In this document: positions 1-55,853 of the stretch, piece by piece
Layout: the number at the start of each line of letters is the position of its first letter
How positions within the stretch are numbered: position 1 is the stretch's first letter
NCBI GenBank assembly: GCA_016793845.1
Contig: JAEULI010000140.1
Span: 1-55,853, forward strand
DNA length: 55,853 nucleotides
Source of the DNA: Sphingosinicella sp.
Lineage (GTDB): Bacteria > Pseudomonadota > Alphaproteobacteria > Sphingomonadales > Sphingomonadaceae
Reading direction: 5' to 3'
The notes under the pieces: generated by a model
The model's database searches: none
Seen by the model: the letters and a program-made list of their open reading frames with translations, nothing else
Told to the model about the DNA's origin: nothing
Made by a program: the position numbers and the translations under genes

Positions 1-3
1 GCC

Positions 4-651
4 ATGGCCCAGAACTATCCGCTGATGCCGCACGCGACCGCTGCATGGCTGGTCGACAACACGGCGCTCACCTTCTCGCAGATCGCTGATTTCTGCGGGC
101 TCCACGTGCTAGAAGTGCAGGCGATCGCCGACGAAACGGCCTCCGCAAAGCATATCCCGCGCGATCCGATCCGGGCCGGCGACCTGACGCAGGCCGAGCT
201 CGACAAGGGGCAGGCGAATCCTGCGCACAGCCTCGTGCTGCAGAAGGGGCCGGAGCAGCAGCGCCGTACCAAGGGGCCGCGCTACACGCCGGTATCGAAG
301 CGGCAGGACAAGCCGGATGGCATCGCCTGGATCGTGCGCAACCACCCCGAGATCACCGACGCACAGATTTCGCGCATCATCGGGACGACGAAGACGACGA
401 TCTCCGCGATCCGCGACAAGACGCACTGGAACATCCAGAACATCACGCCGAAAGACCCGGTGACGCTCGGTCTCTGCTCGCAGCGCGAACTCGATGCGCT
501 CGTCGCTGTGGCGGCGAAGAAGGCGGGTATCGAGCGCGTCGACATGACGTTCGACCACGACCGCGACGAGCTTCTGGAAGAGCTGCGCAAGGAGCGCGCC
601 GAAGCGGCCCGCGCCGCGCAGGAAGCGCTGGACGACGCCGATCAGGGCTGA
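4..651 (+). CDS. trcR: DUF1013 / TrcR family cell-cycle transcriptional regulator
   Basis: The 215-residue product matches the DUF1013 family, known as TrcR in Alphaproteobacteria, which is tied to transcriptional control of the cell cycle. The N-terminus (MAQNYPLMPHATAAWLVDNT) is highly characteristic. The first half holds a helix-turn-helix-like segment (LTFSQIADFCGLHVLEVQAI), and a second similar segment (ITDAQISRIIGTTKTTISAI) follows around residues 118-137. The C-terminus is an acidic, alanine-rich helix that could form a coiled coil. Length is normal for the family. The ATG lies three bases from the window edge, so promoter and ribosome binding site cannot be seen. The family assignment is firm; the exact regulon is not visible here. 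Confidence 0.9.
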   Translation: MAQNYPLMPHATAAWLVDNTALTFSQIADFCGLHVLEVQAIADETASAKHIPRDPIRAGDLTQAELDKGQANPAHSLVLQKGPEQQRRTKGPRYTPVSKRQDKPDGIAWIVRNHPEITDAQISRIIGTTKTTISAIRDKTHWNIQNITPKDPVTLGLCSQRELDALVAVAAKKAGIERVDMTFDHDRDELLEELRKERAEAARAAQEALDDADQG

Positions 652-702
652 CGTTTCCGTGAGGTCGATGCGGCTTGCCGCGGGGCCTAAGCCGGAGACG
701 AC

Positions 703-1800
703 ATGAAGGCCGACTCTTCCATCGGCGACGCATCGCTCGCGGACCACGCGCTTCCGCCCGACGAGGGTGAAGAGCGGCGCGGGTTGTTCTATCCACTCGG
801 CCGCTGGGTGCCGGCTTCGGGCAAGCTGCACGAGGTCGCGCCGGGCGTGTTCTGGCTGCGTATGCCGCTGCCGATGAGCCTCGACCACATCAACCTCTGG
901 GTGCTGGATGACGGCGAGGGCTGGGCGATCGTCGATACCGGTCTCAATACCGACAACGGTAAGGCCGTGTGGCGCGAGGTGCTCGCCGGGCCGCTCGCGG
1001 GCAAGCCGGTCACGCGCGTCATCGTCACGCACTATCATCCGGATCATCTCGGGCTCGCGGGGTGGCTGACCTACAAGAGCGGCGCACCGCTGGTGATGGC
1101 GCGCACCGAATATCTGATGGCGCGGATGCTGACGCTCGATATTGCCGATGCGCCGCCGGAACAGGCTGTTGACTTCTACCGTGCCGCTGGGTGGCCCGAC
1201 GCGGCGCTGGAAACGTTCCGCGGACGCGGGTGGGGCCGCTTTGCGCGCGCCGTTTCGCGCCTGCCCTCGAGCTTCATCAGGATCGCTGAGGGCGACGTGC
1301 TGCGCATCGGCGGACGGGCTTGGCGCGTGATCGTCGGGCGCGGCCATACGCCCGAGCACGCCTGCCTTGTCGCAGACGATGACGGGCTGATGCTTGCCGG
1401 CGATCAGGTGCTGCCGCGCATCACCTCCAACGTCTCGGTGTATTCGACCGAGCCCGAGGCCGACCCGCTCGGCGACTGGCTTGCGAGCATCGAGAAGCTG
1501 CGCGGCCTCGATCAGGAACTCTATGTGCTGCCGGCGCACAACGAGCCGTTCCGGGGGCTGCACGCAAGGCTCAACCAGCTTGAGGCCGATCACCATCAAA
1601 AGCTCGACGCGCTGGAGGCGTTCATTGCCGTGCCGAAGCGCGCGCACGATTGCTTCACGGTGCTGTTCCGCCGTCCGGTCGGTGACGACGAGATCATGAT
1701 GGCGACGGGCGAGACGCTGGCGCACCTGCATTATCTGGAACGGCGGGGCCGGGCCGTTCGGGCGCGGACGGATGGGGTGGACTGGTATCGTGCAGCCTGA
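703..1800 (+). CDS. MBL-fold metallo-hydrolase
   Basis: This 365-residue cytoplasmic protein has the metallo-beta-lactamase fold signature HYHPDHLG (HxHxDH) near residue 110. Further metal-ligand regions are GRGHTPEHACL, with the His after GRG, and LMLAGDQVLP, with the conserved Asp. The last ~100 residues form a helical extension of the kind found in hydroxyacylglutathione-hydrolase-like and LACTB2-like proteins. The ATG at 703 has a GGAG at good spacing. The gene overlaps the start of the HAD hydrolase downstream, so the two are probably co-transcribed. The substrate cannot be deduced; thioester or ester hydrolysis is typical of relatives. Confidence 0.88.
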   Translation: MKADSSIGDASLADHALPPDEGEERRGLFYPLGRWVPASGKLHEVAPGVFWLRMPLPMSLDHINLWVLDDGEGWAIVDTGLNTDNGKAVWREVLAGPLAGKPVTRVIVTHYHPDHLGLAGWLTYKSGAPLVMARTEYLMARMLTLDIADAPPEQAVDFYRAAGWPDAALETFRGRGWGRFARAVSRLPSSFIRIAEGDVLRIGGRAWRVIVGRGHTPEHACLVADDDGLMLAGDQVLPRITSNVSVYSTEPEADPLGDWLASIEKLRGLDQELYVLPAHNEPFRGLHARLNQLEADHHQKLDALEAFIAVPKRAHDCFTVLFRRPVGDDEIMMATGETLAHLHYLERRGRAVRARTDGVDWYRAA

Positions 1801-2476
1801 GGTGAAGGCGGTGCTCTGGGATTTCGGCGGGGTGATCACTTCGTCGCCGTTCGAGGCATTCAACCGATACGAGGCGTCCCGGGGTTTGCCGCGGGATAGT
1901 ATCCGGCGGATCAACGCGGCGGACCCTGACCGAAACGCCTGGGCGCGGCTTGAGCGTAGCGAGATCGACGCAGACGCCTTCGATGCGCTGTTCGCCGAGG
2001 AGGCTGCGGCGCAGGGGTATCAGATCGCGGGGCGCGACGTGCTGAGCCTGCTCGCGGGGGATATCCGCCCGGCGATGGTCGCGGCGCTCGATACGCTGAC
2101 GGCGGCGGGTATCCGGATCGGCTGCATTACCAACAATGCCAAGGTCGGGCGCGGGGCGGGGATGGTGGCCGATCCCGAAAAGGCGCGCGCTGTCGAAGCG
2201 ATCCTCGCGCGGTTCGAGCATGTGATCGAAAGCGCGAAGGTTGGCGTGCGCAAGCCCGACCCGCGCATCTACCAGATGATGTGCGACGCGCTCGGCGTCG
2301 CGCCGGAGGCGTGCGTGTACCTCGACGACCTCGGCATCAACTGCAAGCCCGCCGCCGCGATGGGCATGGCGGCGATCAAGGTGACGAGCGAGGCACAGGC
2401 ACTCGCCGACCTCGCGCGGCTCACCGGCCTCGAATTTCCGGGATTTTCAGCGAAAGTTCAGACACAGGCGCTATAG
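1790..2476 (+). CDS. HAD-superfamily hydrolase (subfamily IA)
   Basis: A predicted HAD phosphatase or dehalogenase-like hydrolase of about 228 residues. Motif I is LWDFGGVITS, where the nucleophile Asp is present and the usual second Asp is replaced by Gly, as in YihX-like relatives. Motif II is CITNNAK, motif III the Lys in VRKPDPRIYQMM, and motif IV VYLDDLGINCKPA. Three starts are possible: ATG 1772, GTG 1790 and GTG 1802. GTG 1790 is preferred because GGGGTGGA sits about seven bases upstream and the overlap with the preceding gene is then short. Substrate unknown. Confidence 0.85.
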   Translation: MQPEVKAVLWDFGGVITSSPFEAFNRYEASRGLPRDSIRRINAADPDRNAWARLERSEIDADAFDALFAEEAAAQGYQIAGRDVLSLLAGDIRPAMVAALDTLTAAGIRIGCITNNAKVGRGAGMVADPEKARAVEAILARFEHVIESAKVGVRKPDPRIYQMMCDALGVAPEACVYLDDLGINCKPAAAMGMAAIKVTSEAQALADLARLTGLEFPGFSAKVQTQAL

Positions 2477-2503
2477 TCCCGTCCAAAGAGCGTGTGGGAG
2501 AGG

Positions 2504-4198
2504 ATGATGCCCGGCGGCATGGATTGGATGCAGAACTACGGCCATCCGGTGCCGTGGGATCTGAAGCTGGAACCGATGCCCGTGCACCGCATCCTGGAAG
2601 ATGCCGCCGCGCGTACGCCGGGCGCCGCCTGCATCGACTTCCTCGGGCGCATCTACAGCTATGCCGAGATCGCGGACGCGGTGAACAAGGCGGCGCGGGG
2701 CTTCCAGATCCTCGGCGTGCGGCGCGGCATCAAGGTCGGGCTCTTCCTGCCGAACTGTCCGCAATATGTGATCGCTTACTATGCGATCATGAAGGCGGGC
2801 GGCACGGTGGTGAACTTCTCGCCGCTCTACACGGCGGACGAGCTTCGCCATCAGGTGGAGGACAGCGAGACCGACATCATGGTCTGCCTCGACGTTGCCC
2901 AGCTTTACCCGACGATCGCCGAAGTGCTGGAAAGCTCCCGCCTGCGCTGCCTCGTCGTCGGCTCGCTCGCCGACGTTCTGCCTGCCGGCAAGGCGCTGCT
3001 CTACCGCATGTTCAAGCGCCGCGAGCGGAGCAAGGTGAAAGCGGACCTGCGCCACATCCATTTTTCCAGCCTGCTCGAAAACGACGGGCTGGAGGACGTG
3101 CCCGAGATCGATGTGCACGCCGATATCGCGCTGCTGCAGTACACGGGCGGCACGACGGGGACGCCGAAGGGCGCGGTGCTCACGCACGCCAACCTTTCGA
3201 TGAACGCGCAGCAGGTGCAGGCGATCGACCCCGAGCCGGATATCGAAGACCGCATTCTCGGCGCGCTGCCGCTGTTCCACGTGTTCGCGAACACCTGCGT
3301 GCTGAACCGCACCGTGCTGCGCGGCGGCGAGATGGTGCTGCTGCCGAAATTCGAACTCGGCCCCGCGCTGGAAACGATCCAGCGCCGCCGCATCACCGCG
3401 CTGCCCGGCGTGCCGACCATGTACCAGGCGTTCCTCGACAGCCCGAAGATCGCCAAATACGACCTCACCTCGATCCGCGCCTGCATCTCGGGCGGCGCGC
3501 CGATGCCCGCCGAACTCAAGGCCCGCTTCGAGGCGAAGACGCAGGCGAAGGTGGTGGAGGGCTACGGCCTTACCGAAAGCGCGGGCGTCGTTTCGGTGAA
3601 CCCCTACGAGACGGGCGGCAAGCCCGGCTCGATCGGCCAGCCGCTGCCCGGCACGCGCATCGTCATCGTCGACAAGGAAGACCCTTCGAAACCGCCGGCG
3701 GAGGGCGAACCCGGCGAGATCACCGTGGCGGGTCCGCAGATCATGCGCGGCTACTGGAAGAAGGAAGCGGCGACGAACGAGGCGTTCATCGATGGCCGGC
3801 TGCGCACGGGCGATGTCGGCTACATCGACGCGGACGGCTTCGTCTATGTCGTCGATCGGCTCAAGGACATGATCGTCGTGGGCGGCTTCAAGGCGTTCCC
3901 GAGCCAGCTCGAAGCCGTGCTCTACAAGCACGAGGCGGTGAAGGAGGCGATCGTGATCGGCGTGCCCGACCCCTATCTCGGCGAGCGGCCGAAGGCGTTC
4001 GTGACGCTGATGCCGGGTGCGGACGTGACGGAGAAGACGCTGCTCGATTACCTCAATGGGCATGTCGGCAAGCACGAACGTGCGGTCGGCGTGGAGATCC
4101 GCGACAGCCTTCCCAAGACGATGATCGGCAAGCTTTCCAGAAAGGAACTGGTCGCCGAGGAACGCGCCCGCTACGAAGCAGCCCGAATGGCCAGCTGA
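2504..4198 (+). CDS. Long-chain acyl-CoA ligase (AMP-binding)
   Basis: An adenylate-forming ligase of about 564 residues that should activate a carboxylic acid, probably a fatty acid, to its CoA thioester. The AMP-binding loop TGGTTGTPKGAVLTH is near residue 215. The A5 motif GYGLTESAG, the hinge RTGDVGYIDADGFVYVVDRLKD and the C-terminal catalytic Lys in MIGKLSRKEL are all present, so it should be active. A GTG at 2492 is also possible, but the GGGAGAGG directly before the ATG pair at 2504/2507 favours the later start. A maleylacetoacetate isomerase gene follows closely in the same direction. Chain-length preference cannot be read from the sequence. Confidence 0.9.
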   Translation: MMPGGMDWMQNYGHPVPWDLKLEPMPVHRILEDAAARTPGAACIDFLGRIYSYAEIADAVNKAARGFQILGVRRGIKVGLFLPNCPQYVIAYYAIMKAGGTVVNFSPLYTADELRHQVEDSETDIMVCLDVAQLYPTIAEVLESSRLRCLVVGSLADVLPAGKALLYRMFKRRERSKVKADLRHIHFSSLLENDGLEDVPEIDVHADIALLQYTGGTTGTPKGAVLTHANLSMNAQQVQAIDPEPDIEDRILGALPLFHVFANTCVLNRTVLRGGEMVLLPKFELGPALETIQRRRITALPGVPTMYQAFLDSPKIAKYDLTSIRACISGGAPMPAELKARFEAKTQAKVVEGYGLTESAGVVSVNPYETGGKPGSIGQPLPGTRIVIVDKEDPSKPPAEGEPGEITVAGPQIMRGYWKKEAATNEAFIDGRLRTGDVGYIDADGFVYVVDRLKDMIVVGGFKAFPSQLEAVLYKHEAVKEAIVIGVPDPYLGERPKAFVTLMPGADVTEKTLLDYLNGHVGKHERAVGVEIRDSLPKTMIGKLSRKELVAEERARYEAARMAS

Positions 4199-4223
4199 AG
4201 GGGGCCAGTTGAAGGGAGAAAGC

Positions 4224-4865
4224 ATGTCGCGCACGCTTTATGGATACTGGCGGTCGTCGGCATCCTACCGGGTCCGCATCGCGCTCAATCTCAAGGGGCT
4301 CGATTACGAGAGCAAGGGTATCGATCTGCGCACGGGCGCGCAGGGGGGCGTCGGCTTCAAGCTGCTGAATCCGCAGGGCTTCGTGCCCTATTTCATCGAC
4401 GGCGATATCGGCCTCAACCAGAGCCTCGCGATCATCGAATATCTCGACGAGACGTATCCCGAACCCGCGCTTCTTTCCGACGATCCCGTGAGGCGCGCGC
4501 GCATCCGCGCCGCCGCGCAGATCATCGCGTGCGACATCCACCCGATCGATAATCTTCGCGTGCTCAAATATCTGAAGAACAGCATGGGGCAGGAGCAGGA
4601 GGCGATCGACGACTGGTATCGCCACTGGATCGAAGAAGGTTTCCAGCCGCTCGAGGAGATCGCGGAAGGATCGCCCGGGCCGTATCTGTTCGGCGATCAG
4701 GTGACGCTCGCCGACGTGTGCCTCGCGCCGCAGATGTATAATGCGCGGCGGCAGCGCACCGACCTTTCGCGCTTCCCGACACTGGTCGAGATCGACAAGG
4801 CCTTGATGAAACTGCCCGCGTTTCTTAACGCTCGCCCAGAGGCGCAACCGGACGCGGATAGCTGA
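4224..4865 (+). CDS. maiA: Maleylacetoacetate isomerase (zeta-class GST)
   Basis: A 213-residue zeta-class glutathione S-transferase predicted to isomerise maleylacetoacetate to fumarylacetoacetate in tyrosine and homogentisate catabolism. The glutathione-site signature SSASYRVRIALNLKGL lies near residues 10-25, followed by the thioredoxin-fold NPQGFVPYF and the QSLAIIEYLDE segment that binds the glutathione glutamate. ACDIHPIDNLRVL is diagnostic of the zeta class. The start at 4224 is chosen over 4209 because GGGAGAAAGC precedes it. The window carries a second zeta-class gene at 28900-29535. This copy sits beside housekeeping genes rather than a gentisate cluster, so the homogentisate role is the better guess. 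Confidence 0.88.
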   Translation: MSRTLYGYWRSSASYRVRIALNLKGLDYESKGIDLRTGAQGGVGFKLLNPQGFVPYFIDGDIGLNQSLAIIEYLDETYPEPALLSDDPVRRARIRAAAQIIACDIHPIDNLRVLKYLKNSMGQEQEAIDDWYRHWIEEGFQPLEEIAEGSPGPYLFGDQVTLADVCLAPQMYNARRQRTDLSRFPTLVEIDKALMKLPAFLNARPEAQPDADS

Positions 4866-4867
4866 AC

Positions 4868-5269
4868 ATGGCATATTGGCTGGTGAAGACCGAGCCCACG
4901 AAGTGGAGCTGGGACGATCAGGTGAAGGCGAAACGCACGCACTGGAACGGCGTGCGCAACGCGCAGGCGCTCGGCAACATGCGCGGCATGAAAAAGGGCG
5001 ACCTCGTGTTCTTCTACCATTCGGTGGAGGGCAAGGAGATCGTGGGCATCACCAAGGTGGCGCGCGAGTTCTACCCCGATCCCGATGACGAGAAATCCGG
5101 CCTCGTCGATCTCGAAGCCGTGAAGCCGCTGCGGACGCCGGTGACGCTTGCGGCGCTGAAGGCGGACGAGCGTCTGAAAGACCTCGCGCTCATCCGCCAG
5201 TCGCGGCTTTCGGTGATGCCGATCGACGAGACGGCGTGGAGCATCATCTCGGGAATGGGCGGGGTTTAG
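4868..5269 (+). CDS. EVE domain-containing protein
   Basis: A 133-residue single-domain EVE protein, a PUA-like fold thought to bind modified nucleic acid bases. The N-terminus MAYWLVKTEPTKWSWDDQ and the following HWNGVRNAQALGNMRGMKKGDLVFFYHS are hallmarks of the family. Length matches stand-alone members. The ATG is 2 bp after the stop of maiA, so translation is probably coupled. The gene is followed by a palindromic repeat cluster that may end transcription. Substrate and physiological role are unknown for the family in this setting. Confidence 0.9.
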   Translation: MAYWLVKTEPTKWSWDDQVKAKRTHWNGVRNAQALGNMRGMKKGDLVFFYHSVEGKEIVGITKVAREFYPDPDDEKSGLVDLEAVKPLRTPVTLAALKADERLKDLALIRQSRLSVMPIDETAWSIISGMGGV

Positions 5270-5297
5270 ACAAGACGTCGCCGAGGACGTGCGAGGT

Positions 5298-5395
5298 CAT
5301 CCCCTCCCCCTTGAAGAGGGGGAGGTCGGGTGGGGGTGGATGGCGAAGGTTGTGCCCGTGACCCTCCCCAACCCCTCCCTTTCAGGGAGGGGCTA
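5298..5395. repeat. Pair of G/C-rich palindromes (REP-like element)
   Basis: Two hairpin-forming units lie between the convergent EVE and M20 genes: a C5/G5 stem around 5302-5326 and a CCCCTCCCT/AGGGAGGGG stem at 5372-5392. Each is flanked by the same short arms (accctccccaa on one side, gggtgggg on the other), placed in opposite orientation. The same composite unit recurs at 10648-10740. This is the architecture of dispersed intergenic palindromes. It may also act as a bidirectional terminator here. Confidence 0.8.
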
Positions 5396-5408
5396 ACCAA
5401 AACCGCTC

Positions 5409-6851
5409 TTACTTCCCCGGTGCGTTGCGGTAGTCGAGCGGAGGGGTGCGGTCGCCGACGAGGGAGCGGTAGACGAAATCGGGGCCGCGTCGCTCCGCGA
5501 ATTCCGCTTTCGCCGCCGCGATCAGCGCGGGTTTCTGGAACAGGTCGATCGCAGTGAGCGCCAGCACCTTGGCGGCGTTCTGCATTCCCTTCATGCCGAT
5601 CGAGGTGCCCCCGGCGGCGACCGCCTGCCAGCTGTGCGCGGGCGTGCCCGGCACCCATGTCGCGGTGGAAAAGCCCGCGGTGGGCACCGTCCACGAAACG
5701 TCGCCGACATCGGTGGAGCCTGCGCCGTGGTCTTCCTTCATCGGTTCGACGCGCGCGGCGTCCGAAAGCTTCGCCTTCGTCTGCCCGAGCGTGGGGGTGA
5801 TCTTCTGCGCAAACGCAATGTCTTCGGGCGTGTAGAGCACGCCGCCGACTTCGGTGAGTTTCGCGTGGACGAGTGTTTGCAGCGTGTGGTTCGGCAGCAG
5901 CGGCAGCGCGCCGTGGATCACCTCGTAGTCCACCGTGGTGCCGGTGCCGAGCGCGGCGCCCTCGGCCGTCTTCACCAGCCGCTCGAACGTCTCGCGCACC
6001 ACTTCGGCATCCGGGTTGCGCACGTAGTAGAAGGATTCGGCGAAATCCGGCACGACGTTCGGGGCGTTGCCGCCGGCCGTGATGACATAGTGCATCCGCG
6101 ATTTCTCGGGCATGTGCTCGTGCATCATGTTCGCCATCATGTTCATCGCCTCGACGCCGTCGAGCGCCGAGCGGCCGCGTTCGGGTGCGCTCGCGGCGTG
6201 GGCCGCGATGCCGTGGAAGCGGAACTTGGCGGACTTGTTGCTGTTCGTGGTCTGGACATCGGCGCTGTTCTCCGCCGCCGGATGCCAGTGCAGCGCGATG
6301 TCGACATCGTTGAATAGGCCTTCGCGCACCATGTAGACCTTGCCTGCGCCGCCCTCCTCGGCGGGCGTGCCGTAGAAGCGGATCGTGCCCTTGGTGCCGC
6401 TCGCCTTCATCCAGTCCCTGACCGCGATGGCGGCGGAGGCGGAGGCGACGCCGAACAGGTGGTGCCCGCAGCCGTGCCCGGCGGTCACGTCGCTGCGGAT
6501 GGTCTTTGCCGGGTCCGCCGTCTGGCTGAGGCCGGGCAGCGCGTCGTATTCGCCCATGATGCCGATGACGGGCCCCGTGCCGTTCGACCAGGTGGCGGTG
6601 AACGCCGTGGGGGCGCCCGCGACACCCGCCTTCACGTCGAAACCGGCGTCCTTCAGCCGCTTCTGCAGCAGCGCCGAGGAGCGCGCCTCCTGATAGCCGA
6701 CCTCGGCAAAGCCCCAGATGGCCTTCGCGGCGGCTTCGTTCGCGGCGCGGTCGGCATCGATGCGCGCGAGCGCGGTGTTGCTTTCGGCAGCGGCAGCAGC
6801 GGTCGGGGGGGCGGCGGCGAGCAGCGCGGCGGCGATGATCGGTTTCAGCAT
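5409..6851 (-). CDS. Exported M20 family amidohydrolase (AbgB-like)
   Basis: A 480-residue zinc-dependent amidohydrolase or peptidase of the M20D group, closest in type to the p-aminobenzoyl-glutamate hydrolase B subunit. A signal peptide (MLKPIIAAALLAAAPPTAA) gives a periplasmic location. Metal-site motifs include EYDALPGLSQ, GHGCGHHLFG and the Glu pair in PAEEGGAGK. The dimerisation domain begins near AAHAASAPERGRSALDG. The start at 6851 is preferred over 6896 because it begins the signal peptide and is preceded by AGGAAAG. No partner A subunit is adjacent. The physiological amide substrate is unknown. Confidence 0.88.
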   Translation of the reverse strand: MLKPIIAAALLAAAPPTAAAAAESNTALARIDADRAANEAAAKAIWGFAEVGYQEARSSALLQKRLKDAGFDVKAGVAGAPTAFTATWSNGTGPVIGIMGEYDALPGLSQTADPAKTIRSDVTAGHGCGHHLFGVASASAAIAVRDWMKASGTKGTIRFYGTPAEEGGAGKVYMVREGLFNDVDIALHWHPAAENSADVQTTNSNKSAKFRFHGIAAHAASAPERGRSALDGVEAMNMMANMMHEHMPEKSRMHYVITAGGNAPNVVPDFAESFYYVRNPDAEVVRETFERLVKTAEGAALGTGTTVDYEVIHGALPLLPNHTLQTLVHAKLTEVGGVLYTPEDIAFAQKITPTLGQTKAKLSDAARVEPMKEDHGAGSTDVGDVSWTVPTAGFSTATWVPGTPAHSWQAVAAGGTSIGMKGMQNAAKVLALTAIDLFQKPALIAAAKAEFAERRGPDFVYRSLVGDRTPPLDYRNAPGK

Positions 6852-6994
6852 GGCTTTCCTTTTCTGGTCAGCGCCAGATTTTAATTTTGAATTCATATTC
6901 TATTTCATCTTTGGTTGCCGGATGCGACCATAATCGACTGAGAGGCGAGCGCCAGTGTTGACCAAGCGCAAAGAGCGGCCTAGCCGCTCGGAGC

Positions 6995-7999
6995 ATGTAT
7001 TTCGTCTCCGACAACGCCGCCGCCGCCTGCCCCGAGGTGATCGAAGCCGTCCTTGCCGCCAACACCGGCATCGCGGGCACATATGACAACGACACGCTGA
7101 CGCAGCGCCTGAACGGCGCGTTCGGCGAATTCTTCGGGCGCGAATGCAGCGTCTTCGCCGTGGGGTCGGGAACCGCGGCGAACTGCCTTGGCCTTGCCGC
7201 GATGGTGCCGCCGTGGGGCGCGATCGTCTGCCACCGCGAGGCGCATATCCAGGTCGACGAAGCCGGGGCGCCCGCATTCTTTAGCGGCGGCGCGGCGCTG
7301 ATCCTTGCCGAAGGCGATGCCGCCAAGCTCTCGGTCGAAGGCGTGCGCGCGGCGGTGGCCGGGATGCGCGGCGACGTGCATCAGGTGGTCCCCTCCGTGC
7401 TTTCGATGACGCAGGCGACCGAGTACGGCTGCGTCTACACGCCGGATGAGGTCGCGGCGCTTGGCGACGAAGCAAAGCGGCGGGGCTGGCGGCTGCACAT
7501 GGATGGCGCCCGCTTCGCAAACGCGCTCGTCCACCTCGGCTGCGCGCCGGCGGACATCACGTGGCGCGCGGGCGTCGATATGCTGAGCTTCGGTTTCATC
7601 AAGAACGGCGGCATGTCGACGGAGGCCATCGTCGTGTTCGATCCCGCGCTCACCGAAACATTGCCGCACAGGAAGAAGCGCGCGGGCCAGATGCCCTCAA
7701 AAGGCCGCTATGCCGCCGCGCAGCTGCTCGCGATGATCGAAACGGGCGCGTGGGAACGCAACGCCCGCGCCGCGAATGCCGCCGCCACGCGCATCGCTGC
7801 GGCTGCGGGGAACAGGCTGATCTACCCTGCGGAAGCGAACGAGGTGTTCGTGCGCGCTTCGCCGGAGGACTCCGCTGCGCTGCGCGCGCAGGGTTTCCAG
7901 TTCTACGACTGGGCGCCGGGCGAGATCCGGCTGGTGACCGCGTGGGACACGCCCGAGGCGCACGTGCAGGCGCTCACCGCCGCGCTCGCCGGGCTGTGA
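6995..7999 (+). CDS. ltaE: Low-specificity threonine aldolase
   Basis: A 334-residue PLP enzyme of the beta-eliminating lyase fold predicted to cleave L-threonine or allo-threonine to glycine and acetaldehyde. The PLP-binding Lys is in LSFGFIKNGGM, the Asp-Gly-Ala-Arg of HMDGARFANALVHLG contacts the cofactor, and AVGSGTAANCLGL binds the phosphate. Length is typical. A perfect 7-bp inverted repeat (GAGCGGC..GCCGCTC, 6973-6989) sits directly before the start with only a GGAG next to the ATG, so initiation could be structure-sensitive. The EamA transporter gene begins inside the stop codon region. Confidence 0.87.
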   Translation: MYFVSDNAAAACPEVIEAVLAANTGIAGTYDNDTLTQRLNGAFGEFFGRECSVFAVGSGTAANCLGLAAMVPPWGAIVCHREAHIQVDEAGAPAFFSGGAALILAEGDAAKLSVEGVRAAVAGMRGDVHQVVPSVLSMTQATEYGCVYTPDEVAALGDEAKRRGWRLHMDGARFANALVHLGCAPADITWRAGVDMLSFGFIKNGGMSTEAIVVFDPALTETLPHRKKRAGQMPSKGRYAAAQLLAMIETGAWERNARAANAAATRIAAAAGNRLIYPAEANEVFVRASPEDSAALRAQGFQFYDWAPGEIRLVTAWDTPEAHVQALTAALAGL

Positions 8000-8931
8000 C
8001 GCGCGCCAGCGTTTCCCGCGTCGTCCTGCCGTTCGCGGCAGTCACGCTGATCTGGGGGACGACCTGGTATGTGATCAAGACGCAGCTTGGCGTCGTGCCG
8101 CCGCAATGGTCCGTCACCTACCGGTTCGCCGTGGCCAGCCTGCTGATGTTCGGGGCCTGTATCGTCATGCGGCGGACATTGCGCTTCCCGCTCTCCGCGC
8201 ACGGATTTTTCCTTCTGCTCGGTCTCTTTCAGTTCGCGGGCAATTTCAACTTCGTCTACCAGGCGAGCCGCAGCATCACCTCGGGGCTGATCGCGGTCGT
8301 GTTCGCGCTGCTGGTGGTGCCGAACACGCTGTTCGCGCGCCTGTTTCTGAAACAGCCGATCAGCGGCCGCTTCATGATCGGGGCGGGACTCGGTATCGTC
8401 GGCGTCGCGCTGCTGTTCGAGCGGGAACTGACGGAGACGGGATGGAACGGCGCGTTCACGACCGGCCTCGTGCTCACCGGCTGTGCCGTTATCCTCGCTT
8501 CGGTTTCGAACGTCATGCAGGGGACCGAGCGCGCGCGCACCTATGACATGTTCGGAATGCTCGCCTTCGCGATGGCGTACGGCGCGATCATCGATGCGGG
8601 CGTCGCGTGGGCGACGAGCGGGCCGCCCGTCGTGGAATGGACGCCAGCCTATCTCGGCGGCGTCTTCTATCTCGCCGCTTTCGCCTCGGCGCTTGCCTTC
8701 CTGCTCTATTTCAACGTCATCCGCATCATCGGGCCGGCATGGGCTGCTTATTCCAGCGTGCTCATCCCGTTCATCGCGATGACGATCTCGACGTTTCTGG
8801 AAGGCTATCGCTGGACGCCGGTTGCGGTGACCGGTGCGGTGCTCACCATCGTCGGCCTCCTCATCGCGCTCCGGGCACGCAGCGTGCCCGCGGGAACCGC
8901 CGCGGCGGGCGGCACGACGGGGCGCAGCTAG
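7996..8931 (+). CDS. EamA/DMT-family transporter
   Basis: A 311-residue inner-membrane protein of the drug/metabolite transporter superfamily. It has about ten hydrophobic segments arranged as two EamA repeats. The first repeat begins with the typical AVTLIWGTTWYVIKTQLG, and the second ends with YRWTPVAVTGAVLTIVGLLIAL. The GTG start at 7996 overlaps the TGA of the threonine aldolase gene (GTGA), which implies translational coupling. An amino acid or metabolite exporter would fit beside an aldolase, but that is inference. It converges with the MFS gene and the two stops overlap by 4 bp. Confidence 0.85.
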   Translation: MTRASVSRVVLPFAAVTLIWGTTWYVIKTQLGVVPPQWSVTYRFAVASLLMFGACIVMRRTLRFPLSAHGFFLLLGLFQFAGNFNFVYQASRSITSGLIAVVFALLVVPNTLFARLFLKQPISGRFMIGAGLGIVGVALLFERELTETGWNGAFTTGLVLTGCAVILASVSNVMQGTERARTYDMFGMLAFAMAYGAIIDAGVAWATSGPPVVEWTPAYLGGVFYLAAFASALAFLLYFNVIRIIGPAWAAYSSVLIPFIAMTISTFLEGYRWTPVAVTGAVLTIVGLLIALRARSVPAGTAAAGGTTGRS

Positions 8932-10592
8932 CCCGACTGCGACGGGTCGGTGATCGGCCCGGCGAGTTCGCGTGCGCTCGGCAGGCGAAGACCGGGCAGA
9001 ACGGCGGTCTGCCGCTCGACCATGCGGTGCACGCGCGGCGGCTCCTCGCCCGTGTGCAGCGCGCGCAGGCGGTGGATATTTTCGGCATCCGCCTTCGTGC
9101 GGCGCTGGTTGTGGCGGATGTAATCGAGCCATGTCGGCACGTGATAGCGCTCGACCCAGAGTTCGGGATCGCCGAGATCGCGCAGCAGCGTCCAGTGCCG
9201 CGCGCCGTCGCGCATACGGATGCGCCGCCGCTCGTTCATCACGGTCAGGAACGCGCGGATGCTCGCCTCGGGAATGCGGTAGTCGATCGTCACCACCACT
9301 GGCCCGGTGCGGGGCTCGACCGGCACCGCGACTTCCGGCTCCGTCCAGCGCGCGATCGGATCGAGATCGAGGTCCTTCACCTCCGGCAGCGGCCGCGCCC
9401 AGCCGAGGAGGAGGCCGAGGAGGAGGAGCACCGCCGAGACCATCAGCGACGTGCGCACGTCCGCCATTCCGGCGAGTTCGCCGAACACCCAGCTGCCGAT
9501 CGCCATGCCGCCGAACGCCCACATCTGATAGAGCGCGAGCGCGCGCGCCACGACCCAGCGCGGCGCCGACATCTGCACGGTGACGTTGAATGTCGACAGC
9601 GCGAGCACCCACCCGCCGCCCGCGAGGAACAGGCCGAACATCGTGAGCGGCATCGCCGGGCTGAACGCGGTGATCGCCGTTCCGGCGGCGAACGCGGCGA
9701 TGGCGATGCGGACGATCCATTCGCTCGAATGCGTGCTGCGCAGCCGCCCGCTCGAAAGCGCGCCGCCGATCGCGCCGATGCCGAACGCGCCGAGCAGAAG
9801 CCCGTAGGTAAAGGCGCCGCCCGAAATCAGGTGGCGCGCGACGACCGGCATCAGCGCGGGGACGGCGCTCGCGGCGAGGCCGAACACAGCCGAGCGCAGC
9901 AGCACGGCGCGCAGCGTCGGCGACATGGCGACGTAGCGGATGCCCGCCGCCATCGCATCGAGCAGCCCTTCGCGCGGCAGCGTGCGCGGCGGGCGCTCCG
10001 GCCGCCAGCGGGACAGCACCGTGATGAGGCCGATGTAGCTTACCGCGTTCACGGCGAAGGCCGCCGCCGCGCCCGCTGCCGACACGATCGCGCCGCCGAT
10101 CGCGGGGCCGAGGCTGCGCGCGATGTTGAAGTTCATCGAGTTGAGCGCGACGGCACCTGGAAGCGCGGCGCGCGGCACCATGTCTCCTACTGAAGCCTGC
10201 CACGCCGGGCCGTTCAGCGCCGTGCCGCAGCCGATGAGGAAGGTGAAGGCGAGCAGCAGCCACGGCGTGATGAGCCCCGCCCACGTGCACACGGCAAGCC
10301 CCACGGACACCGCGAGCATGAACCCCTGCGCGGCCAGCATCACCAGCCGCCGGTCGCTATTGTCGGCGATTGCGCCCGCCGCGAGCGACAGCAGCATGAT
10401 GGGCAGCGTCACCGACGATTGCACGAGCGCGACGAGCGCGGGCGATGTCGTGAGCGTCGTCATCATCCACGACGCGCCGACCGACTGGATCATGCCGCCG
10501 AAATTGGAAACGATGCTGGCGATCCAAACCGTTCGGTAGATCGGGATGGCGAAGGGGCGCGCGGCGGCGGGATCGTCGAGACTGTCGGGCAT
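8928..10592 (-). CDS. MFS transporter with C-terminal soluble domain (MFS_3 / EntS-like)
   Basis: A 554-residue major facilitator of the MFS_3 group, in which EntS-like exporters fall. About twelve membrane segments occupy the first ~400 residues. They include the loop-2/3 signature GAIADNSDRRLVML and the charged central loop RWRPERPPRTLPREG. A cytoplasmic tail of ~150 residues (from PVVVTIDYRIPEASIRAFL) resembles the ferredoxin-like monooxygenase domain often fused in this family. ATG 10592 is preferred over GTG 10610, though neither has a clear ribosome binding site. The substrate is unknown. Confidence 0.87.
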   Translation of the reverse strand: MPDSLDDPAAARPFAIPIYRTVWIASIVSNFGGMIQSVGASWMMTTLTTSPALVALVQSSVTLPIMLLSLAAGAIADNSDRRLVMLAAQGFMLAVSVGLAVCTWAGLITPWLLLAFTFLIGCGTALNGPAWQASVGDMVPRAALPGAVALNSMNFNIARSLGPAIGGAIVSAAGAAAAFAVNAVSYIGLITVLSRWRPERPPRTLPREGLLDAMAAGIRYVAMSPTLRAVLLRSAVFGLAASAVPALMPVVARHLISGGAFTYGLLLGAFGIGAIGGALSSGRLRSTHSSEWIVRIAIAAFAAGTAITAFSPAMPLTMFGLFLAGGGWVLALSTFNVTVQMSAPRWVVARALALYQMWAFGGMAIGSWVFGELAGMADVRTSLMVSAVLLLLGLLLGWARPLPEVKDLDLDPIARWTEPEVAVPVEPRTGPVVVTIDYRIPEASIRAFLTVMNERRRIRMRDGARHWTLLRDLGDPELWVERYHVPTWLDYIRHNQRRTKADAENIHRLRALHTGEEPPRVHRMVERQTAVLPGLRLPSARELAGPITDPSQSG

Positions 10593-10647
10593 AATGCGGA
10601 ACGCGGCCACTATGGACGCCGGAGGTGCGTGTCGGCAAGCCCGGCAA

Positions 10648-10740
10648 AGACCCTCCCCAACCCCTCCCTGGAAGGGAGGGGCTAGATGTTCTCCTCTCCC
10701 CTCCCTGCAAGGGAGGGGGTGGGGGAGGGTGAGGGCTCCA
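10648..10740. repeat. Second REP-like palindrome pair
   Basis: Two hairpins, CCCCTCCCT-gga-AGGGAGGGG (10661-10681) and CCCCTCCCT-gca-AGGGAGGGG (10698-10718), lie back to back. They are flanked by accctccccaa on the left and gtgggggagggtgag on the right, so the whole block is itself roughly palindromic. It is the same element as at 5298-5395. Its right half runs into the 3' end of the DUF559 reading frame and encodes that protein's last residues. Confidence 0.82.
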
Positions 10741-11080
10741 GTGCGTGCAGGATCATTTGCAGCACGCCTTCGATATTGTCGTGAACCTCGCTGTTCGGAA
10801 AGCGCAGGACACGATAGCCTCGCGCCGCCAGTTCCGCTGAACGCTTCATGTCATAGGCTTCGCATCCAGCATGGCTGTCGCCGTCAAGCTCGATGATCAA
10901 GCCTTCGGACCGGCATGCGAAGTCGGCGATATAAGGTCCGAACACCACCTGCCGGGTGAACTTGTATCCTGCGAGTTGGCGGCCTTTCAGGCGGTACCAC
11001 AACCTGCCCTCGGCCGGGGCGGGTTCGGCCCGCATGGCGCGTGCGTTGGCAAGCAGTGCCGGCGGCAGGCGCGGGGCCAT
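10682..11080 (-). CDS. DUF559 protein (very-short-patch-repair-like endonuclease fold)
   Basis: A 132-residue DUF559 protein, a family with the PD-(D/E)XK-type fold related to Vsr endonucleases. Visible family features are the basic RMRAEPAPAEGRLWYRLKGR-type start, VFGPYIADFACRSEGLIIELDG, where the Asp and Glu-x-Asp are the predicted metal ligands, and AARGYRVLRFPNSEV. The C-terminal tail EPSPSPTPSLAGRGEENI is encoded by the palindromic repeat rather than by conserved family sequence. ATG 11080 is 1 bp from the stop of the upstream molybdenum hydroxylase gene, so it ends that operon. Function is unproven. Confidence 0.83.
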   Translation of the reverse strand: MAPRLPPALLANARAMRAEPAPAEGRLWYRLKGRQLAGYKFTRQVVFGPYIADFACRSEGLIIELDGDSHAGCEAYDMKRSAELAARGYRVLRFPNSEVHDNIEGVLQMILHALEPSPSPTPSLAGRGEENI

Positions 11081-11081
11081 T

Positions 11082-13351
<2,270 letters not shown>

Positions 13352-13355
<4 letters not shown>

Positions 13356-14149
13356 GGGCACTCCTCCCGAAGACAGGCGCGAAGGCCGGATCGATAGTCA
13401 GGATAGCGAAGCCGGATGCCGAGGTCGCGCTTCATCTTGCCGTTCGCGATGCGGCGGTTCTCCGCATAGAAGGCGCGTGCCTGCGGCGATAGCGCAGCTT
13501 CGGCGAGCGGGACGAGCGGTGGCAGCGCCGCGCCCACGAGGCGGCAGGCGAACGCGGTGACGGCGTGGCCGGGTGCGGGGAGATCATCGGCAATGTTCCA
13601 GACGCCGGGCGGCGCGGCGAACGCGGTGATCACGGCGGCGGCGATGTCGTCGACATGGATGCGGCTGAACACCTGCGCGCCCGCATCGATGCGCTGCGCC
13701 GTTCCGGCACGCACGCGGTCCAGTGCGGATCGGCCGGGGCCATAGATGCCGGGCAGGCGCAGCACGCGTGCGCCGATTCCCTGCCACGCGAGGTCGGCGG
13801 CGGCGCGCGCGCTGCGGCGGCCATGTCCGACGGGCGCGGTCTCGTCCACCCATGCGCCGCCGGTGTCGCCGTAGACGCCGGTGGAGGAGAGATAGCCGAG
13901 CCATGCGCCGGAGGCGGCGAGCGCTGCGCCGTGCCGCGCGAGTACGGGGTCGTGATCGGTATCGGGGGGGACGGAGGACAGAACGTGCGTTGCCGCCGCG
14001 ATGGCGTCCGCCGCGGCGGGGTCGTCCGCCGCGAGGATGCCGGGCCGCGCGGTGCGTGCCGTGCCGGTCACGGTCCAGCCCTCGCGTTCCAGCGCCGCGC
14101 GTAGGCGCGTGCCGGTGTAGCCTTGGCCGAGGATCAGCAGATGAGGCAT
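13352..14149 (-). CDS. NAD(P)-binding epimerase-like protein (YeeZ-type SDR)
   Basis: A 265-residue atypical extended short-chain dehydrogenase. The Rossmann signature GQGYTGTRLRAAL is at residues 8-20. SSTGVYGDTGGAWVDE supplies the Ser/Thr region of the active site, and RLPGIYGPGRSALDR replaces the usual YxxxK region, as in YeeZ-like epimerases. The stop overlaps the start of the molybdenum hydroxylase gene by 4 bp (ATGA), so the two proteins are made from one message. It may modify the substrate or help cofactor supply, but nothing in the sequence proves this. Confidence 0.83.
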
Positions 14150-14202
14150 CGCACTCTCCTAGCGTGCACGGAAGCCGCTGGCGATTCGCCTGTTCGCTCA
14201 CT

Positions 14203-16809
14203 ATGTCCCTGTCTATGGAAGCACGCAGCGAAACCCCCACGATCACCCGCCGCGAGGACTACGCGCCGCCGGCATGGCGCATCTCCGACATCAGCCTCGC
14301 CTTCGATCTCGATGCGGACTGCACGCAGGTTCGTGCCGTGCTCAAGGTGGAGCGCGCGGGGGATGGCCCGCTGGTGCTCGACGGCGACGAACTCGATCTG
14401 AAATCCGTTGCCGTGGACGGGCAGGTGCTCGGCGAGGACGGCTATACGCTCGCGGACGGCAAGCTCGTGATTCCGCTTTCGGGGGATGCCGCGCGCGTGG
14501 AAACGATCGTGGAGATCGCACCTGCCGCGAACACCAAGCTGATGGGGCTCTATGCCTCGGGCGGCAATCTCTGCACGCAGTGCGAGGCCGAAGGCTTCCG
14601 CCGCATCACCTTCTTCCCGGACCGGCCCGATGTGCTCAGCCGCTATTCGGTGGAATTGAAGGCAGACAAGGCGCGCTATCCGGTGCTGCTTTCGAACGGC
14701 AATCCGGTCGCGGCGGGCGATCTTGTCGATGGCCGCCACTTCGCGCGGTGGGACGATCCGTTCCCCAAGCCCTGCTATCTGTTCGCGGTCGTCGCGGGCG
14801 ATCTGCGTGCCCTCGAAGACAGTTTCGAAACGATGTCGGGCCGACACGTGAAGCTTGGCATCTGGGTACGCGCCGCCGATGTGGAAAAGTGCCGCCACGC
14901 GATGCAGGCGCTGAAGGACTCGATGCGCTGGGACGAGGTGCACTACGGGCGCGAATACGACCTCGACGTGTTCAACATCGTCGCCGTTGATGATTTCAAT
15001 TTCGGCGCGATGGAGAACAAGGGCCTCAACGTCTTCAATTCGAAATACATCCTTGCCGACGCCGAAACCGCGACCGACGCCGATTTCGATGCCGTGGCGG
15101 CGGTGGTGGCGCACGAGTATTTCCACAACTGGACCGGCAACCGCATCACCTGCCGCGACTGGTTTCAGCTGAGCCTCAAGGAAGGTCTCACCGTCTTCCG
15201 CGACCAGAGCTTCAGCGCCGACATGGGCAGCCCCGCGGTGAAGCGCATCGAGGACGTGCGCGCGCTCCGCGCCGCGCAGTTCCAGGAGGATGCGGGGCCG
15301 CTGGCGCACCCGGTGCGTCCCGAGAGCTACATCGAGATTTCGAACTTCTACACCGCGACCGTCTACAACAAGGGCGCCGAGGTGATCCGCATGGCGGCGA
15401 CGCTGCTGGGGCCGGAGAATTACCGTAAGGGCACCGACCTTTATTTCGCGCGCCACGACGGTGAAGCCGCGACGGTCGAGGACTGGGTGAAGGCGCTGGA
15501 GGATGGCGGCGGCGCCGATTTCGGACAGTTCCGCCTGTGGTATTCGCAGGCGGGGACGCCAACGGTGACGGCCGATCTCGCCTATGATGCGGCGAAGAAA
15601 GCCGCGACGCTGACGCTGGTGCAGGCGGTGCCCGATACGCCCGGCCAGTCGAAGAAGGCGGCGATGCACATTCCGCTGAGGATCGCCTTGTTCGGGCGGG
15701 AGTCGGGGTCGCTGCTCGGGCCGGAACAGCTGTTCCAGCTCCGCTCGGCGAGCGCGACGATGACGTTCGAGAACGTCGCCGAGCCGCCGGTGCTCTCGAT
15801 CAACCGCGGCTTTTCGGCGCCCGTGACCGTCGAGACGAAGCGCAGCGCCGCGGATTTCGCGTTCCTCTCCGCGCACGACGACGATCCATTCGCGCGCTAC
15901 GAGGCAATGCAGCAATTGATGATGGATCGGCTGGTCGATGCCGTGAAAAACGGCGGCACCGATGCTGCGCCGCTTATCGAGGCGGTGAGCCGCACGCTGA
16001 AGAACCAGGCGCTCGACCATGCCTTCATCGGCGAATCGATCCTGCTGCCGACCGAAACGATGGTTGCCGAGCGGCTCGGTGCGAATGTCGATCCGGATGC
16101 CGTGCACATCGCGCGCGAAGGGTTGCGACGGGCGCTGCTGGAGGGCGTGGGCCGGGAGACGTGGACGGCGCTGCACGCGAGCCTTTCGGACAGCGGGCCT
16201 TATGAATTGACGCCCGATGCCAAGGGACGGCGGCGGCTCAAGAACGTCGCGCTCGGCTATCTGTTCGCGGATGCGGACGATGCCGCGGTTGCGGCGGCGG
16301 AGGCGCAGTATCACGCGGCGACGAACATGACCGACCGGATCGCCGCGCTCGGCCTGCTCGTCGATGCGGATGCCCCGGCGCGCGAACGTGTGCTGCAGGA
16401 CTTCTACGACCGCTTCAAGGGCGATGCCTTGGTGCTCGACAAGTGGTTCACGGCGCAGGCGATGGCGACGGGTGAAGATGCACTCGAAAAGGCGGTCGCG
16501 CTGGCCGCGCATCCGGACTTCACAATCCGCAACCCGAACCGCTTCCGCGCGCTCGTCGGTGCGCTCGCGATGAACCAGTTCGTGTTCCACCGGAAGGACG
16601 GCGCCGGCTACCGCTTCGTGGCGGACAAATTGCTGGAGGTGGATGCGATCAATCCGCAGACGGCGGCGCGCTTCATCGCGCCGTTCGGTCGCTGGCGGCG
16701 CATGGAGGACGCGCGCGCCGCGATGATGCGCGCCGAGCTCGAACGCATCGTCGGGGCGCCGGGCGTCTCCCGCGATACGTTCGAGATGGCGTCGAAAAGC
16801 CTCGTTTAA
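14203..16809 (+). CDS. pepN: Aminopeptidase N (M1 family)
   Basis: An 868-residue M1 zinc aminopeptidase that removes N-terminal residues from peptides in the cytoplasm. The exopeptidase motif FGAMENKGLN is near residue 265. The zinc site HEYFHNWTGNR follows near 302-312, with the third ligand Glu in SLKEGLTVFRD. The C-terminal DUF3458 helical domain, from about residue 540 on, is complete, giving the usual PepN length. The start is either ATG 14203 or ATG 14215, and no strong ribosome binding site separates them. The gene is divergent from the epimerase-like gene and convergent with the methyltransferase (4-bp overlap). Confidence 0.93.
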   Translation: MSLSMEARSETPTITRREDYAPPAWRISDISLAFDLDADCTQVRAVLKVERAGDGPLVLDGDELDLKSVAVDGQVLGEDGYTLADGKLVIPLSGDAARVETIVEIAPAANTKLMGLYASGGNLCTQCEAEGFRRITFFPDRPDVLSRYSVELKADKARYPVLLSNGNPVAAGDLVDGRHFARWDDPFPKPCYLFAVVAGDLRALEDSFETMSGRHVKLGIWVRAADVEKCRHAMQALKDSMRWDEVHYGREYDLDVFNIVAVDDFNFGAMENKGLNVFNSKYILADAETATDADFDAVAAVVAHEYFHNWTGNRITCRDWFQLSLKEGLTVFRDQSFSADMGSPAVKRIEDVRALRAAQFQEDAGPLAHPVRPESYIEISNFYTATVYNKGAEVIRMAATLLGPENYRKGTDLYFARHDGEAATVEDWVKALEDGGGADFGQFRLWYSQAGTPTVTADLAYDAAKKAATLTLVQAVPDTPGQSKKAAMHIPLRIALFGRESGSLLGPEQLFQLRSASATMTFENVAEPPVLSINRGFSAPVTVETKRSAADFAFLSAHDDDPFARYEAMQQLMMDRLVDAVKNGGTDAAPLIEAVSRTLKNQALDHAFIGESILLPTETMVAERLGANVDPDAVHIAREGLRRALLEGVGRETWTALHASLSDSGPYELTPDAKGRRRLKNVALGYLFADADDAAVAAAEAQYHAATNMTDRIAALGLLVDADAPARERVLQDFYDRFKGDALVLDKWFTAQAMATGEDALEKAVALAAHPDFTIRNPNRFRALVGALAMNQFVFHRKDGAGYRFVADKLLEVDAINPQTAARFIAPFGRWRRMEDARAAMMRAELERIVGAPGVSRDTFEMASKSLV

Positions 16810-17636
16810 GAGGCGGGCTTCACGAACTTCAGGGTCATGCGGTCGGATTCGCCGATCGCGGCGTATTTGGCGCGGTCCTTGTCGCCCTCGCGGAAGTTCG
16901 GCGGCAGCGACCATACGCCGTTCGGCCAGTCTGCAGTGTCCTTGGGATTCGCGTTCACCTGCGATTCGCCGGCGAGCTTGAAGCCTGCCGCTTCGGCGAG
17001 CGCGACGATGACCGAGCGCTTCATGTATCCCGACGATTTCATCGCCGCGTCGGGGCGATCCTCGGGAAGACGGTGCTCGACGACGCCAAGCACGCCGCCG
17101 GGCTTCAGCGCCGTGTAAAACGCCTTGAAGGCATCGCCGGCGAAATCGGCCATGTACCAGTTGTGGACGTTGCGGAAGGTCAGCACCATGTCGGCGCTGC
17201 CCGCCGGGGCGAGGCCATCGTAATGATCCTTGCCGAACTTCGTGACGTCCACGGCCTTGTAGACCGGATTCGAGCCCAGTTTTGCCTGATACGCCGCCAG
17301 CGACTTTGCGGCGTATTCGCTCGCCTCGGGAATGCCTTGGGCTGCGTAGAGCTTGCCATGGTCTGAGAGGATCGGTGCCAGCACTTCGGTGTACCAGCCG
17401 CCGCCCGGCGCAACCTCAACCACGGTCATGCCCGGCGTGAGGCCGAAGAACGCGAGCGTTTCGGCTGGGTGGCGATATTGGTCGCGCGCACGGTTTGCCT
17501 CGCTGCGGTGCGCGCCCGCGAGTGCTGCGGCATAGTCCGGCGCGGCGGGGGCGGCCTGGTGGCTGTGGTCGTGCTGCGCGGCGGCGGGTGCGGCTGCTGC
17601 TGACACGAGCGCGGCGGCAAGAATGGTGCGGATCAT
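16806..17636 (-). CDS. Exported class I SAM-methyltransferase-like protein
   Basis: A 276-residue protein with a clear Sec signal peptide (MIRTILAAALVSAAAAPAAAQ) followed by a short His-rich stretch (HDHSHQ). It then has a Rossmann methyltransferase domain: motif I VVEVAPGGGWYTEVL, motif II/III AVDVTKFG, and LKPGGVLGVVEHR. The start at 17636 is supported by GGGAGA. A methyltransferase fold outside the cytoplasm is odd, because SAM is not known to be available there; it may be retargeted, bind another ligand, or have lost methylation. Family members with signal peptides exist in related bacteria, but their role is not established. Confidence 0.8.
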   Translation of the reverse strand: MIRTILAAALVSAAAAPAAAQHDHSHQAAPAAPDYAAALAGAHRSEANRARDQYRHPAETLAFFGLTPGMTVVEVAPGGGWYTEVLAPILSDHGKLYAAQGIPEASEYAAKSLAAYQAKLGSNPVYKAVDVTKFGKDHYDGLAPAGSADMVLTFRNVHNWYMADFAGDAFKAFYTALKPGGVLGVVEHRLPEDRPDAAMKSSGYMKRSVIVALAEAAGFKLAGESQVNANPKDTADWPNGVWSLPPNFREGDKDRAKYAAIGESDRMTLKFVKPAS

Positions 17637-17701
17637 CGGATTCTCCCTCGTTGGCCTACATGGACCTGTTCTATACGCGGGCGACGCACTATCTGCCCCG
17701 C

Positions 17702-17890
17702 ATGACATTCGAAATCACGCTGAAGATGATGCTGGTCGCGCTCGCGTTTGGCCTTCTCAGCCTCTGGCAAGTGCGGCGCAAACGCAAGCCCGGGGCGCTG
17801 CCCTGGGTGCCGTGGCACGCGGTAATGTTTCTGGCGCTGCTCGCGCTCGTCGCAGGTGCGGCGCACCTGCCGGCGGTTTGGCCAGCCTAG
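17702..17890 (+). CDS. Small two-helix membrane protein, unknown function
   Basis: A 62-residue hydrophobic protein with two likely transmembrane helices (LKMMLVALAFGLLSLW and WHAVMFLALLALVAGAA) joined by a basic loop (QVRRKRKPG). The charge pattern favours the loop on the cytoplasmic side. ATG 17660 would add 14 residues; neither start has a clear ribosome binding site. It is divergent from the exported methyltransferase and convergent with the cpaF operon. I do not recognise the family. Confidence 0.5.
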   Translation: MTFEITLKMMLVALAFGLLSLWQVRRKRKPGALPWVPWHAVMFLALLALVAGAAHLPAVWPA

Positions 17891-17894
17891 GAGC

Positions 17895-18149
17895 TCAGTC
17901 CTCGAGCGGACGGCAGGCGGCGATCTTCAGCTTGGCGACGATCAGCATGGTGCCGTCGGACTGTAGGAACGGGATGAATGGCCGCGCGTCGTTGAGGCAT
18001 TCGAGCACGCGCTCGTCGGGCCCAACGAACATGTGGCCGGCAAGGCTGGTGCCGTCTTCCAGCACGAGTTCCACCGCCGCCTTGCGCTTGGTGCGCAGAC
18101 GCGATTTCACGAGCGGCGGCGTTACCGGAATGAGAGCTTCGACGGTCAC
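17895..18149 (-). CDS. 84-residue protein coupled to cpaF, unknown function
   Basis: A short soluble protein beginning MTVEALIPVTPPLVKSRLRT. It is predicted to be mostly beta strand, with a phrase (LEDGTSLAGHMFVGPDERVLECLND) reminiscent of small PilZ-like or beta-barrel domains. The GTG start overlaps the cpaF stop (GTGA), so it is almost certainly translated with CpaF. The reading frame continues upstream across cpaF with no credible start. A role with the secretion ATPase is inference from this coupling. Confidence 0.65.
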   Translation of the reverse strand: MTVEALIPVTPPLVKSRLRTKRKAAVELVLEDGTSLAGHMFVGPDERVLECLNDARPFIPFLQSDGTMLIVAKLKIAACRPLED

Positions 18150-19663
18150 AGGCAGGCCTCCAGCAGGGCCTGGTCGAAGCCGAAGGCCTTGGCTTTTTCG
18201 AACGTGTGCGGGCGCAGGCCCATCGAACGGTATTCGCCGATGATGCGGCCGTCCTCGGCCTCGTCGAGATACTCGAACTTGAACAGTTCCTGCGTCACGA
18301 TCACCGGGCCTTCCATGCCGACGACCTCGGTGATGTTCGTCACGCGGCGCGAACCATCGCGCAGGCGCTTCACCTGCACGATCATGTCCACCGAATCGGC
18401 GATCTGGCGGCTGATGGCTTCCTTGGGGATCTTGATGTCGCCCATCATCACCATGTTCTCCATACGCGCGAGGCATTCGCGCGGGGAGTTGGAGTGGAGC
18501 GTCGCCATCGATCCGTCGTGGCCGGTGTTCATCGCGGCGAGGAGGTCGAAACACTCCTGCCCGCGAATTTCGCCGAGGATGATGCGATCCGGGCGCATAC
18601 GCAGCGCGTTGATGACGAGGTCGCGAATGGTGATCGCGCCCTTGCCTTCAAGGTTCGCGGGGCGCGTTTCCAGCGTGAGCACGTGCGGCTGCTGGAGCTG
18701 AAGCTCGGCGGCGTCCTCGATCGTGATGACGCGCTCGCCGGGGTCGATCATCTTCGACATGGCGTTGAGCATCGTCGTTTTGCCCGAGCCCGTACCGCCC
18801 GAGATGACGACGTTGAAGCGGCAGGCGCCGGCGATCTTCAGCGCCGTCGCCATCTTCTCCGACATCGAATCGCCCTTTTGCATCATGTCGATGGTGATGG
18901 GCTTGGCGGAGAATTTCCGAATCGAGATGGCGGTGCCGCGCAGGCTGAGCGGCGGCACGATCACGTTGACGCGGCTGCCATCGGGCAGGCGGGCGTCGGC
19001 GAGCGGCGTCGTCTGGTCGATGCGGCGACCGACGCGGTTCACGATGCGCTGCGCGATCTGAAACAGGTGCTCCTCGTCGCGGAACACGATGCTCGCGAGT
19101 TCAAGCTTGCCCTTACGTTCGATGAAGGTCTGGTTGGGGCCGTTCACCATGATGTCGGAGACCGCCGGATCGGCGAGCAGGACCTCGAGCGGCCCGAGGC
19201 CGAGCAGCTCGTCGACGAGAACCTTTTCAAGCGCGATCTGCTCGCGGCGGTTGAGCGTCAGTTTCAGCTCAGCGAGCACCTCGCCGATGATCGGGCGGAA
19301 TTCCTCGCTAAGCTCGTCCTTGGAAAGCGTGGCGGCGGCTTCCGGATCGACACGTTCCAGAAGGCGCGGCAGCACCTGTTCCTTGATCTTGTGGATCGAG
19401 GCCTCGAAGCCTTCCTGCTGCGAGTTGACCGAACCGGCAGCGCCGCGCTCGCGCGCGCTGAGGCGCTGCATCGCATCCTGAACGCGGTCGCCGGTAAGTT
19501 CGAGCGCGGGCTCGGCGCTTTCCGGTGCGTCGTCAAGGTCGGGAAGCGGCTCCACGACCGGGGTGCTGCGCGATCCGCGCATGGGCGCTGCGTTGCCAAA
19601 GCCCCGACGCGGCGCGCTCAGTGCCGCTCCAATTCCAGCTTTTTTGCCGAATGCGCTCATCAT
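18146..19663 (-). CDS. cpaF: CpaF-family secretion ATPase
   Basis: A 505-residue type II/IV secretion ATPase of the CpaF/TadA group that powers Flp pilus assembly. Walker A is GGTGSGKTTMLNAM, the Asp box and Walker B region is DRIILGEIRGQECFDLLAA, and the His box is GHDGSMATLHSNS. An N-terminal domain (LGPLEVLLADPAVSDIMVNG) is typical. The first ~70 residues are low-complexity and variable. The ATG pair at 19663/19660 follows GAGGGG. Unlike usual tad loci, no TadB, TadC or pilin gene follows; only the coupled 84-residue gene does. A dedicated pilus cluster may lie elsewhere. Confidence 0.9.
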   Translation of the reverse strand: MMSAFGKKAGIGAALSAPRRGFGNAAPMRGSRSTPVVEPLPDLDDAPESAEPALELTGDRVQDAMQRLSARERGAAGSVNSQQEGFEASIHKIKEQVLPRLLERVDPEAAATLSKDELSEEFRPIIGEVLAELKLTLNRREQIALEKVLVDELLGLGPLEVLLADPAVSDIMVNGPNQTFIERKGKLELASIVFRDEEHLFQIAQRIVNRVGRRIDQTTPLADARLPDGSRVNVIVPPLSLRGTAISIRKFSAKPITIDMMQKGDSMSEKMATALKIAGACRFNVVISGGTGSGKTTMLNAMSKMIDPGERVITIEDAAELQLQQPHVLTLETRPANLEGKGAITIRDLVINALRMRPDRIILGEIRGQECFDLLAAMNTGHDGSMATLHSNSPRECLARMENMVMMGDIKIPKEAISRQIADSVDMIVQVKRLRDGSRRVTNITEVVGMEGPVIVTQELFKFEYLDEAEDGRIIGEYRSMGLRPHTFEKAKAFGFDQALLEACL

Positions 19664-19729
19664 GATCCCCTCGGCCGAAACCGTCGACCGCTGAGGGAAA
19701 CTAGCGCGGCAAGCTTAGCAAACTCCTAA

Positions 19730-20152
19730 CTATACCGACTTTTTCGGAACGAAAGGCGCGGTGATTTCCGCCGTCACCCGCATCGGACGGCGGCTTTCGC
19801 GGTCGAGCAGCGCCCATGTGGTGAGCGCGCGCACCCGCACCTTGCCGTCCGGCCCGGCAATTTCGACGAAGCGGTCGTAGCGTGCGCCCTTGGGGGCGTC
19901 GCCGACCCACGTTCTGAGTGTCAGCGTTTCGCCGAGGTGGCTCGGCGCGCGGTAGTCGATCTCGTGGCGAACGACGACCCACACGACGTTCCGGGCAAGA
20001 TCGGCGGGCGCGACAGAATACCAATGCGCGACCGCGATATCCTGAATCCAGCGCACGTAGACGGCGTTGTTGACATGGCCGAGCTCGTCGATGTCTTCGG
20101 GCGCGGGTGTTCTTTGCTGCGTGAAGGTGCCAGGCTCAGCGTCGTCCGTCAT
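19730..20152 (-). CDS. Acyl-CoA thioesterase (4HBT hotdog fold)
   Basis: A 140-residue hotdog-fold thioesterase. The 4-hydroxybenzoyl-CoA thioesterase-type motif DIDELGHVNNAVYVRWIQD is near residues 19-37, with the catalytic Asp replaced by Gly-His-Val-Asn-Asn as in YbgC-like members. The start at 20152 overlaps the stop of oligopeptidase B (ATGA), so translation is coupled. Substrate chain length is not readable. The longer open frame to 20461 is antisense-like noise within the peptidase gene. Confidence 0.85.
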   Translation of the reverse strand: MTDDAEPGTFTQQRTPAPEDIDELGHVNNAVYVRWIQDIAVAHWYSVAPADLARNVVWVVVRHEIDYRAPSHLGETLTLRTWVGDAPKGARYDRFVEIAGPDGKVRVRALTTWALLDRESRRPMRVTAEITAPFVPKKSV

Positions 20153-22203
20153 CGGCCGATCTGACTGATCAGGAACGCATATTCCTCGGCGTCCTCCTCC
20201 AGCGAGACATAGCGCCCGGACTTGCCGCCGTGCCCCGCGCCCATGTTGGTCTTGAGGAGCAGCACGTTGTCGTCGGTCTTGGCGGCGCGCAGCTTCGCCG
20301 CCCACTTGGCCGGTTCCCAATAGGTGACGCGCGGATCGTTGAGCCCGCCGGTGATGAGCAACGCCGGATAGGCCTGCTCGGTCACATTGTCGTAGGGGCT
20401 GTAGCTGCGGATGAGCGCGAACGCGTCTGCGTCCGCGATGGGATTGCCCCACTCCGGCCATTCGCCGGGGGTGAGCGGCAGCGTGTCGTCGAGCATCGTA
20501 TTCAGCACGTCGACGAACGGCACGTGCGCGGCGACCGCGCCGTAAAGCTCCGGCGCCTGATTGACGATCGCGCCCATCAGCTCACCACCCGCCGAGCCGC
20601 CGGACGCAGTGACGCGGCCGGGCGAAGCGAAGCCCTGATCGATCAGGAAGCGCGTGACATCGACGAAATCGTTGAAGGTGTTGGCGCGCTTCTGCAGCTT
20701 GCCGTCGAGATACCACTGGTAGCCGAGATCGTCGCCGCCGCGGATGTGCGCGATGGCATAAGCGAAGCCGCGATCGAGCAGCGACAGCCGGTTCGCCGAG
20801 AAGCCCGGTGGGAAGGCGAAGCCATAGGCGCCGTAGGCGTAGACGTGCAGCGGCCCGCGGCCGTCCTTCACGAAATCCCGGCGATAGACGACGGAAACGG
20901 GAACCAATGTGCCGTCGCGCGCGGGCGCCATCAGCCGCTCGGTCGCGTATTGCGAGGGGTCGTAACCGCTCGGAATCTCGCGCACTTTCAGGGTTTCGAG
21001 GCGGTCGTCGGCGAGGTGGTAGTCGTAAACGGTGTTGGGCGTCACCATCGACTGGTAATCGATCCGCAACCGCTCGGCGCGATACTCCGGATTGGTGGAG
21101 AGGTTCGCGACGAAGCTGGCTTCCGGGAAGGCGATGTAGCGCTGGCTGCCGTCTTCGTAGCTGTGCAGCCGAATCTGCGAGAGACCGTCGACGCGCTCCT
21201 CGATGGCGAGGAGATTCTCGAAGCTGGTGACGGACTGAATGTAGTGCCGGTCGCTGCCCGCAACGAGTTCGCTCCACTGGCCCGGCGCGGAGACCGGGGC
21301 GGTGACGATGCGGAAGTTCGGGTGCGTGTCGTTGACGCGGATGTAGAGCGTGCCTTCCCGTTCATCGACGTCGTACTGCCGGTCGGCCTTGCGCGGCGAT
21401 ACGAGTAACGGTGTGGCCGCAAAGTCGTCCGTCGGCAGCAGGCGGACCTCGCTCGTCGCGTGGTCGCCGGTCTGGAGCACGGCATATTTGCGCGATTGCG
21501 TGCGGCCGATCTGGACGCCGAATTCCTCGGCCTCCTCGGTGTACACGGCGCGGTCGGCGGACTGTGCGTCGCCGAGACGGTGGTGCCAGATCACCTTGGA
21601 ACGCCAGTTCTCGTCGGCATCCGTGTAGAGGAAGCTCTTCGAATCGGCAGCCCAGACGAGACCGTAGCGCCAATTCTCGATTACGTCGGGCAGTTCGGCG
21701 CCGGTCTCGAGATCGCGCACGCGCAGCACATAGCGTTCGGAGCCGTTCGTATCGACGGCATAGGCGAGCAGGCGGCCGTTCGGGCTGACGGCGAGACCGC
21801 CGAGCCGGAAATAGGCGTGGCCTTCCGCGAGCTTTGGCTCGGCGAGGATCACGGTGTCGCTGCCGCCGGCAACCGGCCTGCGATACCATGTTCGGTACTC
21901 GGCGCCCGCATCGAAGGCGTACCAGTAGAGGAAATCGCCGTCGCGCTGCGGGACGCTCGAATCGTCGTCTTTCACGCGGCCTTTCATCTCAGCGAAGATC
22001 GTATCGATCAGGCCCTTCTGCGGAGCCATCACCGCTTCGAAATAGGCGTTCTCCGCATTGAGGTAGGCGAGGATTTCGGTGTCCGTCACCTGCGGGTAGC
22101 TGGGATCGCGAAGCCACGCATACGGGTCTTCAACCGTGATGCCGTGGTGCGTGAAACTGTGCGGCCTCAGGGCAGCAACGGGCGGCTTCGAAATCTCGGT
22201 CAT
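20149..22203 (-). CDS. ptrB: Oligopeptidase B (S9 family)
   Basis: A 684-residue serine peptidase with an N-terminal seven-bladed propeller (about residues 1-400) and a C-terminal alpha/beta hydrolase domain. The nucleophile is Ser in ASGGSAGGELMG; the Asp is in LITGGLNDPRV and the His in GAGHGGKSGR. It is predicted to cleave short peptides after basic residues. There is no signal peptide. Length and motifs match the family well, so it should be active. A thioesterase gene is coupled downstream. Confidence 0.9.
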   Translation of the reverse strand: MTEISKPPVAALRPHSFTHHGITVEDPYAWLRDPSYPQVTDTEILAYLNAENAYFEAVMAPQKGLIDTIFAEMKGRVKDDDSSVPQRDGDFLYWYAFDAGAEYRTWYRRPVAGGSDTVILAEPKLAEGHAYFRLGGLAVSPNGRLLAYAVDTNGSERYVLRVRDLETGAELPDVIENWRYGLVWAADSKSFLYTDADENWRSKVIWHHRLGDAQSADRAVYTEEAEEFGVQIGRTQSRKYAVLQTGDHATSEVRLLPTDDFAATPLLVSPRKADRQYDVDEREGTLYIRVNDTHPNFRIVTAPVSAPGQWSELVAGSDRHYIQSVTSFENLLAIEERVDGLSQIRLHSYEDGSQRYIAFPEASFVANLSTNPEYRAERLRIDYQSMVTPNTVYDYHLADDRLETLKVREIPSGYDPSQYATERLMAPARDGTLVPVSVVYRRDFVKDGRGPLHVYAYGAYGFAFPPGFSANRLSLLDRGFAYAIAHIRGGDDLGYQWYLDGKLQKRANTFNDFVDVTRFLIDQGFASPGRVTASGGSAGGELMGAIVNQAPELYGAVAAHVPFVDVLNTMLDDTLPLTPGEWPEWGNPIADADAFALIRSYSPYDNVTEQAYPALLITGGLNDPRVTYWEPAKWAAKLRAAKTDDNVLLLKTNMGAGHGGKSGRYVSLEEDAEEYAFLISQIGR

Positions 22204-22286
22204 GGCACTCCGGTCGATCTGGGCCGCAGGCGGCCGCAGGGAAGGTCCGGTGTGTTTGCGCGAGCGGCGCCGCCGCGGTCAACCGT

Positions 22287-24665
22287 TCAGGAGGCTTGCG
22301 CGACCTTGTCGTCCTCTATGCCCGGCACGCCGGGGTTCGATGGCGTCACCAGCCCGGCGTGCATGTCGATGTGCTCTGGGCGGCCGATCAGGAAGCCCTG
22401 GACCTGATCGCAGCCTTCGCGGCGCAGGAATTCGAGCTGGGTTTCGGTCTCGACGCCTTCCGCGGTGATCGGCACGCCGAGGCTGTGGCCGAGGCTGACG
22501 ATGGCGCGGACGATCTTTTCGGCCTGCGGCGAACGGCTGATCTCGTCCACGAAGCTGCGATCGATCTTGATGCGATCGAACGGGAAGGCGTTCAGCGTCG
22601 AGAGCGACGAATAGCCGGTGCCGAAGTCGTCCATCGCGATGCGCACGCCGAGCGCCTTCAGGCGGCGCAGGTTCGAAAGCGCGCGCGCCTGATCGAGGAA
22701 CAGCGCCGATTCGGTGATCTCGATTTCAAGCCGCGCCGGCGAAAGTCCGCTGTTGACGAGGATTTCGTGGACGCGGCTGACGAGCGAATTGTCCTGCAGA
22801 TGCAGTGCCGAGAGGTTCACGGCGACGCGGAAGGGGCGTTCCCACTTCGCGGCCTCGAAGCAGGCCTGCTTCAGCACCCAGTTGCCGAGTGCGATGATGA
22901 GGCCGTTTTCCTCGGCGACGAGGATGAAGTCGTCGGGCTGAAGAAGTCCGCGCACCGGATGCTGCCAGCGGACGAGCGCCTCGAAGCCGACGATGCGGCC
23001 GTCCGCCATCGCGGCGAGCGGCTGGTAGCTGAGCCGAAGCTCGCCCGCGTCGATGCCCTTCTTGAGATCGCGCGCAAGGCGGCGGCGGTCGCGGATCGCT
23101 TCGTCCATGTCGCGGCTGAAGAAGCAGGCGGCGTTGCGTCCGCCGCGCTTCGCCCGGTAGAGCGCCATGTCGGCGAAGGCGACGAGATCGGACGCGTTGC
23201 CCGCGTCCGCGGGATACAGGCTGATGCCGACGCTGCCGGAAATCTCGACCTTGTGCTCTTCGTAGGGCACCGGCTCCAGCAGCTTTTCGAGCAGGCTGTG
23301 CGCACACTGCGCGGCTTCGGTCGGCTGCGTGCCGCCGTAGAGCGCGATGACGAACTCGTCGCCGCCGATGCGCCCCAGAAGGCTCGATCCCTTGGCCATG
23401 CCGCGCAGGCGGTTGGCGACTTCGGTGATCACGAGATCGCCGGCACGGTGGCCGTGGACGTCGTTGATGTGCTTGAAGAGATCAAGATCGATGAACAGCA
23501 GCGCGACCGGCTCTCCCTCCTGCGCGGCGCGCTCCAGCAGCGCGTCGAGACGCGCCATGAAGGCATTGCGGTTGAGAAGGCGCGTGGCGCTATCGTGCTG
23601 CGCGAGGTAGCGGATTTCCTCCTCCGCCTTGCGCTGCGCGCGAAGGTCTCGGATCGCGTAGACCGCCTCGGCCTTGTCGTCGGAGAGGCTGCGCGTGCGG
23701 ACCTCGACCGGGATCGCCTCGCCGTGGTCGAAGGGGCTGAGCAGCGCGTCCTCATTGCCGGTCTGGCTGTAGCCGCGTTCGAGGAGGTTCCTGTCGACCG
23801 CGCGGCCGACGACATCGTCGTGGTCGGCGCGGACGAGGTTGAGGAAGCTGGTGTTCGCGTCGACGATCTTGCCGTGCGCGGTGATCACGATGCCCTCGAA
23901 GGCGCCGTTCGCAAGCCGCCGCAGGCGCTCGACCGCGCGCTCGGCACCCTTGGCGTCGACAAGCGCCGCACCGAGGCCGGTGGCGATGACGATCAGCGTG
24001 ACGGCGGCGATGGCGCCCGCGATGGCGAACTCCGAAATGATGAGCCCGCCCGTTTCGCCCTTGCCCGGAACGATGTTGAGCGCGGCCATGGCGATGAAAT
24101 GGAAAGCCGAAACCGCAAGGCCAAGGACGATGCCGCCGATGGCCTGCCGCCGCACCGTGCGCGCCGGGCCGGTAATCGCGAAGCCAGCACCCGCAAGCAG
24201 CGCACAGGCGACGAAGGCGACGGCCACGAGATCGCGATCGACATTGAACACGCCGTCGACGCGAAAATCCTTGAGGCTGGAGAAGTGCATCACCGTGACC
24301 GCGAAGGTCAGGATGATGCCGCCGAAGGCCGGACGCACCCAGCCGTCGAGGTTCGCGGCCGCGTAAAAGGCCGCGATCGCCATCGGCAGCACGAGAATCA
24401 GCGAGGTGAGCAGCCCGACCGGACCGTGCCCGGTCGGCACGCCCGGATGATAGGCCAGCATCGCAAGGAAATGCATCGCCCATGCGCCGAAACCGGCCGA
24501 AATGCCCGAAAGCAGCAGCCATGTGGGCCGCGCTTCGCCGCGCGCAACGAAGCCGCGGGAGAAAAGCCGCACGGCGGTGAGCATCGACATCACGCAAATG
24601 ATGACGGCAAGTGCCGTGAAATTCGGGTCGAACTGGCCGCCCAGCGCCAGTATGCGGTCCATCAT
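22287..24665 (-). CDS. MHYT-PAS-GGDEF-EAL membrane signalling protein
   Basis: A 792-residue cyclic-di-GMP enzyme. The first ~240 residues hold seven hydrophobic segments with MHYT repeats (MHFLAMLAYHPG, MHFSSL and a variant FHFIAM), thought to bind copper and sense gas or redox state. A PAS-like region follows (VITAHGKIVDANTSFLNLV). The GGDEF domain is intact (GRIGGDEFVIALYG). The EAL domain is intact too (GFEALVRWQHP, DDFGTGYSSL, KIDRSFVDEI). Both synthesis and breakdown of c-di-GMP are therefore possible. ATG 24665 or 24662 is more likely than 24704, because it starts just before the first membrane segment. Confidence 0.92.
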   Translation of the reverse strand: MMDRILALGGQFDPNFTALAVIICVMSMLTAVRLFSRGFVARGEARPTWLLLSGISAGFGAWAMHFLAMLAYHPGVPTGHGPVGLLTSLILVLPMAIAAFYAAANLDGWVRPAFGGIILTFAVTVMHFSSLKDFRVDGVFNVDRDLVAVAFVACALLAGAGFAITGPARTVRRQAIGGIVLGLAVSAFHFIAMAALNIVPGKGETGGLIISEFAIAGAIAAVTLIVIATGLGAALVDAKGAERAVERLRRLANGAFEGIVITAHGKIVDANTSFLNLVRADHDDVVGRAVDRNLLERGYSQTGNEDALLSPFDHGEAIPVEVRTRSLSDDKAEAVYAIRDLRAQRKAEEEIRYLAQHDSATRLLNRNAFMARLDALLERAAQEGEPVALLFIDLDLFKHINDVHGHRAGDLVITEVANRLRGMAKGSSLLGRIGGDEFVIALYGGTQPTEAAQCAHSLLEKLLEPVPYEEHKVEISGSVGISLYPADAGNASDLVAFADMALYRAKRGGRNAACFFSRDMDEAIRDRRRLARDLKKGIDAGELRLSYQPLAAMADGRIVGFEALVRWQHPVRGLLQPDDFILVAEENGLIIALGNWVLKQACFEAAKWERPFRVAVNLSALHLQDNSLVSRVHEILVNSGLSPARLEIEITESALFLDQARALSNLRRLKALGVRIAMDDFGTGYSSLSTLNAFPFDRIKIDRSFVDEISRSPQAEKIVRAIVSLGHSLGVPITAEGVETETQLEFLRREGCDQVQGFLIGRPEHIDMHAGLVTPSNPGVPGIEDDKVAQAS

Positions 24666-24775
24666 TGCGATTGTTCCAGTCTCGATCTCGCGCCATATTG
24701 GCACGCGAAATTTAACAAAGCCTTGGCGCAGCGGCGCAGAATCGGCCGCACGGACCGCCTTTTGAGGAGTTTTCG

Positions 24776-26563
24776 ATGTCGACTTACCGCGATCGGCTGG
24801 CTGCGCTGCGCCGCACGCTGGCGGAGAACCGCTACGATGGCTTCGTCGTGCCGCTCACCGACGAGCACATGAGCGAATATGTCGGCAGCTACGCGCAGCG
24901 GCTGGCGTGGCTCACGGGGTTCGAGGGCTCGGCCGGGTCCGCCGTGGTGCTCAGCGGGGAGGCGGGCATCTTCGTCGACGGGCGCTACACGCTGCAGGTC
25001 CGCGATCAGGTGGACGGCACGCTCTACCAATACCTCGGCGTGCCCAAGGTGCAGATCGCCGACTGGCTGGAGGAAAAGGTCGGGCCGGGGCAGCGCATCG
25101 GCTTCGATCCGTGGCTGCACACGCGCGGCTGGGCGGAAGCGACGGGTAGGCGCCTCGCGGCGAAGGGCGCCGAACTCGTTCCGGTGACGGATAACCCCGT
25201 CGACCGCGTCTGGATCGACCGGCCCGCACCGTCAGCCGAGCGCTTCGAGGTGCACGGCGAGGCGCTTGCCGGGCAGGCGTCAGCCGAAAAACGCGCCGAA
25301 ATCGCACGCTGGCTCGGCGAGAAGAAGGCGGACTGCGTGGTGATCGCCGCGCTCGATTCGATCGCCTGGCTGTTCAACGTGCGCGGCCGCGACGTCTCAC
25401 GCACGCCCGTGGCGCTCGCCTTCGCGATCGTTGCGGCGGACGGTAAGGCGCAGCTCTTCACGGCGCCCGCGAAGATCACGCCCGATGTCGTCGCGCATCT
25501 GGGGCCGGACGTTGCGCTCCTGCCCCCGGAAGCGTTCGTGGAGGCGCTTACGGCGCTCGGCAAGGCAGGCAAGACCGTCGCAGCCGATCCGGCCACCTGC
25601 GTCGCGGCAATCTTTCAGGCACTGGAGGCTGGCGGCGCGCGCATCGTCGAGGCCCGCGACCCCTGCATCCTTGCGAAGGCGATCAAAAATCCGGTCGAGA
25701 TCGCGGGTACGAAGGCCGCGCATGTGCGCGACGGTGCGGCGCTTTCGCGTTTCCTCGGCTGGTTCGATCACGAGGCGCCGAAAGGCGCGCTCGACGAGAT
25801 CGCCGTCGCCGAGAAGCTCGAGGATTTCCGCCGCGAATCCAACCTTTTGAAGGATCTGTCGTTCGATACGATCTCGGGTGCCGGGCCGAACGGCGCGATC
25901 GTCCACTACCGCGTCTCGCCGGAAACCAACCGCAAGGTCGAGCAGGACAGCATCTTCCTGCTCGATTCGGGCGGCCAGTATCTCGACGGCACCACCGACG
26001 TGACGCGCACGATGATCGTCGGCACGCCGACGGCGGAGATGAAGGACCGCTTCACGCGTGTGCTGAAGGGCCATATCGCGCTCGCCACGGCGCGCTTCCC
26101 GGTCGGCACGCGCGGCAGCCAGCTCGATGTGCTCGCGCGCCAGTTCCTCTGGCAGGCTGGGCTCGACTACGCGCACGGCACCGGCCACGGCGTCGGCAGC
26201 TTCCTCTCGGTGCACGAAGGCCCGCAGCGCATCGCTACGTTCGGCGGCGGCGACGAACCGCTTGCGGCGGGCATGATCCTCTCGGACGAGCCCGGCTACT
26301 ACAAGACTGGCGAATACGGCATCCGCATCGAAAACCTCGTGCTGGTCGTCCCGGTCGAGGTGGAGGGCGCCGAGCAAACCATGCTCGGCTTCGAAACGCT
26401 GACACTGGCACCGATCGATCTCCGCCTCGTCGATGCAACACTGCTCAGCGATACCGAGCGGGCCTGGCTGAACGCCTATCACGCCCGCGTCCGCGAGATG
26501 CTGACGCCCATGGTTCCCGAGGACGTGCGCGGCTGGCTCGCCGAAGCGACACGCGCGATCTAG
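24776..26563 (+). CDS. pepP: Aminopeptidase P family (Xaa-Pro aminopeptidase)
   Basis: A 595-residue M24B metallopeptidase with two N-terminal creatinase-like domains and a C-terminal pita-bread domain. This is the longer three-domain form. Metal ligands are visible in LLDSGGQYLDGTTDVTRT (two Asp), GTGHGVGSFLSVHEGP (His) and LSDEPGYYK (Glu), with the last Glu in IRIENLVLV. The ATG is preceded by GAGGAG. It should release N-terminal residues before proline. No signal peptide is seen. Confidence 0.92.
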   Translation: MSTYRDRLAALRRTLAENRYDGFVVPLTDEHMSEYVGSYAQRLAWLTGFEGSAGSAVVLSGEAGIFVDGRYTLQVRDQVDGTLYQYLGVPKVQIADWLEEKVGPGQRIGFDPWLHTRGWAEATGRRLAAKGAELVPVTDNPVDRVWIDRPAPSAERFEVHGEALAGQASAEKRAEIARWLGEKKADCVVIAALDSIAWLFNVRGRDVSRTPVALAFAIVAADGKAQLFTAPAKITPDVVAHLGPDVALLPPEAFVEALTALGKAGKTVAADPATCVAAIFQALEAGGARIVEARDPCILAKAIKNPVEIAGTKAAHVRDGAALSRFLGWFDHEAPKGALDEIAVAEKLEDFRRESNLLKDLSFDTISGAGPNGAIVHYRVSPETNRKVEQDSIFLLDSGGQYLDGTTDVTRTMIVGTPTAEMKDRFTRVLKGHIALATARFPVGTRGSQLDVLARQFLWQAGLDYAHGTGHGVGSFLSVHEGPQRIATFGGGDEPLAAGMILSDEPGYYKTGEYGIRIENLVLVVPVEVEGAEQTMLGFETLTLAPIDLRLVDATLLSDTERAWLNAYHARVREMLTPMVPEDVRGWLAEATRAI

Positions 26564-26706
26564 GTTGGGTCTGCCTCCCGCTCCTGCGCGACATCGCTGG
26601 GGGTCTGTTCCGGTACAGTACGGGACGCCGCCTTCCGGCGATGCAGATTCTGCCGCAGCGCCGCGGCGAGGCGGGCCTTGCGGTCGTCGGCAGGCGTGCT
26701 GGTCAT
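26560..26706 (-). CDS. Small basic protein, unknown function
   Basis: A 48-residue protein with the core RKARLAAALRQNLHRRKAA, a basic amphipathic helix seen in short conserved proteins of sphingomonads. It overlaps the pepP stop by 4 bp on the opposite strand. A longer open frame runs backwards through the tRNA gene, but that part is only an antisense reading of the tRNA. Because the product is short and its role unknown, confidence is moderate. Confidence 0.55.
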   Translation of the reverse strand: MTSTPADDRKARLAAALRQNLHRRKAASRTVPEQTPSDVAQEREADPT

Positions 26707-26752
26707 AGTCCGGCATTTAACGGGATTCATGCGCTTTCGCCAAGCACCTTGC

Positions 26753-26782
26753 TTGACAAGGCGCCGCCTGCTCGCCCATAGG
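26753..26782 (+). promoter_or_regulatory. Probable tRNA-Thr promoter
   Basis: A perfect TTGACA at 26753-26758 and CATAGG at 26777-26782 are separated by 18 bp. The -10 ends 22 bp before the tRNA. This is a sigma-70-type layout for a stable RNA. Confidence 0.6.
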
Positions 26783-26804
26783 ACGCCGCCCGCATGAATG
26801 GCAT

Positions 26805-26879
<75 letters not shown>

Positions 26880-27072
26880 TTCAGTCTGGGATTTCCTATC
26901 CTGAGAGCAGGTTTCGCTCCGAGCCTGTGAGAATCCCGCGTTTCCGGGCCATTTTCGAGGGTGGCTTCAGGACTTGAGGACAGAGACGCCGACGAGCGGC
27001 GGCGATCATCGCCACTTCTCGCACTTTATCTCTGACGGGCAGATCGGTGTCCTGATCTGGTATTGGTGCGGC

Positions 27073-27834
27073 TCAGCGGAACCCGAGGACGCGGCGCTGC
27101 TCGGGCCACGCAAGCGGCAGGTCCGCGATGCGCAGCAGGGTGAGGGCGGTAAGCTCGACCGGCTGCCCCCCCCTCGATGATGGCGGTGACGATCTCGGGC
27201 GCGAGAAAGCGCAGCCGGGCAAGGCGGGCGAGATGGCTACGTCGCGCCGGGTTGGCGATGCGCTCGCCGGTGCTGAGCTGCTGCCACGCCGCCCAGCCAC
27301 GTCCGACGAGATCGACAAGGCGCTCGTCGCGCTGCGTTGGCTGCTCGCTTGATACCGCGTACACGAGCCGCAACTCGTGCCCGCGGCGCTTCAAGGTCGA
27401 GGGCACGGTGAGATTGACGGGTTCATCCAGCGCGCCGGTGGGTAACGATATCCCGACCAGCCCTGCCAGCCGGTTGCGAGAGACCGTGACATGCAATGCG
27501 TCGGTGTCGACTGTGATCGAGGCATCGAGCATTTCGAGAACAGAACGCAGCTTTGCCGATGACAGGCCGTCAGAGGTGACGGCCTTCGCGGTGCTTGCAA
27601 TGAGCATCATGTCGCCAAAGCCACCGAGTTCATTTGACACCCGTTGTGTATCATTAAGGAACTGCCAGCGACGATTGTCTCGACATCGCCTGCGGGTAGA
27701 CGCCAACAGCCTGCCGCGTCCCGAGTAGCGGAGACATAGTAGCGATACCGCTTCTCGCCCCGGTTGCTGTGTGCGGGCCGAAGCTTGTGTCCGCTGGCAT
27801 CATGGATGCGTCCCGCGAGCGCGCTTACCTGCCC
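27073..27834 (-). pseudogene. Truncated, frameshifted large serine recombinase (C-terminal part)
   Basis: Reading the minus strand across frames recovers the C-terminal half of a large serine recombinase. SALAGRIHDASGHKLRP and RGEKRYRYYVSATRDAAG (the recombinase/zinc-ribbon region) are in one frame. RRGHELRLVYAVSS and SHLARLARLRFLAPEIVTAI are in a second. GGQPVELTALTLLRIADLPL and the terminal AWPEQRRVLGFR are in a third. One shift lies near 27655, the other in an eight-C run at 27166-27173. The catalytic N-terminal domain is absent: homology stops near 27830, where a truncated XRE gene begins on the other strand. It cannot encode an active integrase. Confidence 0.82.
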
Positions 27835-28055
27835 GGATACGGCGCGAGAAGGGCTTGACGCAGGAAGAGGTGGAAGCCCTCTCGGGCTTCTCTCAGCAGT
27901 ATCTCAGCAGCCTTGAGAACGGGCGGCGTAACCCGACGATCATTACGCTCTACGAACTCGCGCAGGCACTCGGCGTAAGCCATGTGGAGCTGGTAATGGC
28001 GCCGACATCTATCGACGCATTGTCTCATAATGCGGTAAAGCCGCGAGCCCGATAG
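27771..28055 (+). CDS. XRE-family helix-turn-helix regulator, probably 5'-truncated
   Basis: The open frame gives 94 residues, but clear homology begins only around residue 21 (ARIRREKGLTQEEVEALSGF). It continues through a complete Cro/CI-type helix-turn-helix (SQQYLSSLENGRRNPTIITL) to ALGVSHVELVMAP. The first ~20 residues read backwards through the recombinase remnant and look foreign. The only upstream start in frame is GTG 27771, with no good ribosome binding site. Related stand-alone regulators have a short N-terminal helix before this point, so the natural start was probably lost in a deletion. DNA binding may survive if it is expressed. Confidence 0.6.
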   Translation: MRAEACVRWHHGCVPRARLPARIRREKGLTQEEVEALSGFSQQYLSSLENGRRNPTIITLYELAQALGVSHVELVMAPTSIDALSHNAVKPRAR

Positions 28056-28074
28056 CATTTCACTCATTCAGGCT

Positions 28075-28866
28075 ATGAACACCCCAATGCAGAGAACGAG
28101 CAAAAAGGAGGGCGGCACCCTTGAGGACCGGCAGGGCATCCAGTCCGTTGAAGTCGGGTTCCGTGTACTCGGTGCGCTGGTTGAAAGAAACTCGGCCTTG
28201 TCTCTGAAAGAGATTAGTGCGGCAGCGGGCCTCTCTCCCAGCAACACGCATCGCTACATGACCAGCCTGACACGCATTGGTCTTGCTCGCCAGATCAGCG
28301 ACGGCCGATATGACTTGGGGCCGCTTGCGCTCCGGTTCGGCTTTTCGGCGCTGGCGCGTCTGGACGTCATCGACATCTGCACAGAGCGAATGCGGGCCTT
28401 CTCGAACGCGACCGATATTTCGACCATGCTCTCCGTTTGGAGTGAACGGGGACCGATCATCCTGCGCTGGGTACAGGGGTCGCAGCCTGTCTTTTCGACG
28501 ATCAGCATAGGGTCGGTCATGCCATTGTTCGGATCGGCCACGGGTCAGATCTTTCTCGCCTATCAGGACAAGGGCCTGATCGACGCGGTACTGAAGGCGA
28601 ATCGCAAGCTCTCGGCGCAGGTGGCCCGGGTGGACCGCATGCGCATGGTGGAGGATGTACGCGCAGCAGGTATGGCAAGCGTGACAGGCGATCTGATCCC
28701 GGGTCTTCTGGCGGCAGCCTGTCCAGTGATAAATGGCTTCGGCGAGCTGGCAGCAGTCATTACGGCGGTCGCGTCGCACACCACACCGACAATCGAGAGC
28801 ATCGAGCGCTTCAAGGTGTGCTGTCAGGACGCATCGCGCGATCTGGGCTGGCACGGAGCCCTTTGA
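28075..28866 (+). CDS. IclR-family transcriptional regulator
   Basis: A 263-residue IclR regulator. The winged helix-turn-helix is at about residues 25-85 (VEVGFRVLGALVERNSALSL and AAAGLSPSNTHRYMTSLTRI), and the effector-binding domain runs from residue ~95 to the end. It sits at the edge of the salicylate/gentisate cluster, transcribed towards the nagL-like gene. Regulators of this family often act on aromatic pathway genes and bind the pathway substrate, so control of the divergent nagK/nagG promoters is the natural inference. The ribosome binding site is weak. Confidence 0.87.
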   Translation: MNTPMQRTSKKEGGTLEDRQGIQSVEVGFRVLGALVERNSALSLKEISAAAGLSPSNTHRYMTSLTRIGLARQISDGRYDLGPLALRFGFSALARLDVIDICTERMRAFSNATDISTMLSVWSERGPIILRWVQGSQPVFSTISIGSVMPLFGSATGQIFLAYQDKGLIDAVLKANRKLSAQVARVDRMRMVEDVRAAGMASVTGDLIPGLLAAACPVINGFGELAAVITAVASHTTPTIESIERFKVCCQDASRDLGWHGAL

Positions 28867-28899
28867 TCCGTAGCGGTCCAAAGGTAGCCTATAGTCGGC

Positions 28900-29535
28900 T
28901 TATGAAGGCTGATCTGGATGAGCGGCATGAAATGCCGGGTACGCCTCCGCGGTGGCGGCTTTCGCACACAGGAGCGGAAATGGCTTTAGATCGACATTGA
29001 AGCGCCTGGCATTGAACACCTGCGGGACCAGACAGAGGTCGACGATGCCCGGCCTGCTTCCCATGCAGAATACATCGGCGCGATTTCCCGCGAGCATCCT
29101 TTCAAGCGCATGGAAACCGCTGGCGACCCAACGAGCATACCACACATCTCGCGCGTCCGTATCCGCGCCGATTTCCGTTTCCAGATAGCGCAGCACGCGC
29201 AGGTTGTTGAGCGGGTGGATATCGCACATGATGATCTGCGCCATGGCGAGCGCCGACGCGCGTGCGGCCGGCTCTCCTGGAATAAGCCCGACATCAGGAT
29301 TGCGCCTGTCTAGACAGTCGATGATCGCAAGCGATTGGGTAAGCGTTTGCCCGTCGATCCGCAAAGATGGCACGAGGCCTTGCGGATTTACCGCCCGGAA
29401 TGCCGGACTGTCCTGCTCGCCGCCCCGGATATCCACCGTTAGCCGCTCATAGGTGAGCCCGCACAGGTTGAGAGCGATCCGAACACGATAGCTCGCCGAA
29501 GACCGCGGAAAATCATAAAGAACGATGCCGGCCAT
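28900..29535 (-). CDS. nagL: Maleylpyruvate isomerase (zeta-class GST)
   Basis: A 211-residue zeta-class glutathione transferase with SSASYRVRIALNLCGL at the glutathione site, NPQGLVPSLRIDG, QSLAIIDCLDRR and MCDIHPLNNLRVL. Next to a fumarylpyruvate hydrolase and a gentisate dioxygenase it most likely converts maleylpyruvate to fumarylpyruvate. Maleylacetoacetate isomerase activity is the alternative, since the two are close homologues. Its ATG overlaps the stop of the hydrolase gene by one base (TAATG). It differs clearly from the paralogue at 4224-4865. Confidence 0.83.
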   Translation of the reverse strand: MAGIVLYDFPRSSASYRVRIALNLCGLTYERLTVDIRGGEQDSPAFRAVNPQGLVPSLRIDGQTLTQSLAIIDCLDRRNPDVGLIPGEPAARASALAMAQIIMCDIHPLNNLRVLRYLETEIGADTDARDVWYARWVASGFHALERMLAGNRADVFCMGSRPGIVDLCLVPQVFNARRFNVDLKPFPLLCAKAATAEAYPAFHAAHPDQPS

Positions 29536-30230
29536 TAATTTCCCTTTGGCCCGACCGTGATCTCCAGAGTGGACAACCCCTCGATATCGACCGAGATTCG
29601 GTCGCCCGGAACGACCGCGCCGACGCCTGCCGGGGTTCCCGTATAAATGAGGTCGCCGGCGCGCAGGGGCCCGTAGTGACTGAGGTGCGAGATGATCTCC
29701 GCGCAGCTCCAGATCATGTCCCCGATATCAGCCTGTTGCCGCACGTCGCCGTTAACGCGCAGCACCAGCGAGCCAAGCGCGATGTGCCCTACCTGCGACA
29801 CCGGATGGATCACGCCGATCGGCGCGGATTCATCGAAGTTCTTGCCTGTATCCCAGGGCCGCCCCTGCTCTCTTGAGCGCATCTGGAGATCACGGCGCGT
29901 CATGTCGAGACCAGCTGCATAGCCGAAGATGATGGACAGCGCCTCCTGCGGCGTCAGATCAACGCCATCTCGGCCGATGGCGATGACAAGCTCACCCTCG
30001 AACTGAAAATCCTCGGTCGCGCGCGGATAGGCGATCATGCCGCCCGACGGCACGAGGCTGCCCGGAAACTTGGTGAAGAAGAAAGGCGGATCGCGCTCGT
30101 CCATCCCCATTTCGCGGGCGTGTGCGGCATAGTTCCTGCCCACGCAGAATATTCGCCCTACCGGGAACACGGCATCGTCCTGCGATGTCGCCACCACTGG
30201 CGCCTTGAGCGCCCTTACCACTCTCATCAT
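29535..30230 (-). CDS. nagK: Fumarylpyruvate hydrolase (FAH family)
   Basis: A 231-residue fumarylacetoacetate hydrolase-family enzyme. It carries IFCVGRNYAAHAREMG, the metal-binding EGELVIAIGRDG (Glu-x-Glu), DMTRRDLQMRSREQGRPWD, KNFDESAPIG and the C-terminal DLIYTGTPAGVG. In a gentisate cluster the expected reaction is fumarylpyruvate to fumarate plus pyruvate. ATG 30230 (or 30227) is favoured over 30257 because GAGG lies six bases upstream. It is divergent from the hydroxylase operon across a ~190-bp control region. Confidence 0.86.
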   Translation of the reverse strand: MMRVVRALKAPVVATSQDDAVFPVGRIFCVGRNYAAHAREMGMDERDPPFFFTKFPGSLVPSGGMIAYPRATEDFQFEGELVIAIGRDGVDLTPQEALSIIFGYAAGLDMTRRDLQMRSREQGRPWDTGKNFDESAPIGVIHPVSQVGHIALGSLVLRVNGDVRQQADIGDMIWSCAEIISHLSHYGPLRAGDLIYTGTPAGVGAVVPGDRISVDIEGLSTLEITVGPKGN

Positions 30231-30295
30231 TCCAATCCTCGCGTAGCTTTCCGGCATGCAGCGCCGGGCTCCATTGTCCCCAGCGTGGGCATTTT

Positions 30296-30323
30296 TACAT
30301 GTAGTTCCATAATATGCAATGTA
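30296..30323. promoter_or_regulatory. Putative IclR-type operator in the nagK-nagG intergenic region
   Basis: The segment TTCCATAATATGCAA (30305-30319) is a near-palindrome (TTNCAT-AAT-ATGNAA). It is enclosed by TACAT (30296-30300) and ATGTA (30319-30323), which are inverted repeats of each other. It sits midway between the two divergent starts, where an IclR regulator would control both arms. Assignment to the IclR protein is inference. Confidence 0.4.
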
Positions 30324-30418
30324 TTCACTATTGTGGATTTTGAGACGCGGCAGTATGGACGGTGAAAATTATCAGAATCGATGAGGGGTTCGCCCCTGCA
30401 GGGGAGAAGCAGAGCATC

Positions 30419-31669
30419 ATGAACCCCGCGGACACCGAAAGTCCCACTGCGCCTTCGTCGTGGCCCGCCGGCAATTTCAGCCGAATCCCGGCGTGGGCCT
30501 ACACGGACAAGGATGTTTACCAGAAGGAACTCGACCGTTTCTTCTATGGTCCGCACTGGAGCTACGTGGGACTCGAGGCCGAAATCCCTGAGGCCGGCTC
30601 GTTCAAGCGCACCAAGATCGGCGAACGTTCGGTCATCATGGTGCGCCACCGTAGCGGCGCCGTGCATGTCCTCGAAAACCGCTGCGCGCACCGTGGTATG
30701 CGCTTCTGCCAGGAACGGCACGGCAAGGCTCGCTCCTTCACGTGCCCTTACCACCAGTGGACCTACAACCTCGAAGGCAAGCTCCTTGGCGTTCCCTTTC
30801 GCAACGGCGTGAAGGGCAAGGGCGGCATGGACAAGGATTTCCAGCTCGAGGACCACGGCCTTTCGAAGCTGAAGGTCGCCGTTCGCAACGGCGTCGTCTT
30901 CGCATCCTTCAGCGAGGATGTCCCGTCGTTCGAGGACTATGTCGGGCCGACAGTCCTGCCATGGTTCGACCGCACGTTCGATGGGCGAAAGCTTGTCCTC
31001 CACGGTTATTCGCGCCAGCGCATTCCGGGCAACTGGAAGCTGATGCTGGAAAACATCAAGGATCCGTACCATCCCGGGCTGCTCCACACCTGGTTCGTGA
31101 CGTTCGGGCTATGGCGCGCCGACCAGCAGTCCACGTTGTTGATGGACGATCACGGGCGCCATGCCTGCATGATCTCGCAGCGCAACGAGGGCGGCAAGGC
31201 GGACGTGACCGAGGGTGTCACCAGTTTTCGAGAAAACATGAAGCTGAACGACCCCAGCCTCCTCGATATCGTTCCGGAACCATGGTGGGGCGGCCCGACC
31301 GTGTGCATGATCACGCTGTTCCCGAGCGTCATCCTGCAGCAGCAGGTCAATTGTCTGTCGACACGCCAGATCATCCCCTGCGGTCCGGACGCGTTCGACT
31401 TCGTGTGGACGCACTTCGGCTTCGAGGAGGACACGCCGGAGATGCACGAGCGCCGCCTGAGGCTCGCCAACCTCTTCGGTCCCGGCGGCTTCGTCTCCGC
31501 CGATGACGGCGAGGTGGTTGAAATGAGTCAGGACGGTTTCCATCACGATCCGGCCTTCACGACTGTCTGTGAACTCGACGGAACCAAGATCGGCAATACC
31601 GACCACAATGTCAGTGAAACACTGATCCGCGGCATGTACCGCTATTGGCGGGAGGTGATGGAACTGTGA
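30419..31669 (+). CDS. nagG: Salicylate 5-hydroxylase, large oxygenase subunit
   Basis: A 416-residue Rieske non-haem iron oxygenase alpha subunit. The Rieske ligands are Cys89, His91, Cys109 and His112 (ENRCAHRGMRF and TCPYHQWTYN). The mononuclear iron site is in ENIKDPYHPGLLHTWF. Phrases such as YVGLEAEIP, GNWKLM and DIVPEPWWGGPT closely resemble NagG as I recall it, and the gentisate genes next door agree with a salicylate to gentisate reaction. ATG 30419 is preferred to GTG 30362. The stop overlaps the small-subunit start. Ferredoxin and reductase must come from elsewhere. Another benzoate-type substrate cannot be excluded. Confidence 0.87.
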   Translation: MNPADTESPTAPSSWPAGNFSRIPAWAYTDKDVYQKELDRFFYGPHWSYVGLEAEIPEAGSFKRTKIGERSVIMVRHRSGAVHVLENRCAHRGMRFCQERHGKARSFTCPYHQWTYNLEGKLLGVPFRNGVKGKGGMDKDFQLEDHGLSKLKVAVRNGVVFASFSEDVPSFEDYVGPTVLPWFDRTFDGRKLVLHGYSRQRIPGNWKLMLENIKDPYHPGLLHTWFVTFGLWRADQQSTLLMDDHGRHACMISQRNEGGKADVTEGVTSFRENMKLNDPSLLDIVPEPWWGGPTVCMITLFPSVILQQQVNCLSTRQIIPCGPDAFDFVWTHFGFEEDTPEMHERRLRLANLFGPGGFVSADDGEVVEMSQDGFHHDPAFTTVCELDGTKIGNTDHNVSETLIRGMYRYWREVMEL

Positions 31670-32148
31670 ACGTCACTCCCGACCTTGCGCTGCGCGCCGA
31701 GATTCAGGATCTCTACGCCGAATACGCATCGTGTCTTAACGAGCCGCGCTTCGAAGAGTGGCCAGAGCTGTTCTGCAAAACCGGTCAATACAAGCTCGTC
31801 CCACGCGAAAATCATACCGCAGGACTTGGGCTCGCAACGATTGCCCTGAGCAGTCGCGCCATGATGAAGGACCGCATCTATGGCGCTTCGAACACGCTGT
31901 TCCATGCGCCCTATTACCAGCGGCATATCATCAGCCTGCCGCGGCTGCGGCTTGAGGAAGACGGCAGCGTCCGTGCCACCACGAACTATGTGGTGTTCCG
32001 CACCAAATACGACGCGATGACCGACATCCTGAACGCGGGCGTTTACCACGATCATATCGTTCGTGAGAACGGCGCGCTGCGCTTCGCCGAAAAACTGTGC
32101 GTGTACGACAGCGAACTCATCCCAAACTCCATCATCTATCCGATCTGA
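31666..32148 (+). CDS. nagH: Salicylate 5-hydroxylase, small oxygenase subunit
   Basis: A 160-residue ring-hydroxylating oxygenase beta subunit with the cystatin/NTF2-like fold. The start LRAEIQDLYAEYASCLNEPR and the core RIYGASNTLFHAPYYQRHI are typical of NagH-type small subunits. GTG 31666 overlaps the TGA of the large subunit (GTGA) and is preceded by GGGAGG, so the two subunits should be made in equal amounts. It has no cofactor and serves structure in the hetero-oligomer. Confidence 0.85.
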   Translation: MNVTPDLALRAEIQDLYAEYASCLNEPRFEEWPELFCKTGQYKLVPRENHTAGLGLATIALSSRAMMKDRIYGASNTLFHAPYYQRHIISLPRLRLEEDGSVRATTNYVVFRTKYDAMTDILNAGVYHDHIVRENGALRFAEKLCVYDSELIPNSIIYPI

Positions 32149-32157
32149 GGCCTGGCC

Positions 32158-33219
32158 ATGACGACCCAACGATGGAACGACGAGCGCGCCGATCTCGACG
32201 AAGATTGGCGCAAGGCGCTTCAAGACGCCAACCTCGCCCCGCTGTGGGATGTGCTCGCAGCACTCGTAACACCGACACCGCAGGGCCGTATGGAGGCCGC
32301 CGCCTGGTCCTATGAAACGGTAAGACCGCTGCTGATGAAGGCAGGCGAGCTGATCAGCGCAGCGCGCGCGGAACGCCGTGTCCTCATTCTCGAAAACCCT
32401 GCCACACCCGGCGAATCCCGAATCACCGACACTCTTTACGCGGGCCTTCAGCTCATTCTGCCGGGCGAGGTGGCGCCCGCGCATCGTCATACCCAGTCGG
32501 CGCTGCGTTTCATCATGGAAGGCTCTGGCGCGTTCACGGCGCTCGACGGCGAACGCATCTACATGGAAAAGTACGACCTGATCCTCACCCCGAACTGGGT
32601 GTGGCACGATCACGGCAACGAGACCAACGAAGCGATGGTCTGGCTGGATGGCCTGGATATCCCGCTGCTGAAATCTCTCGATGCCAGCTTTGCCGAGCAC
32701 CGCCCTGATCGCGGCGCTTGCCCACCCGGCCGCGCGGACGGAGACACGCGGGAACGCTGGGGCCGGAATCTGCGCCCGGTTCGCGGTGTCGCGCCAGACC
32801 GGACCGCCAATCCGCTCTACACCTACCCGTTCAGCGAATGGAGCAGGACGCTGACGGCGATGGAGGCTTCTGACCCGCCGTATCCGCACGAAGGATATCG
32901 CCTCGAATTTCGCAACCCGCTGGACGGCGGCGCAGTGATGTCGACGATATCGGCATTCGCTCAAAGCGTTCCGGCCGGCTTTCACACGGCACCGATGCGC
33001 TCGACCGACGGCACGATCTTTGTCGTCGTTTCCGGAACCGGCACGATTATGATCGATGATCGAGAGTTCGCGCTGTCGGAAGGCACAGTTGTGGTCGCAC
33101 CATCCTGGAGCACACGCAGGATCCTTGCCAACGAGCGCCTTATCCTGTTTAGCTATTCCGATCGAACAGTGCAGGAAAAACTGAACCTCTGGCGCGAAGA
33201 ACTGCTGCCGGCCGATTGA
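32158..33219 (+). CDS. nagI: Gentisate 1,2-dioxygenase
   Basis: A 353-residue bicupin ring-cleavage enzyme that opens gentisate to maleylpyruvate. The N-terminal cupin has the iron site APAHRHTQSALRFIMEG (HxH) and a third His in NWVWHDHGNET. The C-terminal cupin (GFHTAPMRSTDGTIFVVVSG) lacks the metal ligands, as is usual for the family. Length is normal. It lies 9 bp after nagH, in the same operon as the hydroxylase. The gene converges with the hydrolase of the second module, and no terminator is visible in the 42-bp gap. Confidence 0.9.
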   Translation: MTTQRWNDERADLDEDWRKALQDANLAPLWDVLAALVTPTPQGRMEAAAWSYETVRPLLMKAGELISAARAERRVLILENPATPGESRITDTLYAGLQLILPGEVAPAHRHTQSALRFIMEGSGAFTALDGERIYMEKYDLILTPNWVWHDHGNETNEAMVWLDGLDIPLLKSLDASFAEHRPDRGACPPGRADGDTRERWGRNLRPVRGVAPDRTANPLYTYPFSEWSRTLTAMEASDPPYPHEGYRLEFRNPLDGGAVMSTISAFAQSVPAGFHTAPMRSTDGTIFVVVSGTGTIMIDDREFALSEGTVVVAPSWSTRRILANERLILFSYSDRTVQEKLNLWREELLPAD

Positions 33220-33261
33220 TTGTCGGACCGGCTGCATGTTTAAGCCATCACAGCGGTTTTT

Positions 33262-34089
33262 CTACTTTCTGAAGAAATCGAGGGTGATCCTGCAAAACGC
33301 TTCAGGATACTCGATCATAACCCAGTGTCCGCAGTTGGCGAAGATTGCTCCATCCGCCTGGGGAATGGATTGGATCTGCTCGAAGACTCTGCGTACGGGC
33401 ACCATCACGTCGTTCTTCCCGCCCACGACGAGAACCGGCATGGCCAATGAAGCGAGCTGTTCGGGAGCGTAATAGAGGCCGTTTTCGAAGGCCCATGCCA
33501 TGATGGCCTTGTAGGCCGCTGCCGTGCCAGGCCGCTGCACGGCCTCAAAACGATAGCGCACAATTTCGTCCGAAGGCTCGTAGCTGTGTGTAAGGGCGCC
33601 GATAATGCGCCTCATACCTTCTTCGGTGCCATTGTAGGCCATGACCGGTGCGAGGTCTTGTTTGTTCTTGAGCATGTCTTCGCGCGACAGGTTGATTGCC
33701 GCCCCCATCAGCACAAGCTTGGCGATGCGATCCGGCGCTTGCAGGGCGGCGCCACATGCTGTCGTACCGCCCATGCTGTTGCCGATCAGGCAGACATCTT
33801 CAAGATCGAGCGCCTTGAGGAAATTCACAAGATGATCCGTCCGTGCGCTTTGCGTATAGGCGAAGTTCTCGGGATCGGGTGCATCTGTCAGGCCGAAGCC
33901 GACCATGTCATAAGCGATGACGCGCATGTGTTTTGCATAGGCCGGAAAGTTGGTTTCGAAGTTCGAGCGACCATCGGCGCCGGCTCCGCCGCCGTGAACG
34001 AGAACAAGTGGGCGACCTTCACCCTGTTCTACATAATGGGTCCGTATTCCGCCCGCATCGATGTATCTGCTTTCAAACTGCTCGAACAT
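33262..34089 (-). CDS. Alpha/beta hydrolase (meta-cleavage product hydrolase type)
   Basis: A 275-residue hydrolase of the MhpC/BphD/CarC type that cleaves C-C bonds in ring-fission products. The oxyanion region is [11 protein letters not shown], the nucleophile elbow GNSMGGTTA (Ser), the Asp is in [11 protein letters not shown] and the His in [12 protein letters not shown]. It is the third gene of a minus-strand operon behind LigA-like and LigB-like extradiol dioxygenase genes (39-bp gap), which supports action on a 2-hydroxymuconate-type intermediate with a side chain. The exact substrate is unknown. Confidence 0.86.
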
Positions 34090-34128
34090 TTTTCACCTCA
34101 TGTTTCGGAATTGATCGCGGCAACCGGA

Positions 34129-34950
34129 TCAGGCCGCGAGCTTCATGACGATACCGGCCATTGCCGTGCGCCATGCGTAAATGGGCTCGTAGAATACGCG
34201 TTCCGCGCGGGCTCCGTTCACGGCGGCGGCCATCATGAGCCAGTTGACGATTTCGACACCGCCGTTTCCGCCATTTCTGGTGATTTCTGCCGTGGTCCAG
34301 CCTGCAGCCTGCTCATAGGCGCCTGTCTCGAAGAGACGGATAATCTCTTCGTCCCATTGCGGATTCAGCTCGCCATCACGTTCGACATTCAGCCAATGGG
34401 ACAAACCGCCCGTGGCGATAATCGCCGCTTTTTCTTCGGCGGGCCTGGTTTCGCGGATATAGGCCCCCAGTGTCAGGCCCAGGTTCCAGCAGCGCTGAGG
34501 AGATGGAATGGGCTGCATGTTGATATTCACATTGATCACGACGGTTGGAATTTTTCGCGTCGGGTTTGCGAACATCAAGGGCACGACCACACCATGGTCT
34601 GGCTTGAAGCCTTCTTCTTCCAGACGTGCCAGATCGAATGCGCGCTCCGCGGCGAAATGCACGAACCCGTCGGCGAACGCCGAGTGGCCTTGAAAACTTT
34701 CGGTGGGCAAGTCCATGTCGCCAAACGGCGTTAGTTGGTCGCCTGTCGATACGGATAGCGGCACCTGAAGTGCGGACGTGACATTGAACATGTGATCATC
34801 GCTTATGACGATAATCACATCTGGCGCAGCCTCTGCGATTTGGCGCCCGATAGACTTGAATCCGTTGAATACATTTGCGGCTTGTTGTTCTATGCCTTCG
34901 TCGCTGCACAGAATATGAGATTGTGCGACAGCGGCAACGATCTTGCCCAT
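34129..34950 (-). CDS. Class III extradiol ring-cleavage dioxygenase, LigB-like catalytic subunit
   Basis: A 273-residue LigB-family subunit expected to carry non-haem Fe(II) and cleave a catechol next to its hydroxyls. Candidate iron and active-site residues are His12 (AAVAQSHIL), His53 (VIISDDHMF by homology; seen as VIVISDDHMFN), the His in KPDHGVVVPL and the His in ATGGLSHWL. It is not close enough to protocatechuate, gallate or 2'-aminobiphenyl-2,3-diol enzymes for me to name a substrate. It follows the LigA-like gene by 17 bp, so the pair probably form one enzyme. Confidence 0.84.
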   Translation of the reverse strand: MGKIVAAVAQSHILCSDEGIEQQAANVFNGFKSIGRQIAEAAPDVIIVISDDHMFNVTSALQVPLSVSTGDQLTPFGDMDLPTESFQGHSAFADGFVHFAAERAFDLARLEEEGFKPDHGVVVPLMFANPTRKIPTVVINVNINMQPIPSPQRCWNLGLTLGAYIRETRPAEEKAAIIATGGLSHWLNVERDGELNPQWDEEIIRLFETGAYEQAAGWTTAEITRNGGNGGVEIVNWLMMAAAVNGARAERVFYEPIYAWRTAMAGIVMKLAA

Positions 34951-34967
34951 GGCCTTACTCCTGATTT

Positions 34968-35270
34968 TCAGTTTGTTGAGCTGGCGTCGCCCGAGAGAAC
35001 TTCGGCACGAAAGCGCTCCTCATACACTTTCCAAGAAAGGTGATGCTGGGCCTCCTCGGAAACCTGCAGAGCATACAGAATCTGCAGCACAGGAGGCACG
35101 CCGGCTTCCATGAAATCTTTCCAGTCCCCGCTACGGAAGCCCTGACTCTCTTCGTTCGTGAGCGCATAGCGGTCGAAAAGCGCATCCAGGCCATCGTTCG
35201 CCAGTATCGTGTGCGCTTCGGAGCGTTTGTGCACGAGATCGTTGATCATGCGATTGGCATTGGTTGCCAT
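34968..35270 (-). CDS. LigA-like alpha subunit of class III extradiol dioxygenase
   Basis: A 100-residue helical protein of the LigA family that caps the active site of the LigB partner. The start MATNANRMINDLVHKRSEAH and the segment LTNEESQGFRSGDWKDFMEAG are typical: a short N-terminal helix, then the LigA signature. The start at 35270 is chosen over 35309 because AGGA lies close upstream. It is the first gene of the minus-strand operon, with a probable operator about 130 bp upstream. Confidence 0.8.
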   Translation of the reverse strand: MATNANRMINDLVHKRSEAHTILANDGLDALFDRYALTNEESQGFRSGDWKDFMEAGVPPVLQILYALQVSEEAQHHLSWKVYEERFRAEVLSGDASSTN

Positions 35271-35398
35271 GCGAATCCTGCCATCCGACACTGGCTCTCT
35301 CCCCTCCACAGTATGTTTTCTGTTCGAAGCTCGCCGCTCGTGGGCAGGCGACGATGCTGCGACTCAAACGATAGCGTTGCCTCGTACAGCGCACAATA

Positions 35399-35425
35399 TT
35401 TTTATTCGACCAAATAAATTATGAA
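35399..35425. promoter_or_regulatory. Putative TetR operator/promoter, site 1
   Basis: TTTATTCGACCAAA (35401-35414; TTTGGTCGAATAAA on the minus strand) is a near-palindrome between the ligA-like gene and tetR. Read on the minus strand it extends into a 25-bp block matching site 2 at 36281-36305 at about 22 positions. On that strand TTTCAT and TAAAAA lie 16 bp apart and flank the core like -35 and -10 boxes, so a bound repressor would block the ligA promoter. Confidence 0.6.
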
Positions 35426-35491
35426 ACAAATGAGGGCATTCGCTTGACTTGTTGTCATTTGGGGAATCCGCTAACCGCGCCAGTGGTGGAT

Positions 35492-36229
35492 ATGAGAGGC
35501 GCTGTTTTGGCGAATGAAAAAAAGCGAGGCGGCGGCGCATGGGCGAAGAACCGGGCGCGATCGGCCGAAAACCTCATAGATTTCGATTTTATCGCCGTCC
35601 TGGATTTTGCAGCCCCCTTGAAGCGTATGCAGAAACGCTCGATGGAAAGTCGGGCGCGCCTTGTCGAGGTCTCGTGTGATGCCTTCATGCGCAGGGGCTA
35701 TGAAAGTGTCTCCACCCATGATGTCGCCGCCGCCGCGGGGGTGACACAGGGGCTGATCGTCTATCACTTCAGCTCGAAGGAGGGGCTTTGGCAGGCCGCG
35801 ATGGACCGTGTGTTCGGTGACTTTCGAAACAGCCTTGCCACGTGTCTTCGTGATCTCAAGGGGCGCGATGAAAGAACCGTGATTTCGGAGATGATTCGTC
35901 ATGTGGTTGGACTAGAGCAGCGTTATCCTTCCATCGCCCGTTTCATGATTGAAAGTGGGAAAGAGGCGGACCAGCATCTCGTCTGGCTTCTGCACCGGCA
36001 TATCAAACCGATTTACGATGTCATTTCGCACATTTTTGAAGTGGCGCAGCGACGCGGAATCCTAAGGGCCTTGCCAATCACGAATGCCTACTATGTGCTG
36101 CTGACGGCCGGTTCGATCTTCTCGCTGGAAGACGAGATAAAGCTGATTGCCGGGCAGAACATTAAATCACACACATTCGCGGAGGCGCATGTGCAGTGCC
36201 TTACGCAGATGCTTCTTAGCGACGCCTGA
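35492..36229 (+). CDS. TetR-family transcriptional regulator
   Basis: A regulator of up to 245 residues. The helix-turn-helix domain is at about residues 50-95 (RLVEVSCDAFMRRGYESVST, then HDVAAAAGVTQGLIVYHFSS), followed by a helical ligand-binding domain. The ~45 residues before the helix-turn-helix are longer than normal, so ATG 35627 (MQKRSMESRARL) is a possible alternative start; ATG 35492 has GGTGGA upstream. It lies between the divergent ligA operon and the TonB receptor gene, both preceded by the same palindrome, and is their likely repressor. The inducer is presumably the pathway substrate. Confidence 0.82.
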   Translation: MRGAVLANEKKRGGGAWAKNRARSAENLIDFDFIAVLDFAAPLKRMQKRSMESRARLVEVSCDAFMRRGYESVSTHDVAAAAGVTQGLIVYHFSSKEGLWQAAMDRVFGDFRNSLATCLRDLKGRDERTVISEMIRHVVGLEQRYPSIARFMIESGKEADQHLVWLLHRHIKPIYDVISHIFEVAQRRGILRALPITNAYYVLLTAGSIFSLEDEIKLIAGQNIKSHTFAEAHVQCLTQMLLSDA

Positions 36230-36280
36230 ACGCCGGATTTCCCAAGCGCTGACGAAAATCATGCAGGTAAATTATATGCA

Positions 36281-36305
36281 TTCATAAATTATTTGATCGA
36301 ACAAA
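36281..36305. promoter_or_regulatory. Putative TetR operator, site 2
   Basis: TTTGATCGAACAAA (36292-36305) is a near-palindrome preceded by TTCATAAATTA. The block repeats the sequence found on the minus strand at 35401-35425. It lies about 75-95 bp upstream of the TonB receptor start, with AT-rich promoter-like sequence (TATGAT, 36310-36315) right after it. Confidence 0.6.
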
Positions 36306-36377
36306 AAATTATGATATCACCCACCCTCAAAGCGACACAGGTCGCTGTACAAACAAACAACAGGAGGAGTGGGGAGG

Positions 36378-38597
36378 GTGAAAAATCATCTTCGACAGGT
36401 ATCATCTCTGGTCGCTGTGGTCATTGCGTGCGGCCCAAGCTTGTGTCTTGCTCAGACGCAAGGCATCGAGGAGATCGTCGTAACGGCCGAAAAGCGCGCC
36501 AGCAGCGCTCAGAAAACGCCGATTGCGCTTTCTGCATTCGATCAGGGTCTTCTTGATCAAAAAGGTGTTCAGGATGTCACCGGCCTTCAGGCGCAGGTGC
36601 CTAGCTTGAAATTCACCGTGCCGCAGGGTGTCGCCCAGATCACGCTGCGCGGTGCTGGCAATGATTCCGTGACGACGGGTGCCGACAATGGCGTGGGCTT
36701 CCACTATGATGGCGTCTACATCGGCAATCCGGCTGGAAGCCTCGCGGACATCTGGGATGTCGAGCGTGTCGAGGTTCTGCGCGGCCCGCAGGGCACGCTG
36801 TATGGCAGAAACACGACGGGCGGTGCAATCAACATAATCCCGGCGAAGCCCTCTGATGTCTTCGAAGCAAAGGGTGATATAACTTACGGCAGCGAGGATT
36901 TGCTGCGTATGCGTGCTGCGATCAACGTGCCTTTGGCGGATGGCGTGGCGGCACGCTTGGCCGCAACACATGCGCTGCGTGACGGGTATCTGAAAAATAC
37001 GTATCCCGGCGGCAGGGATGGAGATGATCTCGATCTCTGGACAGCGCGTGGTATTCTCTCGATCGAACCTACGGATAGCCTGCGGTTCACGCTAATGGCG
37101 ACCTATGCGGAAAATGACGATAATTCGGTGAGCCCCGTGCGTGCCGGTGCGTCTTATCCCCGTGGCGGCCCGGCAAATCTGATTACCAGTATCTACTCGA
37201 CGGTTCCGCCGAAATCTTCCGACCCGCGGCGCACGAACAAGAATGCCGACGAATTCACACTTCTGCGCTTTTACGGTGTTTCGGGAACAGTGGAATGGGA
37301 TTTCGAGCCGGCGATGCTGCGGTCATCGACATCCTACTATAAATCGAGGCGTAGGGTCTTCAGCGACTGGGACGACTCACCGCTCGACTATGTGTCGGTC
37401 GATACGGGTGACAAGGGGCATCAGTTTACACAGGAACTCACAATGATCTCCAACCCTGGCTCGAAGTTGGATTATATCTTCGGAGCCTATCTCTACAATT
37501 TCGATAACGACAATAAAGTTTTCGTCGATATCGGAGAAATTGACGGAAGTATGGTGGGGCCGTTTTTCGGCACCGATCTCTTTCTGGACGTAATCGATTC
37601 GTTGAAGCTGCGTTCGCGTGCGGTTTACGGACAGCTCACATACCATTTCACAGATTCCCTGCGTCTCACGGGCGGTCTGCGATACACGTGGGACAAGAAG
37701 TCGAGTACTTCGCTTGTTCACCCGCCCGTGGTTGGAACGCCGCCGGCCGCGCCGCCGCCGACCTTCTACGTTCCCTTTGACATCCACGCGAAATGGGAAG
37801 AGCCAACCGGAAAAATCGCGCTGGATTATGAACTCTCCAGAGACAATATGATCTATGCGCTCTATTCGCACGGCTACAAGGCAGGTGCCATCAATCCGCA
37901 GGATCCCGCCACGCCATCGACGGACAAGGAACTCGTCGATTCCTGGGAAGTTGGCACCAAGAACTATTTTCTGGATCGGACCTTGCAGTTCAACGTGTCC
38001 GCGTTCTACGCGAAATACAATGACATCCAGATCAATATCTTTCCTGTAACGAGTGCCGTTCTGGTGAACGTTCCGGGAGGAACGGCCAAGGGCATAGAGA
38101 TGGATTTCATCATCGAGCCAACCGATAATTTCCGGATCGATGGCGCATTCGGTTATATTGATAGCGGCTATAAAAGCTTCGTGACTGGGAATCCGGCTTT
38201 CCCTACTGGGCCCAACAGCCTGCGCCAGGATCAGATCGGCAACAATCCGTTGATCAATACACCGAAGTATTCGGTGTCCCTCGGTGGCCAGTATCGGTTC
38301 GACACGGAGGCAGGAGAGTTCACGCTTCGCGCAGATCACGCGATGCGAAGCCGGCTGAATTTTGATATCTTCGCCAATGCCGATATGCAGCAGAAAGCGA
38401 GTACCAAGACGGATCTGCGTCTGAGCTGGAAATCACCATCGCAGACCATCACAGCGCAGATCTTCGTGCAGAATATCGAGAACTCCGATGTGAAGGTCAC
38501 AATGCTGCGTCCCGGTGGCATTCTTGGCGCAGATGTGCCCCTTGCTTGGTACGCAGCGCCACGCACCTGGGGCGCGAGCGTCGGTTTCAACTTCTAA
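36378..38597 (+). CDS. TonB-dependent outer-membrane receptor
   Basis: A 739-residue receptor with a signal peptide (VVIACGPSLCLAQ) and a TonB box (IEEIVVTAEKR). The plug domain runs to about residue 160 (ITLRGAGNDSVTTGADNGVG and VEVLRGPQGTLYGRNTTGGA), and a 22-strand barrel ends in the terminal aromatic GFNF. GTG 36378 is preferred over GTG 36369 because AGGAGGAG is then eight to ten bases away. Its place between the TetR gene and a phenol-type hydroxylase points to uptake of an aromatic compound rather than iron, as for other sphingomonad receptors in catabolic clusters. That is inference. Confidence 0.9.
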   Translation: MKNHLRQVSSLVAVVIACGPSLCLAQTQGIEEIVVTAEKRASSAQKTPIALSAFDQGLLDQKGVQDVTGLQAQVPSLKFTVPQGVAQITLRGAGNDSVTTGADNGVGFHYDGVYIGNPAGSLADIWDVERVEVLRGPQGTLYGRNTTGGAINIIPAKPSDVFEAKGDITYGSEDLLRMRAAINVPLADGVAARLAATHALRDGYLKNTYPGGRDGDDLDLWTARGILSIEPTDSLRFTLMATYAENDDNSVSPVRAGASYPRGGPANLITSIYSTVPPKSSDPRRTNKNADEFTLLRFYGVSGTVEWDFEPAMLRSSTSYYKSRRRVFSDWDDSPLDYVSVDTGDKGHQFTQELTMISNPGSKLDYIFGAYLYNFDNDNKVFVDIGEIDGSMVGPFFGTDLFLDVIDSLKLRSRAVYGQLTYHFTDSLRLTGGLRYTWDKKSSTSLVHPPVVGTPPAAPPPTFYVPFDIHAKWEEPTGKIALDYELSRDNMIYALYSHGYKAGAINPQDPATPSTDKELVDSWEVGTKNYFLDRTLQFNVSAFYAKYNDIQINIFPVTSAVLVNVPGGTAKGIEMDFIIEPTDNFRIDGAFGYIDSGYKSFVTGNPAFPTGPNSLRQDQIGNNPLINTPKYSVSLGGQYRFDTEAGEFTLRADHAMRSRLNFDIFANADMQQKASTKTDLRLSWKSPSQTITAQIFVQNIENSDVKVTMLRPGGILGADVPLAWYAAPRTWGASVGFNF

Positions 38598-38604
38598 GAA
38601 ATTT

Positions 38605-38639
38605 GCACTACTGCGAGCCGAATAGTGGCTCGCAGTGGT
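38605..38639 (+). terminator. Hairpin between receptor and monooxygenase genes
   Basis: A 14-bp stem (CACTACTGCGAGCC with GGCTCGCAGTGGTG, one G-T pair) and a 7-nt loop follow the receptor stop by 7 bp. There is no T run, so it may stabilise the upstream message or attenuate read-through into the monooxygenase instead of stopping transcription fully. Confidence 0.5.
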
Positions 38640-38667
38640 GTCCACTTGAACACGGCAGGGAAATCGA

Positions 38668-40449
38668 ATGGAATCGCACGCCGCCCGGATAGAAACCAGT
38701 GTGCTCATTATAGGGGCGGGGCCGGCAGGGGCTGCGGCGGCGGCTTTGCTGGCGACTTACGGCATCGAAAACGTGATGATCAACAAGTACGGCGGGGTCG
38801 CAAATTCACCTCGTGCTCACATCACGAACCAGCGCGCAGTGGAGGTTTTTCGTGACCTTGGACTTGAACGCGATCTGATCGCGGTTGCGACGCCGCAAAG
38901 TCTCATGGGTGAGCATGTTTACGCGACCAGCCTTACCGGCCGCGAGCTTGGACGTCTACGAACCTGGTATACGCATCCACACTTCAAGGCGGAGCATGAT
39001 CTGGCGAGTCCCTGCTCGGTCTGCGACGTACCGCAGGACCTTCTGGAACCAATACTCGTAAACGCCGCTGCTCTTCGCGGAACCGCAGTCCGCTTTAACA
39101 CGGAGCTTCTATCCTTCGAGCAGGACGATAATGGTGTTAGCGCCAGAGTGATCGACCGCCTCACGGGGATGGAGAGCACTATTCGCTGCCAATACATGAT
39201 CGGTGCGGACGGTGCGAATTCGCTGGTCGCGCGGCTTCTCGACCTGCCATTCGAAGGTCACATGAACCTCGGCGGTTCCATCAATGTGGTGTTCAAGGCC
39301 GACCTTGAACGCTTTTGCGCTCATCGGCCGGGCGACATGTACTGGTTTCTCAAACCCGGTGTCGGCATGGGAGGTAACGGTGTCGGTGTCCTGCGCATGG
39401 CGCGCCCATGGACGCGGTGGGTCGGTGTTTGGGGTTATGATATAAACGGGGCGAAGCCAGATCTCAGTCACGAGTTCGGTGTCCGGATAGCACACGCGCT
39501 CATTGGTGATGACAGCATCTCCGTTGAGATCGAATCCATGTCGACCTGGACCGTCAATGACGTTTTCGCGCTCGACAACATGAAGGGACGGGTTTTTTGC
39601 GTTGGCGATGCCGTCCATCGCCATCCGCCCATGAACGGGCTCGGCTCGAATACCAGTATTCAGGACAGTTACAATCTAGCCTGGAAATTGGCACTGGTCT
39701 TGCGTGGTGTAGCGTCGCCATCGCTGCTTGAAACTTACCGCGACGAACGCGTGCCGGTTGGCCGGCAGATTGTTCGGCGTGCGAATGAGAGCATGCATAC
39801 ACTGCCTGCGATTTTCCAGGCGCTTAATCTGTCGAGCGCACCGGATGAAGAAACTCTGGAAAGCGCGATAAATTCGCTAAGCGAGCCTGGGGAGGTCGCA
39901 AAACGGAAACGGCATGCCTTTGAGGATGCCTTGCAGGCCAGCATCATAGGCTTCAACACACTTGGCGTGGAAACCAATCAGAATTACCATTCTGCGGCGG
40001 TGATTGACGATGGCGAACCAGAGCCCGCCTATTCTCGCGATGAAGAACTCTATTACAATCCGAGCACAAAGCCCGGTCGACATTTGCCGCACCTCTGGCT
40101 GATCAAGGATCAGCGTCGTGTCTCTATCTTTGACCTCTGCGGTAAGGGACGCTTTACTGTGCTCACCGGGGTTGGAGGCGAAATCTGGCATGATGCGGCG
40201 CGCGCTGTTTTCGAGCGGCTGGGTGTGCAGATTGTCGTTCGAACCATCGGGCGAGGCTGCAATTATGAAGATAGCTACGGTGATTACCGCCGTTTATCGG
40301 GGGTCGATGACGATGGTGCATTGCTGATCAGACCCGATCATGTGGTCGCGTGGCGCTCGCAAAAGGGCCCCGATTCGTCTCCTGAAGAGCTTCTAAATGT
40401 ATTCGAGGAAATTCTAGGAAAATCAACCTGCACTTCTGGGCCTTCATGA
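38668..40449 (+). CDS. FAD-dependent aromatic monooxygenase (TfdB/MhpA type)
   Basis: A 593-residue group A flavin monooxygenase. The FAD motif GAGPAGAAAAALLATYGI is near residue 16, the DG motif MIGADGANSLVARLLD near 173, and the GD motif FCVGDAVHRHPPMNGLG near 310. A C-terminal thioredoxin-like domain closes the protein, as in phenol hydroxylase and 2,4-dichlorophenol 6-monooxygenase. It should add an ortho hydroxyl to a phenol and so supply the catechol for the LigAB-like dioxygenase. ATG 38668 follows AGGGA. The natural substrate is not identifiable. Confidence 0.86.
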   Translation: MESHAARIETSVLIIGAGPAGAAAAALLATYGIENVMINKYGGVANSPRAHITNQRAVEVFRDLGLERDLIAVATPQSLMGEHVYATSLTGRELGRLRTWYTHPHFKAEHDLASPCSVCDVPQDLLEPILVNAAALRGTAVRFNTELLSFEQDDNGVSARVIDRLTGMESTIRCQYMIGADGANSLVARLLDLPFEGHMNLGGSINVVFKADLERFCAHRPGDMYWFLKPGVGMGGNGVGVLRMARPWTRWVGVWGYDINGAKPDLSHEFGVRIAHALIGDDSISVEIESMSTWTVNDVFALDNMKGRVFCVGDAVHRHPPMNGLGSNTSIQDSYNLAWKLALVLRGVASPSLLETYRDERVPVGRQIVRRANESMHTLPAIFQALNLSSAPDEETLESAINSLSEPGEVAKRKRHAFEDALQASIIGFNTLGVETNQNYHSAAVIDDGEPEPAYSRDEELYYNPSTKPGRHLPHLWLIKDQRRVSIFDLCGKGRFTVLTGVGGEIWHDAARAVFERLGVQIVVRTIGRGCNYEDSYGDYRRLSGVDDDGALLIRPDHVVAWRSQKGPDSSPEELLNVFEEILGKSTCTSGPS

Positions 40450-40466
40450 ATATGAGGCATTTTTTT
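40441..40466 (+). terminator. Probable rho-independent terminator
   Basis: A short stem CCTTCAT/ATGAGG with a 4-nt loop overlaps the monooxygenase stop and is followed by seven Ts (40460-40466). The stem is weak, but the arrangement fits the end of the receptor-monooxygenase unit. Confidence 0.45.
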
Positions 40467-40691
40467 GAGCAGAAGAGCCGCTACAAACTTCCTTAAAAAA
40501 TCTAAATCAATTCGATAAATTTTCTGCGCATAACCTTGGCTTTGACGCCGTTTTTGACTGGAATGGTTCGGAATTCGGATTGCCATATCGGCCAATCGAC
40601 AATCAGGCTGACCTGAACCCTGGAAGTTGGCCCGTTTTGTGTGAGAAATTCTCGGTTAGGTTTGGCTGGAGCCGACTGAGGGGATTTCTGG

Positions 40692-40958
40692 ATGAAAACG
40701 TCGAAGTTTAGCGAGCAGCAGATCGCTTTCATACTGCGGCAGGCGGAGAAAGGGACGACGGTTGAGGAGGTCTGTCGGAAGGCGGGGATTTCGGTTCAGA
40801 CGTACTATCGATGGCGCAGCAAATATGGTGGGTTGATGCTGTCGGAGATGAAGCGGCCGAAGCTTCTCGAGGAGGAGAACGTCCGGCTGAAGCGCCTGGT
40901 GGCGAACCGCAGTCTGGACAAGGAGATGTTGCAGGACGTTATCCGCCGAAAGCTGTGA
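40692..40958 (+). CDS. IS3-family transposase OrfA
   Basis: An 88-residue helix-turn-helix protein beginning MKTSKFSEQQIAFILRQAEK, with the motif VCRKAGISVQTYYRWRSKYG. A leucine-zipper-like C-terminal helix (LLEEENVRLKRLVANRSLDK) is normally used in dimerisation. It is intact, but the partner orfB is destroyed, so frameshifted OrfAB transposase cannot be made from this copy. Confidence 0.88.
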   Translation: MKTSKFSEQQIAFILRQAEKGTTVEEVCRKAGISVQTYYRWRSKYGGLMLSEMKRPKLLEEENVRLKRLVANRSLDKEMLQDVIRRKL

Positions 40959-41791
40959 GGCCTGGTCGAGCTCGCGAGATCGTCGGCTATTTGCAGGCGA
41001 GTTATCAGGTGAGCGAGCGACGTGCCTGTAAGGCGTTTCCGATCCATCGATCGACGAAGCGCTATCAGTCACGTCGTCCCGACCAGGCCCCCTTGAAGAT
41101 GCGGATCAAGGATCTTGCGGCGACGCGCGTGCGCTATGGCTATCGGCGTATCCATGTTCTGTTGCAGCGCGAAGGTTGGCTGATCAATCACAAACGAACA
41201 CATCGCCTTTACAACGAGATGGGGCTGTAACTGCGCAAGAAGGCGCCAAAAACGCCGGGTGAAGGCAAAGCTTTGCGAGGATCGCTGTCCCGCCGCAGCG
41301 CCGAACGACTGCTGGTCGATGGACTTCCTGTCTGATCAGCTCTTTGACGGCCGGAAGATCCGTATCCTGTCCATCATCGACAATTACAGCCAGCTGTCAC
41401 CGCATTGGATGCGAGGATGACCTATCGCGGTAGCGATGTCGTTGACACGTTGGAACGCCTGGCGATGACTTATGGTCGATCACGACGGATCAGGGTCGAT
41501 CAAGGCCCAGAGTTCATATCGAAGGACCTCGATCTCTGGGCCTGGACCCATGACGTAACGCTGGACTTCTCCCGGCCCGGGAAGCCCACCGATAATGCGT
41601 TTGCTGAATCCTTCAATGGTCGGGTTCGTGCCGAGTGCCTCAATGTAAACTGGTTCTTGAGCTTGGCGGATGCGCGGCTAAAATGTGAGGCGTGGCGGCT
41701 CGACGACAACACGGTCCGTCCGCACAGCTCCCTCGGCAACCAAACCCCGGTGGAGCGCGCTTTTGGATCAGGGCAGGCATGCCTTCCCTGA
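40955..41791 (+). pseudogene. IS3-family transposase OrfB, broken
   Basis: An orfB remnant in several pieces. REIVGYLQASYQVSERRACK to YNEMGL ends at a stop at 41228, where relatives read on. WSMDFLSDQLFDGRKIRILS and IDNYSQLSPH follow in another frame. TYRGSDVVDTLERLAMTYGR, DQGPEFISKDLD and PGKPTDNAFAESFNGRVRAE lie in the last part. The DDE catalytic residues fall in separate pieces. At least one nonsense change and two frameshifts make it non-functional. Confidence 0.85.
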
Positions 41792-41894
41792 TCCAAACAG
41801 GCCGGTCTTTCTCGCAATGACCGGACCAAAGATGGGGTGAGGGTCAATAGCCGAAACTCTCTCTTTCAAAGCGGACCAGTTTTCAGGGGGGCAA

Positions 41895-42112
41895 CAATTT
41901 CCATCGGCCCATGGCGCCTTTAAAGGACAAACTCCCTATGAAGCCCTCCGTGAACGGTTATAATCGATGAACCGCCGTGTCTCGGCCGTCACCCAAGGCT
42001 ACAAGAAATAAAGCACAGCCGGCTCCCCCAAACGAGCGCGGTTTTCACCGCGTTCGAGAGTCTGGAACGGACCGGGCAATCAAAAAACTGAACGAGTACG
42101 GCACCCTGCGCC
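41895..42112. other. Intergenic remnant with no recognisable gene
   Basis: Between the insertion element and the beta-propeller gene there are about 220 bp with no convincing reading frame, hairpin or repeat. A 78-residue frame at 41977-42213 overlaps the end of the propeller gene on the other strand and resembles no family I know. The stretch may be the scar of a rearrangement. Confidence 0.4.
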
Positions 42113-43141
42113 CTATTGTGGCGCGTATTGCAGAACGACGAAACTGTCGGGATGATAATGCTCGTCGGGGTCTGCCTGCCCTTCCACGGCCCGCAGCGTG
42201 GAATCCGCAGTGACGACGTAGAGTCGGCCGTTCCGGTCGTCCATCGTCATCATCCGGGCATTGGCGCGGGTGCCGATCGTTCCGAGGAGCTTATAGCCGT
42301 CCGGCCCGTCCTGACCGATTACGGTGAGATTGGCATCGACACCGTTCGAGGTCACGATCCGGCCGCGCGCGTCGTCCACCGCGAAGCCGTCGATGCCGCG
42401 CCCGATGGGGAGGGAGGCCACGACCTTGCCGTTGTCGGCATCGATCGCGAGGAAGCGCGGGTCCTCGCCCGTGCAGGCCGCGAGCAGGCGGTTGGTCTGC
42501 GGCTGGAACCGCACCTTCGACACGTTGCAAGGCATGGGCCAGCGCGCCTGTTCATCGAGCGTCTTGCCGTCCAGCTTCAGGATCAGGCGATCGTAGCGGA
42601 CGGGTGCAAACAGGTAGCCTTTACCGTCGTTCGCCGGGTCGTCCATCTTGCGGAACGGAAACCGGCGCGTTTCGAGCAGCTTTCCTGTCGCGGCATCGAG
42701 CGTGAACCATGTGCTGTGCGTCTTGCCGGTGGCCGTGATCGCGTGTATCCGCGCCGTGGGAGCGTCGTAGACGGCGCTGTTGAGGCCGCTTTCCTTCGAC
42801 AGTTCCAGGCGGGCGACAGGGGCTAGCGTCCCGAGATCGAAGCTGAGCAGGGAGCCATCTGTCATCGCGCTGTAGCCGCGGCCGTGCTGCGGGATCAGAA
42901 GCGGGCCGTTGGCCCCGACGGAATTGCCGACGGTGGCGAGGATGGTCTTGCGATCGACGTCGAAAACGGTGAGGCCATCCTTGTCGCGCGCGATGAAGAG
43001 GCGGGACGTGCCGGGTTCCAACTTCGCATAGTCCCAGTCCGTATCCGTGCTGGGCAACGTCGTGACGTCGCTCAGTGTGTAAAGTAGCCCGCCATCGGGT
43101 GTGGAAGCGGTCATTGCGAGAAACAGGGTGCCGAGAAACAT
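42113..43141 (-). CDS. Beta-propeller protein (YncE/WD40-like), unknown function
   Basis: A 342-residue protein made of repeated blade-like units (for example RLFIARDKDGLTVFDVDRKT, DPRFLAIDADNGKVVASLPI and GRLYVVTADSTLRAVEGQAD), as in YncE-type seven-bladed propellers. A short hydrophobic N-terminus (MFLGTLFLAMTAS) may be a signal peptide or is too short to tell. It follows the 125-residue exported protein by 57 bp in the same direction, so they are probably an operon. Ligand and partner are unknown. Confidence 0.75.
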   Translation of the reverse strand: MFLGTLFLAMTASTPDGGLLYTLSDVTTLPSTDTDWDYAKLEPGTSRLFIARDKDGLTVFDVDRKTILATVGNSVGANGPLLIPQHGRGYSAMTDGSLLSFDLGTLAPVARLELSKESGLNSAVYDAPTARIHAITATGKTHSTWFTLDAATGKLLETRRFPFRKMDDPANDGKGYLFAPVRYDRLILKLDGKTLDEQARWPMPCNVSKVRFQPQTNRLLAACTGEDPRFLAIDADNGKVVASLPIGRGIDGFAVDDARGRIVTSNGVDANLTVIGQDGPDGYKLLGTIGTRANARMMTMDDRNGRLYVVTADSTLRAVEGQADPDEHYHPDSFVVLQYAPQ

Positions 43142-43198
43142 GGAGGAACCTTTCTGTCGTGATCGTCGTAGAGATCGGAGGGCGGAATCGCGGCGCGA

Positions 43199-43576
43199 TC
43201 AGGGTTTCGGATCGGCGGGCAGGGTGATCTGGAACAACCTGCAATACTCCCCAATCATTGCGCCGTCGTCTGCCTTCACGACCACGGTTTCGCCGCGCTC
43301 GTAGGCGCGCACGGCCAGCATGACCATCGCCCGCTCGTGATCCGGAAAGATCAGTCCGGGAAGCTTGCGGCATTTTTCGGGAAGCCACGCATCGTCGGCC
43401 ATACCGATCCAGAAGATATTGCGATAGGCGGGGTGATCCGGATCGACGGTGACGGCGCTGACGCCGACAATCCGCGTCTTCGTCCAGTACTGTGCGGCGC
43501 TTGCAGGCGCAGCAGCAGCGGTCAAGGCTGCAACCAGTGCAAATACAGCCGGTTTTCCCAAGCGTCGCCGCGCCAC
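43199..43576 (-). CDS. Small exported protein, unknown function
   Basis: A 125-residue protein with a signal peptide (FALVAALTAAAAPASA) and two cysteines (KCRK and EYCRLF) in the mature part that could form a disulfide. The GTG start at 43576 is supported by AGGAGA eight bases upstream. It heads a two-gene unit with the beta-propeller gene. I do not recognise the family. Confidence 0.7.
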   Translation of the reverse strand: MARRRLGKPAVFALVAALTAAAAPASAAQYWTKTRIVGVSAVTVDPDHPAYRNIFWIGMADDAWLPEKCRKLPGLIFPDHERAMVMLAVRAYERGETVVVKADDGAMIGEYCRLFQITLPADPKP

Positions 43577-43802
43577 GGATGGTTTCTCCTCGCCGTTCCC
43601 TTCAGCATGCAGGGTATCCCGAAGATGTCGGCCCGTTTCAGGTGCGAAGTGCGTAAATCATGGTGTGCAGCGGACACCGGCGCGCGGGTTCTGCATGGTG
43701 CCTTCCCGGCAACAGAAGCCATTCGTTTGGCACCTATGGACCGGCACCAACGGACCTATCCTCCGCAGTTCCACGGCAGGTCTGGTAATGGGGGAGCGGA
43801 CG

Positions 43803-45002
43803 ATGGCGTTTGTCGTTGGTTATGGCCGGGTCTGTGCGCTGACCTTCCTTTGGCTTGCAATCGCGTCCGCACCGGCGTCGGCGCAGAATGCGGAGCCTCT
43901 TCCCAAGCAAGCCGAACGGCTCGGCTTCTGGTCGCCGGGCGAGCAGGAAGCGGGGTACCGCGCGATGGAGACCGTCTTTCCGACGACGCGCATCGAGGCC
44001 AGCGGGCAGGTGCGTGCGCTCCCCGTGGCGGAGACGCCGCTGGAGATCGAATTCATCCACGAACACCGCCCCTATACGATCGACGACTTCATGAAGGCCA
44101 ACCGCGTATCCGGCCTTCTCGTTATCTCGAACGGACGCATCGTCGCCGAGCGTTATGGATTGGGACGCACGCCGGACGAGCGCTGGACGTCGTTCTCCAT
44201 CGCCAAGTCTGTCACGTCGACGCTGGTGGGCGCCGCGATCCGCGACGGCAAGATCCGTAGCGTAAACGACCCGCTCAGCCGCTACGTGCCGGAACTGAAG
44301 GGCGGCGCCTACGACGGCGTCACGCTCGCGCAGGCACTCACGATGCGTTCGGGCGTGCGCTGGACCGAAAACTATGACGATCCCGCGTCGGATTTCAGCC
44401 GCTACGCCACGCACATGGGGCCGGCTTTCTACAGGCGCATGTCGGCCCAACCGCGCGATGCTGCGCCCGGCGCCAAATTCTACTACTCCACGGCGGAGTC
44501 GAACCTGATCGGTGCCGCGGTCATCAACGCCACCGGCAAGTCGCTTTCGGCTTATTTTTCCGAGAAGATCTGGAAGCCGTTCGGTATGGAAGCGGACGGG
44601 ATCTGGATGTCGTCTCCGGACGGGCTCGAGACGGGCGGCATCTGCTTCAGCGCGACACTGCGCGACTACGGACGCTTCGGGCTGTTCATGCTCGAAGAGG
44701 GCAAGGTGCGCGGCAAGGCGGTGCTGCCCGACGGCTGGATCGCCGAAGCCACGGCGCGCCATAGCGAGAACAGCTTCGGCGATCTCGGTTACGGATATCA
44801 GTGGTGGGTCGATCCCAGCGGGGCCTATCGCGGCCTCGGCATCATGGGACAGGCTCTCTTCATCGACCCGAAACGCCAGCTTGTCATCGTGATCCAGAGC
44901 GCTTGGACAAAGGCGGGCGGCCCCGAGCGTTATGCGCTGCAATGGGCGTTTCTGAGGGCTGCGGCGGAAGCGAACGATCGCGCCACGGCGGCGGGACGCT
45001 AG
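43803..45002 (+). CDS. Exported serine hydrolase (class C beta-lactamase family)
   Basis: A 399-residue beta-lactamase-fold hydrolase with a signal peptide (FLWLAIASAPASAQ). The SxxK nucleophile motif is SFSIAKSVTST, and the second motif is the Tyr in KFYYSTAESNLIG. The third motif is less clear, near the Gly-rich GLGIMGQ. Its layout resembles esterases and 6-aminohexanoate-dimer hydrolases rather than true AmpC enzymes. The start at 43803 follows GGGGAG; longer frames upstream lack a signal. The DUF418 gene begins 4 bp after it, suggesting an operon. Substrate unknown; antibiotic resistance should not be assumed. Confidence 0.83.
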   Translation: MAFVVGYGRVCALTFLWLAIASAPASAQNAEPLPKQAERLGFWSPGEQEAGYRAMETVFPTTRIEASGQVRALPVAETPLEIEFIHEHRPYTIDDFMKANRVSGLLVISNGRIVAERYGLGRTPDERWTSFSIAKSVTSTLVGAAIRDGKIRSVNDPLSRYVPELKGGAYDGVTLAQALTMRSGVRWTENYDDPASDFSRYATHMGPAFYRRMSAQPRDAAPGAKFYYSTAESNLIGAAVINATGKSLSAYFSEKIWKPFGMEADGIWMSSPDGLETGGICFSATLRDYGRFGLFMLEEGKVRGKAVLPDGWIAEATARHSENSFGDLGYGYQWWVDPSGAYRGLGIMGQALFIDPKRQLVIVIQSAWTKAGGPERYALQWAFLRAAAEANDRATAAGR

Positions 45003-45006
45003 GTCG

Positions 45007-46272
45007 ATGGCAGGCGGCGGCGCGCGCATCAGCACATTGGATGCGGTGCGCGGCTTCGCCGTGATGGGCATCCTGCTGATGAACATCGTCGATTTCGCGA
45101 TGCCGGGCTTCGCCTATTACAATCCGAGCTATTACGGGGGAGACGAAGGCGCGAACTTCGCCGCCTGGGCCGTCAACTACGTCCTGTTCGACGGCAAGAT
45201 GCGCGGTCTTTTCACGATGATGTTCGGAGCGAGCACCGTGCTGATCGCCGAGCGCGCTCTCCGTGCCGGGGAAAGCCCGACGCGCGTGACGTTTGCGCGC
45301 ATGTGGTGGTTGTTGGTATTCGGCATGATCCACGTCTGGCTGATCTGGTACGGCGACATACTGGTACTTTACAGCCTGTGCGGCATGATCGCTGTTGTGG
45401 CGTGGCGCTGGCCGCCGCGGCGGCTGTTCGCTGTCGGCGCCGCACTGTTGTGCCTGAAACTGGCGCTCGGCATTGCAGCTTACATGTCGTTCGCCGCGCT
45501 GGAGCGTGCCGCTGCCGAACCGGGCGCTTCGGCGGAAACACTGTCCGAATGGGCCGTGATGCAGGAGAAGCTCGAGCTGCCGTCCGTGCAATCGCAGCTC
45601 GACGGCTATCGGGGCAGCTATGGGGATGCGCTTCGGGCGCGTATTCCCCTCGCAGTCTACATCCTGACGGAAGCCCACCTCGCCGCGGTTCCTGATACGC
45701 TTGCACTGATTGCGATCGGCATGGGGCTGTTCAAGTGCGGCTTCTTCTCGGGTGGATGGTCGGCCCGCAGCTATCGCCGGGTCGCGTTTTGGAGCTTTCT
45801 CGTCTGCGTCCCGCTCCACCTGCCGCTGATCGCGATCAACGTGGAGGCCAATTATCACCCGATCATGTTGCACCGCACCGAAGCGATCCACCTCAGCCTG
45901 CTGCGGACACCCATGACGATGGGCTATGCCGCGCTCGTCATCCTGTTCATGCAACGCTTCCACGAAAGCGGGCTTGGACAAAGGCTGGTCGCGGCCGGAC
46001 GCATGGCTTTTTCCAACTATCTCGGCACCAGTATCCTCTGCACGTTGATCTTCAACGGCTATGGGCTCGGTTTGTACGGCTATCTTGAGCGCTGGCAGTG
46101 TTATTTCGTGGTGATCGCGGTGTGGGCGGTCATCCTCCTCTGGTCGAAGCCGTGGCTCGACCGCTTCCATTTCGGTCCGCTCGAATGGCTGTGGCGCTCG
46201 CTTGCCCGCGCCCGGCTTCAACCCTTTGCAAAAAAGAAGGAAGACACATGTCCGCAATCGGCAAACGTGTGA
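45007..46272 (+). CDS. DUF418 membrane protein
   Basis: A 421-residue inner-membrane protein of the DUF418 family. The N-terminus LDAVRGFAVMGILLMNIVDF is characteristic. The DUF418 domain fills the C-terminal half, with GMALFKCGFF-like and GRMAFSNYLGTSILCTLIFN segments around 8-10 predicted helices. It lies between a serine hydrolase and an exported esterase, with a 4-bp gap before and an overlap after. Transport or acyl transfer has been proposed for relatives, but no function is established. Confidence 0.85.
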   Translation: MAGGGARISTLDAVRGFAVMGILLMNIVDFAMPGFAYYNPSYYGGDEGANFAAWAVNYVLFDGKMRGLFTMMFGASTVLIAERALRAGESPTRVTFARMWWLLVFGMIHVWLIWYGDILVLYSLCGMIAVVAWRWPPRRLFAVGAALLCLKLALGIAAYMSFAALERAAAEPGASAETLSEWAVMQEKLELPSVQSQLDGYRGSYGDALRARIPLAVYILTEAHLAAVPDTLALIAIGMGLFKCGFFSGGWSARSYRRVAFWSFLVCVPLHLPLIAINVEANYHPIMLHRTEAIHLSLLRTPMTMGYAALVILFMQRFHESGLGQRLVAAGRMAFSNYLGTSILCTLIFNGYGLGLYGYLERWQCYFVVIAVWAVILLWSKPWLDRFHFGPLEWLWRSLARARLQPFAKKKEDTCPQSANV

Positions 46273-47456
46273 TCATGGCATTCGCGGCCCTGACGATGGG
46301 AACGGCAGCTGCGCCGCAGATATCGCCGCCCACGCTTGCCGACGACTTCGTGCCGACCGCTGCCGAGCAGGAGCGGCTGGACCTGATGTCACGGCCCGAA
46401 AGCTGGTTCGTCGATCACCTTGCGGGACCGCGCGAGGTGATCGACGGCCAGACGCTCGATCCCAAACTGCAATTCCACTTCGAAGCCCGCCGCGCCCGCC
46501 CGCCCGAAGAGGTGAAACGCGGGCTCGACATGTTCTACTCTGCGGAAGGCAGGGCTATCGCGCGTGAACGGCTGACGCGGGACTGGGCTCTGCTCACCAA
46601 GGTCACTGCCCCCATGCGGCGGGTCGAGGATCGCAGCATCACGGGACGCGGCGGCCATGCGATTCCGATCCGCATCTACACACCTGCATTGGATGAAGCG
46701 GGGCCGCTACCGATCCTTCTCTATTTTCACGGCGGCGGCTGGCTCTACAGCAATATCGAGGCTGTCGATCGCTCCGTGCGGCTGATCGCCAACGAAGCGC
46801 GCGCGATCGTCATCTCGGTCGATTATCGATTGGCGCCAGATCACAAGTGGCCCGCGGCAAACGACGACGGCGAGGATGCCTTCCTGTGGGCGCGCACCAA
46901 CGCGGCTGCATTCGGCGGCGATCCCGCGATGATCGGCGTCGGCGGCGACAGCGCAGGCGGCAACATCTCGCTCTCGATATCACGGCGGCAGCAGGCCGCG
47001 CGGAAACCGGGGCCGCTCTATCAGCTGCTCTATTACACATCGGTCGATTTCACGCCGCGCTACCGGTCCTACGACCTGTTCGGCAAGGGCTACGGCCTCG
47101 ACACCGCGTTCCGCGATTTCATGATGCCGCTTGCCTTCGGCGATGCGGATCGGATCGCCGCGGCGGCGCAGGAACTGAACGGTGGGAGCATGGCCGGAAT
47201 GCCCGCCACGATCGTCGTGACGGCCGGCTTCGATGTTCTGCGCGATCCGGCGCAGCTGCTTGCGCAGCGGATGGAACGCGAAGGCGTTGCCGTGACCTAT
47301 CTCAACTATCCCGCGCTCGCCCACGGCTTTCTGCAATGGTCGGGCGTCGTCGCCGAGGCCGAGCGCGCGGCGGTGGACAGTGCCCGCCTGTTCGGCACAG
47401 CCATCCGGGGACGCGGTGCGGTGTTGTCGATCAAAGCGCCCGAGACGGGGCGCTAG
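46248..47456 (+). CDS. Exported alpha/beta hydrolase (HSL family esterase)
   Basis: A 402-residue hormone-sensitive-lipase-type carboxylesterase. The oxyanion motif HGGGW is in LLYFHGGGWLYS, the nucleophile is Ser in GVGGDSAGGNISL, and the Asp (FDVLRDP) and His (ALAHGFLQW) are present. A hydrophobic N-terminus (MAFAALTMGTAAAPQ) suggests export. The start at 46248 lies inside the DUF418 3' end and follows GAAGGA. The first ~120 residues are an unassigned lid-like region. Substrate unknown, probably a short-chain ester. Confidence 0.85.
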   Translation: MSAIGKRVIMAFAALTMGTAAAPQISPPTLADDFVPTAAEQERLDLMSRPESWFVDHLAGPREVIDGQTLDPKLQFHFEARRARPPEEVKRGLDMFYSAEGRAIARERLTRDWALLTKVTAPMRRVEDRSITGRGGHAIPIRIYTPALDEAGPLPILLYFHGGGWLYSNIEAVDRSVRLIANEARAIVISVDYRLAPDHKWPAANDDGEDAFLWARTNAAAFGGDPAMIGVGGDSAGGNISLSISRRQQAARKPGPLYQLLYYTSVDFTPRYRSYDLFGKGYGLDTAFRDFMMPLAFGDADRIAAAAQELNGGSMAGMPATIVVTAGFDVLRDPAQLLAQRMEREGVAVTYLNYPALAHGFLQWSGVVAEAERAAVDSARLFGTAIRGRGAVLSIKAPETGR

Positions 47457-47467
47457 GCTAGAAAGGC

Positions 47468-48706
47468 CTATTCCGGGCCTTCCAGCAGGGTCTGCTGGAT
47501 GCGGGCGATCTTCCAGCCCGAGTCCTCCCTTGTCAGCGTGTGGCTGACGAGGATGCTGAATTGCCGCTCGGCGCTCTTGATGTAGCGCATCGTGCTGGAA
47601 ACCACGGCGATCCGGGAATCGACGAGGGCATGAGTAACCGGGCCGGGCTCGAGGGTCCAGCCCATCTCGGCGAACCATTCGCGGTGCCATTGCAGGATGT
47701 CGTCGCGGCCGGACACCGTCTCGCCCCAGTAATAGACGATCTGGGGCGGGACGCTCCGCGCCAGCGTCCGGTCGAGCGCGGCGACGTCACGTCCGCGCAT
47801 GGCGCCCAGCATCGACGACAGCGTCTCTGCGACAGCGGGCGGGGCCGTCGTCGGCGATGCCGGTTGCGGAGCGAGGTCGCGGGCCAGACGGAAGCCCACA
47901 GTGAAAAAGCCCTGATCGACCGGGCCTCGCAGCCGGAAGCGAGGGTCGTGGAATTCTCCCGCATCACCATAAGAGCCGCCGCGGATGCTGTGATATCCGG
48001 GCTCGGGGCACGCGCTGCGAGCGAGCCCATCGGTGGGAGCGCCCTCGTAACTGGCGTGATAGCAATCAGCCTGCCATTCCCAGACGTTCCCACGAATGTC
48101 ATGAAGGCCAAGCCGGTCGGCCGGGAAGCTGGCGACGGGCGCCGTTTCGATCCAGATATCGCGATCATGTACCGCGCCGCCGCAACAGTCCAACTTGCCG
48201 ATATTGGCCGTGGCATGGCTTACATCCACATTTCCGAACTGTGTAACGTACTCCATCTCCGCCTCGGACGGCAGTCGATATCGCTGGCCTGTCTGGGCGC
48301 TGAGCCAGGCGATATAGGCCTGTGTGTCTGCCCAGCTGACGCAGACGACAGGATGTTTCTCTTCCTGCAGGAAACCCGGTGCTGACCAACTGCGCTCGGG
48401 ATCGATGTGCCAGCTTGTCCCGGCTTCGTAGACATTGCACTTCCCTTCCGACACATGGCCCGTTGCCTTCACGAACGCGCGGAACTCGCCAACGGTGATT
48501 TCGCGCTTTGCCATGGCGAAGCGGGGGACGTTGACGTCGTGTGTCGGCCCATCAATGGGTCCGTAGCCGCGATCGACGGTGGCGCCCATTGCGAAAGTTC
48601 CGCCTGGAATTTCCACCATTTCCGGAAGCGGAGGCGTTTGCGCGTGCGCGCTCTGTAACGCGCACAGTGAGGTGGCCATCGACAGGATTCCGTATCTAGC
48701 GCTCAC
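47468..48706 (-). CDS. Sulfatase-modifying-factor (FGE) domain fused to NTF2-like domain
   Basis: A 412-residue exported protein. A signal peptide (LSMATSLCALQSAHAQ) precedes a formylglycine-generating-enzyme-type domain at about residues 29-280 (MVEIPGGTFAMGATVDRG, RLPSEAEMEYVTQFG, DIRGNVWEWQADCY and IRGGSYGD). An NTF2/SnoaL-like domain follows, from about 300 to the end (AMRGRDVAALDRTLARSVPP). GTG 48706 follows GGGAGAGG and overlaps the amidohydrolase stop. The catalytic cysteines of true FGE are not evident, so it may be a binding or lectin-like relative. No sulfatase gene is nearby. Confidence 0.82.
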   Translation of the reverse strand: MSARYGILSMATSLCALQSAHAQTPPLPEMVEIPGGTFAMGATVDRGYGPIDGPTHDVNVPRFAMAKREITVGEFRAFVKATGHVSEGKCNVYEAGTSWHIDPERSWSAPGFLQEEKHPVVCVSWADTQAYIAWLSAQTGQRYRLPSEAEMEYVTQFGNVDVSHATANIGKLDCCGGAVHDRDIWIETAPVASFPADRLGLHDIRGNVWEWQADCYHASYEGAPTDGLARSACPEPGYHSIRGGSYGDAGEFHDPRFRLRGPVDQGFFTVGFRLARDLAPQPASPTTAPPAVAETLSSMLGAMRGRDVAALDRTLARSVPPQIVYYWGETVSGRDDILQWHREWFAEMGWTLEPGPVTHALVDSRIAVVSSTMRYIKSAERQFSILVSHTLTREDSGWKIARIQQTLLEGPE

Positions 48707-51700
48707 GTCCGACCTCTCCCCATGCAGGATTCCATGCGATCCCGTTCTGATCGGTCATTTCCCAGAAGAACTTGCTGCGTTCGCGGGGATGATTGCCGAT
48801 CTCGTTCATCGTTTCGGAATCGTAGAGCCGGCCATTGACCATCGTGTAGCGCACGCTGTTCGTATTCTTGATATCCGCGAGCGGATCGCGGTCGAGCACG
48901 ATGAGATCGGCGAGCTTTCCGGTCTCGATCGATCCGAGCTGATGATCGAGGCCGTAGGTTCGTGCGCCGTTGATGGTCGCCGCGCGAAGGATGCGCATCG
49001 GCGCCATGCCGCCTTCGGCAAGGAGTTGCATCTCCCAGTGGATAGCGATCCCCGACGACTGACCATGAGAGCCGACGTTGACGGTTACGCCGGCATCATC
49101 GAGCCGCTTGATCGAACGGCTGACCGAACGGAAGCCGACGTCGTAGAGTTCGTCCGCCTGATGGATTGATTGCATGGCGCGCACGTGGAGCGGTGCATCG
49201 GAAGGGCCCGAGACCGGATTGTAGGCATTGTTGACGCCCGGAATGAAGGTGCGGACCTTAGATTCCTTCCACGGCTCCTGATGCTGGTAAATGTAGTTCT
49301 CGCCGAAAAGCTCGCCGAAGGTGACGATCAGTGTTGGCGTCGTCGACAGCTGCGAATTTCGGAAGAGCTGCAGGAGGTCATCATAGTAGGTGGCGACCGG
49401 CAGATTGTGCTCGAGGTTGGTGTAGCCATCGAGAATCATGCTGACATTGTCGTAGAAATGCCCGGCCCCTTCGGCGTCGACCATCTGGCCGCCTTCGGTC
49501 GCGGCCTGAAGAAGCCACTGCTTCTGCGCACGTGTCGTCAGCTTGTAGCTCTTAAAGATCGCGCCATCGGTGATCGCTATCTTGCGCCTTGAAATGGCGC
49601 GGGCGTCTTCCAGGCTTTCGATGCGATTGAAGACGCGATCGGGTTTTCCGGCGCGGCCATAGATGACGTTGCCGGTGGTAATCCAGCGCGGTCCGACCAT
49701 CTTGCCGGCGATCGTCATTTCGCCGGTTTCGTAGCTCGGCAGCTCGTTCGCGTAGGGGTCGAAATTGGTGGTGACGCCGTATGCGAGCGCCGCATAGCGT
49801 GTGGGATGCTTCTGGGGCATCACACTCGTCCCGTAACAGCAATCGATATGGCCGTGCGCGTCGAAAAGGCCCGGCATTAGGGTACGGCCGCCGAGATCGA
49901 TGACCTTCGCCTTCACGGGGATAATCACGCTGTCATCCGCGCCAACAGCCGCGATGCGATTGCCTTCAACGACGACAGTGCCGCGCGGGATGACGGTATC
50001 GTTCCCGGTCATCGGAAGGATGCGGGCGTTCGTGAAGGCGATGCTTCCTTCAGGAATATCGGCCGGGGCGGCGAGGGTGATCTTTCGTGCGGGCGTATCG
50101 ACGATGCCGCTATCGCCCGGAGCCGTGCTGAAAAGATTAGGCCCGAGCATCCAGTGAAGGCGCGAAGAATCCGCGCTCCACGCCATTTCGAAGCCCCCTG
50201 AGCGTGTCAGCGTCCGTGCCGATGGATTGGCCTTGGCCGTGATGTTCACCGGCGCCTCGGCACCGGGAGCGAACGCCATCAGGTGCAGTTCCTGCTCCTC
50301 CTTGAAGGCGATCCATTTGAGGTCGGGGCTCAGCGTGAAATCGCCCGCATCGGCGGTTTCGGCATAGGCGTGGTCGCGGACCTCTTCGCCCGTGAGGGCA
50401 ATGCTGCGCAGGATGACCGCGCGCTTCGCGCTGTAATCGGGCGTACCGATGAAATAGATGCGCGCGTCGTCGGGTGAGAAGCGCACGAGCCCGGCCGCTT
50501 TCGAGAGGAAGTGCGGATTGCGGCCGTTCGTGTCGGTCACATAGAGGCCGCTCGGATCGCTTGCCCCGCCCATGGCGCTGTCGGGTTCGAGAATGCGATA
50601 GGCAATGCGCTTGCCGTCGTTCGAGAATTTCGGTTCGCCGATGATGCCGCGGCTTCGGGCGACGATGCTCTCGCGGCCGCTGCGGACATTGCGCAGGCGA
50701 AGTGTGCTGCCGGTTTCATCGTCCCAATCGACATAGGCGATCGATCGGCCATCCGGAGACCATGCCGGATCGGTTTCGGCGCCCTTGCCGTTCGTGAGGC
50801 GGCGTGGCGGCGCGGCACCTGCCATATCCTGCTGCCATAGCGAGCCGAGGGCGCGGAACACGATCGTTTTGCCATCAGGTGCAGGCGCGATCTGGCGGAT
50901 GATCTTCGCGTTCACACGTGCGGGTGCGAGATCGAGCTTCGTGCGGAGCGAGTCGTGGATGCGGTGTTGCGCAGTCGCACGGAACGGAATCTCCGTCGCT
51001 GCGCCGTTCCGCATGTTCACTTTGTAGAGCCTGCCCTTGCCCCAGATGGCGACGTGCAGATTGTCAGGGAACCAGTCGAACGCCGGATAATAATGTTCCT
51101 GCGCGAGATAGTCGGCCTGCAAATCGCGGTCGAGATCCTGATATATGGCGGTCTGAACGCGTGTCTCGATATCGTAGCGGAACAGCACGGTCTTCGCGCC
51201 GACGCGGCGCACGAACGCGATCAGCTTGCCATCGGGCGAAACCTGCGGGCTTGTCGCGCTGCCAAACCCTGAGATGAGATCGCTGGTCTCCCCCGTGGTG
51301 AGGTCGCGGCGACGGATCACGAAGTTCGAGAGGCCCGGATTGTGATAGACATAATGCGTGCCGCCTACGCGTTCCGTATAATAGAGCACGCGGCCATCGG
51401 GCGCGTAGCGGGGTTCCTGTATGTCCTTGCCGGTGCTCGGCGGTTCGATGATTTGCGCGTCTCCGCCCGCCAGATCGAAGCGTCGGATTTCGGAGCTTCG
51501 CATCTCGAACACGGAAGCGCTGGTTTTCGTCGCGGCAATCGACTTGCCGTCCGGCGACCAGGAGGGGGCTGTGATCATCGCCAACGTTTCGTGGCTGATC
51601 TGGCGGGGATTGCGGCCATCGGGATCCGCAACCCAGATATTATCCGCGCCGCTTTCATCGCTGAGATAGAGAATGCTGCGTCCGTCGGGGCTGAACTGTG

Positions 51701-51974
51701 GGCTGCGCTGTGTCGCGGGGCCGGATAGAACGGGTTTTGCCTCTCCGCCTGCCGCGGGCACGGCGTAGATGTCGTTCAGCAGATCGAACAGGATGGTTTT
51801 GCCGTCCGGGCTGATATCGACGCTCATCCACGTCCCTTCGCTGAGCGTGAGCGTGACGTCTTTGGCGGGCGAGCTGAGAATCTCGGGGGTAGGCTGCGCT
51901 TTTGCCGGCAGCGTGCCGAAGCTGGTCGCTGCGGCTGCGATAAGCGCGCTGCGAAGTGCCGGTCTGAATGTCAT
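48696..51974 (-). CDS. Exported PD40-propeller amidohydrolase
   Basis: A 1092-residue protein with a signal peptide (SALIAAAATSFGTLPAKA). A TolB-like propeller of many PD40 repeats spans about residues 30-640 (FSPDGRSILYLSDESGADNIW, SWSPDGKSIAATK, SPDGKLIAFVRR and others). An amidohydrolase domain follows, with the HxH metal pair in GLFDAHGHID, His in YTNLEHNLPV, a further His in VNVGSHGQSS and a C-terminal LIVLDRDPLADI. ATG 51974 is chosen because it opens the signal peptide and follows GGGGAGACGGGG. It is likely an extracytoplasmic peptidase or amidase. The gene lies between PepSY and FGE-like genes in one direction. Confidence 0.88.
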   Translation of the reverse strand: MTFRPALRSALIAAAATSFGTLPAKAQPTPEILSSPAKDVTLTLSEGTWMSVDISPDGKTILFDLLNDIYAVPAAGGEAKPVLSGPATQRSPQFSPDGRSILYLSDESGADNIWVADPDGRNPRQISHETLAMITAPSWSPDGKSIAATKTSASVFEMRSSEIRRFDLAGGDAQIIEPPSTGKDIQEPRYAPDGRVLYYTERVGGTHYVYHNPGLSNFVIRRRDLTTGETSDLISGFGSATSPQVSPDGKLIAFVRRVGAKTVLFRYDIETRVQTAIYQDLDRDLQADYLAQEHYYPAFDWFPDNLHVAIWGKGRLYKVNMRNGAATEIPFRATAQHRIHDSLRTKLDLAPARVNAKIIRQIAPAPDGKTIVFRALGSLWQQDMAGAAPPRRLTNGKGAETDPAWSPDGRSIAYVDWDDETGSTLRLRNVRSGRESIVARSRGIIGEPKFSNDGKRIAYRILEPDSAMGGASDPSGLYVTDTNGRNPHFLSKAAGLVRFSPDDARIYFIGTPDYSAKRAVILRSIALTGEEVRDHAYAETADAGDFTLSPDLKWIAFKEEQELHLMAFAPGAEAPVNITAKANPSARTLTRSGGFEMAWSADSSRLHWMLGPNLFSTAPGDSGIVDTPARKITLAAPADIPEGSIAFTNARILPMTGNDTVIPRGTVVVEGNRIAAVGADDSVIIPVKAKVIDLGGRTLMPGLFDAHGHIDCCYGTSVMPQKHPTRYAALAYGVTTNFDPYANELPSYETGEMTIAGKMVGPRWITTGNVIYGRAGKPDRVFNRIESLEDARAISRRKIAITDGAIFKSYKLTTRAQKQWLLQAATEGGQMVDAEGAGHFYDNVSMILDGYTNLEHNLPVATYYDDLLQLFRNSQLSTTPTLIVTFGELFGENYIYQHQEPWKESKVRTFIPGVNNAYNPVSGPSDAPLHVRAMQSIHQADELYDVGFRSVSRSIKRLDDAGVTVNVGSHGQSSGIAIHWEMQLLAEGGMAPMRILRAATINGARTYGLDHQLGSIETGKLADLIVLDRDPLADIKNTNSVRYTMVNGRLYDSETMNEIGNHPRERSKFFWEMTDQNGIAWNPAWGEVGRER

Positions 51975-52063
51975 CCCCGTCTCCCCTTGTTCCCTTTGCC
52001 GCACTCTAGAAGTGCACACTTTCGTCTGGTGCTGCCAATGGTGCGTGTGCCGGTGACCAGGTA

Positions 52064-53128
52064 TCACCGCGTACGCCGGCGCATTTTCCACAAGACGAGG
52101 CCGAGCAAGGCCATCGTCAGCAGCCATGCGCCTGTCGCAACAACGGCGAGCCGACCCGGCAGCCCGGCGATCTCACCCGTGTGAAACGGGAACAGACCAT
52201 CGAGAAACGCCCTGCTGGGCGCGGCATCGGAAGCTGGCAGGTTCGCCAACACCTGCCCGCTGTTGCCGCTCACGAATACGGTGGTTCGGCCGTATGCGCG
52301 CCGTGCTTCGCCGTCAGTACGTAGCCTGACGCGCCAGACCGCCGAGTCGGCGATTGGGAAGCTGACATCGGCGAGGCGAGCATCAGGGTAGAGCGCCATG
52401 GCAGCCTCGACCACTTTCCCGAAGCCCGGCGGTGATGTGATTGTCCATGGCTCGGTGGGCGTGGCGGTCGACGTGGGGGCGAGCCATCGTTCCGCACTGT
52501 CCTGAAACACCAGCAACACGCCTGCCAACGAAAGGGCAAGCGCAGGCAGCGCGCCCCAAAAACCGATGGCGCGATGCCAGCCATAGGCTTTTGGAATGCC
52601 GCGCATGGCTTTGGGTGGCGGCCGCAAGGCGTGCAGCCTCTGTCTTCCCGGCCATGCCAGAAAAAGCGCGATACCGATGTTGCCAGCGAGCAGAAGGCCG
52701 CTGAGGCCGACAATCCAGCTTCCCACTTCCCCAGCCAACAGGTTGTGGTGAAAGCTGACGAGCGTGTCGAGCACTCCGCTTTCTGCGGGTGTCAGTGTTC
52801 GCAAGACATTGCCTGCGCCATCGATGCGGATGGTGCGTTCCGCTTCTCCGTCCGAAGTCTCCACATAGACATCATATCGGTCGCTTGCGCCGCCGCTGGT
52901 CCACATCGATTCGATGACAAGGCCGGAGCCAGGTGGCACCAGTTCACTGAGCCGGGTTTCGATCGCTGCCAGGTCGGTCTGGTGGTGCGGGGCGCGGATC
53001 AGTGCGTCCTCGAGCTCCCAGTGGAACACGATCAGGACGCCGGATGCCGCCTGCAGCGCCCAGAACAGCATCGCTGAAAGGCTGAGCCAGCGATGAAGCC
53101 TGAGAAGGCCGGACCGTGCGATGCCCAA
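52064..53128 (-). CDS. PepSY-associated membrane protein
   Basis: A protein of about 354 residues with four transmembrane segments (LSLSAMLFWALQAASGVLIV, VGSWIVGLSGLLLAGNIGIA, ALPALALSLAGVLLVF and VVATGAWLLTMALLGLVLW) and a large extracytoplasmic PepSY-type loop. It belongs to the PepSY-TM family, often linked to iron reduction or siderophore use. I choose TTG 53128, which follows AAGGAG and starts just before the first helix. The alternative ATG at 53311 would add a basic, low-complexity N-terminus and abut the divergent gene start. No metal ligand can be named. Confidence 0.8.
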   Translation of the reverse strand: MGIARSGLLRLHRWLSLSAMLFWALQAASGVLIVFHWELEDALIRAPHHQTDLAAIETRLSELVPPGSGLVIESMWTSGGASDRYDVYVETSDGEAERTIRIDGAGNVLRTLTPAESGVLDTLVSFHHNLLAGEVGSWIVGLSGLLLAGNIGIALFLAWPGRQRLHALRPPPKAMRGIPKAYGWHRAIGFWGALPALALSLAGVLLVFQDSAERWLAPTSTATPTEPWTITSPPGFGKVVEAAMALYPDARLADVSFPIADSAVWRVRLRTDGEARRAYGRTTVFVSGNSGQVLANLPASDAAPSRAFLDGLFPFHTGEIAGLPGRLAVVATGAWLLTMALLGLVLWKMRRRTR

Positions 53129-53311
53129 GATGCTTGCTCCTTCCCAAAAGCTCCAATACCGGGCGATAGGGGCACCCGGGCGGACGTCTGTGAAGCTGAC
53201 AGGCGTGTCCGCAGTGGTGCGCTCCGCGCAACGCCGGCCTTTGCATTTGCATCTCGTTTTCGTAGCCGCGATCGTAATTCTGAAGATCAAGGCGCCGGGA
53301 TGGAGAGTCAT
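53129..53311. promoter_or_regulatory. Divergent promoter region
   Basis: This 183-bp stretch separates the TTG start of the PepSY gene from the ATG of the P1 peptidase gene. It has no conserved gene of its own and should hold both promoters. I see no clear operator. Confidence 0.35.
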
Positions 53312-54715
53312 ATGAAGCGAGCAGGGGCAGGCAGGATGCTGGGCGTGGCGATGGTCGCTGTGGCGGCTATGCTACCGTCGTCGCCGCTTTTCGCCCAATC
53401 TGCGGAACAGGATGCGTTGAAGCTTACGCTTAATGACGGCTACGATACGTCCGCTGCGCTGCGCTTCGACTGGCCCGCCTTCAAGATCGGCACGGGCCAG
53501 TATGAGGCTGGCCCGACCGGTCTTACGGTCTTTCGGTTCAATCGAAAGATGCTGGCGGCGGTCGATGTGCGCGGTGGCGGGCCGGGCACAGTGAATACGG
53601 AGTACCTGGGGATCGGCTATCCTGCTGCGGAACTGGACTCGGTCGTTCTCTCGGGCGGTTCCTGGTACGGCCTGGAAGCCGTGACAGCAGTGAACACGGC
53701 GCTCAAGGACGAAGGCTATCGCGGCGGCAATTGGGACAATGTCGGTCTCACGGTGGGCTCGATCATCTACGATTTCGGCGGACGCCGTCTCAACGAAATC
53801 TACCCGGACAAGCGCCTAGCGCAGGCAGCGCTGAAGGCGGCTGTACCGGGCGTGTTCCCGCGCGGAGCTTATGGCGCGGGCCGCTCGGCGATCAGCGGTA
53901 GCATTTTTGGATGCAATGCCCATTCGGGGCAGGGCGGCGCATTTCGGCAGGTCGGCGACCTGAAGATCGCGGCCTTCACGGTTGTGAATGCCCTCGGCGT
54001 TGTTACCGACCGCGAGGGCCGCACGGCGGCCTGCTATCCGGACAAGGCGTGGCCTGCCGGGTTCAAAACCCACGACATTCTTGCCGGAACGCCCGACAGC
54101 GGAAAGCCGGGCTGGACGGGTGTTGCGCCCTCCGCCGAGAAAAAGAATACGACGATCAGCCTGATTGTTGTGAACCAGAAGATGGAGCCGTGGGAGCTGA
54201 AACGGCTTGCGATTCAGGTCCATACGTCGATGGCGCGCGGGATTCAGCCCTTCCAGACAGAGTTTGACGGCGACGTGCTCTATGCCGTCTCCACGGCCGA
54301 GTACATGCCCACCGACGACACGCGCATCAGCCTGCTCGACATCGGCACGATCACGTCCGAGGTGATGTGGGATGCGATCCTCAGCGCCGTGCCGCCGCAG
54401 CCGCGGGCGGTGCTGGAGGCGCCGCCGCACCGCGTGGTAGATGCCGCCGCGCTCCGGAAGGTTTCGGGCCGATACCGGTTCAGTGCGCTTGCCGAGCTTG
54501 ATCTCAAAGTCGAAGACGGGCGTTTGCTCGGGCAGGCTGTCGGAGAGCGCAAGATATTCGGCATTCCAAAGGAGAATGCTGTGGAACTCGTCCCCACTGA
54601 AACCGGCGACTACGTGGTCCCGGGCCGATATCCGACCCTGCTGCGTTTCGACGGTCGCGGAAGTGTGACGATCAATCCCGGACGCTGGCAGCAGCACGGC
54701 CAGAAACGCCGATAA
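53312..54715 (+). CDS. P1/S58 (DmpA-like) peptidase family protein, probably with altered active site
   Basis: A 467-residue protein with a signal peptide ([20 protein letters not shown]). The DmpA/BapA fold runs from about residue 60 to 370: [36 protein letters not shown] and [16 protein letters not shown], with [10 protein letters not shown] following. In DmpA-type enzymes the self-cleaved nucleophile Ser or Thr lies in a GGxGSAS-like motif. Here the matching place reads [10 protein letters not shown], with no Ser or Thr. The enzyme may be inactive or use another residue (SIFGCNAHS is close by). About 90 residues at the C-terminus form an extra domain. ATG 53312 follows GGAGAG. Confidence 0.8.
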
Positions 54716-54735
54716 ACCCAAGGAGACAATTCGGT

Positions 54736-55853
54736 ATGCCTGACCAGTTTGACTGGACGGACCCGCTCGCCCTCGATTCAGAGCTGACGAGTGAAGAGCG
54801 GCTAATCCGCGATACGGCCCGGAGCTATGCCCAGACCGAACTTCTGCCGCGCATCGTCGAAGCCAACCGTGACGGCGTGTTCGACCGTGCGATCATGCGT
54901 GAAATGGGTTCGCTCGGCTTGCTCGGTGTCACGATTCCAGAGGCCGATGGCGGGGTGGGAGCAAGCCATGTCGCCTACGGGCTGATTGCGCGCGAGGTCG
55001 AAGCTGTAGATTCCGGCTATCGTTCCGCGATGAGCGTGCAGTCGAGCCTCGTCATTCACCCGATCCACGCCTACGGCTCGGACGCGCAGCGTGCGCGCTG
55101 GCTTCCCGGTCTGATGTCCGGCGACCTCGTTGGCTGTTTTGGCCTTACCGAACCGGGTTCGGGGTCCGATCCTGCAAGCCTTGCAACGCGTGCCGAGCGC
55201 GTTCCGGGCGGATATCGGCTGACCGGCACCAAGATGTGGATCACGAATGCGCCAATCGCGGATGTGATGGTGGTCTGGGCAAAGCTTGAGGGTGCGATCC
55301 GCGGTTTCGTGCTCGAACGCGGTGCCGAGGGACTGTCGACGCCCGAAATCAAGGACAAGCTCGCGCTGCGCGCATCCATCACCGGTGAGATCGTGATGGA
55401 CGGCGTCATTGTGCCCGAAGAGAACCTGCTGCCGAACGTGCAAGGCCTCAAGGGGCCGTTCGGTTGCCTTAACAAGGCGCGTTTCGGTATCGGCTGGGGG
55501 GTGCTTGGAGCTGCCGCGGCTTGCTGGCAGGCGGCGCGGGCTTACGCGCTTGAACGCCACCAGTTTGGCCGCCCACTTGCGGCGAACCAGCTCGTGCAGC
55601 GCAAGCTCGTGGAAATGCAGGTGGAAATCGCAATTGGACTGCAGGCCTGCCTCAAGGTTGGGCGGTTGCTCGACACCGGCGCGTGCCCGCCCGAAGCGAT
55701 CTCGATCATCAAGCGCAACAGCTGCGGCAAGGCGCTCGATATCGCGCGTGCCGCGCGCGACGTGCATGGCGGCAACGGCATTTCCGGTGCGTTTCACGTC
55801 ATGCGCCACGTCTGCAACCTCGAGGCGGTCAACACCTATGAAGGCACGCACGA
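54736..55853 (+). CDS. gcdH: Glutaryl-CoA dehydrogenase (3' end beyond window)
   Basis: An acyl-CoA dehydrogenase running off the window; 372 codons are visible. The start [17 protein letters not shown], the FAD-binding [17 protein letters not shown] and [12 protein letters not shown] are standard for the family. The Arg-rich [20 protein letters not shown] and the catalytic Glu in NTYEGTHD (at the very end) point to the glutaryl-CoA branch, which oxidises and decarboxylates glutaryl-CoA to crotonyl-CoA in lysine and tryptophan breakdown. AAGGAG precedes the ATG. It follows the P1 peptidase gene by 20 bp and may be co-transcribed. Confidence 0.9.

Follow-up and report, generated by a model that had tools for sequence, protein, structure and literature searches.

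The DNA analyzed here (hereafter the window) is a 55,853-nucleotide stretch from Sphingosinicella sp., in which 12 genes with intact reading frames lie at positions 28075-40449. They are listed below with the evidence for their assignment, G220 designating a genome which is very probably that of Sphingomonas wittichii RW1.

28075..28866, + strand: IclR-family regulator (Pfam IclR_C and HTH_IclR)
28900..29535, - strand: maleylpyruvate/maleylacetoacetate isomerase, GST type (TIGR01262, 251.8 bits, cut-off 171.05)
29535..30257, - strand: fumarylpyruvate-hydrolase-like FAH protein (Pfam FAA_hydrolase, 7.3e-58; 56% to the copy of the G220 cluster)
30362..31669, + strand: Rieske oxygenase large subunit, probable salicylate 5-hydroxylase of NagG type (65% to the NagG-annotated plasmid protein H72; 72% to the G220 copy)
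31645..32148, + strand: Rieske oxygenase small subunit (Pfam SnoaL_4 and Ring_hydroxyl_B)
32158..33219, + strand: gentisate 1,2-dioxygenase (TIGR02272, 446.9 bits, cut-off 442.1)
33262..34089, - strand: meta-cleavage product hydrolase, DxnB2 type (73.8% over 275 aa to the G220 copy)
34129..34950, - strand: class III extradiol dioxygenase catalytic subunit, LigB/CarBb type (Pfam LigB, 2.8e-38; H12, H53, H185, E233)
34968..35309, - strand: small subunit, LigA/CarBa type (phmmer to CarBa; possible true start, ATG at 35270)
35444..36229 as listed ORF, + strand: TetR regulator (TetR_N; probable true start, by eye, ATG at 35627)
36369..38597, + strand: TonB-dependent receptor, pathway membership uncertain (Pfam Plug and TonB_dep_Rec_b-barrel)
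38668..40449, + strand: flavin monooxygenase, HbpA group, probable 2-substituted phenol 3-hydroxylase (FAD_binding_3 and Rng_hyd_C; tree)

The grouping of hydrolase, LigB, LigA-like subunit, TetR regulator, receptor and flavin monooxygenase at 33262-40449, first proposed from the letters of the sequence, is confirmed by Pfam and by the two limits, which are exact ORF ends. The original prediction treated these genes as a self-contained module and overlooked that the cluster continues directly to the left, at 28075-33219, into genes of the gentisate pathway. The NagG-type large subunit and a gentisate dioxygenase scoring above its family cut-off designate this region as a predicted salicylate 5-hydroxylase/gentisate gene set, which is part of the same cluster. 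Against the AndAc model, the large subunit reached 382.7 for a cut-off of 750.

The flavin monooxygenase had been described as TfdB-type. Its plain identity leans slightly toward TfdB (52.1%, against 50.9% for HbpA), but this assignment was rejected on a small tree (11 rows, with a single TfdB row) in which the protein clusters with HbpA, apart from TfdB (97/92). Among the 17 positions named in the HbpA structure paper, 14 are kept in the window protein, including H48 and D117, whose mutation in HbpA abolished product formation (PMC4515095). The pocket residues M223 and M321 are also kept, these positions being L and T in pJP4 TfdB. By this grouping, the enzyme is a predicted HbpA-type 2-hydroxybiphenyl 3-monooxygenase. 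The grouping does not by itself prove an aryl group on the substrate, since HbpA has been reported to accept many 2-substituted phenols (PMC7466150).

The nearest named relatives of the LigB protein are the CarBb subunits of carbazole degraders (45.3% and 39.4%). Four positions, H12, H53, H185 and E233, are kept in all 12 aligned rows, the window row included; by analogy with LigAB, we take H12, H53 and E233 to be the iron ligands and H185 the base. The small subunit scores below the Pfam LigA cut-off (16.6 bits for 25.3), and it is matched to two CarBa proteins by phmmer in a comparison limited to a small number of ORFs neighboring LigB genes (1.5e-6 and 1.7e-6; 2.8e-7 and 3.7e-6 in the reverse direction). 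The pair thus appears to have the two-subunit make-up of CarBaBb, a LigB-fold catalytic subunit with a CarBa-homologous small subunit, CarBaBb being itself described as 2'-aminobiphenyl-2,3-diol 1,2-dioxygenase (PMC10992316). The closest LigB relative found (55%) is encoded by a genome from another family, G403, and forms with the window LigB a 100/99 clade in a tree including the two CarBb. A recent copy from the car-like block of a genome of the same genus (G085) was rejected, the identity being only 43.8%. All 11 NCBIfam models listed for LigB scored under their cut-offs.

The hydrolase has an alpha/beta hydrolase Pfam match (E 3.5e-31). The G220 copy is identical to the chain printed for PDB 4lxg, and the window protein matches this entry at 3.7e-141 and an MhpC-type entry only at 3.9e-25. 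It groups with the G220 and G559 copies in a 96/94 clade, and its presumed nucleophile, Asp and His motifs are present. The window hydrolase is thus very probably a close ortholog (74%) of DxnB2 from S. wittichii RW1, which has been described in connection with dibenzofuran degradation; in RW1, its gene, Swit_3055, precedes genes for a putative salicylate 5-hydroxylase and an isomerase (PMC3425912). High identity of both ring-opening and hydrolytic enzymes to a characterized pathway would count against the novelty envisaged in the original prediction; it was found for the hydrolase (74%) but not for the dioxygenase, which is only 45% identical to its nearest named relative.

With strict cut-offs, the hydrolase was found in four genomes (its own, G220, G559 and G403), and in all four an HbpA/TfdB-family monooxygenase lies within ~10 kb, with 50-53% identity to that of the window in the three others. 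Viewed from the monooxygenase, this link is looser: the enzyme was matched at E 1e-120 or better in 8 of 397 genomes of the family, own included, and among five of the seven others (G174 and G196 being left out) only G220 has a DxnB2-type hydrolase nearby. Both G220 and G559 hold an HbpA-group monooxygenase, a TetR regulator (60% identical to that of the window in G559, broken in pieces in G220), the DxnB2-type hydrolase, both Rieske subunits, the isomerase, the gentisate dioxygenase and the FAH protein, so that the two halves of the cluster are linked in three genomes, with an altered internal order. The Rieske pair lies directly 3' of the hydrolase, on the same strand, in G220 and G559. In these two genomes, a class I extradiol enzyme stands in place of LigAB; in G220, its best model is biphenyl-2,3-diol 1,2-dioxygenase, no LigB match occurs within the 40 kb read, and the monooxygenase has P. 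azelaica HbpA, not that of the window, as its closer relative. In G403, monooxygenase, LigA, LigB and hydrolase form one compact run adjoining catechol meta-cleavage genes. Because the class III trio recurs there, it is unlikely to be a chance neighborhood. The G403 trio need not yield salicylate, since its monooxygenase belongs to neither the HbpA nor the TfdB group, its neighbors are meta-cleavage genes and no salicylate/gentisate match was found within the 20 kb searched. In PLSDB, no near-identical plasmid copy of the cluster was found at megablast sensitivity (5 records, none covering 80%).

The chain initially drawn for these genes, from uptake to C-C hydrolysis, holds in part: ortho-hydroxylation, class III cleavage and C-C hydrolysis fit the enzyme families, but a role of the receptor in taking up the aromatic compound is no more than a guess: the clusters of G559 and G403 have no TonB-receptor match close by, and the matches around that of G220 reach only 26-27%. 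A precedent for such a role is DdvT, reported to take up a biphenyl compound (PMC6874591). Regarding regulation, the TetR_N domain (E 1.1e-12) starts at residue 75 of the listed ORF, and no operator palindrome was found in the 35270-35640 gap.

It had also been stated that no downstream hydratase or aldolase is present. This is correct for 28000-41900, where neither gene was seen, but not genome-wide: another contig, C140, carries an aldolase and an acetaldehyde dehydrogenase above their cut-offs and a hydratase-like gene under its family cut-offs. The neighbors of this hydratase-like gene, a CoA ligase and a thiolase-like gene, suggest a different main role. Around the cluster, the flanks have a GC content of ~63-67%, which drops to 54-62% between 27 and 42 kb, and a tRNA-Thr gene lies at 26805-26879. 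A simple island inserted at this gene was rejected. No second copy of the tRNA-Thr end was found in the window. Of five relatives in the genus, four show no match to the right side of the window over the ~17.5 kb beyond the left flank, and the fifth is cut short by its contig end; in G201, a genome in a single contig, ~612 kb separate the two flanks, which lie on the same strand. Rearrangement, a large deletion and a bin or assembly joint would each account for this; the linkage of the two cluster halves is itself supported by G220 and G559.

The original prediction could name no matching pathway. One can be named: hbpCAD of Pseudomonas azelaica, which forms benzoate or salicylate from 2-hydroxybiphenyl or 2,2'-dihydroxybiphenyl and adjoins salicylate (sal) genes (PMC4358378). 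The systems of P. azelaica/nitroreducens HBP1 and Aramco J share with the window an HbpA-group monooxygenase, extradiol cleavage, a C-C hydrolase and nearby salicylate genes (PMC4358378; PMC7466150). In contrast, the window hydrolase is of DxnB2 type, its salicylate would enter gentisate instead of catechol, and its regulators are TetR and IclR, a sigma-54-dependent HbpR-type regulator being absent from the 12 genes. HbpC is a class I (VOC-fold) extradiol dioxygenase, whereas the window enzyme is class III (LigAB/CarB type, with Pfam LigB in the window). The dxnB2 cluster of RW1 (Swit_3055 onward, read in G220) shares the hydrolase (74%), the Rieske pair (72% and 53%), the isomerase, the gentisate dioxygenase, the FAH protein, TetR and the HbpA-group monooxygenase, and differs by its class I extradiol gene, its fragmented tetR and the absence of a LigB match in 40 kb. 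The carBaBb-carC genes of pCAR1 and pCAR3 contain a homologous LigA-LigB-hydrolase block (LigB 39-45%, hydrolase 42-46%); the window has a flavin monooxygenase instead of an angular Rieske dioxygenase in front. Finally, the opp genes of Sphingomonas haloaromaticamans P3 encode a sphingomonad 2-phenylphenol route with a flavin monooxygenase, a dioxygenase and hydrolases, but the dioxygenase is annotated as 3-methylcatechol 2,3-dioxygenase and the product is benzoate, degraded by a ben/cat route (PMC5527002). The pathway logic is thus already known from hbpCAD and the sal genes, and the novelty lies in the use of a class III ring-cleaver and of gentisate as the outlet. No published account of such a module was found in the full-text literature searched, a body of work outside which most subscription papers fall.

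We consider it fairly probable that the cluster combines an hbp-type upper pathway, with a class III ring-cleaver, and a lower pathway that runs from salicylate through gentisate; the substrates, all the reactions in this organism, the regulation and the uptake are predicted from sequence. The substrate, perhaps entering via the receptor, would be a 2-arylphenol, with 2,2'-dihydroxybiphenyl as the most likely one. It would be converted by the HbpA-group monooxygenase into a 2,3-diol, the ring of which would be opened by LigAB beside the aryl group, and from the cleavage product the DxnB2-type hydrolase would release salicylate and 2-hydroxypenta-2,4-dienoate. The NagGH-type oxygenase would then form gentisate from salicylate, and gentisate dioxygenase, isomerase and hydrolase would lead to fumarate and pyruvate. 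For the dienoate, the organism would rely on hydratase, aldolase and dehydrogenase genes located outside the cluster, and TetR and IclR would probably each govern a half of the cluster.

Alternatively, the substrates of the upper enzymes may be phenols with a non-aryl 2-substituent, 2-alkylphenols among them, and the gentisate genes may form a separate salicylate pathway linked by chance. The breadth of HbpA toward 2-substituted phenols (PMC7466150), the G403 trio with no gentisate genes in the 20 kb searched and the GC content of the gentisate half, higher per gene than that of the rest of the cluster (57-62% against 55-57%), are consistent with this proposal, which we nevertheless regard as unlikely: the halves remain linked in three genomes despite their altered internal order, hydrolase and Rieske pair are directly consecutive on one strand in G220 and G559, and DxnB2 and CarBaBb are described for dibenzofuran and carbazole metabolites (PMC3425912; PMC10992316).

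The dibenzofuran connection of DxnB2 in RW1 (PMC3425912) also raises the question whether the cluster is the lower half of a pathway for dibenzofuran or carbazole, in which an angular dioxygenase encoded elsewhere would make the biphenyl diol and the monooxygenase would be accessory. CarBb is the closest named LigB, and five further Ring_hydroxyl_A matches occur elsewhere in this genome, which is 83% complete. However, no separate car-like cluster was found, the window copy being the sole LigB match above 30% identity in the genome, and an angular pathway needs no monooxygenase, which is linked in all four genomes with the hydrolase; we regard this origin as rather improbable. A protocatechuate or gallate 4,5-cleavage or MhpABC-like pathway is very improbable. 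The solved relatives found are indeed gallate dioxygenase, LigB and an MhpB-type enzyme, but with weak similarity (phmmer E 1.1e-23, 1.1e-16 and 9.8e-13) compared with the 45% to CarBb over the full length, and both the NCBIfam scores of LigB and the much stronger match of the hydrolase to 4lxg than to the MhpC-type entry argue against it.

Beyond the hbp-like route proposed for the window, it is conceivable, at somewhat less than even chance, that 2-hydroxybiphenyl-type pathways include a class III lineage of their own (HbpA/TfdB-family monooxygenase, LigA, LigB and DxnB2-type hydrolase), present in at least two families, and that the dxnB2 locus on the RW1 chromosome is fundamentally a pathway from biphenol to gentisate whose ring-cleaver is exchangeable between two unrelated folds. 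The position of the G403 monooxygenase outside the HbpA group weakens this proposal. If it is correct, the second hydrolase of RW1, DxnB2, would natively serve biphenol breakdown, a native role for an enzyme so far known from dibenzofuran work. What appears to be a single catabolic plan, served in the same gene context by two unrelated ring-opening enzymes, would represent a natural enzyme-fold replacement, and the window would provide a candidate cluster for the degradation of hydroxybiphenyl biocides.

The gene set originally predicted at 33262-40449 as an undescribed aromatic uptake and meta-cleavage module was borne out, all six genes being present, and genes of gentisate metabolism adjoin it on its left side. 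The whole cluster (28075-40449) thus comprises a gentisate half (28075-33219) and an upper half (33262-40449), on contig C100 of a genome of 3.28 Mb (187 contigs, estimated to be 83% complete).

Adjoining, left side: IclR regulator
Adjoining, left side: maleylacetoacetate/maleylpyruvate isomerase
Adjoining, left side: fumarylpyruvate-hydrolase-like FAH protein
Adjoining, left side: two-subunit Rieske oxygenase
Adjoining, left side: gentisate 1,2-dioxygenase
Within 33262-40449, minus strand: meta-cleavage-type alpha/beta hydrolase
Within 33262-40449, minus strand: LigB-family protein
Within 33262-40449, minus strand: small LigA-like protein
Within 33262-40449, plus strand: TetR regulator, reading frame intact
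Within 33262-40449, plus strand: TonB-dependent receptor
Within 33262-40449, plus strand: flavin monooxygenase

The isomerase, FAH protein, Rieske oxygenase and gentisate dioxygenase are of the types that convert salicylate, via gentisate, to fumarate and pyruvate. The closest plasmid Rieske large subunit (72.5%) belongs to a gentisate cluster on the Blastomonas RAC04 plasmid (L096:2771-10616), among whose listed features there is no monooxygenase or extradiol gene of the window kind.

The best named relatives of the window LigB protein are CarBb of pCAR3 (45.3%) and CarBb of pCAR1 (39.4%), while gallate dioxygenase, LigB and an MhpB-type enzyme are more distant solved relatives. Residues H12, H53, E233 and H185, which by LigAB we take to be the iron ligands and base, are conserved in all 12 aligned rows. 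The small subunit scores below the Pfam LigA cut-off, but reciprocal phmmer searches identify it as a CarBa homologue. CarBaBb is described as 2'-aminobiphenyl-2,3-diol 1,2-dioxygenase, and the carbazole enzymes as functional analogues of the enzymes that break down dibenzofuran (PMC10992316).

The monooxygenase is 50.9% identical to HbpA and 52.1% to TfdB, identities which alone are not decisive. A small tree of 11 rows groups it with HbpA, the copies of two other genomes (G220 and G559) and a Rhodococcus plasmid protein (97/92), leaving TfdB outside this group and the protein of a third genome (G403) outside both groups; the earlier TfdB-type label is therefore not borne out. The protein keeps 14 of the 17 positions named for the HbpA structure (PMC4515095); at the 15 also compared in pJP4 TfdB, the window protein has the HbpA residue at 13 and TfdB at 11, with neither pocket methionine (M223, M321) present in TfdB. 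The closest sampled relative (56%) is from Rhodococcus pyridinivorans Y6, in a run of TetR, monooxygenase, VOC-family and hydrolase genes.

The G220 hydrolase, 73.8% identical to that of the window, matches the printed chain of PDB 4lxg, presumably DxnB2 of RW1, at 275/275 residues. This assignment is independently backed by gene order, as G220 carries hydrolase, Rieske alpha, Rieske beta and isomerase genes in the order published for Swit_3055 (dxnB2) to Swit_3058 of RW1 (PMC3425912). In the hydrolase tree, the window groups with G220 and G559 (96/94), G403 joining next (98/100).

At E <= 1e-85, the hydrolase query matched 2 of 397 family genomes (own, G220) and, at E <= 1e-75, 3 of 396 order genomes (own, G559, G403), the two samples overlapping and both including the own genome. 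A monooxygenase lies within about 10 kb in all four genomes with DxnB2-type hydrolases. The monooxygenase query (E <= 1e-120) matched 8 of 397 family genomes, own counted, among which G220 carries the cluster; the others are G278, G108, G393, G058, G174 and G196, and surroundings were covered for G220 and the first four of these. Within 18 kb around the monooxygenase, G278, G108 and G393 gave no hydrolase or LigB match, and G058 gave distant ones only. There, distant LigB (25%), monooxygenase (43%) and distant hydrolase (28%) genes are consecutive on one strand (L029:7309-10975), perhaps another independent class III set. The LigB query (E <= 1e-45, own counted) matched 7 of 298 family and 2 of 385 class genomes; in the six other family matches, LigB has as its neighbour a hydrolase sharing 43-46% identity with that of the window, and the only monooxygenase matches in the surrounding 18-19 kb are at 24-26%.

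G559 has isomerase, FAH, gentisate dioxygenase, monooxygenase, class I extradiol and TetR genes on one strand, the opposite strand carrying the hydrolase and the two Rieske subunits. The same set is spread across about 16 kb in G220, joined there by a PhyH-family gene and two matches (26-27%) to the TonB receptor; the G220 tetR (L024:16202-18122, L025:606-1064) is broken into three pieces by two insertions, of which one carries IS21-type genes and the other a DDE transposase ORF. The extradiol enzyme of both genomes has biphenyl-2,3-diol 1,2-dioxygenase as top NCBIfam model, below its cut-off, and the cluster stretches searched gave no LigB match. A chromosomal extradiol gene of RW1, SWIT3046, is reportedly required on dibenzo-p-dioxin and may be the class I gene of the cluster in G220, which is very probably RW1.

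G403, from a different family of the order (GC of its stretch 48%), has monooxygenase (50%), LigA (32%), LigB (55%) and hydrolase (55%) genes packed into one compact run, and the LigB proteins of window and G403 pair together (100/99). The monooxygenase-LigA-LigB-hydrolase set recurs in G403, whereas G220 and G559 have a class I enzyme. Neighbours of the run are an AraC-type regulator gene and catechol meta-cleavage genes. Next to it (L108:15563-19638) are a second LigB-family gene, a 2-hydroxymuconic semialdehyde dehydrogenase above cut-off and a 2-oxo-3-hexenedioate-decarboxylase-like gene below cut-off, which point to a catechol route there.

Hydrolase, TetR, Rieske pair and gentisate enzymes are a back end common to the window, G220 and G559, whereas the ring-cleaving enzyme is not shared and the window monooxygenase is from a different sublineage. 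The products of hbp genes yield benzoate from 2-hydroxybiphenyl and salicylate from 2,2'-dihydroxybiphenyl, releasing 2-hydroxypentadienoate in both cases, and the genes adjoin sal and dmp genes (PMC4358378, PMC7466150). The cluster probably follows this hbp plan, but has a CarB-type enzyme for ring cleavage and gentisate as its outlet; the family-level chain originally proposed stands, while the view that it matches no nameable pathway does not. The most economical substrate would be one yielding salicylate on hydrolysis, i.e. 2,2'-dihydroxybiphenyl or a relative. As a TonB-dependent receptor takes up a biphenyl compound in SYK-6 (PMC6874591), the window receptor might, at a guess, take up the aromatic substrate; no TonB-receptor match lies near the G559 or G403 cluster.

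C140, another contig of the genome, carries a hydratase-like gene (267 bits, below the family cut-off of 408.8) together with genes for acetaldehyde dehydrogenase (476 bits against a cut-off of 282) and aldolase (573 bits against 286). Five more hydratase-family matches, all weaker, are on other contigs or beside these genes. Since the C140 neighbours resemble another pathway, use of these genes by the cluster is an assumption.

GC is 54-62% within 27000-42000 against 63-67% in the flanks, falling in two steps (gentisate half about 60%, remainder about 56%), this stretch being bordered by tRNA-Thr and an IS3-type element. Right after the monooxygenase gene (40811-41791), IS3-type transposase pieces (HTH_21, rve) occupy separate ORFs. 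With flank edges at 26880 and 48697, the left flank is matched in 5/5 other genus genomes and the right, at length, in 4/5. The two are not adjacent in these relatives (about 612 kb apart in G201), owing to a rearrangement, a deletion or a bin/assembly joint. In G085, of the same genus, a car-like block of Rieske match, CarBa, CarBb and hydrolase (L030:8276-11356) shares a contig with a match to the right flank.

The interest of the cluster is that another family also has the class III trio of monooxygenase, LigAB and hydrolase, and that the class of ring-cleaver differs within a conserved gene context.
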